From the NCBI RefSeq assembly GCF_017813335.1, contig NZ_JAGIYY010000002.1:310001-374000 (forward strand): a DNA stretch of 64,000 nucleotides. Direction: 5' to 3'. The translations under genes and the position numbers were made by a program. Below the pieces are notes generated by a model. It was not told the DNA's origin, did no database searches, and was given only the letters and a program-made list of their open reading frames with translations. Below, piece by piece: positions 1-64,000 of this stretch. This stretch comes from Tianweitania sediminis (lineage in GTDB: Bacteria > Pseudomonadota > Alphaproteobacteria > Rhizobiales > Rhizobiaceae). The first letter of the stretch is position 1; every line of letters starts with the position of its first letter.

Positions 1-484
1 GAACCTTCAGGAGGCCATGCGCTGGCTGACTGGCAGCGTGAATGGCGCCCAGCTCCAGCAGGCGCTGCCGCTTTCCGCGGCGCTGGTCGGCTTCGGCGGA
101 TTGCTGCTCAGCCAGGCACGCAACCTCGAAGCATTGCGTCTCGGCGACGACATGGCGGCGGGGCTCGGCGTGAACGTCGCGCGCACACGGCTCCTTGTGA
201 TCATGGGTGCAGTGGGCGTGCTTGCCGTTGCCACCGCCGTGACTGGCCCCATCGCCTTCGTGGCCTTTCTGTCCGGGCCAATCGCCGCGCGCCTGGTGGG
301 CAGCGAAGGCTCTCTCCTGATGCCGTCGGCGCTGGTGGGAGCGATTCTCGTGCTTGGCGGCGATTACGTCGGTCAGTTCCTTCTGCCGACGCGCTACCCG
401 GTTGGTGTGGTGACAGGCGCGCTAGGGGCACCCTACCTGATCTACCTCATCGTGCGGGTGAACCGAACGGGGCGCTCGCTGTGA
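1..484 (+). CDS. FecCD-family iron-siderophore ABC transporter permease, C-terminal part (5' end outside window)
   Basis: This is the last 160 or so residues of an inner-membrane permease; the reading frame is open from base 2, so the gene starts upstream of the window. The W-L-T-G-S motif near the left edge, the repeated hydrophobic helices and the G-P-I-A-F-V-A-F stretch are typical of FecCD/BtuC permeases that move ferric siderophores, haem or cobalamin. Its TGA overlaps the GTG start of the ATPase gene, so the two are translationally coupled. The substrate cannot be told from this fragment, but the siderophore-interacting reductase two genes later favours a ferric siderophore. Confidence 0.9.
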   Translation, partial: NLQEAMRWLTGSVNGAQLQQALPLSAALVGFGGLLLSQARNLEALRLGDDMAAGLGVNVARTRLLVIMGAVGVLAVATAVTGPIAFVAFLSGPIAARLVGSEGSLLMPSALVGAILVLGGDYVGQFLLPTRYPVGVVTGALGAPYLIYLIVRVNRTGRSL

Positions 485-1293
485 CGCACCACCGTCTCTT
501 CGTGCAGGATCTTGCCGCCGGTTATGGCGATCGCAACGTGTTTGCCGGGCTCGACCTCGACGTGCTTCCGGCAAAGATCACGGCGATCGTCGGTGCCAAC
601 GCTTGCGGAAAGTCCACGCTGTTGCGGGCCATGTCGCGGCTCCTGCCTCCAAGGCAGGGTCAGGTGCTGCTCGACGGAAAGTCGATCCACACCATGCCGC
701 CGCGCAAGCTCGCACAAACGCTCGGCCTTCTGCCGCAATCGCCGATTGCACCCGAAGGCATCACGGTTTCCGATCTCGTGGGGCGCGGCCGTCATCCGCA
801 TCAGGGCGTTTTTTCTCGCTGGACCAGGCAAGACGACGAGGCCGTTGCCGCCGCACTGCAAGCCACCAACACCACCGATCTTGCCGAACGGCCGGTGGAT
901 GAGCTTTCTGGCGGTCAGCGTCAGCGCATCTGGATCGCCATGGCGCTTGCCCAGCAAACGGACATCCTGCTCCTCGACGAGCCGACCACCTTTCTGGACA
1001 TCGCGCACCAAGTCGAAGTTCTCGACCTTCTGGTTGACCTCAATCAGACCCGCGGCACGACGATCATCATGGTTTTGCACGACCTCAACCTCGCGGCACG
1101 CTACGCGGACCATCTGGTTGCCATGGCGGATGGGCGGCTGCATGCGAGAGGAACGCCGGGAGACGTCCTGACGGTTGAAACCGTGCGCGACGTTTTTGGG
1201 CTGGAAAGCAGCATCGTCGCGGATCCCCTGAGTGGTCGCCCGCTGATGCTGCCGATCGGCCGCCATCGCATAAAAAGGGAGGAGGTCGCATGA
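481..1293 (+). CDS. Iron-siderophore ABC transporter ATP-binding protein (FepC/FecE-like)
   Basis: This 270-residue cytoplasmic ATPase powers the neighbouring FecCD permease. It shows a Walker A region (GANACGKSTLL, with Ala where Gly is usual), the LSGGQRQR signature, a Walker B strand ending in LLLDEPTTFLD, and a switch histidine in MVLHDLN. Length and motif spacing match FepC/FecE/FhuC proteins. The start is a GTG overlapping the stop of the permease gene, and its own TGA overlaps the ATG of the siderophore-interacting protein, so all three genes form one operon. It belongs to a siderophore-type uptake system; the specific siderophore is not identifiable. Confidence 0.93.
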   Translation: MTHHRLFVQDLAAGYGDRNVFAGLDLDVLPAKITAIVGANACGKSTLLRAMSRLLPPRQGQVLLDGKSIHTMPPRKLAQTLGLLPQSPIAPEGITVSDLVGRGRHPHQGVFSRWTRQDDEAVAAALQATNTTDLAERPVDELSGGQRQRIWIAMALAQQTDILLLDEPTTFLDIAHQVEVLDLLVDLNQTRGTTIIMVLHDLNLAARYADHLVAMADGRLHARGTPGDVLTVETVRDVFGLESSIVADPLSGRPLMLPIGRHRIKREEVA

Positions 1294-2399
1294 GCCTCGT
1301 CGTGGAAGAACAAGACATCATGGGAGACCAGACCTTCGTGCTCGCCGGCACGGCACGACCCCGGGATGCCGCATGGATGCTGGACGAAATGTGCGAGCAC
1401 TTCGTCGAGCACGCGTCGGTTCAGCGGACGGGCGCGTCGGCCCTGATGAAAAGCGCCTTGGGAACGGCCGCCTTCGCGCTGGTTGATGGTCGGATTGAGA
1501 TCAAGATCGCAGCGCCGTCCAGCCAATCCCTTCAACTGGCGCAAAACTCCATCGCCGAGCACATGTTCTACTTTGCGGGCGAGGATCCGCTCGAGCTCAG
1601 TTGGTCGTCTGCGAGCGAGCCCAAGCCGCTTCCGAACTTCCGCGAGGCCATTGTGGTGCGCACCGAAGCGGTCACGCCGCATATGCGCCGCGTCGTCTTG
1701 CGCTGCGATGACGTGTCTGCCTTTGCCGGCGGCGGCATGCATGTGCGCCTGCTCCTTCCGCCGCCAGGACGTAACCCCGTTTGGCCGAACATGGGCGCGG
1801 ACGGGCGGCTGGCCTGGCCGGAGGGCGACGATGAACTGGTGGTGCGCGTTTACACGATCCGCTTCGTTGACAGAGAGCGCCGCGAAGTGTCGATCGATTT
1901 TCTGCAGCACCCGATGCCGGACGTCGCAACGCCCGGCGCTGATTTCGCCCGGGATGCAAAGGTGGGTCAGGTGATCGGCATGCTTGGACCAGGAGGCGGC
2001 GACATGCCGGTCGCTGCGCGCATGCTGCTCGCCGGTGACGAAAGCGCCTTGCCGGCAATCGCCCGCATCATTGCCGAAGCGCCGGCCGGCACTGAAATAC
2101 AAGCCTTGATCGAGATCGAGGATGAGGCGGAGGAGCAGCCGTTGCCGAGCGCAGGCGCGCTCGAGCTTCGCTGGCTTCATCGCAAGAACAGGACGGGCGA
2201 AGCGCCGAACCGGCTGCTGGATGTCGTTCTGGATTCAATCCGAAACGTCGAACCGCACACCTTCGTCTGGGTTGCTTGCGAGAAGGACGATATCCGGATC
2301 GTGCGTCAGACACTCAAGGCGCGCGGCCATGATCGCAAGCGGATGTATGTCGCCTGGTATTGGGACAAAGGCGAGGGCAGCGCGTCCGACGCAACGTAG
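1290..2399 (+). CDS. Siderophore-interacting protein (DUF2218 + FAD-binding SIP reductase)
   Basis: This 369-residue protein probably reduces the imported ferric siderophore in the cytoplasm to release iron. The first 90 or so residues resemble the DUF2218 domain. From about residue 110 there is an SIP/ViuB-type FAD-binding domain (TEAVTPHMRRVVLRC, then VRVYTIRF, where the R-x-Y-(S/T) motif binds flavin), followed by a C-terminal NAD(P)H-binding domain with AGDESALPAIARI and a final YVAWYWDKGE segment, both typical of the family. It is the last gene of the iron operon and overlaps the ATPase gene by four bases. It faces pcaB tail to tail with only 16 bases between them. Confidence 0.92.
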   Translation: MSLVVEEQDIMGDQTFVLAGTARPRDAAWMLDEMCEHFVEHASVQRTGASALMKSALGTAAFALVDGRIEIKIAAPSSQSLQLAQNSIAEHMFYFAGEDPLELSWSSASEPKPLPNFREAIVVRTEAVTPHMRRVVLRCDDVSAFAGGGMHVRLLLPPPGRNPVWPNMGADGRLAWPEGDDELVVRVYTIRFVDRERREVSIDFLQHPMPDVATPGADFARDAKVGQVIGMLGPGGGDMPVAARMLLAGDESALPAIARIIAEAPAGTEIQALIEIEDEAEEQPLPSAGALELRWLHRKNRTGEAPNRLLDVVLDSIRNVEPHTFVWVACEKDDIRIVRQTLKARGHDRKRMYVAWYWDKGEGSASDAT

Positions 2400-2415
2400 C
2401 GTTGGGGGAAAGGCT

Positions 2416-3459
2416 TCAGCCGCGCGTGGCGCGAAACTGCAGTCCCGAAAGGACTTGCTGCGCCCGCAGGAGGGCGCTCCCGGCAGCGCAGGCCATTTGC
2501 GGCAGCACGAGCCATTCCAGCGTCCAGGCCGCGCCGGACCGTTCGTTTTCATGCACCATCGATTGTGCCACCGTTCCGAGGAGGCCGGCATTGAGCCGAG
2601 CCAGGGTCACCAGCAGTTCTGCGCCAACCGGGTTCTGCTTGTGCGCCATGGCCGAAGATGTGCCGCCGCCCGCAAGGGCGACGGTGCCGGCCTGTGCCAT
2701 CAGGCCAAGGTCCTGCCCGATCTTGCCCATGGTGCCGGTGAGAGTGGCAAATGCCTGCGCTGCATCAAGGACCACCGTCCGATCGGAATGCCACGGAGCT
2801 GCATCGCGGAGCGCGAGCGCCTGCGCCAAGTCCGCGCGGAGCCGACGGTACTGCGTGCCGAAGCTGCCGCCGGTTCCGATCGGACCGCCGAGCTGGATCG
2901 GCAGATCCTGACGAAGCTGGATCAGTCGTGCACGATGCGATTGAAGCGGTTGCCGCCAGGTGGCGAGCTTGTCGGCCCCCGTGAAGGGAAGGGCGGCCTG
3001 CATGCGCGTATGCGCCATCAAGGACGTTAACCCCTGATCGAGTGCCGTTTCGTCGATCAGGCGGATAACGCTGTCTAGCCGCTCTTCGAAAAGGCCGAAG
3101 ACGGTCTGCAGCCTCAGCATCAGCCCGGTGTCGATGATGTCCTGGCTGGTCGCCCCTTTGTGAACATCCGCTCCATACGGCTCGCCCAAAGCGCTGCGGA
3201 GCGCCTTCACAAGCGCCGGAACCGGCACGCCGTCGCGAGCCATGCCGCTGCGGATTGCTGCGAGGTCCGGGCGAAGCGTCGCTGAGACTTCTGCGATGTC
3301 CTCCGCAGCTTGCCGCTCGATGATGCCGAGCCCTGCTTGCGCCCGAGCAAGCGCGACTTCGACACGCAGCATGGCGGCGATTTCGGCTTCCTCGCTGAAG
3401 TGGGCGGCGACCTCGTCGTCGCGGATCAAAGCATCAGCGAGGCCGCCAATCACGCTCAC
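2416..3459 (-). CDS. pcaB: 3-carboxy-cis,cis-muconate cycloisomerase
   Basis: PcaB cyclises 3-carboxy-cis,cis-muconate, the ring-cleavage product of protocatechuate, to 4-carboxymuconolactone. The 347-residue protein belongs to the fumarase/aspartase fold: it has GADVHKGATSQDIIDTG and the signature loop GGTSSAMAHKQNP in the second half. It is near the short end of the family's length range. The start is GTG, overlapping the stop of pcaF (GTGA). It is the last gene of the long minus-strand pca/pob/transport operon, although its reaction comes second in the pathway. Confidence 0.93.
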   Translation of the reverse strand: MSVIGGLADALIRDDEVAAHFSEEAEIAAMLRVEVALARAQAGLGIIERQAAEDIAEVSATLRPDLAAIRSGMARDGVPVPALVKALRSALGEPYGADVHKGATSQDIIDTGLMLRLQTVFGLFEERLDSVIRLIDETALDQGLTSLMAHTRMQAALPFTGADKLATWRQPLQSHRARLIQLRQDLPIQLGGPIGTGGSFGTQYRRLRADLAQALALRDAAPWHSDRTVVLDAAQAFATLTGTMGKIGQDLGLMAQAGTVALAGGGTSSAMAHKQNPVGAELLVTLARLNAGLLGTVAQSMVHENERSGAAWTLEWLVLPQMACAAGSALLRAQQVLSGLQFRATRG

Positions 3460-4658
3460 ACCCGCTCAAGCGCAATCGCGATGCCTTGGCCGACACCGAT
3501 GCACATCGTAGCCAGCGCACGCTTTCCGCCGGTAAGCGACAGTTCCACGGCGGCCGTTCCGGTGATCCGAGCTCCCGACATGCCCAGCGGATGGCCGAGC
3601 GCGATGGCGCCGCCGTTCCGGTTCACGCGCCCGTCGTCATCCGCAATGCCCAGTTCGCGCAAGGTGGCGATGCCCTGCGACGCAAAGGCTTCGTTGAGCT
3701 CGACCACGTCGAAGTCGGCCTGCGAAAAACCGAGCCGCGCCATCAATTTCTGCGAAGCGGGCGCAGGCCCGATTCCCATGATGCGCGGCGGAACGCCCGC
3801 CGTGGCGCCGCCGAGCACGCGGGCGATCGGCGTCAGGCCGTAGCGTTTCGCGGCTTCTTCCGAGGCAATGATCAAGGCGGCAGCGCCGTCATTCACGCCG
3901 GAAGCGTTGCCGGCCGTCACGGTGCCACCCTTGCGGAACGGCGTCGGCAGCTTGGCCAAGGCTTCCACGGACGTAGCGCGCGGATGCTCGTCGCGATCCA
4001 CAACCACGGGATCGCCCTTGCGTTGCGGGATCGTCACCGGGGTGATTTCGCGCGCCAGGCGGCCGTTTTCCTGCGCCGCAGCCGCCTTGCTTTGCGAGCG
4101 AACGGCGAAAGCATCCTGGTCCTCGCGCGAAACGCGATAATCTTCGGCGACGTTTTCACCCGTCTCAGGCATCGAGTCGACGCCGTATTGCGCCTTCATC
4201 AGCGGGTTCACGAAGCGCCAGCCGATGGTGGTGTCGTAGATTTCGGCGTTACGCGAAAAGGCCGTTTCCGCTTTTGGCATCACGAAGGGCGCACGCGACA
4301 TAGACTCCACGCCGCCAGCAATCATCAGTTCCGCTTCACCGGCTTTAATTGCGCGCGCAGCCTGGATCACCGCATCCATGCCCGAGCCGCACAAGCGGTT
4401 GATTGTGGCGCCGGTGACCTTGTCCGGAAGTCCTGCAAGCAGCACCGCCATGCGCGCAACGTTGCGGTTGTCTTCGCCGGCCTGATTTGCGCAGCCATAG
4501 ATCACATCGTCGACCGCCGACCAATCCACGGACGCGTGCTGTTCCATCAGCGCCTTCATTGGTACGGCAGCGAGGTCATCGGCGCGAACACTGGACAGCG
4601 AGCCGCCGAAGCGACCGATGGGGGTGCGAAGATACGCGCAGATAAAGGCTTCAGGCAT
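3456..4658 (-). CDS. pcaF: 3-oxoadipyl-CoA (beta-ketoadipyl-CoA) thiolase
   Basis: PcaF cleaves 3-oxoadipyl-CoA with CoA into succinyl-CoA and acetyl-CoA, the last step of the beta-ketoadipate pathway. The 400-residue protein shows the thiolase nucleophile loop NRLCGSGMDAV near residue 90, the GGVESMSRAPF segment, the GGAIALGHPLGMSGAR histidine motif and a C-terminal CIGVGQG with the second catalytic cysteine. Length is normal for the family. Sequence alone cannot fully exclude a general acetyl-CoA acetyltransferase, but the operon position between pcaJ and pcaB makes PcaF the clear choice. pcaJ ends three bases upstream. Confidence 0.95.
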   Translation of the reverse strand: MPEAFICAYLRTPIGRFGGSLSSVRADDLAAVPMKALMEQHASVDWSAVDDVIYGCANQAGEDNRNVARMAVLLAGLPDKVTGATINRLCGSGMDAVIQAARAIKAGEAELMIAGGVESMSRAPFVMPKAETAFSRNAEIYDTTIGWRFVNPLMKAQYGVDSMPETGENVAEDYRVSREDQDAFAVRSQSKAAAAQENGRLAREITPVTIPQRKGDPVVVDRDEHPRATSVEALAKLPTPFRKGGTVTAGNASGVNDGAAALIIASEEAAKRYGLTPIARVLGGATAGVPPRIMGIGPAPASQKLMARLGFSQADFDVVELNEAFASQGIATLRELGIADDDGRVNRNGGAIALGHPLGMSGARITGTAAVELSLTGGKRALATMCIGVGQGIAIALERV

Positions 4659-4661
4659 TCG

Positions 4662-5333
4662 TCAAAGCTCCGGCACAACGAGATCGGCAACGGTTCCGTG
4701 TACACCGAGCTCCGCGCCGGTGACAGCCTGCAGTTCTTCCAGCGACATCGCGGCCAGCTTTTCACGCAGGATGAACCGTCCGCCTTGGATGTCGATCACG
4801 GCCAAGCTTGTATAAACGCGCGTCACGCAGCCAACGCCGGTCAGCGGCAGCGAGCACCGCTTCACGAGCTTGGGCTTGCCGTCCTTGGTTGTGTGTTCGG
4901 TGATCACCACCACCTGCTTTGCGCCATGAACAAGATCCATGGCGCCGCCAACGGCCGGCACGCCTTTCGGCCCCGTGGACCAGTTGGCGAGATCGCCGTT
5001 TTCGGCCACTTCGAAGGCGCCGAGGATTGCCATGTCGAGATGACCGCCGCGCACCATGGCGAAGCTGTCGGCATGGTGGAAGAAGGCCGTACCCGGCAGA
5101 AGCGTAACCGCCTTCTTGCCGGCATTGATCAGGTCCCAGTCTTCTTCGCCAGCAGGCGGGGCTTCGCCGAAGCCGAGAATGCCGTTTTCGGTGTGGAAGA
5201 TCGCTTGCCGCCCGGGCGGCTGGAACCGCGCGACCATTTCCGGCAGGCCGATGCCGAGATTGACATAAGCGTCGTCGGCAATCTCTTGCGCGGCGCGCCA
5301 GGCGATCTGCGTTGCGGAAAGCTTGGCGCTCAT
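4662..5333 (-). CDS. pcaJ: 3-oxoadipate CoA-transferase, subunit B
   Basis: PcaJ with PcaI transfers CoA from succinyl-CoA to 3-oxoadipate. The 223-residue protein contains HTENGILGFG, whose glutamate is the conserved thioester-forming residue of the CoA-transferase beta subunit, and GGAMDLVHGAKQVVV. The reading frame extends further upstream, but the ATG at 5333 gives the normal family start and overlaps the stop of pcaI (ATGA), so this start was chosen. It would act as a heteromer with PcaI in the cytoplasm. Confidence 0.95.
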   Translation of the reverse strand: MSAKLSATQIAWRAAQEIADDAYVNLGIGLPEMVARFQPPGRQAIFHTENGILGFGEAPPAGEEDWDLINAGKKAVTLLPGTAFFHHADSFAMVRGGHLDMAILGAFEVAENGDLANWSTGPKGVPAVGGAMDLVHGAKQVVVITEHTTKDGKPKLVKRCSLPLTGVGCVTRVYTSLAVIDIQGGRFILREKLAAMSLEELQAVTGAELGVHGTVADLVVPEL

Positions 5334-6064
5334 GCGGCGACCTCCGGGTAATGGGCGTTGGCGCGGTTCAGGTCTTCTTCCTGTGCGGGGTTCGCCACTT
5401 CCACCACCGCCTGCACGAAGATGCCCGGCGTCACGACGTGCTCGGGGTCGATTGTGCCAGGCTCCACGACCTGCGACACCTGCACGATCGTGGTGGTTGC
5501 GGCCATGCACATCAGCGGATTGAAGTTGCGCGCTGCCTTGTTGAAGGTGAGGTTCCCCATCGTGTCGCCAAGATGGGCCTTCACCAGCGCGAAATCGGCC
5601 TTGAGCCAGCGTTCGCGAACATAAGAGCGGCCGTCGAACTCTTCCACCGGCTTGCCTTCGGCGAGTTCCGTGCCGAAGCTTGCCGGCGTGTAGAAGGCCG
5701 GAATGCCGGCGCCTCCAGCACGGATACGCTCGGCCAGCGTCCCCTGCGGCACCAGTTCCAGCTCGATCTTGCCGGCCAGATAGCGCTCCGTGAACACGCG
5801 CGGATCAGCCGAGCGCGGGAAGGAGCAGATGAGCTTGGCGACCATGCCTTGCTCGATCATGGCGGCAAGGCCGACATGACCATTGCCGGCATTGTTGTTC
5901 ACGACCGTCAGGTTCTTCGGCGCGCCCGTTTGGAGAAAGCGATCGATCAGCGCGTGAACCATTTCGATCGGTGCGCCGGAACCGCCGAAGCCGCCGATCA
6001 TGATCGTGGCGCCGTCGGTGATACCGGCAACCGCGTCTTGGAGGGTGGGAAGCGTCTTGTTCAT
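5330..6064 (-). CDS. pcaI: 3-oxoadipate CoA-transferase, subunit A
   Basis: PcaI is the partner of PcaJ. The 244-residue product starts MNKTLPTLQDAVAG and has the glycine-rich loop MIGGFGGSGAPIE that binds CoA in the alpha subunit, followed by NNAGNGHVGLA. An in-frame extension to 6313 overlaps pcaG and lacks family character, so the ATG at 6064 was chosen. The gene follows pcaG by 29 bases and overlaps pcaJ by four. Confidence 0.95.
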   Translation of the reverse strand: MNKTLPTLQDAVAGITDGATIMIGGFGGSGAPIEMVHALIDRFLQTGAPKNLTVVNNNAGNGHVGLAAMIEQGMVAKLICSFPRSADPRVFTERYLAGKIELELVPQGTLAERIRAGGAGIPAFYTPASFGTELAEGKPVEEFDGRSYVRERWLKADFALVKAHLGDTMGNLTFNKAARNFNPLMCMAATTTIVQVSQVVEPGTIDPEHVVTPGIFVQAVVEVANPAQEEDLNRANAHYPEVAA

Positions 6065-6093
6065 TGCAGTCCTTCCGGCCGCTTGCGCGGCAC

Positions 6094-6717
6094 TCACATG
6101 TCGAGGAACACGGTCTCGTTGTCGCCCTGGATGCGGATGTCGAACGTAAACACAGGAATGCCGTCGCGCTCGCTGCGCCGAGCAATCAGCGTTTCGCGGC
6201 GCGCCGGTTCCGGGATGCGCAGGAGCAGCGGATCCCCAGCATTGGCCTCGGCTTCGTCCGCGAAATAAAGCCTCGTATGAAGGCCGATGTTTATGCCGCG
6301 CGCTACGATCCACACGGTGATGTGCGGCGCCTGCACGCGACCATCGGGGTAGGGCACCTGTCCGGGCCGAATGGTCTCGAAGCGGAACGTGCCATCGGCT
6401 TCCGCAACGGGCTGGCGGCCCCAGCCGACGAAGTTCGGATCAGCCGTCCCGCGCGTTTCGGCTGGCGAGTTGTGGAGGCCATCCGCATCGGCCTGCCAGA
6501 TCTCGATCAGGGCGTCGCGCACCGGTGCACCGGCACCGTCCGTGACCGTGCCCTCGATCAGGATGCGCTCCCCCCTGGTTTCGGGCCCAACGAGAGCGAG
6601 GCCGAGATCGTCCTTCCAGACGCCGGTGATTTCCACCCAGTTCGGGTTGGTACCGATATGAACGTAGGGGCCGGCTGTCTGCGACGGGCTCTCTTTGAGG
6701 TAGTCGAGGCGCTGCAT
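6094..6717 (-). CDS. pcaG: Protocatechuate 3,4-dioxygenase, alpha subunit
   Basis: PcaG is the structural alpha subunit of the intradiol dioxygenase that opens protocatechuate to 3-carboxy-cis,cis-muconate. The 207-residue protein has the intradiol fold signatures GPYVHIG, the DALIEIWQADADG strand and HITVWIVARGIN. It lacks the full set of iron-binding Tyr/His residues found in PcaH, as expected for the alpha subunit. It starts two bases after the pcaH stop. Confidence 0.95.
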   Translation of the reverse strand: MQRLDYLKESPSQTAGPYVHIGTNPNWVEITGVWKDDLGLALVGPETRGERILIEGTVTDGAGAPVRDALIEIWQADADGLHNSPAETRGTADPNFVGWGRQPVAEADGTFRFETIRPGQVPYPDGRVQAPHITVWIVARGINIGLHTRLYFADEAEANAGDPLLLRIPEPARRETLIARRSERDGIPVFTFDIRIQGDNETVFLDM

Positions 6718-6719
6718 GG

Positions 6720-7442
6720 TCAGTTCCCCTCCAGCCGGTTTTCAAACAGGGTCGAGCGGCGACCGCGCAGGACGATGTCGAACTTGTAAGCGAGGCTGTC
6801 CATCGGAATGGTGGCGTTGCGGTCGAGCGCTGCCACCAGCCTGTCGAGGGCCGCCGGATCGGGGATCGTCTTCACGATGGGGCACTGCCAGATCATCGGA
6901 TCGCCCTCGAAATACATCTGTGTGATCAGGCGTTGCGCAAAGGCGTGGCCAAACACGGAAAAGTGGATGTGCGCCGGGCGCCAGTCGTTGACGCCGTTCG
7001 GCCAGGGATAAGCGCCGGGCTTCACCGTGCGGAACTCATAGCGACCTTCCGCATCGGTGATGGCGCGCCCGCAACCGCCGAAATTCGGATCGAGCGCGGC
7101 GAGGTAGCTTTCCTTCTTGTGGCGATAACGCCCGCCCGCATTCGCCTGCCAGAACTCCACCAGCGCGCCCGGCACCGGCCGGTTCGTTTCGTCCAGCACG
7201 CGGCCATAAACAATGATGCGTTGCCCGATTGCTTCCGCGCCGTCCTTGGCGAAGTTGCGGATCAGGTCGTTGTCGAGCGGACCCAGGATGTCGTGGCCGA
7301 ACACGGGGCCGGTTTCTTCCGACAAGGTAGTAGGCAGCGAAAGAAGCGCGTGGCGTGGCGAGCGCAGCACCGACGTCTTGTAGGTTGGCGTGAGCGCCGG
7401 CGGGTGCCAGTCGCGATCGCGCTGGAAATAGGAATTGTTCAT
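6720..7442 (-). CDS. pcaH: Protocatechuate 3,4-dioxygenase, beta subunit (iron-binding)
   Basis: PcaH holds the non-haem Fe(III) of protocatechuate 3,4-dioxygenase. The 240-residue protein starts [19 protein letters not shown], has the [13 protein letters not shown]-like segment (here [13 protein letters not shown]), then [16 protein letters not shown] with a ligand tyrosine, and [17 protein letters not shown], which carries the H-x-H ligands. A longer frame runs up to 7697 but overlaps the previous gene; the ATG at 7442 overlaps the pcaL stop (ATGA) and matches the family start. Confidence 0.96.
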
Positions 7443-8625
7443 CCCGCCTGCTCCTCTCGCATGTCTGCGAATGTCTTTTTTGCGATCTTGATCGCGTGGT
7501 TGGCGGCCGGCACGCCGGCATAAACCGCGACATGCATCAGCGCTTCGGCAATGTCTCGTTCGCTGGCGCCGGTGTTGCGTGTGGCGCGCACATGCATGGC
7601 GACTTCGTCGTCCTGGCCCAGCGCGGCAAGCAACGCGATCGTCACAACCGAGCGCTCCCGCAAGGTAAATTGCCCGCTCGACCACACAGTGCCCCATGCG
7701 CCTTCCGTGATGAAGCGCTGGAACGCGGCGTCGAACGGTGTTGCGGCCGCACTCGCCCGGTCCACATGCGCGTCGCCGAGTACGCGACGGCGGACGCTCA
7801 TGCCGGTCTCGAACCGCGTGGACGCTTCCGCCACGTTGGCAGCCGCAGCGTCGAGGTGCTCGGCAAGGAGCCTTGCAACCTGATCCGGCTGTTCCAGGCA
7901 GGGCAGGTGACCGGCGCCAGAAATCAGGACAAACCGCGCATCTGGGATGCGCTCGGCCGTCCCGCGCACGAGATCCGGCGGTGTAGGCTTGTCATCGTCG
8001 CCGCACAACACGAGCGTCGGCGCGGTGATCGCCGCCACCTGCTCCGTGAGATCGGCGTCGCGCAAGGCAGCGCAGCAGCCGCGGTAGCCTTCGGATGAGG
8101 TGCCTTCCAGCATTGATCGCCAGCCGGCGTAGGCAGCCGGTTGAGCGCCGCGAAAAGCGCTCGTCGGCCAGCGGCTCACCACCGCTTCGCTGATCGCCTG
8201 CATCCCGCCGGTTTCCACAGCCGCGATGCGCCCGTTCCAGCTGTCGGCGTCGCCGATCTTGGCGGCTGTGTCCATGAGAACCAGCGCTTCAACGCGATCT
8301 GGCGCTTGGACGGCGATCTGCTGCGCGATCAGGCCACCAATGCTGAGGCCGACCACGCTTGCCTTTTTCCAGCCGAGCGCATCCAGAACGCTCAGCACGT
8401 CACCGGCCAGTTGCCTGATCGTGTAGGGACCAGCCGCCGCCTCGCTCAGCCCATGGCCCCGCTTGTCGAGAAGCAGAATCTCGAAGCGGTCGCGCAGTCT
8501 GGCTTCGACGTCTTCCCAGATTCGGAAATCGGAGCCGAGCGAGTTCAGGAAAACAACGCGCGGTCGTCCGGCGGTTCCGCCGAGGCGGTAGTGGTGGGTG
8601 ACACCATTGGCGGATACGAAAGGCA

Positions 8626-8626
<1 letters not shown>
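7439..8626 (-). CDS. pcaL: Fused 3-oxoadipate enol-lactonase / 4-carboxymuconolactone decarboxylase (PcaD-PcaC)
   Basis: One 395-residue polypeptide carries two consecutive pathway activities. Residues 1-260 form an alpha/beta hydrolase of the PcaD type with the nucleophile elbow GLSIGG (Ser95) and a late [11 protein letters not shown] histidine. Residues 275-395 form a carboxymuconolactone decarboxylase domain ([32 protein letters not shown]). 4-Carboxymuconolactone is decarboxylated and the enol-lactone then hydrolysed to 3-oxoadipate. The ATG at 8626 overlaps the pobA stop and the TGA overlaps pcaH, which decides the boundaries. The fusion order is hydrolase first, as in described PcaL proteins. 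Confidence 0.94.
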
Positions 8627-10546
<1,920 letters not shown>

Positions 10547-10547
<1 letters not shown>

Positions 10548-11293
10548 CAGGCATCCTCTCCCAGATAAGCGCTTCTGACGCGTGGATCGCTTCCGAGCTG
10601 TTCCGGCGTGCCGCGGAAGATAACGGCGCCCGAACTCAGCACGATCACCTCGCGGGCAAAACGGCGAACCAGATCCATGTCATGGTCGATAAGCAGCACG
10701 GCAAGTTCGGCGGGCAGGTTGTCGAGGGCGGCGACCACCCGGTCCATGTCGCTGCTCGGAATGCCGGCGGCCGGCTCGTCGAGCAGCAGCACCTTTGGCT
10801 TCAGCACGAGTGCAATGGCGATCTCGAGCAGGCGCTGCTGGCCATAGGCGATCTGTGCCACCACACGGTTCGCCAGGGGGTCGAGGCGCAGTCTGGCCAG
10901 CGCTTCCATCGCCTCGTCCAGAACCTCGGGCATCCGATGGTAGGACTTGAACATGCCGGCGGAGCGGCCTTCGCGCTGCAGGATCGCCATGGCGAGGTGG
11001 TCGATCACCGTGAGGTCGGGGAAAAGCCGCGTGATCTGAAAGGAACGGATCAGGCCAAGGCGAACGCGATCCGTGTCCTTCATACCGGTCACGTCCTGCC
11101 CCATCAGCGAAATGGAGCCGGATGTCGGGCGGTAAGCGCCTGCGATCAGGTTGATCAGGGTGGTCTTGCCGGCGCCGTTCGGTCCGATTAGGGCGGTGCG
11201 GCTGCCTTTGGCGAGGTTCAGCGAAACGTCATCGGTGACCTTCAGGCCACCGAAATTCATCTTGAGATTGCGGATGTCGAGGAGGGTGTCCAA
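10547..11293 (-). CDS. Branched-chain-type (HAAT) ABC transporter ATPase, LivG-like
   Basis: This 248-residue ATPase has Walker A (GPNGAGKTTLINLIAG), a Walker B strand (VLLLDEPAAGI) and the C-terminal region VLIDHDMDLVRRFAREV. The signature loop reads IAYGQQRLLEIAIAL, as in LivG proteins. The start is a TTG: an excellent ribosome binding site (AAGGAGGTG) ends six bases before it, inside the 3' end of the livM-like gene, and this decides the start. It is the larger ATPase of the importer. Confidence 0.93.
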
Positions 11294-11296
11294 GGC

Positions 11297-12283
11297 TCAC
11301 ACCTCCTTGTGCTGGAAGAGGCGGCCTACGAGGCCGTAGATGCCCTTTGGCGCGAACAGCACCACGAGGATCAGCAGGATGCCGACCAGGATCAGCCAAT
11401 GGAATGGGCTGGCCGCCGACACGGAATGCTCGAACCACATGAACACGAAGGTTCCAGCCAGGGCACCGAAGATGTGGCCGGTGCCGCCGAAAATCAGCAT
11501 CACCAGCGCTTCAGCGGATGTCGTGAAGCTGACGCTGTCCAGCCCCACCACCTGGGTCGCCACCGCCTGCAGCGCGCCGCCCAATCCGCCGACAAAACCG
11601 GAAATCGCATACATCTTCAGGAGCGTGAGATAAACGGACGCGCCCATGGCACGGACGCGAACGCGATCCTGATGGATGCCCCGGCACATCATGCCGAAGG
11701 GGGAGCGCACCAGGATGCGCAAAAGCACCGCCACGACCAGAACAACAGCAAGCGCCAGCCAGAACGCCGTCCGCCCCCACAGGTCGAACTCGAAGATGCC
11801 GAACAGCGGGTCGATGGTCAGGCCCGCCAAACCGTCGCTGCCGCCGGTCACGAACGACGCCTTGTTCACGCCCTCGGACGCGAGTTGCACCAGCGCGATG
11901 GAGATCACGAGCTGCGACAGGCCATGGCCCTTGAGGATCAGCGCGCCCGACACGACCCCCGCCAGCAAGCCCGCCAAGGAACCGAGCAGGAGGAGAAGCA
12001 GCGGATCCGACACGCCGTTGACGCTGGCGATGCCGGCCGCATAAGCGCCCGCGCCGTACACAAAGGCATGGCCGAGCGTCGCCACGCCGCTGACGCCTGT
12101 CACGAGGTCCAGCGACATCACGAGGAGGCTGATCGACAGGATGATCGTGAGGAACGACAGGTTGTTCGGGAAAAGGAAGAAGCAGCCGACGCCTACCGCA
12201 AGAATGGCGCACGCGCCGATCAGGTCTCGCAGCCCGTGCCGCGTGGTGGCTGGGATGGCCCGGGTCTGGGACAAAGCGGTCAT
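11297..12283 (-). CDS. Branched-chain-type ABC transporter permease, LivM-like
   Basis: This 328-residue inner-membrane permease has about nine or ten hydrophobic segments and the conserved patterns GVATLGHAFVYGAGAYAAG and GRSPFGMM-like RSPFGMMCRGIHQDRVRVRAMG that mark LivM proteins. The ATG at 12283 overlaps the stop of the livH-like gene (ATGA) and was chosen over an in-frame extension to 12418, which runs into that gene. It pairs with LivH as the membrane channel of the aromatic-operon importer. Confidence 0.92.
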   Translation of the reverse strand: MTALSQTRAIPATTRHGLRDLIGACAILAVGVGCFFLFPNNLSFLTIILSISLLVMSLDLVTGVSGVATLGHAFVYGAGAYAAGIASVNGVSDPLLLLLLGSLAGLLAGVVSGALILKGHGLSQLVISIALVQLASEGVNKASFVTGGSDGLAGLTIDPLFGIFEFDLWGRTAFWLALAVVLVVAVLLRILVRSPFGMMCRGIHQDRVRVRAMGASVYLTLLKMYAISGFVGGLGGALQAVATQVVGLDSVSFTTSAEALVMLIFGGTGHIFGALAGTFVFMWFEHSVSAASPFHWLILVGILLILVVLFAPKGIYGLVGRLFQHKEV

Positions 12284-13149
12284 ACGTTGAGTTTCCGTCC
12301 AAACAGGCCGTTGGGGAACATCAGCACGATGATGATCACGGCGAAGTAGAAGAAAAACGCGCCATAGGACGGCAGGAGATAACGGGCGACGGTGTCCACG
12401 GTGCCGAGGATCAGGCAAGCGGCAAGCGCTCCGCCAATTGACCCGGCGCCGCCCACGCAGACCACGACAAGAAGCATCACCATGTAGGTCAGCGCATAAT
12501 AGGGCTCGATCGGGAGCAGTTCCGCGCCGATCACACCGCCAAAGGCAGCAAGCCCCGTCGCGAGCGCGAAGCTCACCGAAAAAATCACACTGGTCTTGAT
12601 GCCGAGCGAGCCTGCAATCTTTTCGTTCTCGACTGCGGCGCGCAGCTTGATCCCGAAGTCGGTCTTCTCGATCACGTACCAGAGCCCGGCTGCAACCGCA
12701 GCGCCGCAGAAGGCGATGAAAACACGGTTGGACGACATGGTCCGGAAGCCGAGATCGACGCGCTGCCTCAGTTCGTCGGGCAGGGGGATCGTTTTCAAGG
12801 TGGGGCCGAAGATGAAGTTCGCGACGCCGATGATCACGAAGGTGATGCCGATCGTCATCAGGACCTGCGTGAGTTCGGAGGTGCCGTAGATGCGGCGGTA
12901 CAAGAGCCGCTCCATGGGCACCGCGATGATGATCGCGCCCACGACGGCGGCAGCAACCGCAAGCGTGTAGGACATGCCCTGGTCCTGCGTGATGTAGGAC
13001 GCGATGTAGCCGCCGATCATGGCAAAGGCGCCATGCGCGAGGTTGACGACCTTCATCAGCCCCATCGCGAGCGACAGGCCGACGGAGATGATGAAAAGCA
13101 CCATCCCGTACACAAAGGCGTCCGACAGTATGTTGAAGAAAAGCACCAT
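12280..13149 (-). CDS. Branched-chain-type ABC transporter permease, LivH-like
   Basis: This 289-residue membrane protein has around eight hydrophobic helices and the LivH landmark MGLMKVVNLAHGAFAMIGGY near residue 30, plus CVGGAGSIGGALAACLILG near residue 240. It is the first permease gene of the importer and is preceded by the amidohydrolase gene with a 54-base gap. The conserved N-L-A-H-G loop and length make the family assignment firm; the substrate is inferred only from the operon. Confidence 0.93.
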   Translation of the reverse strand: MVLFFNILSDAFVYGMVLFIISVGLSLAMGLMKVVNLAHGAFAMIGGYIASYITQDQGMSYTLAVAAAVVGAIIIAVPMERLLYRRIYGTSELTQVLMTIGITFVIIGVANFIFGPTLKTIPLPDELRQRVDLGFRTMSSNRVFIAFCGAAVAAGLWYVIEKTDFGIKLRAAVENEKIAGSLGIKTSVIFSVSFALATGLAAFGGVIGAELLPIEPYYALTYMVMLLVVVCVGGAGSIGGALAACLILGTVDTVARYLLPSYGAFFFYFAVIIIVLMFPNGLFGRKLNV

Positions 13150-13203
13150 CAGATTATCGCTTCACCGGCTCCCGGAGCCATGGCCTGGAGGTTGACCGCA
13201 GCA

Positions 13204-14796
13204 TCATGCATCGTGATGGACGATCCGGCCATCGATCATTGTGAGGGTTGCGCGGGTCGCGGCGAGCGCCGCACCCTCCGCTTCAAAGGGGTCTCGGTCA
13301 AAGGCGGCGAGATCGGCCGCCTGTCCGACTTCGAGCCTGCCGCGGAAGGGGCTGTGGTGCATGGCCTCCGCACCGCCGGCAATATACGCGTGCACCGCTT
13401 CGCGGACGGAAACCGCTTCCGCCGGACCCAGGATGCTTCCGTTGGAAGACTTTCGTTCGGCAGCCGAGCGCACGCCCTCCCACGGTGAAAACAAGCCGGT
13501 CGGTGCATCCGAGCTGAAAACGAGCTGCGCTCCTGCATCGAGAACGCTGCGGCCGGGATAGGCGGTTTCGGTGCGTCGTCCGAGCCCTGCTTCGATCGAT
13601 GGACCCATGCGCCACAGGAAGCTCGGCTGCATCACAACAAAGGCGTCGATGGCCTTGAGCCGCGGAAACAGATCCGGGGGAGGGCAGAAGCAGTGCTCGA
13701 TTCGGTGACCGCGCCGTTCCCTTTGCTTCCCTTCCGCCGCCTCATAGGCGCTGGCCACCAGCGCGATCGCCCGGTCACCGGTCGCATGAACGGCAACCCG
13801 CCATCCCGCCTCGTGCGCGGCAAGGATTTCCGCGACCAGCACATTCTCCGGCAAAACAAAGGTGCCTGTGCCGCCGCGGTCGCAGAACGGTTCGGAAAGG
13901 GCGCTGGTGCGGCCGCCGACAATGCCGTCGGCAAAAAACTTCAAGGTTTCGCGGCTCCACCGGCGGTCGAAGGCAGGCGTACGTTTGCGCTCCGCTGCTT
14001 CTCCGGCCGTGAGCTGCGCCATGAAACCCATGCGAACGGGCAGATCGTCGTCGCCACGAAGGCTGTCCCAGATCGCGTCTTCGCGGTCATGCCCGGCTGA
14101 AAAGCCGACCGCTGCCTCTGTCAGTGCAGTGAGCCCGAGCTTCGTGCAATCGGTGATGGCATCACGGATGCCTTGCCGCAGGAGATGTTCGGCCGGAATG
14201 GGGCCCGCGCGGAAGATCGCCTCGGCCGCCCCTTCATACGCGATGCCCTTCAACCGTCCGTCCGCGAAACGCTCGAAGTGTCCGGAAACGGGGTCCGGCT
14301 GGTGTTCTGCGAGGCCAAGGCGCTGCATGGCGGCCGTGTTGAACACTGCCACATGTCCGCAATAGCGCCGCAGCAGCACCGGCTGGTCACCGAACATCGC
14401 GTCGAGTTCGTCGCGCGTGGGCAGGCGCCGCTCAGCCAGCATATCTTCGTTGAGCTCGAGCGCCTGCAGCCATTCGCCCGGCGCAAGCCGCGCCTGCTCC
14501 TGTTGCAGGAGGCTGAAAACATCAGCCAGGACGCGTGGGCGATGGGCGGCAAAGCCAAGCTGGAGTCGCGCCAGGGCAAGAGTGAAGATGTGGATATGAG
14601 CGTCGGTCAGGCCGGGCAGCACGCAGGCGCCGTCGAGATCGATCGTGCGATCGGCCGCTGGAGCGTCCGCCCGGTTCCCGATCCAGGCGATCCGGTCTCC
14701 CCGCACAAGCAAAGCAGACGCCGGATCGATGTCAAAGGCGGTACGATGAAACCGCCCGTTAGACAGCAGAATGCTGCCTGTCGTCTCTTGCGCCAT
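13204..14796 (-). CDS. Amidohydrolase-superfamily metal-dependent hydrolase (YtcJ-like)
   Basis: This 530-residue protein has the YtcJ/amidohydrolase-3 architecture: an N-terminal composite beta domain (ALLVRGDRIAWIGNRADAP), the metal-binding LTDAHIHIF with an H-x-H pair near residue 65, the AVHATGDRAIALV histidine strand, the HRIEHCF histidine and the late SSDAPTGLFSPWEG with the catalytic Asp. No signal peptide is seen, so it is probably cytoplasmic. It sits between the binding-protein and livH-like genes. That suggests it hydrolyses an imported amide, imide or ester before the aromatic part enters the pob/pca route, but the substrate is unknown. The ATG at 14796 gives the family length. 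Confidence 0.85.
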   Translation of the reverse strand: MAQETTGSILLSNGRFHRTAFDIDPASALLVRGDRIAWIGNRADAPAADRTIDLDGACVLPGLTDAHIHIFTLALARLQLGFAAHRPRVLADVFSLLQQEQARLAPGEWLQALELNEDMLAERRLPTRDELDAMFGDQPVLLRRYCGHVAVFNTAAMQRLGLAEHQPDPVSGHFERFADGRLKGIAYEGAAEAIFRAGPIPAEHLLRQGIRDAITDCTKLGLTALTEAAVGFSAGHDREDAIWDSLRGDDDLPVRMGFMAQLTAGEAAERKRTPAFDRRWSRETLKFFADGIVGGRTSALSEPFCDRGGTGTFVLPENVLVAEILAAHEAGWRVAVHATGDRAIALVASAYEAAEGKQRERRGHRIEHCFCPPPDLFPRLKAIDAFVVMQPSFLWRMGPSIEAGLGRRTETAYPGRSVLDAGAQLVFSSDAPTGLFSPWEGVRSAAERKSSNGSILGPAEAVSVREAVHAYIAGGAEAMHHSPFRGRLEVGQAADLAAFDRDPFEAEGAALAATRATLTMIDGRIVHHDA

Positions 14797-14879
14797 AAAC
14801 AAACTGCAGGTGCTGGATAAAACAGAACAAGCGGAAGCAGCCCCGGCCCGTTTCGGCCGGAGCTGCCAAAAGCGGCTTC

Positions 14880-16055
14880 TTACTTGCCTTCGAGGCCCCA
14901 ATCGGGCTGGGCTTCGAACGTCCGGATTTCCTTGTTCATGTAAGTGTCGCCTTCCTTAGCGACTTCGCGCAGGTAAACGTTCTGCGTGATGTGGCGCGTG
15001 TCCGGATCGATGGTAACCGGGCCGCGCGGGCTTTCCCAGCTCATGCCCTTCACGGCATCCACCGCCTTCTGCGGATCCTGCTCGCCGTCCGTGGCGTCGA
15101 TCATCTCATAGATGAGCTTCGCACCGTCGAAAGCGGCAACCGCAGCCATGGTCACTTTGCTCGGGTCCGCACCAACCGCCTTCAGCGCTTCCATGAAGGC
15201 CTTGTTTTCAGGCGAGTCATGGGAAGCCGAGTAATGGTAGGTCGACTGGGTGCCGATCGCGACGTCGCCGAGCGCCGGCAGATCCGGTTCTGTGAGGAGG
15301 TCGCCTGTGGAGATCAGTTTGATGCCGTCTTCCTTGAGGCCGTTGCCGATATAAGACTTCATGAAGCCGAGCGTCGGCGCACCGGCTGGGAAGAATGCGA
15401 AAACCGTGTCTGCGCCGGACTGCTTGATGCGCTGGACCAGCGGGTTGAAGTCGGTTGTCGACAGGGGAACGCGCAGCGTTTCCACGAGCTCGCCGCCGCC
15501 TTCCTCGTAGGTCTTCTTGAAGCCCGCTTCGGCGTCGACACCGGGACCATAATCGCTGACGATGGTAATGGCTTTCTTGCTGCCGTTCTCGATCGCGACC
15601 TTGGCGGCAGGAACCGTATTCTGCCACATCGTGAAGGAGGTGCGCAGGATATACGGGCTCTGCTCGACAATGGACGAAGTGGCTGCATTCAACACAACGA
15701 ACGGTACCTTGCCCTGCTGCAGAAGCGGCGCGATGGCCAGCGCGTTCGGCGTGAAATAAGCGCCAGCAAGATATTGCACGCCATCGCGCACTACCAGTTC
15801 CTGTGCCAGCGCGCGTGCCTTGGCGGGATCAACCCCCGGGAGATCACGGAACACGAACTCGACATCATGGCCGTCGGCAGTCTTGCCGTTGACCTGCGCG
15901 TAGGCCTGTACGCCCCACTGGAAGTTCTGGCCGTAAAGCGAATAAGGGCCCGACATCGGTCCGATAACGCCGACCTTGATGGTGTCGGCATGGGCGGCCA
16001 CCGAGCCAAGCAGCAGCGCTGAAAGCGCGCCAAGCAGACGGATACGCGAAGACAT
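14880..16055 (-). CDS. ABC transporter periplasmic substrate-binding protein (LivK/type 1 fold)
   Basis: This 391-residue protein starts with a signal peptide (MSSRIRLLGALSALLLGSVAAHA, cleavage after AHA) and continues with IKVGVIGPMSGPYSLYGQ, the classic first strand of LivK-like receptors; a type 1 periplasmic binding fold follows (PNALAIAPLLQQGKVPFV, LISTGDLL, TMAAVAAFDGAKLIYEM). It is the promoter-proximal gene of the 13.6-kb operon, so it should be the most strongly made. The operon context points to an aromatic ligand, as known for related receptors in Rhodopseudomonas. The ATG at 16055 follows a GGAG ribosome binding site. Confidence 0.92.
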   Translation of the reverse strand: MSSRIRLLGALSALLLGSVAAHADTIKVGVIGPMSGPYSLYGQNFQWGVQAYAQVNGKTADGHDVEFVFRDLPGVDPAKARALAQELVVRDGVQYLAGAYFTPNALAIAPLLQQGKVPFVVLNAATSSIVEQSPYILRTSFTMWQNTVPAAKVAIENGSKKAITIVSDYGPGVDAEAGFKKTYEEGGGELVETLRVPLSTTDFNPLVQRIKQSGADTVFAFFPAGAPTLGFMKSYIGNGLKEDGIKLISTGDLLTEPDLPALGDVAIGTQSTYHYSASHDSPENKAFMEALKAVGADPSKVTMAAVAAFDGAKLIYEMIDATDGEQDPQKAVDAVKGMSWESPRGPVTIDPDTRHITQNVYLREVAKEGDTYMNKEIRTFEAQPDWGLEGK

Positions 16056-16201
16056 GTCAGTTCTCCTCTGTGGATCGCGCCTGATCAACCCTCTGAGCGC
16101 GTCAAATATTTTTCTTGTTGGCGATAAACGCACAAAGCCACACTATTCGCAGGAAAATGCCTTGGCAAGCAGCTTTCTCCGGCAGTCCGCAGAAGCCCAG
16201 G
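16056..16201 (-). promoter_or_regulatory. Control region of the transport/pob/pca operon
   Basis: This is the only gap upstream of the binding-protein gene, so it must hold the operon promoter. On the minus strand a TTGCCA element (around 16165) is followed after 17 bases by TAGTGT, a plausible -35/-10 pair. The region contains GCGATAA at 16121-16127 and CTATTCGCA at 16143-16151. The first also occurs inside the inverted repeat upstream of the ligase gene and the second upstream of the reductase gene, so they may be regulator contacts. AT-rich bases near 16105-16115 lie close to the start. Confidence 0.5.
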
Positions 16202-16963
16202 CTAGAAGATATTCGCCCGCGTGAGGTCGCTCGCACTGCGGCGAAGCGCGCTGACGATCTGCGTGACCCGTGAAGGGTCGCTCAGCTCCGTTGTTGCGTT
16301 CGAAACGCCAAGCGCAGCCTTGATTGCGCCCTTGCGCCCTACCGGAACTGCAATGCCGGTCACGTCGATCTCGAATTCGTTCGACACCACAGCAAAGCCC
16401 CGCTGTCCAACGTCATCAACGGCCTTCTTGATGGCGTCCCGATCGAGCAGGCTTTCGGGCGTGAGCGGGTTGATGGGCGCTGTTTCGAGGTTCGCAGACG
16501 CCCAGTCTTCCGGGCCATAGGCCAGCAACATGCGTCCGATTGCCGTGTGCATCAGGGGCAGGCGGCTGCCAACCGTGAAGCCGTAAGTGATCTGCGTGGA
16601 GCGCAGTGTGGATTGTGCAACCAACAGCGCATCAACATCGTCCACCATGGACAAGGAAACCGCGAGACCCGTTTCGCTGGCGCAGTTGTTCAGAAGCGGC
16701 TGGATGAACTTGCCAAACTGGTTGCCGCGCAGGAAGCCACCGGCCAGCACAAGGATGCGCGGCGTCAGTGAGAAGGTTCGGCTGTCTTTGCGAACGTAAC
16801 CCAGCCGCACGAGCGTCAGCACCAGGCGCCGCGCGGTGGCGGGATCGAGATCCGTGGCGCGCGCGATATCGGCAATGGTCATATGCGTTTGATCTTCGTC
16901 GAAGGCTTTGAGGACGGCCATGCCCTTCAGGAAGGTCAACGAGATGTCGCGGTCAGATTCCAT
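16202..16963 (-). CDS. IclR-family transcriptional regulator (PcaR/PobR-like)
   Basis: This 253-residue regulator has an N-terminal winged helix (MTIADIARATDLDPATARRLVLTL-type, about residues 28-60) and a C-terminal IclR effector domain that includes GSRLPLMHTAIGRMLLA and RGFAVVSNEFEIDVTGIAVPV. It resembles the PcaR/PcaU/PobR subgroup that senses beta-ketoadipate, protocatechuate or 4-hydroxybenzoate. It is transcribed in the same direction as the pca operon, upstream of it, and away from the ligase gene. The ATG at 16963 gives normal family length. It is the best candidate to control both flanking units; the effector is not known. Confidence 0.9.
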   Translation of the reverse strand: MESDRDISLTFLKGMAVLKAFDEDQTHMTIADIARATDLDPATARRLVLTLVRLGYVRKDSRTFSLTPRILVLAGGFLRGNQFGKFIQPLLNNCASETGLAVSLSMVDDVDALLVAQSTLRSTQITYGFTVGSRLPLMHTAIGRMLLAYGPEDWASANLETAPINPLTPESLLDRDAIKKAVDDVGQRGFAVVSNEFEIDVTGIAVPVGRKGAIKAALGVSNATTELSDPSRVTQIVSALRRSASDLTRANIF

Positions 16964-17108
16964 GTATGCGTACTCTTCGGCGATGGCACCTGTGGCGGGC
17001 GCTCTTTGCCATTGATAGCGACCTGCCGGGTACCGGGCCACTTGAGATCGCCGCGTCGCCTCATGAGGATGAACTTTCCCCCTGATAACGGTGAAGTAAG
17101 CGAAATCC

Positions 17109-17130
17109 GTTGATTTATGCGATAATCAAC
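17109..17130. promoter_or_regulatory. Inverted repeat, probable IclR operator
   Basis: Arms GTTGATT and AATCAAC match perfectly over 7 bases around an 8-base spacer. The site lies in the 252-base gap between the divergent IclR and glutamine-synthetase-like genes, 86 bases before the latter. A second, overlapping dyad (CGATA at 17120-17124 and TATCG at 17134-17138) shares its right half. Position and symmetry suit an IclR-type operator that could control both directions. The rest of 16964-17215 shows no gene. Confidence 0.55.
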
Positions 17131-17215
17131 CACTATCGTCCAGAGGTGGTTCGACCCTTTCGAACCTGAGGCCGCGGCCGCCGCAACGGCTTCGTTGATC
17201 CAGTGAGACTTTCCC

Positions 17216-18679
17216 ATGACCGACCGCTTCGACAGCAAGATCCGAAACGGCTTCCTCGCCAGATCTGAGCTTCTGGATGAGGAGGCGATCCGCAAGGCGG
17301 TCGCCCTTCTGAGCGGGCTCGAAAAGCAGGGGATCGAAACCGTCCGCGTTCTGTTTCCGGATCAGCATGGCGTTCTTCGCGGCAAGACGATCGTGGCTTC
17401 AGCACTCGCATCGACCTTTGCCAGCGGCATGGCAGCACCTTCCACCCTGCTTTTGAAGGACACGTCCAATCGCACCGTATTCAGCGTTTGGAGCGGACAA
17501 GATAGCGGCTCCTGGGTGCCGATGGGCGGCGCGGGAGACATCCTCCTGTGCCCGGACCCCGACACGTTCCGCGTGCTGCCCTGGTCGCCGCATTCGGCAT
17601 GGATCCTGTGCGACACCTACACCAAGGACGGCGCGCCGATCGGCTTTGCGCCGCGCAACATCCTGCGCAAGGCGGTGGCGCAGCTGGCAAACCACGACTT
17701 GGCCCTGGTTGTTGGCCTCGAGGTGGAATTCCATGTTTATGAGACCACCGATGCGCGCATGGAGCACGCATCGGCGACAATGCCGAACCAGCCACCCGTG
17801 ACGCGTCCTGTTTCGCTGGGCTACCAGTTTCTTGCCGAGGTTCGCTATGACCGGCTGGAATGGATCATGGATGAGTTGCGCCGCCACGCCGAACAGCTCA
17901 ACCTGCCTGTGCGCTCCACCGAGGTCGAGATGGGCCCGAGTCAGTTCGAGTTCACCTTCGATCCGGCCGATCCGCTCACCCACGCCGACAACATGATGAT
18001 GTTTCGCACGATGGTGAAGGAGGTTTGCGCCAGGCGAGGGCTCCACGCCACCTTCATGTGCCGACCGAAGGTCGAGAACGGGGCGGCCAGCGGATGGCAC
18101 CTGCATCAATCGCTCGTCCGTCCTGCGACGGGACAAAACCTGTTTGTTCCCGAGCAAGCGGACCAGCCGACCGAACTCGCTGGCCAGTGGATAGCCGGGC
18201 TTCTCGCGCATGCCCGTGAAAGCTGCCTTCTCACCACGCCGACCGTGAATGGTTACAAGCGCTACCAGCCTTTCCAACTGGCGCCCGATCGTATTCAGTG
18301 GGGCCAGGACAACCGCGGCGCCATGATCCGCGCCTTGATGAAGCCGGGCGACCAGGCCAGCCGCATCGAGAACCGCGTCGCCGAAACGGCCGCCAATCCC
18401 TACTACTTCTTTGCCACGCAGATCCTGTCCGGACTGGACGGCATCTGCTCGCAGATGACGCCGCCACGGGCGGTGGAAACACCTTACAACAGCGACGCAG
18501 CGGCGTTGCCGAAAAGCATGATCGCCGCGGTGGAAGCGTTTGAATCCTCGCCATTCTATCGAAGGGAACTCGGCGACGAGTTCGTCAACTACATCACCCA
18601 CATCAAGCGCTCCGAATGGGACCGCTACCTCATGACCGTCACCGAATGGGAGCAGGCAGAATACTTCTCGCTATTCTGA
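17216..18679 (+). CDS. Glutamine-synthetase-family gamma-glutamyl ligase, probably acting on an amine
   Basis: This 487-residue protein keeps the glutamine synthetase fold: a beta-grasp domain (VLFPDQHGVLRGK), then GLEVEFHVYE, EVEMGPSQFEFTFD, GAASGWHLHQSL, NGYKRYQPFQL and RIENRVAETAANPYYFFA, which carry the metal, glutamate and ATP contacts. Family members outside central nitrogen metabolism, such as PuuA, IpuC and the aniline enzymes TdnQ/AtdA1, join glutamate to amines through the gamma carboxyl. An arylamine acetyltransferase follows 12 bases downstream and a Rieske oxygenase lies nearby, so gamma-glutamylation of an aromatic amine is likely. A true ammonium-assimilating enzyme is less likely given the context and the divergent motifs. 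No strong ribosome binding site is seen. Confidence 0.85.
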   Translation: MTDRFDSKIRNGFLARSELLDEEAIRKAVALLSGLEKQGIETVRVLFPDQHGVLRGKTIVASALASTFASGMAAPSTLLLKDTSNRTVFSVWSGQDSGSWVPMGGAGDILLCPDPDTFRVLPWSPHSAWILCDTYTKDGAPIGFAPRNILRKAVAQLANHDLALVVGLEVEFHVYETTDARMEHASATMPNQPPVTRPVSLGYQFLAEVRYDRLEWIMDELRRHAEQLNLPVRSTEVEMGPSQFEFTFDPADPLTHADNMMMFRTMVKEVCARRGLHATFMCRPKVENGAASGWHLHQSLVRPATGQNLFVPEQADQPTELAGQWIAGLLAHARESCLLTTPTVNGYKRYQPFQLAPDRIQWGQDNRGAMIRALMKPGDQASRIENRVAETAANPYYFFATQILSGLDGICSQMTPPRAVETPYNSDAAALPKSMIAAVEAFESSPFYRRELGDEFVNYITHIKRSEWDRYLMTVTEWEQAEYFSLF

Positions 18680-18691
18680 GGACGCACCGTG

Positions 18692-19501
18692 ATGACCGCT
18701 TTTGATGCAATGCGCTACCTCCGGCGACTCGGCCTCGAACAGGCGCCTGTTGGTGTGGAAGGACTACGCACCCTGCAAGCCGCGCATATGGCAGCCGTGC
18801 CCTTCGAAAACTTGGACCCGCTGCTTGGCCGCGTGCCGCTGCTTGATCCCGCCGCACTCGGAAACAAGATCGTCCGGCAAAGGCGCGGCGGATATTGTTT
18901 TGAGCTCAACGCCTTGTTCGGTTTGGCGCTGGAAGCTTTCAGCTACCGGCCCACAACGGTGCTCGGACGCGTGCGCAACGGCGCGTCGCAGGGCGGGGCA
19001 CGCATGCATCAGTGCTTCGTTGTGCAGGTGGAGGGCCGCGAATGGCTCGCGGATGTCGGGTTCGGTGGTCCGGGTGCCGTATGGCCCGTGGCGCTGGATC
19101 AGGACACGCCGCAGGTCCTGCCAAACGGGACCTATCGCGTGCGGTTTGACGCAAGCTGCGACGAAACTGTGCTGGAACGTGCGCAGGGCGAGGGGTGGCT
19201 CGCGCTTTACGGCTTTGATCGCAGCCCTGTGCGCCCCGTCGATCTGGAGGCTGCCAACCACCTCGCGGCCACCTGGAAAGGGGCGCCGTTTTCCACGCAT
19301 CTGATGATGGCGCGCCATGGCGAGGAAGGCCGCAGTACGCTGTTCAACCGGAAGTTCACCGACGGCAGCAAAGCGCAGCATGTGCTTGTAAGTGCTGAAG
19401 AATTGCACGACGTGCTCGTGCGCGGGTTTGGCCTCGATCTGCCCGAACAAACGGCGACGGCTGTTTGGGACCGGATCAAGGACGCTCCGCTCGAACGCTA
19501 G
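18692..19501 (+). CDS. Arylamine N-acetyltransferase
   Basis: This 269-residue enzyme transfers acetyl from acetyl-CoA to arylamines or arylhydrazines. The catalytic triad is visible: Cys69 in RGGYCFELN, His106 in ARMHQCFVV and Asp121 in LADVGFGG, with spacing as in characterised NATs. The gene lies between the ligase and the tautomerase genes on one transcript. It may detoxify the amine substrate, protect an intermediate, or act on an aminophenol product. A GTG three bases earlier is an alternative start; the ATG was preferred. Confidence 0.95.
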   Translation: MTAFDAMRYLRRLGLEQAPVGVEGLRTLQAAHMAAVPFENLDPLLGRVPLLDPAALGNKIVRQRRGGYCFELNALFGLALEAFSYRPTTVLGRVRNGASQGGARMHQCFVVQVEGREWLADVGFGGPGAVWPVALDQDTPQVLPNGTYRVRFDASCDETVLERAQGEGWLALYGFDRSPVRPVDLEAANHLAATWKGAPFSTHLMMARHGEEGRSTLFNRKFTDGSKAQHVLVSAEELHDVLVRGFGLDLPEQTATAVWDRIKDAPLER

Positions 19502-19525
19502 CGCCCCTTAACAACAGGAACCGAG

Positions 19526-19867
19526 ATGCCGCATGTCGTGATAGAACATTTCGAGGCGTTTGCGAGCGGCGCATCGCGCAACGACGCCATGCAGCTTGCT
19601 TTGACCGTTTGTGAGGCGTCCGCGATCATGGCGGTGGAGGACATCAAGGTCCGCTGCCTTCCCGCCGAAGCAATCCTGTTCGGCGACGGGCGACGGTCTT
19701 TTCTTCACGTCACCGTGTCCATGCTGACCGGCCGCAGCGACGAGCAGAAGGATGCGCTGGCTCAGGCACTGCGTGAGGCCTTTCGCACGCAGTGCCCGGA
19801 TGTCGAAAGCATCAGCATCGACATCCGTGACATGAATCCGGCCTGTTACCGCAAATCGCTCGCTTGA
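19526..19867 (+). CDS. 5-carboxymethyl-2-hydroxymuconate isomerase (CHMI/HpaF)-family tautomerase
   Basis: This 113-residue protein starts MPHVVIEHF, so the mature N-terminus is Pro1, the catalytic base of the tautomerase superfamily. FLHVTVSMLTGRSDEQKDAL and the closing SIDIRDMNPACYRKS match the longer CHMI subgroup rather than the 62-residue 4-oxalocrotonate tautomerases. It is the third gene of the ligase operon. HpaF isomerises a ring-cleavage product of homoprotocatechuate; no extradiol dioxygenase is present nearby, so its true substrate here is open. It ends 11 bases from the tail of the convergent unknown gene. Confidence 0.8.
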   Translation: MPHVVIEHFEAFASGASRNDAMQLALTVCEASAIMAVEDIKVRCLPAEAILFGDGRRSFLHVTVSMLTGRSDEQKDALAQALREAFRTQCPDVESISIDIRDMNPACYRKSLA

Positions 19868-19877
19868 AGCCGCGCTC

Positions 19878-20627
19878 TCACAGAAGCCGCGCGAGCTCGA
19901 GAGCTTCCTTTTCGGCCTGATCCGGGCTGGTGTCGACCAGAACATAGCTGTGCATGTCGGACGCTTCGCCTGCTTGGACGATGCCCTCCAGGCGACCTGC
20001 CGTGAATTCCTCGCCGGTCAGAACATGCGGCTCCTGGGCGTCGTGCGCGGGTTGGATGCCGGAGGTCAGGGGGTAACCACCCCAAGCGCGGCCGGAGGTC
20101 CAGCCGAGCTCGTGGACTGCGGAAGACAAAGCGGACGCCACCGCCGTCCCGCGCGGGACACGAACGCATGCGGTGGTGTTCGCCGGCTGGCCGCTTGCGG
20201 TTTCCGGATGGTCCCTATCAACCCCGATGCCGCGCACAAAGGCCGGCTCTCCCAAACGGATCGTCGGGGCAAAGCGGGGAGCCTCATCGCGCGGATCAAG
20301 CCAGAACCATCTTCCCACGCCATCAAGCTGCAGCCCCTCGCCGGTGGCGCGCGCGAACACGTCCATTCGCTCGATCATGCCGGCATAGGTTTTCCGAAGG
20401 GAAAAGGGCACGGGATCGGTTGGTGCCAATCCCTTGATGTTCATGACGGGCGCATGCAGCAGCGTGATCCACGCCGAAGCAAAGCCCTGCCGCGCCATCA
20501 GCTGACGGATCGACTCTTCCAAGGGGAAGTAGCCATCGAGGATATCCTCGAAGGCTCTTCCCCGAACGCGGCAAACGTCCACAGAACTGGTCAAGGGCCG
20601 GTTCAGACCGAGGCGTCCCAAGGACAT
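19878..20627 (-). CDS. Unknown protein overlapping the Rieske catalytic gene; faint resemblance to PPC/DUF296 domains
   Basis: I do not recognise this 249-residue protein with confidence. It has no signal peptide and no membrane helix. Two segments, about residues 35-65 (FPLEESIRQLMARQGFASAW) and 155-185 (VRVPRGTAVASALSSAVHEL), look alike in pattern and faintly resemble the start of PPC/DUF296 domains, so it may be a tandem repeat of one fold. Several histidines (HAPV, HDAQEPH, DMHSY) could bind a metal. Its start lies 25 bases inside the 3' end of the Rieske catalytic gene, on the same strand, so the two are likely co-translated and work together. A maturation, scaffold or hydrolase role is conceivable. 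Confidence 0.6.
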   Translation of the reverse strand: MSLGRLGLNRPLTSSVDVCRVRGRAFEDILDGYFPLEESIRQLMARQGFASAWITLLHAPVMNIKGLAPTDPVPFSLRKTYAGMIERMDVFARATGEGLQLDGVGRWFWLDPRDEAPRFAPTIRLGEPAFVRGIGVDRDHPETASGQPANTTACVRVPRGTAVASALSSAVHELGWTSGRAWGGYPLTSGIQPAHDAQEPHVLTGEEFTAGRLEGIVQAGEASDMHSYVLVDTSPDQAEKEALELARLL

Positions 20628-21832
20628 TCTGACCGGCGCTGCATGTCGGCCTGCCAGCTTGCGGCTTCCCAGTCCTTTGTTGTGGCAATGGCGTCGTTGG
20701 AAAGCGGCCCGACGATGCGCGAAACATCCACATCGCCGCGCATGGGAAGCGCAGCCTCCTTCTTGCTTTCAACGGCCTTGATCGCCTTGCGCAGCATCAG
20801 GCGGTAGCGGACGATCGCCGCGTCGCCGCGTCCAAGATGCTCGCGCGTGCGATCCTGGATAGGCCCCAGACCTTCCACCGCCCACTGGTCGTGAACGTTG
20901 ATGTCCAGCCCCATGCCCGTATAGGTGAGCGTATTCTGCTCGTCCGGGTTGTAGTGGTAGTTGTTGCGGCGGTTCTTGAGCGGAGCGTAATCGGGGAGCC
21001 GGTGCTCCTTCAGGCGCTGTTCGCGCATGACGTCCTTGTCCACCGGCTTCGAGAAGCTGGTGAACATCGTGTACCAGTAGCAATTCTGGTCATCCACCGG
21101 CACATGCCACTGCGTGATGATCATTTCGCGGGACATCGGGATGCAGATCGCCTGGGGGAAGATCTGATTGGTCACGCGAACATGCGTCAGGTCGTTAGCC
21201 ATGTGACGCAAGGCCGTGATCTTGAGGCCGAAGTCGGTTTCCTCGACTTCGATGTCCGGACGCGGATATTCCCGCAGAACCTGCGTCATCGGCATGTCGA
21301 GATTGGCTGCCTTGTCGCGGAACTGCTTGCCGTAGCTGTCCGCAGGGTCTTCGTCCTGCAGGAAGCGGTGGAGGAAGGACGCATGTGCTGGGTCGATGCC
21401 GACTTCCAGCGCCTGCAGCCAGTTGCATTCCCACAGGCCCTTGAAGGCGAAGACATGGCTGTCCGGCGCGCGGAAACAGTCGAAGTTCGGGAATTCAGGA
21501 GCCTCGCCCGGCCCCATATACGCGAAGAAGATGCCCTTCTTTTCCACAACGGGATAAACCGGGCCGCCATCGACAATCTCGATACTTTCCGGGTCCGGAA
21601 AATGCGCCGGGGCTTCATCAGGGGAAGCAACGCGCTGGGTCAGCACAAACCCCCCGGCATCGTTGCGCAACAACACCAGACGTTCGCCCATGAGGTTCAC
21701 CGCAAGCTTGCTTGCGCTGCCCTGCATCTCGTCCACGAGCGCTGCCGGCTGCCAGTACCGCCGCAACACCTCGCCCGCCGGTGTTTGCGGGCCGATCTGG
21801 GTGATCTGGTTGTTGAGCTTTTCACTAATCAT
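20603..21832 (-). CDS. Rieske-oxygenase catalytic subunit lacking its own Rieske cluster
   Basis: This 409-residue protein aligns with phthalate-dioxygenase-type alpha subunits: it starts with IGPQTPAGEVLRRYWQPAAL and GERLVLLRNDAGG, and later has the mononuclear-iron motif D147-x2-H150-x4-H155 (in EVGIDPAHASFLHR). A candidate acidic third ligand lies in the WAVEGLGPIQDRTREHL region. The C-x-H...C-x2-H Rieske motif expected at about residues 65-95 is absent; the chain passes directly to YPVVEKKGIFFAYMGPGE. No pair of Cys/His residues there could hold a 2Fe-2S cluster. It therefore needs an outside Rieske centre, most likely the product of the gene just upstream. The two genes are 27 bases apart on one transcript. 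Confidence 0.88.
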   Translation of the reverse strand: MISEKLNNQITQIGPQTPAGEVLRRYWQPAALVDEMQGSASKLAVNLMGERLVLLRNDAGGFVLTQRVASPDEAPAHFPDPESIEIVDGGPVYPVVEKKGIFFAYMGPGEAPEFPNFDCFRAPDSHVFAFKGLWECNWLQALEVGIDPAHASFLHRFLQDEDPADSYGKQFRDKAANLDMPMTQVLREYPRPDIEVEETDFGLKITALRHMANDLTHVRVTNQIFPQAICIPMSREMIITQWHVPVDDQNCYWYTMFTSFSKPVDKDVMREQRLKEHRLPDYAPLKNRRNNYHYNPDEQNTLTYTGMGLDINVHDQWAVEGLGPIQDRTREHLGRGDAAIVRYRLMLRKAIKAVESKKEAALPMRGDVDVSRIVGPLSNDAIATTKDWEAASWQADMQRRSECPWDASV

Positions 21833-21859
21833 GTCGAATCCTCCAAGGTGGCGGGACGT

Positions 21860-22312
21860 TCAGCGGGTAGCAGAAGCGGCGGGCTGCGCGGGAACCACGA
21901 CGTCGCGCGGCGGCTCGCCCTTGCCCATATAGGTCAGGATCGCGCCGTCCTTCTCCACAACAGGATAACTGGGCAGCTTGATCGTCTTGTACATGGTGGA
22001 ATCCGCGGGCTCGGCGGGTTGTTCCACGCACTGGCCGTTGCGATCGAAATGCCAGCCATGAAACGGACACCGCAGGCCGTTGTCTTCGCGTCGGCCAAAA
22101 CAAAGATCAGCGCCGCGGTGAGGACAATGGCGCCCGATCAGGCCAAGCTCCCCTTCGTCGTCGCGAAACAACACCAGCCGCTGGCCGAAAAGCGTCACGG
22201 GGATCACAGGGCGCGGGATCTCAAGGTCGGCACTGTTTGCCGCCCTGATCCACGTGTCGGGTGCGCCGGGTTCCAGCGCATCGCCTAGCTCTGCATCGTC
22301 CCGCGCGTTCAT
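21860..22312 (-). CDS. Stand-alone Rieske domain protein of oxygenase alpha-subunit type
   Basis: This 150-residue protein carries one Rieske [2Fe-2S] motif: C63-x-H65-x16-C82-x2-H85 (RHCPHRGADLC and LRCPFHGWHFD). It is followed by YPVVEKDGAILTYMGKGEPP, nearly the same segment as in the catalytic partner, and then stops. The motif style (CPHRGA, CPFHGW) is that of oxygenase alpha subunits, not of soluble Rieske ferredoxins of about 105 residues. It presumably supplies the cluster missing from the downstream protein. The ATG at 22312 follows GGAAGG at a good distance; an upstream in-frame TTG at 22333 is less likely. Confidence 0.88.
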   Translation of the reverse strand: MNARDDAELGDALEPGAPDTWIRAANSADLEIPRPVIPVTLFGQRLVLFRDDEGELGLIGRHCPHRGADLCFGRREDNGLRCPFHGWHFDRNGQCVEQPAEPADSTMYKTIKLPSYPVVEKDGAILTYMGKGEPPRDVVVPAQPAASATR

Positions 22313-22492
22313 TTGCAACCTTCCAGATGTCAAAGCTTGTCTTGAAAGCGGACTTTACCGCCCCAAGTTTGTGCGCTATTCGCAACAAACATCGTATAGC
22401 GAAGATTGCCTGTCGCTTCAAGCATCGGGTGGCATTGGATCTTGTTAGTCGGTGTTCAAACCGGCACACAGCACGCGAACAGGTGGAGGCGC
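22313..22492. promoter_or_regulatory. Divergent control region between split Rieske oxygenase and reductase genes
   Basis: This 180-base gap must hold promoters for both directions. It contains an inverted repeat with arms CGCTAT (22374-22379) and ATAGCG (22396-22401) separated by 16 bases, and CTATTCGCA (22376-22384), which also occurs in the control region of the pca operon. These are candidate regulator contacts; no clear -35/-10 pair was assigned. Confidence 0.45.
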
Positions 22493-23725
22493 ATGAAGGC
22501 AAAGGTCGCAATCGTCGGATCCGGTCCATCAGGATGCTACGCTGCGCAGGCTTTGCTGAAGGCAGCGCCGGACCTGCAGGTCGACATCATCGACGCTTTG
22601 CCGGTGCCTTTTGGGCTGGTCCGCTATGGCGTGGCGTCCGATCATCAGGGCACGAAGGCGGTGTCCCGCCAGTTCAGCCGCATCTTCGAGCGTCAGGGCG
22701 CCGGCTTCTTTGGAAATGTCCGGATCGGACAGGATATCTCCCTTGCGACGCTGAGAAGCGCTTATGATGCGGTGATTCTAGCCGCGGGTTTGTCGGCAGA
22801 TCGCAAGCTGGGGATTCCCGGTGACACTTTGCCGGGCGTTTACGGGTCCGCCGCGCTGACCCGGGCTCTCCACGAACATCCCGAAGCCGACGCGCTGCCC
22901 GATCTCGGTTCCGCGCCGGTGATCGTCGGCAACGGTAATGTGGCCATTGATCTCTTGAGGGTGCTCGCCAAGACGGCGGATGAACTTCATGGATCCGATC
23001 TCGGCCCCGGACCAACCGCGTGGCTTGCAGCAAACAGGTTTGAAACGCTGACCGTGATCGGGCGATCACCGGCCGGCAAGGCGAAGTTCGACCCTGTGAT
23101 GGTGCGGGAACTGGCCAAGCTCACAAATGTCACGATCGACGTGGCGGGCGTGCATTCATCGGAAGACGAGGAGGAGCGAAAGCGCCTCGAAGCGCTGTCC
23201 GAAATCCATGGCCACGCGAAGGGATCAACCCGCATCATCTTCCGCTTTGGGCTGCAACTTCGTTCCGTTGAAGGAACGGACCGTGTGTCCGGCCTGAAGG
23301 TTGCTAGCGCTGAAGGTGAGGAGATCATTCCGGCATCCAGCATCCTGACGGCGATCGGCTTCCAGTCCAGCGGCGATTTCGATCGCGAGGCCCTGCTTTC
23401 GGCGGCCGAACCGGATGCGAGCGGCAAGCTGGCCGAAAATCTGTTTGCGGCAGGCTGGTTTTGGCGTGGTCCGCGGGGAACGATCCCCGACAGCCGAACC
23501 GAAGCGCAGGCGCTGGCGACGCGTTTGCTCGAAGAAATCTCACCGAATCCCGATCGGGAAGGGTCCCATATCTTTGCAGGCCTGCGGGATGTTGTGGACT
23601 ACACCGGCTGGCAGAAGATCGACAGCGCGGAACTGGCAGCGGCGGCGCCAAACCGGTGTCGGCAGAAGCTTGCTGGCAAGAACGAGCTTTTGCGCGTGGC
23701 GGGCGAACAGGAGACCAATTCATGA
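22493..23725 (+). CDS. NADPH-ferredoxin/flavodoxin reductase, adrenodoxin-reductase (FprA) type
   Basis: This 410-residue FAD protein has an N-terminal VAIVGSGPSGCYAAQALL dinucleotide fold, the FGLVRYGVASDH segment typical of adrenodoxin-reductase-like enzymes, an NADPH-binding VIVGNGNVAIDLLRVLAK segment, and a C-terminal AGWFWRGPRGTIPDSR that closes the FAD site. It should take electrons from NADPH and pass them to a small carrier. The flavodoxin gene overlaps its stop (ATGA), which makes that protein its obvious partner. The ATG at 22493 follows GGAGG. It is transcribed away from the split Rieske oxygenase, which it probably serves. Confidence 0.92.
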   Translation: MKAKVAIVGSGPSGCYAAQALLKAAPDLQVDIIDALPVPFGLVRYGVASDHQGTKAVSRQFSRIFERQGAGFFGNVRIGQDISLATLRSAYDAVILAAGLSADRKLGIPGDTLPGVYGSAALTRALHEHPEADALPDLGSAPVIVGNGNVAIDLLRVLAKTADELHGSDLGPGPTAWLAANRFETLTVIGRSPAGKAKFDPVMVRELAKLTNVTIDVAGVHSSEDEEERKRLEALSEIHGHAKGSTRIIFRFGLQLRSVEGTDRVSGLKVASAEGEEIIPASSILTAIGFQSSGDFDREALLSAAEPDASGKLAENLFAAGWFWRGPRGTIPDSRTEAQALATRLLEEISPNPDREGSHIFAGLRDVVDYTGWQKIDSAELAAAAPNRCRQKLAGKNELLRVAGEQETNS

Positions 23726-24168
23726 AAATCGACGTCCTTTTCGGCACGGAAACCGGCAATGCCGAAATGCTGGCAGAAGACATCCAGTCCGCGCTGGAAA
23801 GCGAACACGATGTCACCTGCCGTGATCTGGCGGATGTCGACCCAGCCGAGCTTGATGGCGAAAGCTTTGCCGTGATCGTGTGCTCCACTTATGGCGAAGG
23901 GGAACTGCCCAGCTCCGCCCGCCCGTTTGCTGAAAAGCTCGACGCTGGCTCCTACGACCTGTCTGCCTTGCGCTTCGCGATGTTCGGCCTTGGTGACGCC
24001 GAATACAGCAAGACGTTCACGCATGGCTCGAAAACGCTGGCCGAAAAGCTCCAAGCGAAAGGCGCCGTGCAGGTCGGAGAGCGCGTCACGCATGATGCAT
24101 CGAGCGGCGATGCTCCGGAGGATGTGGCGCTTCCTTGGATCACCGACATCGTTGCGCAGGTGGCTTGA
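23722..24168 (+). CDS. Flavodoxin
   Basis: This 148-residue protein has the flavodoxin FMN phosphate loop FGTETGNAE near residue 7, followed by CSTYGEGELPSSA (second FMN loop) and FGLGDAEYSKTF (third loop). Length and motifs also allow a MioC-like short flavodoxin. It is co-translated with the FprA-like reductase through a four-base overlap. The pair would form an NADPH-to-FMN electron chain. With no ferredoxin gene in the module, this flavodoxin is the likely donor to the stand-alone Rieske protein, an unusual arrangement for Rieske oxygenases. Confidence 0.92.
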   Translation: MKIDVLFGTETGNAEMLAEDIQSALESEHDVTCRDLADVDPAELDGESFAVIVCSTYGEGELPSSARPFAEKLDAGSYDLSALRFAMFGLGDAEYSKTFTHGSKTLAEKLQAKGAVQVGERVTHDASSGDAPEDVALPWITDIVAQVA

Positions 24169-24271
24169 TCGCTTAAGTCGTGACCGTCCGGTCGCGGCTG
24201 TCATGAGCTTGTCATGAACGCTGCGCAATGGCCTCTGGCAGACCGCTTCAGGCTAGGCTTCCAGCAACCGC

Positions 24272-25498
24272 ATGGCAAACATTCCCGACACGCCGCATAG
24301 ACGGATCGCCACCCGCAACGGCACGCCCGCAGAAGTCTTTCGCGTCTTCCTGAAGCTCGGCCTGACCTCTTTCGGAGGTCCGATCGCCCATCTGGGCTAT
24401 TTCCGCAATGAACTCGTGGAACGGCGCGGCTGGATCGACGAGAAGGGCTATGCCGATCTTGTGGCGCTTTGCCAGTTCCTACCTGGCCCCGCTTCGAGCC
24501 AGGTCGGCTTTGCCCTGGGTCTCCTACGGGCAGGCCTCCTCGGGGCTTTGGCTGCGTTTCTGGCCTTCACATTGCCTTCGGCACTCCTGCTCATCGCCTT
24601 CGCCTATGGAGCCGACGCTTTTGCGGGGCCGATCGGCACCGGGATCGTCAGCGGGCTGAAGGTCGTTGCCGTGGCGATCGTGGCGCAAGCCGTCTGGGGC
24701 ATGGCAAAAAATCTTTGCCCGGACCGGCAACGTGCGACGATCGCGCTGACTGCCGTTTTGATCGTGATTGTGGCTGCGGGGCCTCTCGGGCAGGTCGCAG
24801 CGATCGCGGCCGGCGCTGTGGCTGGCTTGATCTGGTGCCGCGGTTCCATCGCGAACGCATCTCTGAACACGGTGCCGTTCGGAGTTCCTGCTTCTGCCGG
24901 GCTGATCAGCCTCGCTTTATTTCTGATCCTGGCCGTAAGTCTTCCGATCCTGGCCGCCACAGGCGCGTCGCAGGGCATCGCTGTATTCGACGCCTTTTAC
25001 CGCTCCGGTGCGCTGGTATTCGGGGGCGGCCATGTGGTTTTGCCGTTGTTGGAAGCCGGAACGGTTGCGAAGGGCTGGGTCACGGCCGACGCTTTCCTCG
25101 CCGGCTATGGCGCGGCGCAGGCGGTGCCTGGCCCCTTGTTCACCTTCGCCGCCTATCTTGGCGCTGTTCTCCAACCCTTACCCAACGGCGTTGCGGGTGC
25201 GGTGATCGCGCTGGTTGCTATCTTCCTGCCCGGTTTTCTGCTTCTGTTCGGCGCTCTGCCGTTCTGGGACCAGTTGCGGGCAAAGGAAGGAGCGCAGGCG
25301 CTCATGCGCGGCGCGAACGCCGCCGTGGTTGGCGTCCTCGGCGCTGCCCTTTACGATCCCGTGTTTACCAGCGCGATTGTCGACCCTGCGTCCTTTGCGC
25401 TGGGCCTGACCTGCTTTGTGCTCTTGCTGGTGTGGAACGCTCCGCCATGGCTGGTTGTGATCGTCGGCGCGCTCGGAGGGGTCCTGATCGGCTTGTAA
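24272..25498 (+). CDS. chrA: Chromate transporter, ChrA family (two-domain)
   Basis: ChrA (CHR family) proteins export chromate from the cytoplasm. This 408-residue membrane protein has the two repeated CHR halves: the first has FLKLGLTSFGGPIAHLGYFR, DLVALCQFLPGPASSQVGF and the second has YRSGALVFGGGHVVLPLLE and AAQAVPGPLFTFAAYLGA. Ten or so hydrophobic segments are visible. It follows the flavodoxin gene by about 100 bases and is probably separate from the oxygenase module. The neighbouring SulP permease handles a chemically similar oxyanion, sulfate, by which chromate commonly enters cells. Confidence 0.93.
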   Translation: MANIPDTPHRRIATRNGTPAEVFRVFLKLGLTSFGGPIAHLGYFRNELVERRGWIDEKGYADLVALCQFLPGPASSQVGFALGLLRAGLLGALAAFLAFTLPSALLLIAFAYGADAFAGPIGTGIVSGLKVVAVAIVAQAVWGMAKNLCPDRQRATIALTAVLIVIVAAGPLGQVAAIAAGAVAGLIWCRGSIANASLNTVPFGVPASAGLISLALFLILAVSLPILAATGASQGIAVFDAFYRSGALVFGGGHVVLPLLEAGTVAKGWVTADAFLAGYGAAQAVPGPLFTFAAYLGAVLQPLPNGVAGAVIALVAIFLPGFLLLFGALPFWDQLRAKEGAQALMRGANAAVVGVLGAALYDPVFTSAIVDPASFALGLTCFVLLLVWNAPPWLVVIVGALGGVLIGL

Positions 25499-25826
25499 CC
25501 GGTTCGCCTGTTTTCCAGCCCGCCTCTTCAGCGATCCGAACACCGCCTCCTCTTGGTGCGGTGCGATAATGCCCTTGATCTGAGAAGCGTTTGCCGCAAT
25601 AACACCATCATCAACCGGACCCGCACCGCGGGTGGCTTCTCCGGGCGCCTATCCCCCGGCAACCAGCTCGCTCCTGCCACGATCTTGCAGTGAGCACCGA
25701 TTTGACGACCAGCCACCACAGAACCGTCTTGGCTTTGTTGATTGTTTGCGATCACGAGGCGCGGGTTCTGCACGCCGCTTTTCACCACTTACCCACTTTG
25801 CCGACGGCCCCTTCCAACGCCGCAGC
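25499..25826 (+). promoter_or_regulatory. Long intergenic leader upstream of the SulP gene, possible structured RNA
   Basis: No convincing gene lies in these 328 bases, although the sulP frame stays open upstream. Several short helices can be drawn: ACCCGC (25619-25624) with GCGGGT (25628-25633); GTGGC (25632-25636) with GCCAC (25676-25680), which shares two bases with the first helix; and inside the latter CCGGG (25641-25645) with CCCGG (25655-25659). A cis-acting leader for sulfate or oxyanion transport is possible, since structured leaders upstream of sulfate transporter genes (sul1 motif) are known in alphaproteobacteria. I cannot confirm a match by eye. Confidence 0.35.
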
Positions 25827-27332
25827 ATGGAGACCACTGTTTTGCATCGAGATTTCCTGGGGACCCTGAGAACCGAATGGTTCGGCAATGTGCGGGCCGA
25901 TCTGCTTGCCGGTCTCGTCGTCGCGCTTGCCCTTATCCCCGAAGCCATCGCTTTTTCGATCATCGCCGGCGTCGACCCGAAGGTCGGGCTCTATGCTTCC
26001 TTCTCGATCGCGGTGCTGATTGCCTTTGTGGGCGGCCGACCAGGCATGATCTCGGCAGCCACTGCTGCAACCGCCGTTCTAATGGTGACGCTGGTTCGTG
26101 ATTACGGTCTGCAGTATCTTCTGGCCGCCACCGTTCTTGCAGGCGTGTTGCAGATCGCGGCCGGGCTGCTGCGGCTTGGCGGCCTTATGCGTTTCGTGTC
26201 GCGCTCGGTGATGACGGGCTTCGTGAACGCGCTCGCGATCCTGATCTTCATGGCGCAGCTGCCGGAGCTGATCGGCGTACCGTTGCTCACCTATATCCTC
26301 GTGGCAGCTGGACTCGCGATCATCTACCTTTTCCCCCACGTGACGCGTGCTGTGCCGTCGCCGCTGGTGTGTATCGTGGTTCTCACGGTGCTTTCGCTCC
26401 TGTTTGGCTTTGATGTGCGCACCGTGGGCGACATGGGCGAACTGCCTTCGACCTTGCCCGTCTTCCTGATCCCGCAGATTCCGTTCAACCTGGAAACCCT
26501 GATGATCATCCTGCCGTACTCGGCGGCGGTCGCGGCGGTAGGCTTGCTGGAGTCGCTGATGACGGCCCAGATCGTGGACGACCTGACCGACACGCCCAGC
26601 GATCGCAATCGCGAGTGCATCGGGCAGGGCATCGCCAACACCGCCACCGGCTTCATCGGCGGGATGGCCGGATGCGCCATGATCGGTCAGTCCATCATCA
26701 ATGTGAAGTCCGGCGGGCGTGGGCGCCTGTCGACCTTCACGGCAGGGGTTCTCCTCCTGTTCATGATCCTCGTTTTGGGCGATCTCGTGAGCCAGATCCC
26801 GATGGCGGCCCTTGTCGCCATCATGATCATGGTGTCGATCGGCACCTTTTCCTGGTCGTCCATCAAGAACCTCCGGGATCATCCGCGATCCTCGTCGCTC
26901 GTCATGATCGCCACGGTTGTGGGCGTCGTTTACACCCACAACCTTGCCATTGGCGTGCTGATTGGCGTGCTTTTGTCGGCCGTGTTCTTTGCCTGGAAGA
27001 TCGCGCAGATATTCCGCATTACCTCGAACCTGTCGCCGGACGGCAACCACCGCACCTACCAGGTGGAGGGTCAGCTGTTTTTCGCTTCGGTGGAGGACTT
27101 CAACAAGGCCTTCGACTTCAAGGAAGTCCTGGAGAAGGTCACGATTGACGTCACTCGTGCGCATATTTGGGACATATCTAGCGTCGCGGCGCTCGACATG
27201 ATCGTGCTGAAGTTCCGTCGCGAAGGCGCGGAGGTGGAGATCCTGGGCATGAACCAGGCCAGCGAGACGATCGTTGATCGTCTGGCCATTCACGACAAGC
27301 CAGGCGCCATGGAACGCCTGATGGGACACTAG
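25827..27332 (+). CDS. SulP-family anion permease with C-terminal STAS domain
   Basis: This 501-residue inner-membrane transporter belongs to the SulP (sulfate/bicarbonate) family. It has the start [33 protein letters not shown], the [11 protein letters not shown] helix, the [23 protein letters not shown] signature and around ten to twelve membrane segments. A cytoplasmic STAS domain occupies roughly residues 405-500 ([20 protein letters not shown]). The frame is open further upstream, but the ATG at 25827 gives the normal N-terminus. A universal stress protein gene follows after nine bases, as is common for such transporters. Sulfate, molybdate or bicarbonate are all possible cargoes. Confidence 0.92.
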
Positions 27333-27341
27333 GGGGAAATC

Positions 27342-28196
27342 ATGACGCGCATTCTGGCACTGATCGACGGTTCATCTTACGCCGGCAGCGTTTGCGATCA
27401 CGTCGTCTGGATCGCCGGCCGCACCGCGGTTTCGATCGACCTTCTGCACGTGATTGGTCGCCGGGATCTTTCCAGCGAGCCCGTTGACCTCAGCGGCAAC
27501 ATCGGTCTCGGCGCCCGCACGGCGCTGCTTCAGGAACTGGCGGACCTGGATGCTCAAAAGGCCAAGGTGGCGCAAAAGCGCGGCCGGTTGCTGCTCGATG
27601 ATGCGAAAACGCGGCTAGAAGCTGCCGGCGTTCAGCAGGTCGAAACACGGCTGCGCAACGGGGATCTCCTTGAAACGGTTCAGGATCTCCAGCCGCAAGC
27701 GGACATGATCGTAATCGGCAAACGCGGCGAAGGCAGCGATTTTGCGCGGGAGCATCTTGGGTCCAACTTGGAACGCGTGGTTCGCTCAACGCAGATGCCT
27801 GTCGTGATCGTGTCACGCGCTTTCAAGCCGATCCAGCGCGTGATGATCGCCTTCGATGGCGAGCCGACTGCGTTTGCTGCTGTGGAACGGGTGTCCCGCA
27901 GCGAGATCCTGCGCGGAGTCGAGCTGAAGCTGCTGATGGTGGGCGAAAGCACTGACGCCAACCAGAACAAGCTGACAGCAGCCGCCTCAACCCTGAAGGC
28001 TGCGGGCATTGAGTCTGCTGTCGCGCTTCTGCCCGGGGAGGCCGAAACGGTGATCCCGCAAGTCTTGGAAAGGGAAGGGCACGACCTTCTGGTGATGGGC
28101 GCTTACCGCCATTCCCGGCTTCGCAGCCTTTTTCTCGGTTCCACCACGCGGGAAGTTATCCAAACCTGCCGCGTTCCGGTTGTTGTGTTCCGATAG
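27342..28196 (+). CDS. Universal stress protein with two Usp domains
   Basis: This 284-residue protein consists of two UspA-like domains. The first (1-150) ends with MIVIGKRGEGSDFAREHLGSN and VVRSTQMPVVIVS; the second (155-284) ends with LLVMGAYRHSRLRSLFLGSTTREVI and CRVPVVVFR. The G-x-Y/R-G(H)-x9-G-(S/T) pattern indicates an ATP-binding type in the second domain. It is co-transcribed with the SulP gene and may modulate it, as Usp proteins paired with transporters are thought to do. An AGGGGGA ribosome binding site precedes the ATG. Confidence 0.92.
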   Translation: MTRILALIDGSSYAGSVCDHVVWIAGRTAVSIDLLHVIGRRDLSSEPVDLSGNIGLGARTALLQELADLDAQKAKVAQKRGRLLLDDAKTRLEAAGVQQVETRLRNGDLLETVQDLQPQADMIVIGKRGEGSDFAREHLGSNLERVVRSTQMPVVIVSRAFKPIQRVMIAFDGEPTAFAAVERVSRSEILRGVELKLLMVGESTDANQNKLTAAASTLKAAGIESAVALLPGEAETVIPQVLEREGHDLLVMGAYRHSRLRSLFLGSTTREVIQTCRVPVVVFR

Positions 28197-28239
28197 CCAC
28201 GCACCGGGCTACGGCCCTATGAGATATCGGGCGCGGGCG

Positions 28240-29661
28240 TCAGGCTGATCCGAAGCGAACCGTGCCAAGCCTGGCAGGTGAGGTCAGTTGCTTTAAACCG
28301 TCCGCAAGCGCGCGGCGATGATCGCTCGTGTATCGATCATAGAACGCTTGGTTCTTGCGGCCGATACCGTGTTCGGCCGAGAAGCTGCCCCCGAAGCTTT
28401 CCACGGCTGTGCCGTAGACATAGGCCCGCAGCGCCTGTTCGGCCGCCGCGTCGAAGGTCGTTTCGGCCGGCAGCACCAGGTTGAAGTGGACCCCTCCGTC
28501 GCAGATATGGCCGAAGTCGCAGATCCTGATGCCCGGGTAGCGCTCCGGCAGCGTTTCCTTCATGTGGTCGCAAAAGCGGATCACGTCGCCACGCCGAAAT
28601 GAAAGGTCGAATCCGACCAGCCGCCCGCTCGCCTTGACGCCTTCCGAGAGGGCATGGCGAAGCGCCCAAAGCTCTTGCGGCGGGCCGACAAACGCATCGG
28701 CTAAAGGCGCATCGTCGCTTCCCCAGATTTCGGCAAGCACGGTCTCCAAAACGAGATCGAGCGACTGTTCGCCTTCCCGGATCGGCCAATCACGGCTTAC
28801 TTCCGCAAGAATGGCGTAAGGCGCGGTTTCGCCGTTGCTGAACGGGTTGCGTAGAGACGGAACATGGACCAGGGCAGCGTCGATCGCATTCCCCGACATG
28901 CCCTCGAAAGCTGAAAGATAGGAGCCGAGTTGCCGTTCCATGGCAGCCAGCAAGCGCATCACGGCCGCGCCATCCCGCGGCACCAGAAGCGCCGTGGCCA
29001 CCTGCAACGGAAGCGGTTCGAGGTTGAGTTCGCATTCCGTGATGATGCCGAATGCACCCACCGTGCCGATGAAGATGTGCTTCCAGTCGACGCCGGTGTT
29101 GTTTTTGCGCAAACCCGACATCAGGTCGAGCACGGTGCCGTTTTCGTCCGCCAGAACCGCCGTGATGCCAAGCACGTTTTGCCGCACATCGCCATACCGG
29201 AGAAAGCGTGACCCGCCGGTGTTGGTCGACAGCATGCCCCCAAGTCGCGGATCGGCGCCCAGGTCGATCGGAAACTGTAGCCCGTGCTTGGCAAGCCTCC
29301 CGTTGACGTCGGAAAGCAGGAAACCCGCATCAACGCGCAAGGAACGGTTTTCGCGGTCAAGTTCGAAGCGCTGCGTCAGCCGATCGAGGCTGAGGACCAC
29401 CTGTTCTCCCGTGTCGTCGGGCGTGGAACCGGACACCACGCCCGTGTTGCCGCCTTGTGCAACAATGGCGATGTCGTGCTTGACGCAGTAGCTGACTGCC
29501 GCGGACACGGTTTGGGTGTCGCGCGGGCGAAGGATCAGCGCGGCGCGGCCACGGTCGAAACGCGCTCCGCTTTCGTAGGACACGCGATCGCCGTCCTCCC
29601 ACAGCACGTTGTCGGGGCCGAGGAGGGCAACAAGGGCGCGCCTGTGGTCGTCAGCAATCAT
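28240..29661 (-). CDS. FAD-linked oxidase, probable D-2-hydroxyglutarate dehydrogenase
   Basis: This 473-residue flavoenzyme has the FAD_binding_4 (VAO/PCMH) domain with VAQGGNTGVVSGSTPD and IDLGADPRLGGMLSTNTGG, and the FAD-oxidase C-terminal domain with FGHICDGGVHFNLVLP and SAEHGIGRKNQAFY. The family covers D-lactate, glycolate and D-2-hydroxyglutarate dehydrogenases. The gene directly follows an HglS-type 2-oxoadipate dioxygenase/decarboxylase, which makes D-2-hydroxyglutarate, so oxidation of that acid to 2-oxoglutarate is the best guess. The gap between the two genes is nine bases. Confidence 0.82.
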   Translation of the reverse strand: MIADDHRRALVALLGPDNVLWEDGDRVSYESGARFDRGRAALILRPRDTQTVSAAVSYCVKHDIAIVAQGGNTGVVSGSTPDDTGEQVVLSLDRLTQRFELDRENRSLRVDAGFLLSDVNGRLAKHGLQFPIDLGADPRLGGMLSTNTGGSRFLRYGDVRQNVLGITAVLADENGTVLDLMSGLRKNNTGVDWKHIFIGTVGAFGIITECELNLEPLPLQVATALLVPRDGAAVMRLLAAMERQLGSYLSAFEGMSGNAIDAALVHVPSLRNPFSNGETAPYAILAEVSRDWPIREGEQSLDLVLETVLAEIWGSDDAPLADAFVGPPQELWALRHALSEGVKASGRLVGFDLSFRRGDVIRFCDHMKETLPERYPGIRICDFGHICDGGVHFNLVLPAETTFDAAAEQALRAYVYGTAVESFGGSFSAEHGIGRKNQAFYDRYTSDHRRALADGLKQLTSPARLGTVRFGSA

Positions 29662-29670
29662 GTCTGCGGC

Positions 29671-31065
29671 TTATTCCGCCGCTTCCTGTCGGCCAAGCGC
29701 TGCGCGGCAGGCGTCAATCGATGCCTGCTCGATCGCCGCATAATGCGCGAACTCATCCAGCACGGAGACTCCAAGATCGGCTTCGAAACGCTTCTGGTTG
29801 GGGCTCGCTTCGAAGGCCTGCGCGGCATGGTCGCCGAGATTGGACTGGAAGATGCCCGCGGCACTCACCGGCAGGAAATCCTCGTAGGTCACTGGATCGA
29901 AGCGCACCAAACCGTTCGCCAACAGGGTTTCGATGTCTGTTTGACCTTGCGGACCCGCCGCCTTGCCCTTGGCATTCAGCGAATAGGTAAAATAGCCCAG
30001 CCCCTGGGCACGGATGCCGGCCCAATCATCGGGAAACTGCCTGAAGGTGTCGCGGAGCGCCTGGACATAAGCGGCGGCGTTGGAGCCATCAGCGGCCGGG
30101 CGCACCTTGGCGCGGGTTTCATCCAGAAGCCGGTCGTAAAGTGCGCGTCCTTTGGGTGTCAGCGCGATGCCGCGCTGCTCGATTTCGCCAAACCGTGCCG
30201 TGTGCGAGCCCGAATGCCAGGCGCCATCGTGACCCTGAAAAGAAACAGGTTCTTCCAGCGCCTTGAAGGATGTTTGACGAAGCAGGATTGGGCATGCGCG
30301 CGTCGGCGGACCTTCCACGATGGCCTTTGGCGAGATGCCGCGCGCCGGCATCTGGTCCTGCACGGCATCGATGTCGAGGGTTCGCGGCGTCAGGTGGTTG
30401 ATGTGCGGCCCCTTGAACGAAACGACATCGGCGATCAGCCGGTGGGAGTCGTGCAGGCGCTTGTAAAGATCGGCCGAGACGATGGCCTTGTCATGCCAGC
30501 GGAAGGTTTCCAGCACTTCCTGAACGAAGCGGTCGGCATCGGCCTTGTCGAGGCCGCCATTGTGTTCCGCCTTCTCCACAAGCTGCAGGGCCCGTTCCGT
30601 GAAGATCTGTCGACCGTTCAGCACCGCCTGCGCTTCGGCGCGCAACGCTTCATCGGCGATGAGGTCGAGGCGCAGCAGGGACGTGAAAACGCGGAACGGG
30701 TTCACCGACAACGCGTCTTCGCCTACCGGCCGGAACGCCGTGGAATGAACCGGCACCCCGGCTTCCGACAGATCGTAGTAGCCGACGGGGAACATGCCCA
30801 TCACCGCAAACACGCGCCGCATGGTCGCGAGTTCCTGCGGTGTGCCGAGCCGAATGGCGCCATGGCGCTCGTCGGAAATGCGGTCGAGCGCGTTGCTCGC
30901 TTGCAGGCTTTCGCGCAGGGAAGCGTTTTCGGTCAGGACGCGGTCGTTCACATCGGCGACGAGGTCCATCAGCGTGCCGTAAGCCGGCACTTCCGCGCGA
31001 TACATGGAAGACATGGCAGCCGAGAAGGCGGCGCGAATGTCACTGGCGGGCACGTGGTTTCCCAT
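29671..31065 (-). CDS. hglS: 2-oxoadipate dioxygenase/decarboxylase (HglS/YdcJ, DUF1338)
   Basis: HglS is a non-haem Fe(II) enzyme that converts 2-oxoadipate to D-2-hydroxyglutarate with loss of CO2. The 464-residue protein is of normal length for the DUF1338 family. It has the expected histidine segments VPVHSTAF near residue 105 and GPHINHLTPR near residue 220, and a conserved acidic motif FGEIEQRGIALTPKG near residue 290, the region that supplies the metal ligands in the Pseudomonas enzyme. It lies between a DAO-type FAD oxidoreductase and a probable D-2-hydroxyglutarate dehydrogenase, which completes a lysine-breakdown set. Confidence 0.9.
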   Translation of the reverse strand: MGNHVPASDIRAAFSAAMSSMYRAEVPAYGTLMDLVADVNDRVLTENASLRESLQASNALDRISDERHGAIRLGTPQELATMRRVFAVMGMFPVGYYDLSEAGVPVHSTAFRPVGEDALSVNPFRVFTSLLRLDLIADEALRAEAQAVLNGRQIFTERALQLVEKAEHNGGLDKADADRFVQEVLETFRWHDKAIVSADLYKRLHDSHRLIADVVSFKGPHINHLTPRTLDIDAVQDQMPARGISPKAIVEGPPTRACPILLRQTSFKALEEPVSFQGHDGAWHSGSHTARFGEIEQRGIALTPKGRALYDRLLDETRAKVRPAADGSNAAAYVQALRDTFRQFPDDWAGIRAQGLGYFTYSLNAKGKAAGPQGQTDIETLLANGLVRFDPVTYEDFLPVSAAGIFQSNLGDHAAQAFEASPNQKRFEADLGVSVLDEFAHYAAIEQASIDACRAALGRQEAAE

Positions 31066-31198
31066 GGGATCCTCTCATGCGGATGAACTGTTATTGGCCG
31101 CGAGCGCAGTCACAAGAAATCGGTGCGAAGGCGCGTGCAGTCGTGTCAGGGAACCTTGCTAGTCGCTTCGCGCCTGACTCTCAAGGCGTCCTTCGACG

Positions 31199-32479
31199 TC
31201 AAACCCGCGACGACAAGTGGGCGATCTGGGCTCCGAGCTCGTAATATGCCTCGCGCGCGCCACGGAAACGCTGCGGCTCAGGCTGGGTGAGCGGGAGGGG
31301 TAGGTCGTCTTCGCCGATCTGCCCCGACACCAGTTGCGCGAGAACCTGTCCAAATACGGTTCCCGGCCCGATCCCGCGTCCATTGTAGCCGCTGAACGAC
31401 ACGACGCGGTTCGCCAGGCGGTGGAAGCGCGGCAGCGAATCCGCAGTCATGCCGATCTTTCCGTACCATTCGGCTTCAAAGGCAATGTCACCGAGTTGCG
31501 GAAACAGGCGCTGGAGCGAGCGCCGCGCCCACCGGCGGTGGATCGCCGTCCCCGAGCCGCGCAGCGCGCCGACGCTGCCGATCACCAGACGGCCCGCCTG
31601 GTCGAAGCGAAACGACGAAAGCACTTCCTTTGTGTCCCAGCACCCTTGGCGTTCCGGCAGGATTGAGGAGCGGACATTCGCGGAAAGGGGCACTGTAGCG
31701 ATGTTAAAGTAAGGGAGATGGACAACTTCCTCGCGGATCTCCGGCCAGGGCCTGGCGGTATATGCATTGGTTGCAACGATCACCCATTGCGCCGTGACCG
31801 CGCCCGATGGCGTTTCGACGCGCCACCCCGCGCCGTCTTCCACCGCACCCGTCACCGGCGACCGCGTGTGGATGGTTGCGCCAGCGCGAAGGGCTGCGTC
31901 GGCGAGGCCGCGAACATAGGCAAGCGGCTGGATCGTGCCCGCCCGCCGGTCAAGCAGTGCCGACGCGTAATGGCTGGTGCCGACCTTGCGCGCGGTTTCG
32001 GCGCGCTCGAGGAGCTCAACCGGAGCATCCCGGGCCTGCCATTGTCGCGCCCGCTCAGTCAATTCGGCGGTGCCCTTCTTGCCGACGCCGAGATGCAGGG
32101 TGCCGGTGCGTGTCGCCTCGCAGGCGATGCCATGCTGTTCCACCAAGTCGAACACCACGCTGGGCGCGTTCCCGAGGAGGGTGAGCAGTCGCTCGCCGTG
32201 AACGGGCCCGAGCGCCTCCGGAAGATCGTCGGGCATGGTCCACAGGCCCGCATTCACCAGGCCGACATTGCGACCCGAGCCGCCGAAACCGATCTCCGCA
32301 GCTTCCAGAACCACCACGCGTACACCATTGGTTGCGAGGTGAAGTGCAGCCGACAAGCCTGTGAAACCGGCGCCAACAACCACCACATCGCTTTGGATGG
32401 TGTCGTTCAGCGCTGCCGTGACCGGAGCCGGCGGCGCGGTTCGTTCCCAAAGTCCGTGCGAGCGGGGATCGTCAAGCAT
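31199..32479 (-). CDS. DAO-type FAD-dependent oxidoreductase, probable L-pipecolate oxidase
   Basis: This 426-residue flavoprotein has the N-terminal VVVVGAGFTGLSAALHLA dinucleotide motif, AAEIGFGGSGRNVGLVNAG with the FAD-contact region, and the C-terminal FSGYNGRGIGPGTVFGQVLAQ typical of glycine-oxidase/DadA-like enzymes. The length matches Pseudomonas AmaA, the L-pipecolate oxidase of D-lysine breakdown, and the next genes are HglS and a likely D-2-hydroxyglutarate dehydrogenase. Pipecolate or another secondary amino acid is thus the likely substrate. The ATG at 32479 (AGGA eight bases upstream) was preferred to an ATG pair at 32519-32524. Confidence 0.8.
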   Translation of the reverse strand: MLDDPRSHGLWERTAPPAPVTAALNDTIQSDVVVVGAGFTGLSAALHLATNGVRVVVLEAAEIGFGGSGRNVGLVNAGLWTMPDDLPEALGPVHGERLLTLLGNAPSVVFDLVEQHGIACEATRTGTLHLGVGKKGTAELTERARQWQARDAPVELLERAETARKVGTSHYASALLDRRAGTIQPLAYVRGLADAALRAGATIHTRSPVTGAVEDGAGWRVETPSGAVTAQWVIVATNAYTARPWPEIREEVVHLPYFNIATVPLSANVRSSILPERQGCWDTKEVLSSFRFDQAGRLVIGSVGALRGSGTAIHRRWARRSLQRLFPQLGDIAFEAEWYGKIGMTADSLPRFHRLANRVVSFSGYNGRGIGPGTVFGQVLAQLVSGQIGEDDLPLPLTQPEPQRFRGAREAYYELGAQIAHLSSRV

Positions 32480-32580
32480 GGAGGAGGTCCTGAAGCGAAG
32501 GGGAGTGGCACGAAATGCCATCATCTTCCCTACCGCGAGGCGCCTGTAAACCGCCGTTTTCGTCAGATCCCGGCGACCTG

Positions 32581-32835
32581 TTAGTCCAGGAAGCCGGTGC
32601 TCATCACCATGGTCGCTTCGAAGATGTAGCGTCCGCTTTCGTCGCGTACGCGCACAACGAAGGTGCGGTGATTGCCATCCGGCAACACGTCGGAAGCAAG
32701 CGCGGGAAGCAGGGTCGTCGACTGGACGCGAACCTCATCACGGGACGCGAGCACTGTCCCTATCTCATCATGGTCGAAGCGGCTGCCGTCGAAGACATCG
32801 AAAAAGAACCGGGTGCCGGTGTTTGCCTGCGTCAT
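32581..32835 (-). CDS. Small DUF6894-type protein
   Basis: This 84-residue protein starts TGTRFFFDVFDGSRFDHDEIG and later has VVRVRDESGRYIFEATM, the pattern of the small DUF6894 proteins that are abundant in Rhizobiales and of unknown function. It is acidic, has no signal or membrane segment, and starts within the stop of the Crp/Fnr gene (ATGA overlap), so it is co-translated with the regulator. A role as a small partner or target of that regulator is only a guess. Confidence 0.75.
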   Translation of the reverse strand: MTQANTGTRFFFDVFDGSRFDHDEIGTVLASRDEVRVQSTTLLPALASDVLPDGNHRTFVVRVRDESGRYIFEATMVMSTGFLD

Positions 32836-33566
32836 CTTGGTTCAACCCACTGGTTCAGATAAGCGGGATCAAAGCCGGCGCGATCTGCCAGTCGATCGAA
32901 GTCCCGGATCGTCACGCGGCCGGCCTCCCAATCGATCAAGCCGAGTTTGCGAAGGTCTTGGATCGTGCGGTTCACGTGGACGGTGGACATCCCGAGAATG
33001 TCACCCAGCTCAACCTGTGTTGCGCCGAAAAGAATGCTGTTTCCGTCGTTCAAGCCGCGTCCCTTCAAGCGGGTGAACAACTCGCAGATGAAGTGCGCGA
33101 GATGATCTATGGCGGGGCGTCGCCCAAGACAGGTGATCCAGGCCCGGTCGATCGCAGCATCGACGAGGGTGGTCACCCAAAGAAGCCGCGACAGGTGGTT
33201 GTGGCGGTCGATCAGTTCGCGGAGCGCGCCGTGCGGAATGAAGGCGACCTCGCAGTCGCTGAAGGCAATCACATTGTGATCCATCCGCTTCAGAAGGAGG
33301 CTGTGAAGATCGACAAAATCCCCGGGAGCATGAAGGTTGGTGATCTGCCGCTTCCCATCCTCCAGGTTCTGCGTCCGGGCGGCGAAGCCTGCGACCAGCA
33401 AACAGCTGTGGGTCGGGCGATCGCCCTCGCGGATGATCTCTTCATTCTTCTGCAGGAGGCGCGTGCGGAGCGGCAGTGCCCTTAATGCGTCTCTTTCCTC
33501 GTCGGACAGCACATCATACTGTTCCAAAGCCCTGATAAGGGGGTTGACCTCTTCCGCCAATCGCAA
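32832..33566 (-). CDS. Crp/Fnr-family transcriptional regulator
   Basis: This 244-residue regulator has an N-terminal cyclic-nucleotide-binding-type beta roll (about 25-140: LLQKNEEIIREGDRPTHSCLLVAG, APGDFVDLHSLLL) and a C-terminal winged helix with TQVELGDILGMSTVHVNRTIQDLRKLG. No cysteine cluster for an FNR-type iron-sulfur centre is visible at the N-terminus, so it is not an oxygen-sensing FNR. It is common in rhizobial genomes in many copies. Its stop overlaps the start of a DUF6894 gene. Targets are unknown. Confidence 0.9.
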   Translation of the reverse strand: MRLAEEVNPLIRALEQYDVLSDEERDALRALPLRTRLLQKNEEIIREGDRPTHSCLLVAGFAARTQNLEDGKRQITNLHAPGDFVDLHSLLLKRMDHNVIAFSDCEVAFIPHGALRELIDRHNHLSRLLWVTTLVDAAIDRAWITCLGRRPAIDHLAHFICELFTRLKGRGLNDGNSILFGATQVELGDILGMSTVHVNRTIQDLRKLGLIDWEAGRVTIRDFDRLADRAGFDPAYLNQWVEPR

Positions 33567-33669
33567 GCTCCCGTAGTGGATCGAGCCTGCAAACTCTGAT
33601 CGGCGGGGAAAGTTTCACCGAAGGTCGCGGTCAAGGTATACCAGATGCATGACTTGCCGTCGGGACGGT

Positions 33670-33701
33670 GAGCGCGACACGTTCAAGGCTGTGTCGCGCT
33701 C
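33670..33701 (-). terminator. Stem-loop after htpG
   Basis: An 11-base perfect stem (GAGCGCGACAC with GTGTCGCGCTC) around a 10-base loop lies eight bases past the htpG stop. No T-run follows on the minus strand, so it may be a weak terminator or an mRNA-stabilising 3' hairpin. Confidence 0.5.
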
Positions 33702-33708
33702 ATGCGCC

Positions 33709-35601
33709 TCAGGCTGCAGGAAGGCCTCGCGCGATCACGCGGGCGAGGCGGGACGAGAAGGCCCGAGGATCTGCCGGCTTGTCGCCATCCAGCACGCGCG
33801 CTTCATCATAAAGGAGATGCGCGATGTCGGCCTTGAGTTCCTCGTCTGCGCCGCCGAGCCGCGCGAGTTCGGCGATACGCGCATGCCCTGTATTGATCTC
33901 GAGGATCGGCTTGGACGCTGTGTCGAGACGCCCGGCCGCACTCAGAAGCCGCTCGAACTGCCGGTCCGGTCCGTTTTCCGGTGCAACCAGGCAAACCGCG
34001 CTTTCGGTCAGGCGGTCGGATGCTCGCACATCCGCAACCGCGTCGCCGAGCGTGTTCTTGATGAACGCGAGGAAGGCCTCGACTTCCGGTGTTGTTTCGG
34101 CAGACGCGTCCGCTGCCTTGTTGTCCCGTGCGATGTCGGCGAGATCCGCACCGCTTTGCGTCACCGACTTGAAGGGCTTCCCCTCAAATTCGGGAGCATT
34201 GAGCACCCAGAAACTGTCGATCGGTTCGGTCAGCAGCAAGACTTCCACGTCGCGGGCGCTAAAGCCTTCCAACTGCGGGGATGCTTCCAAACGGCTGCGG
34301 CTGTCGCCTGTCATGAAGAAAATGGCTTTCTGCCCTTCCTTCATGTCCGCGATGTAGTCGGCCAAGCTGCGCAGATCCTCGCCCGAGCGCGTCGTACGGA
34401 ACCGCGCCAGCTTCAATAGCTGCTCGCGACGCTCGAAGTCTTCGTAGATCCCTTCCTTCAAAACCGTGCCGAAGTTGCCCCAGACCTTTGCATAAGCGGC
34501 CGGATCGTTCTCGGCGAGTTTGCCGAGATCGCCAAGCACACGGTTGGTCACGCCCTTTCGGATCGCGCCAAGCAAGGGGCTTTCCTGGATCATTTCGCGC
34601 GACAGGTTGAGCGGCAGATCGGCCGAATCCACAATGCCGCGCACAAAGCGAAGATAGCGCGGCAGGAGCTCCGCCTCGTCCGTGATGAACACGCGGCGGA
34701 CGTAAAGCTTCATGCGCCCATGCCGGTCCTGGTCGAACAGGTCGAAGGGCGGCGACCCAGGCACAAAGGCGAGGGTGGAATACTCGTGACGACCTTCCGC
34801 GCGGTAATGGACCGTCAGCGCCGGCTCGTCGTACTGCCCCGAAACGCCGCGGTAGAAGTCGGCATACTCTTCGGGTTTCACGTCGCTCTTCGACTTGGTC
34901 CAGAGCGCCGTTCCGTCTGCGATTTCCTTTGCCTCCTCGCCCGGCTTTTCGACAAGCGAGATTGGCACCGGCACGTGCCCGGACTGTTCCTTCACCAGCC
35001 GTTCCAGGGTCCAGCGCTCGGCATAGCTCGTTGCGTCGTCCATGAGGTGAAGCACGACGCGGGTCCCTCGTTCCGGCGCGTCGCCCGGTTGCGCTTCGCC
35101 AATCTCGTAGGAGCCTTTCCCGTCGGATGCCCAGTGCCAGGCCTCGTTCCCGCCAGCCTTGCGCGTGAAGACCTCCACTCGGTCGGCAACCATGAAGGCC
35201 GAATAGAAACCCACGCCGAACTGTCCGACGAGCTGCGCCGACTCACCGGCCTTTGCGGCTTCCACGCGCTCCATGAAGGCGCGTGTTCCCGACCGGGCGA
35301 TCGTACCAAGCGCTTCCGTCATGTCTTCGCGCGTCATGCCGATGCCGTTGTCCTCCACCACGAGGCGCTTGGCGTCCTTGTCAGCATGGAGGGTGATGCG
35401 GGGCTGGAAGGCCTCGCCCGCAAGCTCCGGCTGCGCAAGGGCCTCGTAGCGGAGCTTTTCGCAGGCATCGGCGGCGTTCGAGATCAACTCGCGCAGAAAC
35501 ACGTCGCGGTCGGAGTATACCGAATGCACCATCATGTGCAGAAGGCGCGCGACATCCGCTTCGAAGCTCTTGGTTTCAGGAGTCTTGATCTGGGTATCCA
35601 T
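33709..35601 (-). CDS. htpG: Molecular chaperone HtpG (Hsp90)
   Basis: HtpG is the cytosolic bacterial Hsp90, an ATP-driven dimeric chaperone. The 630-residue protein has the GHKL nucleotide-binding motifs: LRELISNAADACEKLR, DNGIGMTREDM and GQFGVGFYSAFMVAD. It is followed by the middle-domain GVVDSADLPLNLSRE-like segment (here GIVDSADLPLNLSREMIQ) and a C-terminal dimerisation region. Length agrees with the family. The frame is open up to 35832 but the ATG at 35601 gives the normal MDTQIKTPETKSFEADV start. It stands alone and is divergent from ppx. Confidence 0.97.
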   Translation of the reverse strand: MDTQIKTPETKSFEADVARLLHMMVHSVYSDRDVFLRELISNAADACEKLRYEALAQPELAGEAFQPRITLHADKDAKRLVVEDNGIGMTREDMTEALGTIARSGTRAFMERVEAAKAGESAQLVGQFGVGFYSAFMVADRVEVFTRKAGGNEAWHWASDGKGSYEIGEAQPGDAPERGTRVVLHLMDDATSYAERWTLERLVKEQSGHVPVPISLVEKPGEEAKEIADGTALWTKSKSDVKPEEYADFYRGVSGQYDEPALTVHYRAEGRHEYSTLAFVPGSPPFDLFDQDRHGRMKLYVRRVFITDEAELLPRYLRFVRGIVDSADLPLNLSREMIQESPLLGAIRKGVTNRVLGDLGKLAENDPAAYAKVWGNFGTVLKEGIYEDFERREQLLKLARFRTTRSGEDLRSLADYIADMKEGQKAIFFMTGDSRSRLEASPQLEGFSARDVEVLLLTEPIDSFWVLNAPEFEGKPFKSVTQSGADLADIARDNKAADASAETTPEVEAFLAFIKNTLGDAVADVRASDRLTESAVCLVAPENGPDRQFERLLSAAGRLDTASKPILEINTGHARIAELARLGGADEELKADIAHLLYDEARVLDGDKPADPRAFSSRLARVIARGLPAA

Positions 35602-35778
35602 GGCATTCTTGCTGATGTTGGGGATGGCGCACGAGATGGACGCGGAGCGGTCGCTTTTCAAGTGAGAACCCGGCGCGCAACACACTTGGTGATCGGCCTT
35701 TTGGCTGCTACGGTGCGGACAACTTGAAAACAAATGCGCCTGTAGCCGCCCTTGGCGCTCGGCGCGGAAGGATTGGAC

Positions 35779-37239
35779 GTGAAAGATCCCGAACCCGGCG
35801 CAGGCGCGCCGGCGAACAGGGGGTCGATGCATGGGTCAGAGGTCGCATCGCGCGCCTCCAAGGCTGGCATGTCGCAGGACGCCGGCCGATCCGCAAAGCC
35901 CGCCGGGCCGGCGGCCGTTCCGGCAGATCCGTCATCGAAGCGGCGACGCCGGCGCAAGCGCGGCCGCAAGGGGGGCGGCGAGCTTTCAGCGCGACCACCA
36001 GTTGAAGCCAAGGCACGAAGCGTCAGTGGCGCGGAAGCGCCACCGAAGCCTCCGGCCGGCCGCAAGCGGCGTCGCGGCAAGCACGGCAAGTCATCAGCCG
36101 CGAGCAGCGCACCGAACCCTGCCACGCCAGCGAAGGCGGCAGCAGCGCAGCCTGCCCAGCGGCCAACAACGGCGTCGCAGGTCCGGCTCGCCCCCACCGC
36201 GGGCGTTCGCCCCCGCCCGCACGACGTGCCCGCTTATGCTGCGCTCGATCTCGGCACAAACAACTGTCGCCTGCTTGTGGCCGTTCCCACTCGGTCCGGC
36301 CAGTTTCGGGTCATCGACGCCTTTTCGCGCATCGTGCGGCTGGGCGAGGGCCTCACCGCCACCGGTCGGTTGGGAGAAGCGGCCATGAACCGTGCGGTGG
36401 AAGCCTTGAAGGTTTGTGCCGACAAGCTTGCCGCACGTCAGATCCGTCGTGCGCGGCTGATTGCAACCGAGGCCTGTCGGTCGGCCGAGAATGGCGCAGA
36501 GTTCCTGGAGCGGGTGCGTCGCGAAACGGGGCTCGAACTGGAAATCATCGACCGCGAAACGGAAGCACGCCTCGCCGTTTCCGGCTGCGGTTCGCTGGTG
36601 GAGCGCGGCACAAAGGCGGTGGTGTTGTTTGACATCGGCGGTGGCTCGTCGGAAATCGCGCTGGTTGATGTGTCCGGCGACCGGCGCCCGCGGCTTGCCC
36701 GCCACATCGTCGCGTGGACCTCGCTTCCGGTGGGCGTGGTATCGCTCGCCGAGCGCTTTGGCGGACAAACGGTGACGCCGGCCATTTTCGACGCCATGGT
36801 GGCCGATGTCGCAGGAATGCTGGATCGCTTCGCGGATCGCGGCAAGCTGGGCGACCTGGCTGCCGGCCCAGACTTTCATCTGCTTGGCACATCGGGCACT
36901 GTCACGACATTGGCTGGCGTGCATCTGGGTTTGGAGCGCTACGACCGTCGCCGCGTTGATGGTTTGTGGCTGGAAAAAGAGAATGTCGACGCCATGATTG
37001 CCAAGCTGGTTTCCTGGGATTTTGCGCAGCGCGTGGCGAACCCCTGCATCGGACCCGATCGCGCGGATCTGGTGCTGGCCGGCTGCGCGATCCTGGAAGC
37101 CATCCGCCAGGTTTGGCCTTCGCAGCGGTTGCGCGTCGCCGACCGCGGCTTGCGGGAAGGCATCTTGAGCGAGCTAATGGGCGATGACGGCGCCTGGCGG
37201 CGCCCGAACAACCCCGCCAACACGGCGGTTGCCCGATGA
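35779..37239 (+). CDS. ppx: Ppx/GppA-family exopolyphosphatase / pppGpp phosphatase with basic N-terminal extension
   Basis: This 486-residue protein hydrolyses polyphosphate or pppGpp. The actin-like ATPase fold starts near residue 153 with [16 protein letters not shown] (phosphate 1 loop) and has [14 protein letters not shown] (phosphate 2) and [14 protein letters not shown]. Before this is about 150 residues of low-complexity sequence with two Arg/Lys clusters ([27 protein letters not shown]) and Ala/Pro-rich linkers. A GTG at 35779 preceded by GGAAGG at seven bases was chosen; TTG codons upstream and an ATG at 35827 are alternatives. It overlaps rlmE by four bases. Confidence 0.88.
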
Positions 37240-37976
37240 AGCCCCCGAGTAAGCGCCCCACCACAACCGGCAGCGGCGCCCGCGCGCTGAAGACGCGGAT
37301 CAAGAAGAAGAGCGGGCTAAAAAACTCGTCGCGCCGGTGGCTGGAGCGGCACCTTAATGATCCGTATGTGCACCGTTCCAAAATGGAGGGATATCGTGCG
37401 CGCTCAGCCTACAAGCTGATCGAGATCGATGATCGCCATCATATCCTCAAGAAGGGCCAACGGGTGATCGACCTCGGTGCGGCGCCGGGTGGCTGGTGCC
37501 AGGTCGCCGTCGGGCGCGTTGGATCGAGTGACGACGACAAGCGGGTTGTCGGCATCGACTATCTCGAGATGGACCAGCTGCCCGGCGTCACGCTCCTGCA
37601 AATGGACTTCCTCGATGACGATGCCCCGGCTCGGCTGATGGAAGCGCTCGGCGGGTCACCCGACGTGGTCCTGTCGGACATGGCCGCGCCCACCACCGGC
37701 CACCGCCGCACCGACCACATCCGCACGATGCATTTGTGTGAGGTCGCCGCGGATTTTGCCATTTCGGTGCTGAAGCCCGGTGGGCATTTCCTGGCAAAGA
37801 CGTTTCAGGGCGGCACCGAAAACGACCTGCTCGACCGGCTGAAAAAGAACTTCAAGTCAGTCCATCACGTGAAGCCGCCGGCGTCTCGCGACGAATCCGT
37901 GGAGCTTTATCTTCTGGCTCGCGACTTCAAGGGGCGGGCGGCAGAGCCGGCAGAAGCGCCGGAAGACCAGAGCTAA
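37236..37976 (+). CDS. rlmE: 23S rRNA 2'-O-ribose U2552 methyltransferase
   Basis: RlmE (FtsJ/RrmJ) methylates U2552 in the A loop of 23S rRNA at a late step of 50S assembly. The 246-residue protein shows [20 protein letters not shown], the K-D-K-E region ([41 protein letters not shown]) and the SAM-binding [15 protein letters not shown]. It is co-translated with ppx (ATGA overlap), a pairing common in Rhizobiales. Its stop overlaps by four bases the end of the convergent MFS gene, leaving no room for a terminator. Confidence 0.95.
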
Positions 37977-39394
37977 ACCACCGGTGGCTGCTGGGCGAGC
38001 GGATCGCGGACCGGGGGTTGCGCGCGATGCCCTGAAACGTCGCTGCCGGCATTCCGGTCAAGCCGCAGGAATGGCAGGATCGCCAGCATGGCTAGAAGCC
38101 CAACGACGGTGAACGCAACCGCAAATGTTTGGTGACTGAGGGGCGCGCCGTTGAAGATCGGCGCGACCTCGAGGATTGCGCCGGCAATCGCCACGCCGAT
38201 CGCAATTGAAATCTGCTGCGAAGCCGCCGAAATCGCCGTCGCTGGTCCTGCTTCCTTGCCGTCGATCTCGGCAAACACCAGGGCGTTGGCCGAGGTGAAG
38301 AATAGCGATCGGAAGAAGCCTGCTGCTACGAGAACAACAATGATCACGAGGTGTGGCGTATCCGGCGTGAAGAAGCCGTTGGCGATGATCAGCGCGCCGC
38401 CAATCAAGGCTGTGGCAATCAGCACCATCTGGAAGCCGAACCACCGCAACAACGTGGGCGCCAGGAACTTCATCATCAACGCGCCGCCGGCCGACGCAAA
38501 GGTCAGCAGACCCGATTGAAACGGCGTCAGCTTGAACACAAGTTGGAAAAACAACGGCAGCAGGAAAGGGATGGCGCCGATCCCGAAGCGAAACAGGGTT
38601 CCGCCGAGAACCGCACGTCGGAACACCGGCTTTCGGAACAGGGTCAGGTCGAGAATCGGCGCCGGATGCCGCTTTGCGTGTGGCAGGTAAAGAAGGCCGG
38701 CAAGGAGACCGACAAGGATCGTGGCCACGCCAACCCAGATCGGCAGAACCGGCAAACTGACCACCGACAAGCCGAACACCAGACCCGAAGCCGCAAGGCC
38801 GGCCAGCACGAAGCCGGCGGTGTCGATGCCTTCGCCCTTGATGCCCGGCATGTCCGGCAAGATGCGCCCGGCGAAAAAGATCCCGGCAAGGCCGATCGGC
38901 ACGTTGATCAGGAAGATCCAGTGCCAGGTGAAATAGGTGGTGATGAAGCCGCCAACAGGCGGCCCGACAAGCGGCCCCACGAGGGCGGGGATGGTGAGCA
39001 ATGCCATGGCATTGATGAGTTCGGACTTGCTTGTGGCGCGCACCAGCACGAGGCGCGCCACCGGCGTCATCATCGCGCCGCCCATCCCCTGAAGGAAGCG
39101 CGCGCCAACAAAAGCGCCGAGGGAGCCAGCGAAGGCGCAGGCGATGGAGCCGATCACGAAAACGCCGATTGCGCTGCGAAAGATGTTCTTGGCGCCGTAG
39201 CGGTCTGCCATCCAGCCGCTTACGGGAATGAAGATCGCAACCGAAACAAGGTAGGCGGTGAGGGCAAGCTTCAGCGCAATGGGGCTCGTGTCGATGTCGC
39301 GCGCGATCGCCGGCAGCGAGGTCGAGATCACAGTGGAGTCCATCTGCTCCATGAACAGCGCCACGGCGAGCACCAGCGGCAAGGAACGCTTCAT
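37973..39394 (-). CDS. MFS drug/proton antiporter, DHA2 (EmrB/QacA) family
   Basis: This 473-residue protein has about 14 hydrophobic segments. The start [31 protein letters not shown] matches DHA2 transporters, with the [12 protein letters not shown] loop after helix 2-3 and [29 protein letters not shown] (motif C and the family-specific H-W-R/I-F-x-I-N-x-P). Such pumps export lipophilic toxic compounds. It is a single gene, divergent from ddl and convergent with rlmE. Confidence 0.92.
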
Positions 39395-39643
39395 TTGGAC
39401 AGTTGCCTCCGGGCGGCGAGGAGGCGCAAGAGGCGAAAGATCGGCACCATCGCTCCCAAACTTTCCGCGGCCGCCCGGAAGTCAATGCCACGCATCGGCT
39501 GAGTGGTGGTCCAAGGTGGAGCGATCGGCGCAAGCGTAGATGCAACTGGAAAGAACTTCTTTACCATGCGCACCCGAGTGTCCGCGCGTCCGACGTCGCA
39601 CAGCTGCGCGGACTTTGTTGCATTCGAAAGAGGCGAGAACAGC

Positions 39644-40723
39644 ATGGCGGACGGTTCGGCAAAACGACTACGAATGGCGGTTCTGTTCGGTGGGCGGTCG
39701 GCCGAACATGACGTTTCGATCCTTTCGGCGACGAACGTCCTGCGCGCTCTGGATCCCGAAAAATACGATGCGGTGCCGATTTTCGTGACGCGCGATGGAC
39801 GCTGGCTCTTGAGTCGCTTCGCGGATGGCGACCTCACTCGACCCACCGAAGGAACGGAGCTTTGCCTCCTGCCTGGAGGGAAAGGTCGGATGCTTGCTGT
39901 GACGCCGGGAGAAGCGTCTCAGGAACTTCCCCCCGTCGGCGCCATCTTCCCGGTTCTCCACGGGCTGCACGGGGAAGACGGGTCCGTGCAAGGCCTGGCT
40001 GCCGTGGCGCGCGTGCCGCTGGTTGGCTGCGGGATACTCGGCTCCGCAACCGCTCTCGACAAGAGCATGGCCAAGCGCCTTCTAGGCGAGGCGGGCCTGC
40101 CCGTTGCTCGATGGGTGACGGTAAACGCTGCGAATGTGCCACCCTTCTCCGCTCTGAAGGAGCGGCTTGGCTTGCCGTTGTTCATCAAGCCGGCGCGCCA
40201 GGGCTCCTCCGTTGGCGTCAGCAAGGTAGTGGCGGAGGCTGGATACCAACACGCCTTCACCGAAGGCTTCAAGCACGACACAACGCTCCTTGTGGAGGAG
40301 TTCGTCGATGGCCGCGAGATTGAGTGCAGCGTGCTCGAAGATGCGGACGGAACGCGTTTCGTGTCCCGACCGGGAGAGATCGTGCCCGCGGAAAGCCACG
40401 GCTTCTACAGCTATGATGCCAAATATACAGACGCCGATGGAGCGACGCTGAACGTTCCCGCTGACCTGCCTGCCGAGGTCGAAGGCCAGATGCGCGAAAT
40501 GGCCGATCGTGCTTTCCACGCCCTGGGGTGCGATGGGATGGCCCGCGTGGATTTCTTTGTCACAAACGAGATGCGGCTGATCGTCAACGAGGTGAACACG
40601 ATCCCGGGCTTCACGGACATCAGCATGTACGCAAAGGCCATGGCGGCAAGCGGCATCCCTTATGCCGAGGTGATCGACCGTTTGGTGGCGCAAGGTCTCG
40701 CAAGGGCGGCCCGTGAGCACTAG
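39644..40723 (+). CDS. ddl: D-alanine-D-alanine ligase
   Basis: Ddl joins two D-alanines for peptidoglycan precursor synthesis. The 359-residue protein has FGGRSAEHDVSILSA at the N-terminus, PVLHGLHGEDGSVQG, FIKPARQGSSVGVSKV, EEFVDGREIECSVLE and the metal-binding RVDFFVTNEMRLIVNEVNTIPGFTDISMY. This is the longer DdlA-like form. It is separate from the ftsQ/murB cluster where rhizobia usually keep ddlB, so it may be a second copy. The ATG at 39644 follows GAGGCGAG; an in-frame ATG at 39566 would add 26 residues. Confidence 0.94.
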   Translation: MADGSAKRLRMAVLFGGRSAEHDVSILSATNVLRALDPEKYDAVPIFVTRDGRWLLSRFADGDLTRPTEGTELCLLPGGKGRMLAVTPGEASQELPPVGAIFPVLHGLHGEDGSVQGLAAVARVPLVGCGILGSATALDKSMAKRLLGEAGLPVARWVTVNAANVPPFSALKERLGLPLFIKPARQGSSVGVSKVVAEAGYQHAFTEGFKHDTTLLVEEFVDGREIECSVLEDADGTRFVSRPGEIVPAESHGFYSYDAKYTDADGATLNVPADLPAEVEGQMREMADRAFHALGCDGMARVDFFVTNEMRLIVNEVNTIPGFTDISMYAKAMAASGIPYAEVIDRLVAQGLARAAREH

Positions 40724-40803
40724 ACGCGTCACTTTGCTGTGAGGCCGATTGCCACGTCATAGGAAGCGGGTAGCTTTCCCTCATCATCAAAAGGGAGAGT
40801 TCC

Positions 40804-41790
40804 ATGCTTGGCTCGATCGACCGTCGCACGCTTTTCAAGGCTGGCGCTTTCGCCGGAACGGCCGCCTTGGCCGCCCCCCAGCTCATGACGCGAGCAGCTT
40901 TTGCCGCGGCGCCGCAGAAGCCAGAGGTGGGCAACGCTGGTTTCCACCGTTTCACCCTCGGCAACTTCGAGGTCACGGTGATCCTTGACGGCATGCGCCC
41001 CGGCGACGGTCCGCATCCGACCTTCGGCGCGAACCAGCCTGCGGAGGAAGTGGAAGCGTTGATGGTGGAAAACTTCCTTCCGCCCAAGCGCATGGTCAAC
41101 ATGTTCAATCCCGTTCTGGTGAACACCGGCTCGGAACTGATCCTGTTCGACACCGGCATGGGCCCTGCCGGGCGCGAAGCCGGGCTGGGGCAGCTGACGC
41201 GCCGCATGGCAGATTCCGGCTATTCGCCTTCGGACGTGACGACGGTGGTGATCACCCACATGCATGGCGACCACATCAACGGTTTGATGGAAGGCGATCA
41301 ACCGGCCTTCATCGGCGCCCGCTATGTCGCCGGCCAGACGGAATATGATTTCTGGACGTCGCCTGATCGCGCCGGCACGCCGGCGGAAGGCAATGCAAAG
41401 GCAGTCCAATCCAAGGTTGTCCCGTTGAAGGACAAGATGACCTTCATCGAAGACAACGCGCAGGTTGCGCCTGGTATCACGGCGATGGCGGCGACGGGCC
41501 ATACGCCCGGCCACATGGTGTTCATGCTGGAAAGCGAAGGACGCAACCTTCTTCTGACGGCGGACACAGCCAATCATTTCGTGGCCTCGCTGCAGCGGCC
41601 GGACTGGGAAGTATCCTTCGACATGAACAAGGAGCAGGCTGCCGAAACCCGCAAACGGATCTTCGGAATGCTAGCATCCGACCGGATGCCCTTTATCGGC
41701 TATCACATGCCACATCCGTCAGTGGGCTTCGTGGAGCCCCTCGACACCGGCTTCCGCTTTGTGCCGGCGACCTACCAGTTCGCTGTCTAG
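40804..41790 (+). CDS. Tat-exported MBL-fold metallo-hydrolase
   Basis: This 328-residue protein begins with a twin-arginine signal (SIDRRTLFKAGAFAGTAALAAP), so it is probably folded with its metals and exported to the periplasm. The metallo-beta-lactamase motif H-x-H-x-D-H is seen in VVITHMHGDHINGL near residue 158, followed by AATGHTPGHMVFM and TADTANHF as further ligands. Closest in pattern to lactonase/MBL hydrolases of broad type; a quorum-signal lactonase role is possible but not shown. An AGGGAGAG ribosome binding site lies just before the ATG. Confidence 0.88.
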   Translation: MLGSIDRRTLFKAGAFAGTAALAAPQLMTRAAFAAAPQKPEVGNAGFHRFTLGNFEVTVILDGMRPGDGPHPTFGANQPAEEVEALMVENFLPPKRMVNMFNPVLVNTGSELILFDTGMGPAGREAGLGQLTRRMADSGYSPSDVTTVVITHMHGDHINGLMEGDQPAFIGARYVAGQTEYDFWTSPDRAGTPAEGNAKAVQSKVVPLKDKMTFIEDNAQVAPGITAMAATGHTPGHMVFMLESEGRNLLLTADTANHFVASLQRPDWEVSFDMNKEQAAETRKRIFGMLASDRMPFIGYHMPHPSVGFVEPLDTGFRFVPATYQFAV

Positions 41791-41798
41791 CCTGCTGT

Positions 41799-41827
41799 GG
41801 GAAGACGCCTTGGCGCGTCTTCCCTTT
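41799..41827 (+). terminator. Rho-independent terminator after the metallo-hydrolase gene
   Basis: A 10-base perfect stem (GGGAAGACGC with GCGTCTTCCC), a six-base loop and a short TTT run lie nine bases after the stop codon. Confidence 0.75.
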
Positions 41828-41937
41828 GCCGGGCCAGCGTGGTAGCAGCCACTGCCATTCTCCACACGGAAGAACGAACTGGCCTTTGCGTTTCGTAGAA
41901 GGCTGGCTCTTCTCATCCCGTTACGCAAGGGTTGGCC

Positions 41938-43440
41938 ATGGCACGCATCATCGAAACCATTACGGGCGCGCATGCGCTGACGTTCGACGACGTGCTGTTG
42001 CAGCCCGGTCATTCCGAAGTGATGCCGGGTCAAACGGATATCCGCACCCGGATCGCCCATGACATCGAACTGAACCTTCCGATCCTGTCAGCGGCCATGG
42101 ACACCGTGACGGAAGCCCGGCTGGCGATTGCGATGGCGCAGGCTGGCGGCATCGGCGTCGTTCACCGCAACTTCACGCCGGTTGAGCAGGCCGAACAGGT
42201 GCGTCAGGTCAAGAAGTTCGAATCGGGCATGGTGGTCAACCCGGTGACGATCGGGCCGGACGCAACGCTGGCCGATGCGCTTTCCCTGATGAAGGTGCAT
42301 GGCATTTCCGGCATTCCCGTGGTGGAAAATGCCGGACTTGGCGGGCCCAAGATCGGCCGGCTGCTTGGCATCCTCACGAATCGCGACGTGCGGTTCGCGT
42401 CCGATCCCCGCCAGAAGGTCCACGAACTGATGACGAAGGAAAACCTCGTCACGGTTAAGGACAATGTCAGCCAGGACGAAGCCAAGCGCCTGCTGCACCA
42501 GCGTCGGATCGAGAAGCTGCTCGTGGTGGATGACCAAGGCATCTGCGTGGGGTTGATCACGGTCAAGGACATTGAGAAGTCGCAGCTCAACCCGCATGCG
42601 TCCAAGGACGCGCAGGGTCGCCTGCGCGTTGCGGCGGCAACCACCGTCGGCGCCGACGGATTGGAGCGTGCGGAGCGGCTGATCGATGCGGGTGTCGACC
42701 TTCTCGTGATCGACACCGCTCATGGTCACTCGCAGCGCGTGCTGGACGCCGTTTCGGCAGCCAAGAAGATGTCCAACTCGGTGCGGATCATGGCCGGCAA
42801 TGTCGCCACGGCCGACGGCACGAAGGCGCTAATCGACGCCGGAGCGGATGCGGTGAAGGTGGGCATTGGCCCCGGCTCGATCTGCACCACGCGAATCGTG
42901 GCCGGCGTTGGCGTGCCGCAGCTTTCGGCGGTGATGGCGGCGGCGGAAGAAGCCGACAAGCAGAACGTGTCGGTGATCGCCGATGGTGGCATCAAATATT
43001 CCGGCGATCTCGCCAAGGCATTAGCGGCCGGGGCAGGCGCGGCCATGGTCGGCTCGCTGCTGGCAGGCACCGAAGAAAGCCCGGGCGAAGTTTACCTGCA
43101 TCAGGGGCGCTCCTTCAAAGCCTATCGCGGCATGGGCTCCGTTGGCGCCATGGCGCGCGGCTCGGCCGATCGCTACTTCCAGGCTGAAGTACGCGATACG
43201 CTGAAGCTTGTGCCGGAAGGCATCGAAGGGCAGGTGCCTTATAAGGGCCCCGTATCTGGCGTCCTGCACCAGCTCGCCGGCGGTTTGCGCGCTGCCATGG
43301 GCTATGTCGGTGCGCCCAATCTTCAGGAACTGCGCGAGCGCGCAACCTTCGTGCGGATCTCCAGCGCGGGGCTGCGGGAAAGCCATGCCCATGACGTCAC
43401 CATCACGCGGGAAAGCCCGAATTACCCAGGCGTGATGTAA
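41938..43440 (+). CDS. guaB: Inosine-5'-monophosphate dehydrogenase
   Basis: GuaB oxidises IMP to XMP with NAD+, the committed step to GMP; GuaA, which takes the next step, is encoded at 50181. The 500-residue protein starts [20 protein letters not shown] and has two CBS domains (about 95-210) inserted in the TIM barrel, the catalytic cysteine in [18 protein letters not shown] and the flap [16 protein letters not shown]. The ATG at 41938 was chosen; an in-frame TTG two codons earlier has no advantage. Confidence 0.97.
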
Positions 43441-43454
43441 GGCAGGACGCACGC

Positions 43455-44003
43455 ATGCGCCTCCTGCGCAACCCGATTGTCCTGGCCGTCGCAGCCGTTC
43501 CGGTTGCGCTAATCATGCTGGCGCTGGAATTTCTCTACCTGCGCCCGCTCACCAATGGACAATCGAGCCTGGATTGGCGGTTCGACGGATTCAAGCCGAT
43601 GGAAGCGCTGTCTTGGCTGACCGCACTTGGCCCGCGCGGGCGCGAAGCGCTGCTTGTTTGGCATTATCTAACGGCCGACCTGGTATTTCCTTTTCTCGTG
43701 GGCTTTGCCCTTGCGGGATTCACCTTCTATGCCGCCCGCGAAGTTCCCCGGCTGCGGCAACTCGGCGAGGATCGCCTCCAGCTCCTTTGCATCCTCTGGA
43801 TCGTGCCGTATCTCCTGGCGGATTACGGAAGCAATGGCTTGATTTCTGCCATGTTGATCGATCCGGTCGGCGTGAGCCATTCCTTGATCCGCACGGCGTC
43901 GGTTTTCGTGATCTTGAAGCACCTGTTCTTTGGCATCGGTCTGGTGATGCTGGCCGGACTTGTTTGGTTTGGCCGCCGCGCCCGGTCCTCTGACCGGGCC
44001 TAA
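43455..44003 (+). CDS. Membrane protein of unknown function
   Basis: This 182-residue protein has four clear hydrophobic segments, at about residues 7-28, 70-92, 107-127 and 145-172, and no family I can name. The first may be a signal anchor. It follows guaB by 14 bases and is probably co-transcribed with it. A hairpin (GCCCGGTC, CTCT, GACCGGGC) covers its last codons. Confidence 0.75.
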   Translation: MRLLRNPIVLAVAAVPVALIMLALEFLYLRPLTNGQSSLDWRFDGFKPMEALSWLTALGPRGREALLVWHYLTADLVFPFLVGFALAGFTFYAAREVPRLRQLGEDRLQLLCILWIVPYLLADYGSNGLISAMLIDPVGVSHSLIRTASVFVILKHLFFGIGLVMLAGLVWFGRRARSSDRA

Positions 44004-44043
44004 AAAACGCGTAGGTGCCGACTGCCTGCGAGGTGAGCCGTCT

Positions 44044-44952
44044 TTAGGCGACGTCCGGCGGGCTCAGCCAGATCCTGCGCGTTGCCTCCGCAAGCATCTC
44101 GCATTCCTGGAAACGGATCCCGTTGCGCCTCGCAAACAAGGCTAGGTTCCGCTGGGGAGCCGGTGCTGCGAAGGGAACGACCTTCAAGCCACCGATGGAC
44201 TGTGCCGTGGCAACGGCCATCTCTGGGATCAGGGTCACGCCCATGCCGTTGGCCACCATCTGCATCAACGTGAACAGGCTCGTTGCGCCGAAGCGTTTCA
44301 TCGCAACGGGTTTCACTTGCGTGCAAACAGAAAGCGCCTGTTCGCGCAGGCAATGGCCTTCTTCCAGGAGCATCAGACGTTCCAGGGCCGGACTGTCCGG
44401 CGGAACGGGTGGCGCAACGAAATCTGGATCGGCAGCCGGAACGGCAAGGAAGAAGCTTTCCTCGAACAAGGGCAGGGCAGTGACCTGACGCTCGTCGATG
44501 GGCAGCGCCGCGATGAACGCATCGATCTCGCCTGCCAGCAGCGCTCCGGTGAGATGGGGCGTCAGCGCTTCGCGGAGTTCCAACTGGAAGTCGGGAAAGG
44601 CCTGCCGCAGGGCCGGCAGCAAAGGTGGCAGAAGGTAAGGCGCAATCGTGGGGATCAAGCCCAGACGGAAGCGCCCCTGCATGGTCGGTTGCTGACGGGC
44701 TGTGCTTTCAAATGCTCGCGCGGCATCGAGAATGGTGCGCGCTTGCGGCAACAGCGATCGCCCTTCTTCCGTTAGCGAAACCGCTCTCCGGGCGCGGTTA
44801 AACAAGCGACACCCGAGCACGTCTTCCAGTTCCGCAACCTGCGTCGACAAGGCGGGCTGCGTCACGCCGCAAAGCGTGGCCGCGCGGCCGAAATGGAGCG
44901 TTTCCGAAAGCGCTTCGAAATATTCCAACTGCCGCAGGCTGGTTCGTATCAT
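44044..44952 (-). CDS. oxyR: Peroxide-sensing LysR-type regulator OxyR
   Basis: OxyR senses hydrogen peroxide through a reversible disulfide and activates katG. The 302-residue protein has an N-terminal LysR helix-turn-helix (LRQLEYFEALSETLHFGRAA, QPALSTQVAELEDVLG). Its sensor domain contains EEGHCLREQALSVC, with Cys201 and Cys210 nine residues apart, the same spacing as Cys199/Cys208 of E. coli OxyR. It is divergent from katG, the classic target. A GTG one codon earlier (44955) is an alternative start. Confidence 0.95.
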   Translation of the reverse strand: MIRTSLRQLEYFEALSETLHFGRAATLCGVTQPALSTQVAELEDVLGCRLFNRARRAVSLTEEGRSLLPQARTILDAARAFESTARQQPTMQGRFRLGLIPTIAPYLLPPLLPALRQAFPDFQLELREALTPHLTGALLAGEIDAFIAALPIDERQVTALPLFEESFFLAVPAADPDFVAPPVPPDSPALERLMLLEEGHCLREQALSVCTQVKPVAMKRFGATSLFTLMQMVANGMGVTLIPEMAVATAQSIGGLKVVPFAAPAPQRNLALFARRNGIRFQECEMLAEATRRIWLSPPDVA

Positions 44953-47280
<2,328 letters not shown>

Positions 47281-47304
47281 TGCGCCAGTCCTGACGTGAG
47301 GAAG

Positions 47305-47335
47305 GGCCGGGAGCAATCCCGGCCTTTTCTTTTTC
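47305..47335 (+). terminator. Rho-independent terminator after katG
   Basis: Stem GGCCGGGA / TCCCGGCC, loop GCAA, followed by TTTTCTTTTT, 24 bases past the katG stop. Confidence 0.9.
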
Positions 47336-47392
47336 GGCAAGCGCCGTTAGCTAGGTCGTGAACGGGTCAATCCGAACACGGGAAACACCGAT

Positions 47393-48673
47393 ATGCGTCT
47401 TGGCGGCCGACTTGCGGCAGCAATCGAAGTTCTGTCCGACATGGAAAAGCGCCATCGCCCTGCGGCCGATGCGCTGAAGGACTGGGGCCTGTCGCACCGT
47501 TTTGCAGGCGCCGGTGACCGCGCCGCAATCGGCAACATCGTTTATGACGCGCTGCGGCGCCGCCGTTCCGCAACCTGGCAACTCGACAGCGAAACCCCGC
47601 GGGCGGCAGCCTTCGGCGCGCTGCTTCTGGAGTGGGGCGAAACGCCTGAGAGCCTTGATCGGACGCTTGAGGGGGATCGCTTCGCGCCCGATCCACTGAG
47701 CGAAACCGAAAAAGCAGCGGTGGCGTCCCGCACTCTGGCCCAAGCGCCGGACGATGTCCGCGCCGACAGCCCCGACTGGTGCCAGCCCCATCTCCAACGC
47801 TCTTTTGGTGCCGGTTGGGTGGAGGAAGCGGCCGGATTGGCGGCGCGTCCGCCGCTGGACCTTCGCGTCAACGGTCTGCTGGCCAGCCGCGACAAGGTTG
47901 CGGATGAGCTGGAGGACACCCGGGCGAAGGCGACAGCGATCGCGCCGCTCGGCTTGCGCATCGCGCCGATCGAGGGCTCCGGCCGCCATCCCAACGTGCA
48001 GGTGGAGCCGGCCTTTCAGAAAGGCTGGTTCGAGATACAGGATGAAGGATCGCAGATCGCGGCCACACTGGCAGGCGCCCGCGCCGGCATGCAGGTGCTG
48101 GATTTCTGTGCTGGGGCAGGGGGCAAAACGCTGGCGTTGGCGGCCGACATGGACAACCGCGGCCAGATCTTTGCTTATGATGCGGATAAGTCGCGGCTGG
48201 CGCCGATCTTCGATCGCCTGAAGAGAGCGGAAACGCGCAATGTCCAGGCGATCGCTTCGCTGAACAGCCTGGCGAAGCTTGAGGGCGAAGCCGACCTCGT
48301 GTTGATCGACGCACCTTGCACCGGCTCTGGCACCTGGCGCCGGCGGCCTGATGCCAAGTGGCGCTTGAGCCAGCGGCAGCTTGAAGTACGCGTCGCCGAG
48401 CAGACCGCCATCCTCGACGATGCCGTTCGCTTCGTGAAGCCAGGCGGGCGCATTGCTTATGTCACCTGCTCGGTGTTTGCCGAAGAAAACACAGCGCAGG
48501 TGGAGGGCTTCCTGGCCCGGCATCCGGAATTCAGGCCGCTTGATCATGAAGCGCTGTGGCAGGACCGGCTGGGGCGCGGCAGCGCGCGCTTCATGGAGCA
48601 TGGCATCCTGATGAGCCCCTTGACCACAGGCACGGACGGCTTCTTCTTTGCTGCGCTGGAACGCCGCATCTGA
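47393..48673 (+). CDS. RsmB-like 16S/rRNA m5C methyltransferase
   Basis: This 426-residue protein is a SAM-dependent RNA cytosine-5 methyltransferase of the NOL1/NOP2/Sun (RsmB/RsmF) family. The catalytic part shows QVLDFCAGAGGKTLALA (SAM loop), LVLIDAPCTGSGTWRRRPDAK (first cysteine in the D-A-P-C motif) and IAYVTCSVFAEENTAQV (second, nucleophilic cysteine in T-C-S). The N-terminal part is shorter than the NusB-like domain of E. coli RsmB but keeps the helical start. It lies upstream of tspO. Confidence 0.9.
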   Translation: MRLGGRLAAAIEVLSDMEKRHRPAADALKDWGLSHRFAGAGDRAAIGNIVYDALRRRRSATWQLDSETPRAAAFGALLLEWGETPESLDRTLEGDRFAPDPLSETEKAAVASRTLAQAPDDVRADSPDWCQPHLQRSFGAGWVEEAAGLAARPPLDLRVNGLLASRDKVADELEDTRAKATAIAPLGLRIAPIEGSGRHPNVQVEPAFQKGWFEIQDEGSQIAATLAGARAGMQVLDFCAGAGGKTLALAADMDNRGQIFAYDADKSRLAPIFDRLKRAETRNVQAIASLNSLAKLEGEADLVLIDAPCTGSGTWRRRPDAKWRLSQRQLEVRVAEQTAILDDAVRFVKPGGRIAYVTCSVFAEENTAQVEGFLARHPEFRPLDHEALWQDRLGRGSARFMEHGILMSPLTTGTDGFFFAALERRI

Positions 48674-48717
48674 AGCCGCGATCTGGACGGCTCCGAACGT
48701 GGCGCTAGGTCAAGCGC

Positions 48718-49170
48718 ATGAACCGCTTTCTGTCGCTCGCCTTGTTTCTTTTGCTGACGCTCGGCGGCGGCCTGTTGATCGGCGCCACCAACAGGCCCGG
48801 CGAATGGTATGCCAGCCTCGCGAAACCCGTCTTCAACCCGCCGGACTGGCTGTTCGCGCCGGTTTGGACCGCACTCTATATTCTGATTGCGATTGTCGGC
48901 TGGCGCACCTGGCGGCGCGGACCAACCAGCAAGCGCATGCAAGTGTGGTGGGCGCAGCTCATCCTCAATTTCCTCTGGATGCCGATGTTTTTCGGTCTGC
49001 AGCAGATGGTTCTTGCCTTGTTGGTGATCCTTCTTCTGCTGGCGGCGATCATCGCCTTCATGGGGCTGAGCTGGGGAAAAGACCGGCTGGCCACCTGGCT
49101 TTTCGCACCCTACGTCCTGTGGACGGCTTACGCCGCCCTGCTCAACGCGTCCCTTATCGGGTTGAACTGA
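48718..49170 (+). CDS. TspO/MBR-family tryptophan-rich sensory protein
   Basis: This 150-residue membrane protein has five hydrophobic helices and the family motifs WYASLAKPVFNPPDWLFAPVW and LWTAYAALLNASL near the end. TspO binds porphyrins and in Rhodobacter modulates tetrapyrrole and photosynthesis gene expression in response to oxygen. Alphaproteobacterial homologues are common. It follows the RsmB-like gene by 44 bases. Its role here is not evident. Confidence 0.93.
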   Translation: MNRFLSLALFLLLTLGGGLLIGATNRPGEWYASLAKPVFNPPDWLFAPVWTALYILIAIVGWRTWRRGPTSKRMQVWWAQLILNFLWMPMFFGLQQMVLALLVILLLLAAIIAFMGLSWGKDRLATWLFAPYVLWTAYAALLNASLIGLN

Positions 49171-49248
49171 GCGGCCGTTGAGGAGGTGAATTGCGCAATC
49201 GCTCTCCATTTGCGATAGCTTTCCGGCAAGCAAAGGGGGGATCGCAAC

Positions 49249-49710
49249 ATGGCAGCAGAACGGCTGGTCGCCGACGACGACTTCGAAGACCGGGTGCGCG
49301 CCAGCTTCGAGCGGCAGCCTGCCATGACAACGATCGGCGCGGAACTGACACGCGTGACGCCGGGAATGGTGGAGATCGAGATGGCGTTCTCGGATCGCCT
49401 GACCCAGCAGCACGGTTTCCTTCATGCCGGGGTCATCTCAACCGCCATGGACTCGGCTTGCGGTTATGCCGCCTACACCCTGATGCCCGACAATGCCGCG
49501 GTTCTCACCATCGAGTTCAAGGTCAATCTTCTTGCCCCCGGCAAAGGCGAGCGGTTCCTGTTTCGCGGCGCCGTCACCAAACCCGGCCGCACGATCATTG
49601 TGGCGGACGGCCAGGCCTATGCCTTTGGGGCAGACGGCGAGGCCAAGCTGATCGCGACCATGACGGGCACCATGATGACGGTGATCGGCCGCGACGGCAT
49701 TCTCGGCTGA
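49249..49710 (+). CDS. PaaI-type hotdog-fold thioesterase
   Basis: This 153-residue protein has a single hotdog domain with LTQQHGFLHAGVISTAMDSACGYAA, in which the H-G-x-x-H-x-G motif and a downstream Asp match PaaI/YdiI thioesterases, and ILTIEFKVNLLAPGKGERFLFRG on the next strand. It would hydrolyse acyl-CoA esters, perhaps aromatic acyl-CoAs. It precedes a cupin gene by 31 bases; the two may be co-transcribed. Confidence 0.88.
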   Translation: MAAERLVADDDFEDRVRASFERQPAMTTIGAELTRVTPGMVEIEMAFSDRLTQQHGFLHAGVISTAMDSACGYAAYTLMPDNAAVLTIEFKVNLLAPGKGERFLFRGAVTKPGRTIIVADGQAYAFGADGEAKLIATMTGTMMTVIGRDGILG

Positions 49711-49741
49711 GGTCCTGTTCCAGCAAAGCGGAGGTGGGTGT

Positions 49742-50095
49742 ATGCGCGTTCAGAAGTTCGCTGTAAGCGATGCAGCTTTCGAGCGGTCTCCGGGCCAAAC
49801 CGGAGACATCTTCGCCGGCAATGTGGTTGATCAGCGCCATGGAGCTCCGGTGACGATCGGGTTCGGCCGCTACGGCAAGAACCAAACCCTTGAAGAAACC
49901 ATGACGGTCGACGACGTGATGGTGGTCTTGGAAGGAAGGCTTTCTGTTTCCAGCAAAGCGGGAACGGTTAGTGCCGGGCCGGGCGAGATCATTCACATGC
50001 CCAAAGGCGAAACCGTTACCATTCGCTCGCACGAAGAGGGCGCCGTCACGGCTTACGTCACGTACCCGCATTGGCAGGAAGCGCGGGCCGACTGA
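49742..50095 (+). CDS. EutQ-like cupin-domain protein
   Basis: This 117-residue protein has one cupin fold: GYGRYGKNQTLEETMTVDDVM-type start (here FGRYGKNQTLEETMTVDDVM), VVLEGRLSVSS, AGPGEIIHMPKGETVTIRS and a C-terminal VTYPHWQEARA. It resembles EutQ/ethanolamine-utilisation cupins, whose catalytic acetate kinase activity requires conserved acidic residues. No other eut genes are near, so a stand-alone role is likely. It starts with AGCGGAGG upstream. Confidence 0.75.
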   Translation: MRVQKFAVSDAAFERSPGQTGDIFAGNVVDQRHGAPVTIGFGRYGKNQTLEETMTVDDVMVVLEGRLSVSSKAGTVSAGPGEIIHMPKGETVTIRSHEEGAVTAYVTYPHWQEARAD

Positions 50096-50180
50096 GGATT
50101 CGGCGGCTCTGGCCACGCAGTTCCCGAACAAAGCGTGCTCGGCGCTTGCGTCCGGCACGGACTCTCTCTAGACGCTCGCC

Positions 50181-51743
50181 ATGAGCGAAGAACTTACCCC
50201 CGATACAGTCCTGATCGTTGATTTCGGCAGCCAGGTCACCCAGCTGATCGCGCGGCGCGTCCGCGAAGCCGGCGCTTATTCAGAGATCGTTCCGTTCCAA
50301 TCCGCTGATGCCGAGTTCGACCGCATCAATCCCAGGGCGGTTATCCTGTCCGGCAGCCCGGCTTCCACGGTGGATATCGGCAGCCCCCGCGCGCCGCAGA
50401 AGGTGTTCGACGCGGGCATTCCTGTTCTTGGGATCTGTTACGGCGAGCAGACCATGTGCGCCCAGCTTGGTGGTGCGGTGGAAAGCGGCCACCACCGAGA
50501 ATTCGGTCGCGCTTTTCTCGACATCCAGGAAGACTGCGCGCTGTTTGAAGGCTTGTGGGCCAAGGGCACGCGCCACCAGGTGTGGATGAGCCATGGCGAC
50601 CGGGTCACCGCGCTTCCGGAAGGGTTCCGCGTCGTCGGTACCTCGACCGGCGCGCCCTATGCCGCCATCGCCGATGACAAGCGCCGCTTCTATGCCGTGC
50701 AGTTCCATCCAGAAGTGGTTCATACCCCGGATGGCGCCAAGCTCCTGGCCAACTTCGTTCATCGGATCGCCGGCATCAAGAACGATTGGACGATGCGTGC
50801 TTACCGTGAGCATGCGGTGCAGCAGATCCGGGATCAGGTCGGCTCGGGCAGGGTGATCTGCGCCCTGTCGGGCGGGGTGGATTCTTCCGTGGCGGCCCTG
50901 CTGATCCACGAAGCGGTCGGCGACCAGCTGACCTGCATCCTTGTTGACCACGGTTTGATGCGCAAGGACGAGGCCGACGATGTGGTGGCCATGTTCCGCG
51001 AGCATTACAATCTGCACCTCATCCGTGTGGATGCCGCGGACCGCTTCATCGGCGCGCTGGAAGGCGAATCTGATCCTGAAAAGAAGCGCAAGACGATCGG
51101 CCGCCTGTTTATCGAAGTGTTCGAGGAAGAAGCAAAGAAGCTTGGCGGCGCCGATTTCCTGGCGCAAGGCACGCTTTACCCCGATGTGATCGAAAGCGTG
51201 TCCTTTACCGGCGGCCCATCTGTCACCATCAAGTCGCACCACAATGTTGGCGGTCTGCCCGAGCGCATGAACATGAAGCTCGTGGAACCGCTGCGCGAGC
51301 TTTTCAAGGACGAGGTGCGGGTGCTGGGCAAGGAACTCGGCCTGCCCGACTCGTTCATCGGCCGCCACCCATTCCCTGGACCGGGTCTGGCCATCCGCTG
51401 CCCGGGTGGGATCACGCGCGAAAAGCTCGAGATCCTGCGCGAAGCCGACGCGATCTACCTGGATGAGATCCGCAAGGCGGGTCTTTACGACGCGATCTGG
51501 CAGGCCTTTGCCGTTCTATTGCCGGTGCAAACCGTAGGCGTTATGGGCGATGGGCGAACCTATGAGTTCGTTTGCGCACTTCGGGCCGTGACGTCCGTTG
51601 ATGGCATGACGGCCGATTTCTACCACTACGACATGGAATTCCTCGGCCGCGCCGCCACGCGCATCATCAACGAGGTGCGCGGCATCAACCGCGTCGTTTA
51701 TGACGTGACAAGTAAGCCGCCCGGCACAATCGAGTGGGAATGA
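50181..51743 (+). CDS. guaA: GMP synthase (glutamine-hydrolysing)
   Basis: GuaA aminates XMP to GMP with ATP and glutamine. The 520-residue protein has the N-terminal class I amidotransferase domain ([15 protein letters not shown] with the catalytic cysteine; [10 protein letters not shown] with His and Glu), the ATP pyrophosphatase P-loop [17 protein letters not shown], and the dimerisation domain [28 protein letters not shown], ending in the conserved KPPGTIEWE. It completes guanine nucleotide synthesis with GuaB, encoded 7 kb away. Confidence 0.98.
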
Positions 51744-51760
51744 GGCGTCGGAGGAGCTAG

Positions 51761-51782
51761 AGCGGCGCTCTGAGGCGCCGCT
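51761..51782. terminator. Shared terminator hairpin between guaA and the convergent MFS gene
   Basis: Stem AGCGGCGC / GCGCCGCT with a six-base loop, 18 bases past guaA and abutting the MFS stop codon. A TT tract follows on the plus strand; it can serve both genes. Confidence 0.65.
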
Positions 51783-53105
51783 TTAGTCCAGGGCGGCTTG
51801 ACGGGTTTCCTGATTGATGGTGCTGGCAGCCACGGCGCCGACCAGGAGGAAGAACGCAAACAAGCCGACCGCGCCCACAAAGCTTTGCGTGATCACCAGC
51901 GCAACCAGCGATGGCGCAAGCAGCCCACCAAGCCGCGCCATGGCGCTCGCCGCGCCCATCCCCGTAGCCCGCGCCTGCGTGGGGTAGAGCTCCGGTGTGA
52001 AGGCGTAGAGTGCGCCCCATGTTCCCAGAAGCGCAAAGCTCATGATCAGGAGGGAGGCGGCAACCAGCGCGGAACTGTCGCCCGCCACCACGAAAAGGAG
52101 GCATGCGGCAGCGCTGAGGAGCAGGAATCCGACAAGGGTCGGTTTGCGTCCCCAGGCTTCCACGCCAAACGCCGCCAAGGCGTAGCCGGGGATCTGCGCC
52201 AGCGCCACGAGAACAAGGAAGCCATAGCCCCGCACGAAGCCAAAACCTTCACCCGCGAGACGCGCGGGCATCCAGGTGAAGACCCCATAATAAGAAATCG
52301 ATACGAAGAACCATACGAGGAGCATGGCGATGCTCCGGCGGCGCAGCTCCGGCGAGAAAATGCTGCCAGCCTTCTGCGGAGACATTGGTGCCGACACGTC
52401 GCCGGTGAGCACCGGCTTTCCGTTCGCCTGAAGAACCCTGTTGAGGACCTGCCGGGCCTCGTCTGGTCGCCCGCTTTTCAGGAGAAACATGGGGGATTCC
52501 GGCACCCACCAGCGCAGGAAAATGCCGATCAGCGCGGGCAGGCCGGTGACGGCAAAGATCCAGCGCCAGGCATCTTCCACGCCGTAGATGCTGGTGAGCC
52601 AGGCGGTAACCGCGATCACCACCGTTCCAATTGCCCAGAAACCTTCCAGCATAACGAGCCAGCGTCCGCGGCTGCGCGGCGGCAGGAACTCCGCCATCAT
52701 GGCGTAATCCACCGGCAGCGTGCCGCCAACGGCAACGCCCGTCATGAAGCGCAGCGCCAGGAGAATGCCAAAGGACGGCGCAAACACGGACAAAAGCCCG
52801 AACACGGCATCGCCGGCAACCGTAAGAAGAAGAACCCGACGGCGACCAAACCGGTCAGCCAGCCGGCCGAATACACTGGCGCCGATCAGCATGCCGAGGA
52901 AGAACAAGGTTCCCGTTTGCAGGGCCTGAGGTACCGTCAGTCCGAAGGTCTTGGCGATGGAGGCACTGGTGAAGCCCACCGCCAGGACCTGCATGGCATC
53001 GGCCGCCCAAACAAAGCCGAAGATGGCGAGCAGTCGCTTCTGGAAGCGTCCGGTTCCTGCCGTGGTGAGAACATCTTCGATCAGCATCGGGGCAGGACTG
53101 GCCAT
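51783..53105 (-). CDS. MFS transporter, SV2/NiaP-like or organic-acid type
   Basis: This 440-residue protein has 12 hydrophobic segments. It has the MFS motif after helix 2 (GRLADRFGRRRVLLLT), GVAVGGTLPVDYAMMAEFLPPRSRGR in helix 4-5, a central loop with PESPMFLLKSGRPDEARQVL, and YAFTPELYPTQARATGMG in helix 10-11. These features are those of the synaptic-vesicle-2/NiaP and related small-carboxylate porters. The substrate could be an aromatic or nicotinate-like acid. It is in the same orientation as ada, 8 bases from it. Confidence 0.85.
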   Translation of the reverse strand: MASPAPMLIEDVLTTAGTGRFQKRLLAIFGFVWAADAMQVLAVGFTSASIAKTFGLTVPQALQTGTLFFLGMLIGASVFGRLADRFGRRRVLLLTVAGDAVFGLLSVFAPSFGILLALRFMTGVAVGGTLPVDYAMMAEFLPPRSRGRWLVMLEGFWAIGTVVIAVTAWLTSIYGVEDAWRWIFAVTGLPALIGIFLRWWVPESPMFLLKSGRPDEARQVLNRVLQANGKPVLTGDVSAPMSPQKAGSIFSPELRRRSIAMLLVWFFVSISYYGVFTWMPARLAGEGFGFVRGYGFLVLVALAQIPGYALAAFGVEAWGRKPTLVGFLLLSAAACLLFVVAGDSSALVAASLLIMSFALLGTWGALYAFTPELYPTQARATGMGAASAMARLGGLLAPSLVALVITQSFVGAVGLFAFFLLVGAVAASTINQETRQAALD

Positions 53106-53113
53106 GGGAACTC

Positions 53114-54214
53114 TCAGGATGCTCGGGGGTCGTGCGGGCGCTGGTCGTCGAGACGAAGGGCTTCTTTGGTGATCAGGGCCTGCTTGCGCTCAAGTCCCCA
53201 GCGATAACCGGACAGGCCGCCATCCGAGCGCACCACACGGTGGCAGGGAACAACAACCGCAAGCGCGTTGGCCGCACAAGCGCTCGCCACGGCACGCACG
53301 GCGCGCGGGGCACCCAGGCGCTGGGCAAGCTCGCTGTAGCTGATCGTTTCGCCCGCGGGGATCTCCCGCAGCGCCTGCCACACACGCTGCTGAAAAGCGG
53401 TGCCGCGAATGTCGAGCGGCAGATCAAGGCTGCCACGCGGCTCATCGACGAGCGCGACCACCTGCGCAACCGTGTGCTCGAACGAGGGATCTCCGCCAAG
53501 CAGTTCGGCTTGAGGAAAGCGATCCTGCAGATTGCGAAGCAGCGCATGCGGATCATCGCCAAGCAGGATCGCGCAGATCCCCTTGTCGCTTTGCGCAACA
53601 AGGATCTGCCCGAGACAGCAGGCTCCCACGGCAAATCGGATCTGCTGCGACGCGCCGCCTTTTTTGTACGCTTTCGGCGCCATGCCGAGCACCGCGTCGG
53701 ACTGCGCGTAGAACCGGCTGCTTGCGTTGAAGCCAGCGTCGTAAAGCGCTGCGGCAACGGTATGTTCGCTGCTCGCAAGGGCAGCGCGTACGCGCTCGGC
53801 TCGCTGTGCGGCAGCAAAAGCGCGCGGCGTCATCCCCGTTGCTTCCTTGAAAGCGCGGTGAAAGTAGAAAGGGCTCAGTCCTGCCGCGCGCGCCAGGCTT
53901 TCAAGGCTGGGCGGTTCGGTGGCCTGCTCCATGGACCGGCATGCGGCCTCAATGACTTCCAGACGTTGTTCGCGCGGTGACCGGCCGTCCGGCTTGCACC
54001 GGAGACAAGGGCGAAACTGCGCCTGCTTTGCTTCCGCAGCCGACGCGAAGAAGCGGATATTCTCCGGCTTGGCGCGCCGCGAGGGACAGGATGGTCGGCA
54101 GTAAACGCCGGTGGTCGTCACCGCGTAAACGAAGCGGTTGTCGGCGCGTGCATCCCGGCTGACAACGGAGTGCCAGCGCGGATCATCGGAGATCGATTGC
54201 AGCGGAACGGACAT
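53114..54214 (-). CDS. ada: Ada: methyl-DNA repair regulator and O6-methylguanine-DNA methyltransferase
   Basis: This 366-residue bifunctional protein repairs alkylated DNA and activates the adaptive response. The N-terminal zinc domain has Cys39, Cys43, Cys70 and Cys73, which match the four zinc cysteines of E. coli Ada (Cys38 type acceptor for phosphotriesters). An AraC helix-turn-helix follows at about 80-185 (LESLARAAGLSPFYFHRAFKEATGMTPRAFA). The C-terminal domain has the acceptor cysteine in VVPCHRVVRSDGG. It precedes the MFS gene on the same strand, close enough for co-transcription. Confidence 0.95.
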   Translation of the reverse strand: MSVPLQSISDDPRWHSVVSRDARADNRFVYAVTTTGVYCRPSCPSRRAKPENIRFFASAAEAKQAQFRPCLRCKPDGRSPREQRLEVIEAACRSMEQATEPPSLESLARAAGLSPFYFHRAFKEATGMTPRAFAAAQRAERVRAALASSEHTVAAALYDAGFNASSRFYAQSDAVLGMAPKAYKKGGASQQIRFAVGACCLGQILVAQSDKGICAILLGDDPHALLRNLQDRFPQAELLGGDPSFEHTVAQVVALVDEPRGSLDLPLDIRGTAFQQRVWQALREIPAGETISYSELAQRLGAPRAVRAVASACAANALAVVVPCHRVVRSDGGLSGYRWGLERKQALITKEALRLDDQRPHDPRAS

Positions 54215-54307
54215 GGGCTTTCCTTAGGCTGTTTTGCTTCGCTGTGAAACTAGGTGAACAGCCCTTGGCGCGCGTCCCGTTGCTTGCTGTCAAACTTCAG
54301 GAAAAGC

Positions 54308-54341
54308 AAACGCCCCGCCAGATGGATCTGACGGGGCGTTT
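54308..54341 (-). terminator. Strong hairpin terminator downstream of the first microprotein gene
   Basis: Arms AAACGCCCCG and CGGGGCGTTT pair over ten bases, with an inner CAGAT/ATCTG helix and a two-base loop; TTT follows on either strand. It lies about 20 bases past the microprotein stop on the minus strand. Confidence 0.85.
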
Positions 54342-54360
54342 GACGAAGAAGAGATGGCGC

Positions 54361-54435
54361 TTAGCGCAGGCCGAGGAACGAAAGGATCGCCAGAACGATC
54401 ACAACCAGGCCGACGAGGTAGATAATTCCGGACAT
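54361..54435 (-). CDS. 24-residue single-membrane-helix microprotein, copy A
   Basis: A complete 25-codon frame (ATG to TAA) encodes a tiny protein that is almost entirely one hydrophobic helix: it begins MSGIIYLVGLVV and ends ILSFLGLR. The sequence aligns with a second 24-residue product at 55536-55610: I4, Y6, V8-G9, V12-I13-V14-L15, I17-L18-S19 and G22 are shared. A strong terminator follows it. Similar short proteins occur in Rhizobiales genomes and are often unannotated. The function is unknown; a membrane-embedded regulator or stress microprotein is possible. Confidence 0.75.
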   Translation of the reverse strand: MSGIIYLVGLVVIVLAILSFLGLR

Positions 54436-54556
54436 TTGATGAGCCTTTCTAATGTTAGCGGATCATGGATTTAACGCGCTGTAGCAGGTGCGGTTCCTAG
54501 CGAACTGCCACAGCAGTGTGGAAAAGAGCAGCCGAGCGGCTGCTCCCGTGCCTCGA

Positions 54557-55465
54557 TCAGCGAAGGCCGAGACCTTCAATGAAGACGCCTTCGTCGCGAT
54601 GACGACCGCCCAGGCCGGCTGCAAAGAACGCGACGGCAGCACTTACTGCCAGCGATGCAGCTGTGAAGAACGCCACCACCAGCGCAGTCTTGCGGGCAGT
54701 TTCCACAGCATCACGTGCCTGCTGCTCCACCTCCTGTGCCGTGTTCACGACCTGGTCCACACGTGCGCGCGCTTCTTCCGGCGCAACACCGGTGTTCTGC
54801 GCGATCAGGGTGGCGACATAGTTGCGGTCGTCATCGGGGAATTCACCCTCGACCAGTGCGTTGGTGAAGATGCGACCGACTTCGGAGCGCGTTTCCGGCG
54901 CGATCGGCTCACCATTGGTGCCGCGGAACAGGCGATCGACGTAGCCAGCTACGGCCGGATTATCTGCCGCATTGGCCGCGCCCTGCGCAGCACTGCCAAC
55001 AGCGCTGGCCGCACCGCCCGCAACGTTGGACACCGCATTGGCAGCCGTTGTGGCAGCGCCGCTGATGCTCATGAAGGCGATGACGGCCCCAAGCAGAGTG
55101 CCCAGCGCCCAAACGAGCAGGCCATGCGAGGCATCGCGGATGTCCGATTCGTGTTCGCTGGCATCATAAGCACGCCGACGAAGACGCCCGGTGAGATAGG
55201 CACCTGCGCCGAAGGAGCAGATCTGTACCCACAGAAGCCAAAGGCCGGCTGCGATGGCGATACCCCACAAGGACGTGCTTTCGCCTTCATAAGGCGAGGT
55301 CATGGAAAGGCCGAGTGCCGATCCAAACGTCACGAGAACGAAGGTAATGGCCGTTGCCAAAACGGCACCGGCGATGATTGCGCCCCAATCGACATACGAG
55401 CCGGAGTTCCCTCCGCCCCCTGCATCGACGATGGTCACATCCGTAGTTGTGTCACCCAAAGACAT
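54557..55465 (-). CDS. Membrane protein of unknown function (PhnA-like of rhizobia), flanked by microprotein genes
   Basis: This 302-residue protein has hydrophobic segments at about 27-53, 66-92, 115-138 and 260-286. Between the third and fourth lies an Ala/Gly-rich stretch (140-168) and a polar, partly helical region (190-258) with a coiled-coil-like EEARARVDQVVNTAQEVEQQARDA. Related rhizobial proteins carry the label PhnA-like, but nothing here suggests phosphonate use. It lies between two 24-residue paralogous microprotein genes, all on the minus strand, and ends GLGLR, similar to the end of copy A. Confidence 0.75.
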   Translation of the reverse strand: MSLGDTTTDVTIVDAGGGGNSGSYVDWGAIIAGAVLATAITFVLVTFGSALGLSMTSPYEGESTSLWGIAIAAGLWLLWVQICSFGAGAYLTGRLRRRAYDASEHESDIRDASHGLLVWALGTLLGAVIAFMSISGAATTAANAVSNVAGGAASAVGSAAQGAANAADNPAVAGYVDRLFRGTNGEPIAPETRSEVGRIFTNALVEGEFPDDDRNYVATLIAQNTGVAPEEARARVDQVVNTAQEVEQQARDAVETARKTALVVAFFTAASLAVSAAVAFFAAGLGGRHRDEGVFIEGLGLR

Positions 55466-55535
55466 AAAACATTCCCTCTCAATGCGCTCCCAAGTTGCCC
55501 GCAGCGCGATTTCCGGTCGTAATCCAGCAGATCGC

Positions 55536-55610
55536 TCAGGCGAATCCGGCGTAGGAAAGGATCAGCAGAACGATGACGATGACGCCGACTGTGTAAACGA
55601 TGGTTCTCAT
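55536..55610 (-). CDS. 24-residue single-membrane-helix microprotein, copy B
   Basis: This 25-codon frame (ATG to TGA) begins MRTIVYTVGVIV and ends ILSYAGFA. It has the same length and membrane-helix pattern as copy A about 1.1 kb away. It is the upstream-most gene of the minus-strand locus, 70 bases before the 302-residue membrane protein gene. Its presence next to the paralogue and the shared residues argue that both are real genes. Confidence 0.75.
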   Translation of the reverse strand: MRTIVYTVGVIVIVLLILSYAGFA

Positions 55611-55739
55611 GAAAAAGCCCAAGCTTGTTGCTGACGGACCGCAAACGCGCCCTGTGACACTTTGTTCCTTGTTCCTGGATCTGCGACCGAAGGATCAGCA
55701 GCCGCTAGACACGCGCAGGCGTGAATTCGGGAGGCAAGC

Positions 55740-56921
55740 TTGAAGAGCGACATCGCGGCATGGAAAACGGCCGCTGCCGGGTTGACCGGGATGGCGGCCG
55801 TCATGGGCATCGGCCGCTTCGTGTTCACGCCGATCCTGCCGGCCATGATGGTTGGCCTCGACATGAATGCGTCCGAAGCAGGCTGGATCGCGTCTGCCAA
55901 CTATGTTGGCTATCTCCTTGGCGCAATCCTCGCTGGCGGTGGCTGGGGGCAGGGCCGCGAATACCGGGTGGCGACGAGCAGCCTTGTTCTGTCCGCAGTG
56001 CTCCTTTTGATTATGGGACTGACTGAGAACTACCCGCTCATGCTTGCGGTCCGCTTCCTTGCCGGCATGGCCAGCGCATTCACGATGGTTTTCTTGTCGA
56101 CCATCGTGTTCGCCCGCCTTGCGTTGCTCGGCCGCAGCGATCTGCAAGGCACCTTCTTCGCCGGCGTCGGGGTCGGCATGATGTTGTCGGCCGCAATCAC
56201 CGGGCTTCTTTACCTGGGCGGCGCGGAATGGTGGTGGGGGTGGATCGGCTCTGCCGTCGTGGCAGGGGGTGCCAGCGTTCTCGCCCTCATCTTCCTCGAG
56301 CCTCCGGCGCGCCTTTCCGGCCCGGCCACGCGCGAGCCTCCGCTGCCCGCCGGCCGACCCTTGCAGGCGCTCATTGTGGCCTATGGCCTCTTCGGCGCTG
56401 GGTATATCGTGACGGCCACCTTTCTCATCGCGATTGTTCGAGCGGGCAATGGTGGACCGCTCACGGAATCGGCCGTTTGGCTGGTGACCGGACTGGCCGT
56501 GATCCCGTCCATGCCGCTGTGGAGCTTCTTGGCACGCCGCATCGGGTTGACTGCGACTTTCGCGGTCGGCCTCGTTGTTGAAGCGATCGGCGTGACGGCG
56601 AGCGTCGCAACCGGCGGCTTTCTCGGGCCCTTCATCGGCGGTGCGCTTCTGGGCGGCACCTTCGTGGCGGTGACAAGCCTTGGTGTGCAGGCAGGGCGCT
56701 TGCTTGCGAAGCAGTCGCCCCGCCGCGCCATGGCGGTGATGACGAGCGCTTTCGGGCTTGGCCAGATGATTGCTCCGGTGCTGGCAGGGTATGTTGCCGA
56801 CTGGACCGGCAGCTTCACCGTGCCGTCGCTGGGTGCGGCTTTTGTTCTGCTGCTGGCCGCGGCTATCGCTGCAACTCTCGGAACAGCCGAAAAGGCGGCT
56901 GGTGCGGCTCGGGGAAACTAG
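55740..56921 (+). CDS. YbfB/YjiJ-family MFS transporter
   Basis: This 393-residue protein has 12 hydrophobic segments and the family start GLTGMAAVMGIGRFVFTPILPAM, with ASEAGWIASANYVGYLLGA. The family is of unknown substrate. The start is a TTG at 55740, preceded by an excellent GGGAGG at five bases. The later GTG/ATG codons would remove the first helix. A remnant of a BacA-like gene follows directly after its stop. Confidence 0.88.
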   Translation: MKSDIAAWKTAAAGLTGMAAVMGIGRFVFTPILPAMMVGLDMNASEAGWIASANYVGYLLGAILAGGGWGQGREYRVATSSLVLSAVLLLIMGLTENYPLMLAVRFLAGMASAFTMVFLSTIVFARLALLGRSDLQGTFFAGVGVGMMLSAAITGLLYLGGAEWWWGWIGSAVVAGGASVLALIFLEPPARLSGPATREPPLPAGRPLQALIVAYGLFGAGYIVTATFLIAIVRAGNGGPLTESAVWLVTGLAVIPSMPLWSFLARRIGLTATFAVGLVVEAIGVTASVATGGFLGPFIGGALLGGTFVAVTSLGVQAGRLLAKQSPRRAMAVMTSAFGLGQMIAPVLAGYVADWTGSFTVPSLGAAFVLLLAAAIAATLGTAEKAAGAARGN

Positions 56922-57336
56922 TTGCCTCCTGCGACAGTGCCGCGGGCCCAGCCGCTCACCCTGGCGGCACTCTTCGACAAAGTGCGCAGGGACTACTTCA
57001 CACGCTACTTCCACTACGTGTACTTCAACGCCGCGTGATATCGTTACCTGCAGACCGACGTCATCTTCCCGACCTTCCTGCTGGTTCCCACCATCGCTGC
57101 CGGTCGGATCACCTTCGGTATCTTCCAGCAGCTCCTTTTTGCCTTCAATTACGTCGCCAACTCCTTCCAGTATCTCGTGAATTCCTGGCCGGTGATTGTT
57201 GAACTGATGTCGATCTACAAGCGTATTCGTGCGTTTGAAGCGGAGCTCGACGGGGAGGAACTGCCTTCGGGGGGGCCGCTACTACCTCCAGCGCGAAGCG
57301 GCCGGCGTTCCACCGCAAGAACAACCCGCCACCTGA
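56922..57336 (+). pseudogene. C-terminal remnant of a BacA/SbmA peptide transporter, disrupted
   Basis: Read in one frame from 56922, this stretch gives [20 protein letters not shown], a stop codon (TGA at 57036-57038), then YRYLQTDVIFPTFLLVPTIA and FQYLVNSWPVIVELMSIYKR. These match the last third of BacA/SbmA peptide importers. Near the end a run of seven G (57269-57275) shifts the frame; with six G it would continue GRYYLQREAAGVPPQEQPAT and stop at 57334-57336. The first two thirds are missing. So there is a truncation, an in-frame stop and a frameshift. Expression is unlikely. Confidence 0.85.
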
Positions 57337-57349
57337 GCGGGCAACCGGA

Positions 57350-58321
57350 TCAACCGCCAGCGCCTTTACCGGCGCCGGTCAGCGCTTCCAGTTCGCTGTA
57401 GGACACGCAACGCGTATCTAGGCGTCCGCACACCTCACGAGCGAACCGCTCCAGGGCGTCCCAATAAGCGCCGCCATTCATCAGCACGAAATGGAAGCCA
57501 AGTTGCAGCGGCCGCCGCCTGCCGCCACGCTCGGCTTCATATGCGGTCTTGAAGGCCTGATATGCCCGTTCCGAAAAGAGCGCCGCATCGCTGCGCCTTT
57601 CGATGCCGCCGGAATGGCGAACGAACAGGTTGTAGTCCATGGCGATGATGCGCCGGGCCTTTGGGCCTTCCGGCACGGTGGGTAGAGCATAGCTGACCAC
57701 GGTGCCGCTGCGATCGGCAGTCTCCGGACCATTGGATACCGCACTTGCATTATAGTGGAAGCCGCTTTGCCCCAGTGCCTTCAACAGGGATGAGCTTGCC
57801 GAAAGATAAGGCGCACGAAAGCCGCTGATCTCGGTTTCCACAAAGTGCTTCCAGTCCTCGGGCTCGTCGGGAATCCCATTGATGGCATAAGCATCGCGCA
57901 CGATCCGCATGAAACTCGCGAACTCCCCGAGCCAATCCGCCTTTCGCCAGTCCTTGCCATCATAATGCCCGCAGCCGTGGCTTGCGATCTCGTGCCCTTC
58001 GCTTCGCGCCGTCCAGATCTGCGTCAGCCGCTCGGCCACGTCCTGCTTGGTTTCTCCGAACCCCACATTGGAGCGCCCGGCTGACCGGTTCGGCGCCTGA
58101 TATTCGTGCCGTGTCTCAGGCGACAAGAGATAAACGCAGGACAGGAAGTAGGTGAAATGCGCGCCGGTCTCTTCGCCAAGGGCGCGGCTGCGCTGCCACA
58201 ACGCATTGTCGTGCGCGCCGTCAAACGAAATCACCACATATTGCGGCGCGGTTTCTTCGGCTTGGAGACCGCCGGTAAGGCTGGCAAACAGCACGCCGGC
58301 AGCAAGGAAAGATCGAAGCAA
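57350..58321 (-). CDS. Polysaccharide deacetylase-family protein, secreted
   Basis: This 323-residue protein has an N-terminal signal peptide (LRSFLAAGVLFASLTGGLQA) and the NodB-homology-type motifs YVVISFDGAHDN (Asp pair) and HEIASHGCGHYDG (H-x3-H-like metal site), followed by ISGFRAPYLSA and LGFHFVLMNGG. It likely removes acyl groups from an extracellular or periplasmic polysaccharide. The start is a TTG at 58321; no clear ribosome binding site is seen, and no ATG is available before the signal. Confidence 0.82.
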   Translation of the reverse strand: MLRSFLAAGVLFASLTGGLQAEETAPQYVVISFDGAHDNALWQRSRALGEETGAHFTYFLSCVYLLSPETRHEYQAPNRSAGRSNVGFGETKQDVAERLTQIWTARSEGHEIASHGCGHYDGKDWRKADWLGEFASFMRIVRDAYAINGIPDEPEDWKHFVETEISGFRAPYLSASSSLLKALGQSGFHYNASAVSNGPETADRSGTVVSYALPTVPEGPKARRIIAMDYNLFVRHSGGIERRSDAALFSERAYQAFKTAYEAERGGRRRPLQLGFHFVLMNGGAYWDALERFAREVCGRLDTRCVSYSELEALTGAGKGAGG

Positions 58322-58454
58322 TGCAAGAATCCCGAAAAAAGGCGTTCGCTAGCGGTGGAATATGGCCGTGGTGGGGACGTGCTGCGTGGGTTTGTCATTG
58401 ATCCAGTGCTATGAAAGGCCACGCAAGCCACAAGCCAGCCACGAACAGGCATCC

Positions 58455-59036
58455 ATGACGGTCCTCATCCTCGGCATCATCCTTTTCCTCGGCATCCACT
58501 CCACGCGCATTGCCGCGCCCGCCTGGCGCGATCGCCAGGTGCAGCGCATGGGCGATGGCGGCTGGAAGGGTGTTTACTCGCTGGTGTCCTTCGTTGGCCT
58601 GATGCTGATGATCTGGGGCTATGGCCTCGCCCGAAACGAAGGGGTGGTGTTGTACGAGCCGCCAAGCGGTCTGAAGCACGCTTCGCTGCTGCTCATGCTG
58701 CTGGCGTTCGTTGCCTTCGCCGCCTACCTGTTTCCAGCCGGTCACCTGAAAGCGCGGCTGAAGCACCCAATGCTGGTTGCGGTGAAGCTTTGGGCTGTTG
58801 CCCACCTTCTGGCAAATGGTGACCTGGCGTCCTTGCTGCTGTTCGGCTCGTTCCTCGTTTGGGCCGTGCTCGATCGTATCTCGGTGAAGCGTCGCGCGGT
58901 GCCGACACCGCTGCCGGGACCGGTGAAATGGGACTTGATCGCGGTAGGCTTCGCCGTGGTCGTTTACCTGCTTTTCCTGTGGCGCCTGCATGTGTGGCTG
59001 GTCGGCGTGTACCCGCTGCCGCAACTTGCCGGTTGA
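58455..59036 (+). CDS. NnrU-family membrane protein
   Basis: This 193-residue protein has five or six hydrophobic segments and the NnrU pattern FLGIHSTRIAAPAWRDRQVQRMG and HPMLVAVKLWAVAHLLANGD. NnrU proteins were first linked to nitrite/nitric-oxide reduction in Rhodobacter, but most copies lie outside denitrification loci, as here, and their role is unsettled. The ATG at 58455 was chosen over an upstream frame extension. Confidence 0.87.
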   Translation: MTVLILGIILFLGIHSTRIAAPAWRDRQVQRMGDGGWKGVYSLVSFVGLMLMIWGYGLARNEGVVLYEPPSGLKHASLLLMLLAFVAFAAYLFPAGHLKARLKHPMLVAVKLWAVAHLLANGDLASLLLFGSFLVWAVLDRISVKRRAVPTPLPGPVKWDLIAVGFAVVVYLLFLWRLHVWLVGVYPLPQLAG

Positions 59037-59175
59037 CGCGGACGTGAGCGACGGGGCCGAGCTTTTTCGCCAGCCCCCTTCCATGACGGTCAAAACTCGC
59101 TAAAACGCGGGCTCATTTGGTGAGCCGGCGCGATGTTGGCCGCGGACCCTGCTGCAGATCGAGCGAAGCGAACGG

Positions 59176-59835
59176 ATGTCGGATACCTTCTTCCGCGAAG
59201 TCAATGAAGAGATGCGCCAGGCGAAAGCGCGCGCCATATGGCAGCGCTTCGGACCGATCGCGATCATTCTGGCGGTCCTGATCGTGCTCGGGACGGGCGG
59301 CTGGGTGCTTTATAACTGGTGGGCGGAAAGCCGCGCCAATGCGTCCGGAGATCAGTTTTCGCAGGCCTTGCAGCTTGCCAGCGAAGGCAAGTCCGATGAA
59401 GCGCTCGCTGCGCTCCAGGCGTTGGAAAGCGATGGGGTCGGCGCTTACCCTCTGCTGGCGCGCATGCGCATGGCAACGGTGATCGCACAGCAGGGTGACT
59501 TCACAGGCGCGGTTGCGCAGTTCGACCAGGTTTCGAATGACGGGTCCATTCCGCAGTCGATTCGCGACCTTGCGAAGCTGCGCGCCGGCCTTATTCTGGT
59601 GGATCATGGCAGCTACGGCGATGTGGAAGCCCGCGTTGGCGCGCTGAATGCCGACACGAACCCGCTCCGTCATTCCGCACGCGAAGCTTTGGCGCTGTCC
59701 GCCTGGAAGGAAGGCCGTTTGGCCGACGCTATGCCGCTGTTTGAAACGCTGCAGGATGATACCGCCGCGCCTGCCAACATCCGCCAGCGCGCAGGCATGA
59801 TGGTGGAACTGATCCGCGGCTCCGGCGCGGGCTGA
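59176..59835 (+). CDS. YfgM-like tetratricopeptide protein anchored in the inner membrane
   Basis: This 219-residue protein has a short cytoplasmic N-terminus ([14 protein letters not shown]), one membrane helix (about residues 28-50, [22 protein letters not shown]) and a periplasmic helical-repeat domain ([21 protein letters not shown]). This matches the YfgM/DUF2133 group, which in E. coli associates with SecYEG and PpiD and lies near der. It is eight bases from der and probably co-transcribed. Confidence 0.88.
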
Positions 59836-59843
59836 AGGCAACC

Positions 59844-61271
59844 ATGGCGTTCACGCTCGCGATCATCGGTCGTCCCAACGTCGGGAAATCCACCCTCTTC
59901 AACCGGCTGGTGGGGCGCAAGATCGCGCTGGTGGACGACACGCCCGGCGTAACGCGGGATCGTCGCGTGCATGCGGCGAAGCTTTATGATCTGCGGTTTG
60001 ATGTCGTGGACACCGCCGGCCTTGAGATCGCGCCCAACGAGTCGCTCGCTGGCCGCATGCGCCAGCAGACTGACATCGCGATCGAGGAAGCGGACGTCAT
60101 CCTGTTTGTGATCGATGCGCGGACCGGCCTGACACCGGATGATCGCACTTTTGCGGATCTGGTCCGCAAGGCCGGCAAGCCACTGGTTCTGGTTGCAAAC
60201 AAGTCAGAAGGCCGTGCGGCGGAAGCCGGTGCGCTCGAAGCCTGGGAGCTTGGGCTCGGGGAGCCGGTCGGCATCTCGGCTGAGCATGGGCTTGGAATGG
60301 CTGACCTGCGTGACGCGGTGGTCGAAGCCATTGGTAAGGACCGCGCCTTTGCAGAAGACGAGGCGGATGCGCTGGTGGCGGAAGCCGCAGCCGAAGCGCT
60401 TGTCGGCGAAGATATCGCCGATCCGGATGCCGAAGCCCCCGCCTATGACGACACCAAGCCGATGCGCATCGCAATCGTGGGGCGTCCGAATGCCGGCAAG
60501 TCCACGCTGATCAACCAGTTGATCGGCGAAGAACGCCTCCTTACGGGTCCCGAAGCCGGCATCACCCGTGACTCCATTTCGGTCGAGTGGACCTGGCGGG
60601 ATCGCGAAATCAAGCTCTTCGACACGGCCGGAATGCGCCGCAAGGCGCGTGTGCAGGAAAAGCTGGAAAAGCTTTCCGTGGCGGATGGCCTGCGCGCCAT
60701 TCGTTTTGCCGAGGTGGTGGTGGTGGTGTTCGACGCCACGATCCCCTTCGAAAAGCAGGACCTTCAGCTTGCCGACCTGATCATCCGGGAGGGCAGGGCT
60801 CTGGTGCTTGCCTTCAACAAATGGGATCTGATCGAGAACAAGCAGGCTGTTTTGGCAGAGCTGCACGAGAAGACCGCCCGTCTGCTGCCTCAGGTCCGCG
60901 GCCTGTTGGCCATACCGGTTTCCGCCGAAACGGGCCGGGGCACGGACAAGCTGATGGATGCGGTGGTGAAGACGCATGAAGTCTGGAACCGTCGCATCTC
61001 CACGGGCCGGCTGAACCGCTGGCTGGAAGGCGTGCTCGGCCATCATCCGCCACCCGCTGTTGCGGGCCGTCGCTTGAAGATCAAGTACATGACGCAGGTG
61101 AAGGCGCGGCCGCCCGGCTTTGTGCTGTCGTGCACGCGACCCGACGCCATGCCGCAGTCCTATATCCGCTATCTCGTGAACGGATTGCGCGAAGCCTTCG
61201 ACATGCCCGGCGTGCCCATCCGCATGAACCTGCGCGCGTCTGAAAACCCGTTTGCGCCCAAGGACCGCTGA
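59844..61271 (+). CDS. der: Ribosome biogenesis GTPase Der (EngA)
   Basis: Der has two tandem GTPase domains and a KH-like domain and acts in 50S ribosome assembly. The 475-residue protein has [14 protein letters not shown] and DTAGL in the first domain, [31 protein letters not shown] and NKWDLI in the second, and the C-terminal [17 protein letters not shown] segment typical of the KH domain. An acidic linker of about 30 residues joins the two GTPase domains. Confidence 0.97.
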
Positions 61272-61433
61272 CGCGGTCGAGGCGCAGCAACCCCTTTCCT
61301 GATCACGATCAGTTTTGCTCGGCCGGACGGGCCGCCCCATTGCCGCCCCACGAGTCGCGGTTAACCCCTCATCAAGGTTAATCGATCATTGTTTTTCCAG
61401 AAGCGGGTCGGTTGCGTTCTGGAGAGTGGGTCG

Positions 61434-62618
61434 GTGTTGAATCGAGTTTTGCCGCGGCGTGTTGCTGCGTCGGACCGCCTGCGGTCCCTTGTGTCGCCCC
61501 TGGTGCTCGGCCTTGGGATCTGGATGAGCTTCCCGACGGTGGTGGCGATGCAGGACACAACCAGTCTCGTTTCCGGGGTGGAAGCGGTCAGCACCCGCTG
61601 GAACGCCTATTTGGAAAAGGCTGCCGCCGGATCCGTACACCAGGCAGAACTGAAATTCCATGATGCCTCCACCAGTGTATCGACGGCGAGTCTTGGAGGA
61701 GCAGGGCTGAAAGCGGCTGGTCTCGGAACGGTGACCTTGCAGGGCAAGGCCGCCAAATCTGACCAGCCCGATGAAGAGCGGGTCACCCGGTCGGAGAAAA
61801 AGGGCCGCATCGTTCGCATTGCGCCCGTGGCACCACCAAAGGCCTTTACCGCTGGCTCCGTATTTGAGCGGACCAGCATGATCTTGCGGCAAACGCTGGG
61901 CGACGGGCAGGAGATGGCGTTCGCCAAGCCGAAGCTCGGCGGTAAGGAAATCGAGATTGCCGCTGCGTTTCATTCCACCCCCAAGAAGCAGGACCTGAAG
62001 CTGCCGACCGCCATCGCCGCCCTGGTGACCAACGAGAAGGCGGACATTCTTGCGAATGCCTATGCGCCGGTGGAAGACGATTACGCGAAAACGTCGCCCT
62101 TTGCGGTCCTTCTGCGGGGATCAGATCCCGACAACGGGCGCTTCATCCCGCCGGTTGCAGAAGGCGATCATGGATGGATGAGCCAGCCACTGCCAGCAAC
62201 AGTGTTCACGGCGGCCGAACAAAAGTGCCTTGCTTACGGCATCTATTTCGAAGCGCGGGGTGAAAAGGAAAAAGGTCAGGCTGCCGTTGCGCAGGTGATC
62301 TTGAACCGTGTGCGCAACCCGACTTACCCGAACACCATCTGTGGCGTGGTCTATCAGAACGACCATTGGCGCAACCGCTGCCAGTTTTCCTTCGCTTGTG
62401 ACGGGATCCCGGATGTCATCCGCAGCCCTGCTCACTACCGGATCGCCCAGGAAATCGGGCGTGCTGTCACCGCCGGTCAGATCTTCATTCCAGAGGTGGG
62501 CTCTTCCACCCACTACCATGCGACTTACGTGAATCCCCGTTGGTCGCACACGATGGAAAAGATGAAGAAGATCGGGTTGCACATCTTCTACCGCACGCAT
62601 GGCGGTGGCTGGAGCTGA
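61434..62618 (+). CDS. SleB-type cell wall hydrolase with N-terminal membrane anchor
   Basis: This roughly 394-residue protein has one hydrophobic segment near the N-terminus (LVLGLGIWMSFPTVVAM), a long polar linker and a C-terminal Hydrolase_2 (SleB) domain from about residue 265 (KCLAYGIYFEARGEKEKGQAAVAQVILNRV, CQFSFACDG, THYHATYVNP). It probably cleaves peptidoglycan. The start is uncertain: a GTG at 61434 with GGAGAG upstream was chosen, but a TTG at 61389 is possible. Two GGTTAA hexamers lie just upstream. Confidence 0.83.
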   Translation: MLNRVLPRRVAASDRLRSLVSPLVLGLGIWMSFPTVVAMQDTTSLVSGVEAVSTRWNAYLEKAAAGSVHQAELKFHDASTSVSTASLGGAGLKAAGLGTVTLQGKAAKSDQPDEERVTRSEKKGRIVRIAPVAPPKAFTAGSVFERTSMILRQTLGDGQEMAFAKPKLGGKEIEIAAAFHSTPKKQDLKLPTAIAALVTNEKADILANAYAPVEDDYAKTSPFAVLLRGSDPDNGRFIPPVAEGDHGWMSQPLPATVFTAAEQKCLAYGIYFEARGEKEKGQAAVAQVILNRVRNPTYPNTICGVVYQNDHWRNRCQFSFACDGIPDVIRSPAHYRIAQEIGRAVTAGQIFIPEVGSSTHYHATYVNPRWSHTMEKMKKIGLHIFYRTHGGGWS

Positions 62619-62739
62619 GTGGTGCATCGGCGGGATTCGCGCCTGGCGGCGCGCCGCTGACGCAGCGCGCATTGTCGCAGCGATCTAAGCGCCTGTTTTT
62701 CCGAGATGATTTACCCAGTGAAAGGGTGCCGATCGCGGG

Positions 62740-62768
62740 TTGACGCCCGATTGTGACCTGAATATGTT
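62740..62768 (+). promoter_or_regulatory. Sigma-70-like promoter of the atpIB operon
   Basis: A TTGACG element (62740-62745) and TATGTT (62763-62768) are 17 bases apart, an ideal spacing for a housekeeping sigma factor. The site is 57 bases before atpI. Confidence 0.6.
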
Positions 62769-62825
62769 GCGCCCAACTTTGAAGCGAAAGCTCCACCCGG
62801 GAGCCGGGCTCAGCGGGAGGGTGCG

Positions 62826-63236
62826 ATGGCCAAGACAAACGGGCCGGACAACGCTTCCCAGAGCCGGGACAATCGGGCTGGCGCTGATGCAGCACGCGAC
62901 GACAGTCTCGATGGACGCCGACGCGACCTGGGCGCCAGATTGGCGCAAAGGCGCGCCGAAGCGGGGATCGGGGGTGGCGACGCCAGATCGCGCGAAGCGA
63001 CCGGGTATGGTCAGGCCATGCGACTTTCCAGCGAGTTCATCGCGGGGATCGTCGTGGGAACCGGGCTGGGCTGGATTATCGATCGCGTGGCTGGAACGTC
63101 GCCATGGGGCTTGATCATCTTCTTGCTCCTGGGATTTGGCGCGGGTGTTCTGAACGTTCTGCGATCTGCAGGCATGATCGCCGATGCGGGGCTTCGCGCC
63201 TCCAGGGACGAGCAGGGCAAGCAAGATCGCGACTGA
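62826..63236 (+). CDS. atpI: ATP synthase protein I
   Basis: AtpI helps assemble the c-ring of F1F0 ATP synthase. This 136-residue protein has a polar, charged N-terminal 65 residues and two helices (about 70-90 and 93-115, FIAGIVVGTGLGWIID and WGLIIFLLLGFGAGVLNVL), with the glycine-rich loop common to the family. It precedes atpB, as in alphaproteobacterial F0 operons that are separate from the F1 operon. Confidence 0.9.
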   Translation: MAKTNGPDNASQSRDNRAGADAARDDSLDGRRRDLGARLAQRRAEAGIGGGDARSREATGYGQAMRLSSEFIAGIVVGTGLGWIIDRVAGTSPWGLIIFLLLGFGAGVLNVLRSAGMIADAGLRASRDEQGKQDRD

Positions 63237-63324
63237 GTGCGACAATCGTCGCGAGCAACGAATTGGCCTTCGAGCCGCAACTGTTTTGGGCTTTGATAGC
63301 CCGAGGAAGAGCAAGGGGTAGCCG

Positions 63325-64000
63325 GTGGCAAACGATCCGATCCACCAGTTTCAGATCTCCCGCCTGGTGCCGATTGAAATCGGCGGCATGGACTTTTCGT
63401 TCACCAATTCGTCCCTGTTCATGGTGCTGACGGTCGCCACCGCCGGCGCGTTTCTTTTCCTGACGACCTCAAGCCGTGGCCTGATTCCCGGCCGCATGCA
63501 GTCCATCTCGGAAATGTCCTACGAGTTTATCGCAGGCATGCTGCGAGACTCCGCCGGCACAGGCGGCATGAAGTTCTTCCCGATGGTGTTTTCGCTGTTC
63601 ATGTTCGTGTTGACCGCGAACCTGCTCGGCATGTTCCCTTACTTCTTCACCGTCACCAGCCACATCATCGTCACCTTCATGCTGGCGCTGTTCGTGATCC
63701 TGACCGTGGTGATCTACGGTCTGGTCAAGCACGGCACGGGTTTCTTCAAGATCTTCGTGCCGAGCGGTGTGCCCGCAGCCATCGTTCCTATCGTCGCGCT
63801 GATCGAGATCATCTCGTTCCTGTCGCGCCCGATCAGCCTGTCCGTCCGCTTGTTTGCCAACATGCTGGCCGGCCACATCACGCTGAAGGTTTTCGCCGGC
63901 TTCGTGACGTCGCTTGGCGCGCTGGGTGCGGTCGGCATCGGCGGCGCGATCCTGCCGCTCCTGATGACGGTGGCGCTGACGGCCCTCGAGTTCCTCGTCG
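63325..64000 (+). CDS. atpB: ATP synthase F0 subunit a (3' end outside window)
   Basis: The reading frame starts with GTG at 63325, 15 bases after an AAGGGG ribosome-binding-like stretch, and runs off the right edge. The visible 225 residues include the helices of subunit a and [24 protein letters not shown], where the conserved arginine essential for proton transfer is located (LSVRLFANM). It follows atpI by 88 bases. Confidence 0.95.

Follow-up and report, generated by a model that had tools for sequence, protein, structure and literature searches.

In Rieske oxygenases the cluster of one subunit delivers electrons to the iron in the adjacent subunit, and both centres ordinarily sit on the same chain; in the relatives of the enzyme discussed here a bridging aspartate serves this cluster-to-iron transfer. 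The window that we analysed (the whole stretch of 64,000 nucleotides from Tianweitania sediminis) raises the question whether such an enzyme can be divided, as it encodes an oxygenase with the iron site but no cluster motif next to a small protein with the cluster motif (Table 1). Our preferred answer, to which we give a probability of roughly 0.8 on the basis of sequence, is that the cluster domain of a Rieske oxygenase has turned into a separate protein, that the small and the large protein would together rebuild the inter-subunit path, and that a third protein would hold or gate their docking. Because transfer in intact enzymes already runs between subunits, a separate cluster domain could serve as well if docking positions it correctly.

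Table 1. Genes and features at the divided oxygenase locus (positions in the window)
Feature	Position	Strand	Remarks
Glutamine-synthetase-like ligase	17216..18679	+	PF00120 at 2.8e-80
Arylamine N-acetyltransferase, pathway context	18689..19501	+	PF00797 at 4.3e-56
CHMI-like tautomerase, pathway context	19526..19867	+	PF02962 at 1.4e-6
Third protein, distantly PPC-like	19878..20627	-	249 aa; 5' end overlaps the 3' end of the oxygenase gene
Rieske-less oxygenase, mononuclear-iron domain	20603..21832	-	409 aa; His150, His155, Asp315; bridging Asp147
Linker replacing the former cluster-binding loops (approximate)	21560..21631	-	residues 68-91 of the 409-aa protein; from alignment
Stand-alone Rieske [2Fe-2S] protein	21860..22312	-	150 aa; ligands Cys63, His65, Cys82, His85
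FAD/NAD(P) reductase (Pyr_redox_2), likely electron donor	22493..23725	+	Pfam; divergent from the small gene
Flavodoxin (MioC-like)	23722..24168	+	4-nt overlap with the end of the reductase gene

Two metal centres on two proteins

An earlier note on this DNA claimed that the large protein has the motif Asp147-x2-His150-x4-His155 and lacks both C-x-H and C-x2-H. Sequence and Pfam agree: the 409-residue protein matches LigXa_C (PF19301 at 1.3e-28), both cluster-binding motifs are missing and Pfam finds no Rieske domain (PF00355) in it. Aligned with the intact relatives, it lacks 29 residues net, at a single fixed site, and the linker found there is the least conserved of ten stretches compared in the split oxygenases (mean identity 0.40). 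Among 31 distinct split oxygenases the deletion measures 29 residues in 28 and 31 residues in three. The second Cys/His pair is deleted in all 31, so that the cluster is not on the chain of the iron; the His of the first pair is gone in all of them too, and a Cys at the first Cys column is left in one.

Catalytic domain, 2-His-1-Asp site and bridging Asp of a LigXa_C type Rieske non-haem iron oxygenase are all present. Foldseek ranks isophthalate and phthalate dioxygenases first for the large protein, the closest solved fold being the isophthalate dioxygenase of Comamonas testosteroni KF1 (9ina, 9ioy). According to the available part of PMC12445078 this enzyme has the bridging residue D174 and the iron ligands H177, H182 and D337, to which Asp147, His150, His155 and Asp315 are equivalent when counted along the alignment; it differs in that cluster and iron share one chain of an alpha3 trimer. 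All 32 rows of alignment A2, of which 22 are split, share these four residues, in line with the claim that the bridging Asp was kept as Asp147. An AF2 model of the oxygenase retains barrel strands of the former Rieske domain, so the small protein may not simply occupy the place of the old domain. Indeed, this stump could clash with a docked Rieske domain, which counts against our preferred reading.

The small protein matches PF00355 at 1.1e-20, which confirms the complete Rieske motif proposed for it, and its four cluster ligands are invariant in all 31 split loci. The segments YPVVEK and YMGxGE, described earlier as common to both proteins, are real. When PDB entries are ranked for the small protein an alpha subunit comes first (7.1e-32) and the best ferredoxin reaches 1e-4; neither this ranking nor its place in a tree of oxygenase Rieske domains, built without ferredoxins, points to descent from the ferredoxin branch.

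The pair in other genomes

A homology search for the same gene pair in other genomes was successful and yielded 31 distinct split loci in total. In every one of them a stand-alone Rieske gene lies just upstream of the Rieske-less oxygenase. The two genes overlap by 4 nt in 16 of the 31 pairs, which favours balanced production, and are separated by 8-66 nt in the other 15. Among the best 80 of 585 relatives, 20 hold the pair and the other 60 are intact with the motif within the oxygenase; no separate short match to the small protein was found at these 60 loci. The intact 438-aa relatives in this set of 60 (for example L018, L022 and L025) are 59-65% identical; they differ in having a whole Rieske motif and neither a stand-alone Rieske gene nor the third gene. 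Two of the 31 split loci sit on closed plasmids. One of these records lists both genes in its gene table, and on the other, a Palleronia plasmid, the small gene is an unlisted open reading frame.

Judged by open-frame length, no further split member besides that of the window was found in the class sample (385 genomes, 32 matching at 1e-35), and the 14 genomes searched with alignment A1 in the order to which G758 belongs gave no match. Two apparent split members were rejected: L123 of the class sample is the intact type read in two frames, and G1040 (family sample; L202) is a disrupted N-terminal fragment of an intact-type oxygenase. The genome of the window holds a single match to the oxygenase and two PF00355 matches, the second beside an apparent cytochrome b; apart from the small protein, no Rieske protein of the oxygenase type was found there. 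A different oxygenase in the same genome that the small protein might serve was sought with PF00355 and P0001, and none was found. The next P0002 match in 20 split genomes reaches at most 46% identity, so that no intact orthologue substitutes.

Sequence sets and alignments

The genome scan covered the best 80 of 585 relatives (20 split, 60 intact), and its counts are not frequencies. Near-identical copies were merged, leaving 31 split and 101 intact sequences; two of the 31 (L006 and L007) represent strains of one species. The 31 split loci are distinct and include that of the window, and G1040/L202 was excluded from split and intact counts alike. L083, which duplicates L001, and L102, whose frame is interrupted, were left out of the trees; the outgroup was the second L040 oxygenase. 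Sequences with less than 45% identity or low P0001 coverage (L176, L177, the second L040 oxygenase and L102) were left out of the identity counts. The 28 class-sample loci L113-L140 entered the third-protein scan only, and no tree or identity count. Alignments A1, A2 and A3 contain 20, 32 and 22 sequences, respectively; trees and the stump comparison were based on alignments with columns removed or selected.

Probable origin by duplication and complementary loss

The split oxygenases form one clade with support 100/99 in a tree of 31 split and 43 intact sequences, the latter picked partly by hand and partly at random. In a tree of 23 split and 86 intact sequences they are nested among the intact 438-aa oxygenases, and the node uniting them with seven intact ones has an SH-aLRT of 96. 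The 23 small proteins likewise form one clade (SH-aLRT 98), which falls inside the Rieske domains of intact oxygenases. Alignment and trees thus support the view that the metal centres lie on two proteins, both derived from intact oxygenases of this family. Since the sister groups of the small-protein clade are weakly supported (75-76), descent of both halves from the same ancestor copy is likely rather than proven.

The two proteins are conserved in complementary parts: in the oxygenase the catalytic domain is retained and the stump drifts, and in the small protein the cluster loops are retained and the barrel drifts. In the split oxygenases the Rieske stump has an identity of 0.61 against 0.77 for the catalytic domain, whereas in the intact oxygenases the stump lies above the catalytic domain by 0.01 to 0.07 in all 101 overlapping subsets of 31. 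The cluster loops of the small proteins show an identity of 0.89 (intact 0.84); the flanking barrel has 0.60 and 0.51, against 0.77 and 0.68 in intact oxygenases.

The earlier note envisaged duplication followed by complementary loss, and the overlapping flanks, the mirror-image conservation and the trees all fit this course. An intact alpha subunit of about 438 residues, of the isophthalate/phthalate-dioxygenase (LigXa_C) type, would have duplicated once; one copy would have shed its cluster-binding loops and remained an oxygenase, and the other would have shrunk to the Rieske domain.

A third protein with the divided form

A third gene at the locus, absent from the earlier note, has to date not been met outside the divided form. 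Its 249-residue product occurs in all 31 split loci. The corresponding profile matches 20 of 20 split loci (among the best 80 of 585 relatives) and none of 86 intact loci, nor any of the 28 class-sample loci (L113-L140). At the level of whole genomes, one copy is present in each of 13 split genomes and none in 36 sampled genomes with the intact enzyme; sequence confirmed 24 of these 36, and for the other 12 open-frame length was the only check. In this search seven candidates were scored per genome where counts were shown. The sole extra match away from the pair, a weak one in G1107 (E 2.5e-7), was set aside as a longer PPC-like open reading frame, and no P0002 match was found in that genome.

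What kind of protein this is can be read only distantly. None of the 20 members matches PCC (PF03479, DUF296) at E up to 1, and Pfam finds no GST match. Foldseek leads with 2hx0 (E 5.5e-4, probability 0.99), followed by 2nmu, 3hwu, 2h6l, 3htn and 2dt4; the fold match is weak, with TM of at most 0.43 among the leading matches. The structure 2dt4 is titled PPC, and we take the other five to belong to the PPC family as well. With hhalign the third protein reaches 96% to an open reading frame of L157, whose own PF03479 match is just E 0.048. By its pattern of occurrence the third protein would be the best candidate for holding or gating the docking of the small protein and the oxygenase.

NdmC/NdmD/NdmE, the caffeine N7-demethylase of Pseudomonas putida CBB5 (PMC4408171, available part), is the published precedent and the one split of which we read a description in the open-access literature searched, where no description of a stand-alone split was met; the available part of a 2025 review (PMC12445004) contains no occurrence of NdmC. 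As in NdmCDE, the oxygenase lacks the Rieske cluster, which sits on a partner protein (here by sequence), and a third protein is involved: NdmCDE requires its third protein, whereas here the third gene co-occurs. The systems differ in that the Rieske domain there is fused to a reductase and here is a single-domain protein of 150 residues, and in that the third protein there is GST-like and here distantly PPC-like; our oxygenase is of the LigXa_C type and was compared with NdmC by description.

A second, unrelated split system was met at five loci (L204, L205, L207, L208 and L210) and, in part, at L206, when seven distant Rieske matches with short frames and one from the P0002 search were examined. 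It likewise combines a stand-alone Rieske protein, a Rieske-less oxygenase and a third gene, but the oxygenase is of the VanA_C type (Pfam, L204 and L207) and the third gene is GST-like. It has no significant match to P0001 (E 0.25), and the solved structures nearest to the L208 oxygenase are SxtDIOX, SxtT, NdmB and NdmA. The system is probably NdmC/NdmE-like.

These parallels bear on how the third protein may act. One form of our preferred reading, to which we give even odds, makes the PPC-like protein a structural subunit and counterpart of NdmE in a C3-symmetric assembly of small, large and third protein. Its presence at all 31 split loci and absence from the 36 sampled genomes with the intact enzyme speak for this, as do the GST-like gene that accompanies the unrelated split system and NdmE itself, which NdmCDE cannot do without and whose postulated task is to bring the Rieske cluster into line with NdmC (PMC4408171, available part). 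On the other hand, in 12 of 20 split loci (best 80 of 585 relatives) the third gene is not adjacent to the oxygenase but found past the ligase gene, the fold assignment is weak, and the protein might instead have an enzymatic or regulatory role in this pathway branch.

Electron supply and substrate

A reductase homologue stands beside 9 of the 31 split loci, the window included (8 of the 31 have just about 1.5 kb of flank). The flavodoxin adjoins it in eight of those nine; the ninth (L084) is cut off. In the available stretch at the other 22 loci, 7 of them with about 1.5 kb of flank, no homologue of either was found. Because many of the loci without them have full flanks, the donor is not fixed, and a constant reductase-flavodoxin partnership was rejected. 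Where these genes are nearby, electrons would pass from NAD(P)H through the FAD reductase and the flavodoxin to the small Rieske protein, and from there across the protein-protein interface via Asp147 to the mononuclear iron, with docking presumably held or gated by the third protein.

Oxygenases of this family form C3-symmetric oligomers with about 12 A between the cluster and the iron of neighbouring subunits. The small and the large protein may form a stable 3+3 ring of this kind, as the earlier note proposed, but a transient contact like that of a ferredoxin is possible too. The small protein might instead be a diffusible carrier resembling a Rieske ferredoxin, which touches the oxygenase transiently and is not a subunit; this would be another form of the preferred reading and does not exclude the three-protein assembly. 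Its small size and single-domain build fit this, as does a reductase/flavodoxin pair able to reload it, which is encoded next door in part of the clade. Its descent from an oxygenase Rieske domain, seen in the tree and the PDB ranking, and the 4-nt overlap in 16 of the 31 pairs, with the balanced production that this favours, make us doubt the carrier form, though we would not call it far-fetched.

Very improbable, in our view, is that the large protein needs no Rieske cluster, being reduced directly by the flavodoxin or having a role other than oxygenase, and that the small one serves elsewhere. The reductase and flavodoxin genes that adjoin the pair in the window could be read this way; against it stand the small protein at every split locus, the lack of another oxygenase for it in the genome searches, the invariance of Asp147, and the 22 loci at which no reductase or flavodoxin was seen. 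A pseudogene or an assembly or sequencing error, suggested by the missing motif and nothing else, can be dismissed, as 31 distinct loci share the deletion and the pair, two of them on closed plasmids, and the catalytic domain has an identity of 0.77 in the split against 0.71 in the intact oxygenases.

As to the substrate, among the best 80 of 585 relatives a ligase homologue lies within the flank at all 20 split loci and at 59 of the 60 intact ones, so that ligase and oxygenase occur together as in a gamma-glutamyl arylamine dioxygenase pathway. The ligase probably gamma-glutamylates an amine, and the mononuclear iron would then oxidise the product; this assignment is drawn from the neighbouring genes. 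In AtdA/NpaA (aniline, 1-naphthylamine) a glutamine-synthetase-like ligase is likewise found next to a Rieske oxygenase and the gamma-glutamyl adduct is oxidised. Those systems differ in their two-component AtdA3A4-type oxygenase, their own reductase AtdA5 and a GAT-like enzyme, and the available part of the source mentions no division of cluster and iron (all PMC11335346). Homarine or another named pathway found no support in the literature searched.

Conclusions

Tentatively, and at slightly less than even odds, we go further and propose a three-protein oxygenase with a free-standing cluster subunit and a PPC-like protein as obligatory scaffold or gate, which would have an origin of its own, apart from NdmCDE and the GST-associated split family. 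If true, the rule would be that cluster and iron of a Rieske oxygenase can be divided only when a third protein holds the electron-transfer interface. A third gene recurs in the split families and differs in kind between them, which makes this a testable rule on the upkeep of that interface. With a natural system that has its two centres on separate proteins, one could also prepare and reduce each by itself and mix them at will, and so measure directly how electron delivery is timed and gated, what the bridging Asp contributes and whether a covalent link is needed.

Division of the metal centres

Three consecutive minus-strand genes of the window encode a Rieske protein, an oxygenase and a third protein. 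The family search yielded no Rieske match in the 409-aa oxygenase, and for the 249-aa third protein no match in Pfam or NCBIfam.

Features of the window and their nearest family matches
Feature	Position	Strand	Match or remark
Genes named from translations, which we take to form a beta-ketoadipate pathway-like cluster (thiolase, CoA-transferase-like, intradiol dioxygenase-like, 4-hydroxybenzoate hydroxylase-like)	3456-9813	-	
Presumed branched-chain-amino-acid-type ABC transporter set and amidohydrolase-like gene	9831-16133	-	adjoins oxygenase cluster; family search covered the binding protein (14880-16133) only
Third protein, 249 aa	19878-20627	-	gene start overlaps oxygenase gene end
Oxygenase, 409 aa	20603-21832	-	LigXa_C PF19301 1.3e-28
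Small Rieske protein, 150 aa	21860-22312	-	PF00355 1.1e-20
Reductase and flavodoxin	22493-24168	divergent from three-gene set	neighbour genes
Tautomerase, arylamine N-acetyltransferase, glutamine-synthetase-like ligase			neighbour genes, around three-gene set

The earlier note read the metal centres as divided over two proteins, and that reading is right: the split Rieske oxygenase is confirmed. The oxygenase has no Rieske motif and keeps Asp147, His150 and His155; the separate 150-aa protein, which matches PF00355, carries a complete Rieske site. Alignment with intact relatives reveals a net 29-residue deletion at one fixed position and other residues in place of the first ligand pair. Across 31 distinct split oxygenases the deletion measures 29 residues in 28 cases and 31 residues in three; the second ligand pair and the His of the first pair are missing in all 31, and a Cys occupies the first Cys column in one. 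Of the old Rieske domain, the AF2 model (mean pLDDT 86) retains strands between residues 27-67 and 92-105 but not the part that binds the cluster. Foldseek leads from this model to isophthalate dioxygenase (9ioy, 9ina) and phthalate dioxygenase (7v25). Residue numbers for the former, taken from PMC12445078 and mapped through alignment (counted by hand), identify Asp147 as the bridging residue; the iron ligands are His150, His155 and Asp315, and none of the four varies in the 32-row oxygenase alignment (22 split). The split system would work like other Rieske oxygenases, but falls outside the family's one-chain definition.

Distribution

Among the best 80 of 585 relatives, which make up our genome scan, 20 oxygenases lack the Rieske site (64-83% identical) and each has a small Rieske gene directly upstream. 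The other 60 are intact (59-65% identical), and none has a separate small Rieske protein beside it. With genome samples and two plasmids added, the full set comprises 31 distinct split oxygenases and 101 distinct intact ones. The gene pair that the earlier note proposed to search for in other genomes is found at 31/31 distinct split loci, with a 4-nt overlap in 16 and a gap of 8-66 nt in 15. The gene table of a Pseudooceanicola algae plasmid lists consecutively a 'Rieske 2Fe-2S domain-containing protein', the oxygenase and a 'hypothetical protein'; on a Palleronia plasmid the small gene is absent from the gene table and its ORF is present. Two intact-oxygenase relatives with an interrupted reading frame (L102, L123) were excluded from the split count.

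In 397 sampled genomes of the window's order, the small protein has a match at 1e-15 in 117. High-identity stand-alone copies occur in three, the window's genome among them, each with an adjoining Rieske-less oxygenase. In 388 genomes from the family of the Thalassovita gelatinovora genome, 46 show a match at 1e-35. Nine of these are split and one is broken; of the 36 that are intact, 24 were confirmed from the sequence and 12 from the length of the open frame. Since one split locus (L017) lies in a metagenome bin assigned to Granulosicoccaceae and two others (L141, L142) on plasmids, horizontal spread of the three-gene set is suggested.

Two PF00355 matches are present in the window's genome: the small protein, and one adjoining a gene that by eye we take to be cytochrome b. 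The oxygenase search gave one match, and these searches found no further partner for either protein in that genome. Beyond its top match, the small protein finds nothing above 46% identity in 20 other split genomes, which leaves no intact orthologue to substitute there.

The third gene

The earlier account had the metal-centre division right but was incomplete, as it left out the third protein, which is present at all 31 split loci (20 scan loci, the window, G237, G148, six further family-sample genomes and plasmids L141 and L142). Its profile finds a relative in 20/20 split loci among the best 80 of 585 relatives and in 0/86 intact loci, 26 of which had approximately 1.5 kb of flank, some scan contigs being short. 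In the 20 scan loci the gene lies directly after the oxygenase in 8 and after the ligase in 12. Whole-genome searches give one copy in each of 13 split genomes. Of 394 family-sample genomes 11 match: ten split ones and, weakly (2.5e-7), G1107, a genome without the small Rieske gene. The protein was found in none of the 36 intact family genomes, in a search that scored only seven candidates per genome where counts are shown.

For the AF2 model (pLDDT 77) Foldseek points to a PPC-like fold, at low TM-scores; Pfam holds no PCC match for the protein. PPC proteins are commonly trimers. Another genome, without a small Rieske match, encodes a weakly similar 351-aa PPC-like protein (L157:1183-2235), possibly a relative of the third protein's source.

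Origin of the split

In a tree with the Rieske columns removed (31 split, 43 intact), the split oxygenases form one clade (bootstrap 100, SH-aLRT 99). A wider tree (23 split, 86 intact, distant outgroup) nests this clade (99) within intact ones. It shares a node with seven intact oxygenases at SH-aLRT 96, and support at the surrounding nodes is 80-92. The 23 small proteins likewise group as a single clade (SH-aLRT 98) within the Rieske domains of intact oxygenases. Both trees share the neighbours L018, L022, L023 and L032, which the Rieske tree supports weakly (75-76).

Simply cutting one gene in two would not be enough, because both proteins retain the segments flanking the cluster loops. Duplication followed by complementary loss fits, and the common origin of both halves proposed earlier is likely right. 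Mean pairwise identity in split oxygenases is 0.77 for the catalytic domain and 0.61 for the stump (the remains of the old Rieske domain); in intact oxygenases the stump exceeds the catalytic domain by 0.01-0.07 in 101/101 overlapping subsets of 31. The small proteins reach 0.89 in the cluster loops against 0.84 in intact enzymes, and 0.60 and 0.51 in the barrel on either side against 0.77 and 0.68. Residues 131-160, with the bridging Asp and two iron ligands, stand at 0.94 in split and 0.91 in intact oxygenases.

Proposed mechanism

According to a 2025 review (PMC12445004), the cluster of one subunit lies approximately 12 Å from the next subunit's iron, against 45 Å within a subunit. Because transfer crosses between subunits, a free cluster domain docking beside Asp147 could do the same job. 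The small protein and the oxygenase may form the ring proposed in the earlier note. The leading candidate for a factor that secures or gates this docking is the third protein. Gene neighbours suggest that electrons pass from NAD(P)H to the reductase and then flavodoxin, though these neighbours occur at only 9/31 split loci. The transporter set and amidohydrolase-like gene may provide uptake and release steps. The substrate is probably a gamma-glutamylated amine, given the neighbouring ligase (by 20/20 split and 59/60 intact loci among the best 80 of 585 relatives) and the precedent of the aniline and 1-naphthylamine systems, as described in PMC11335346.

A second split system

In the caffeine N7-demethylase NdmCDE, according to PMC4408171, NdmC has no Rieske cluster, an extra cluster sits on the reductase NdmD, and the GST-like NdmE is required and postulated to align NdmC with that cluster. 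This is a close parallel to our three-gene set, third protein included; the present system would work alike, but differs in two of the three defining parts of NdmCDE.

A check of eight distant stand-alone Rieske matches yielded a second system. Five loci (L204, L205, L207, L208, L210) combine genes for a free Rieske protein (209-241 aa) and an oxygenase lacking the Rieske site with a GST-like gene; Pfam, applied to L204 and L207, assigns the oxygenase to VanA_C. L206 is partial, its oxygenase frame spanning only the C-terminal two thirds; at L209 and L211 a Rieske gene and a GST-like gene are present, and that oxygenase was not found within the 7 kb read. The nearest solved relatives of the L208 oxygenase are SxtDIOX, SxtT, NdmB and NdmA. 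This enzyme probably belongs with NdmC, and the system is probably NdmC/NdmE-like, with the Rieske domain unfused to the reductase. Since this oxygenase does not match the window's (E 0.25) and is accompanied by a GST-like gene, the split seems to have two or more origins, each with a third gene of its own.
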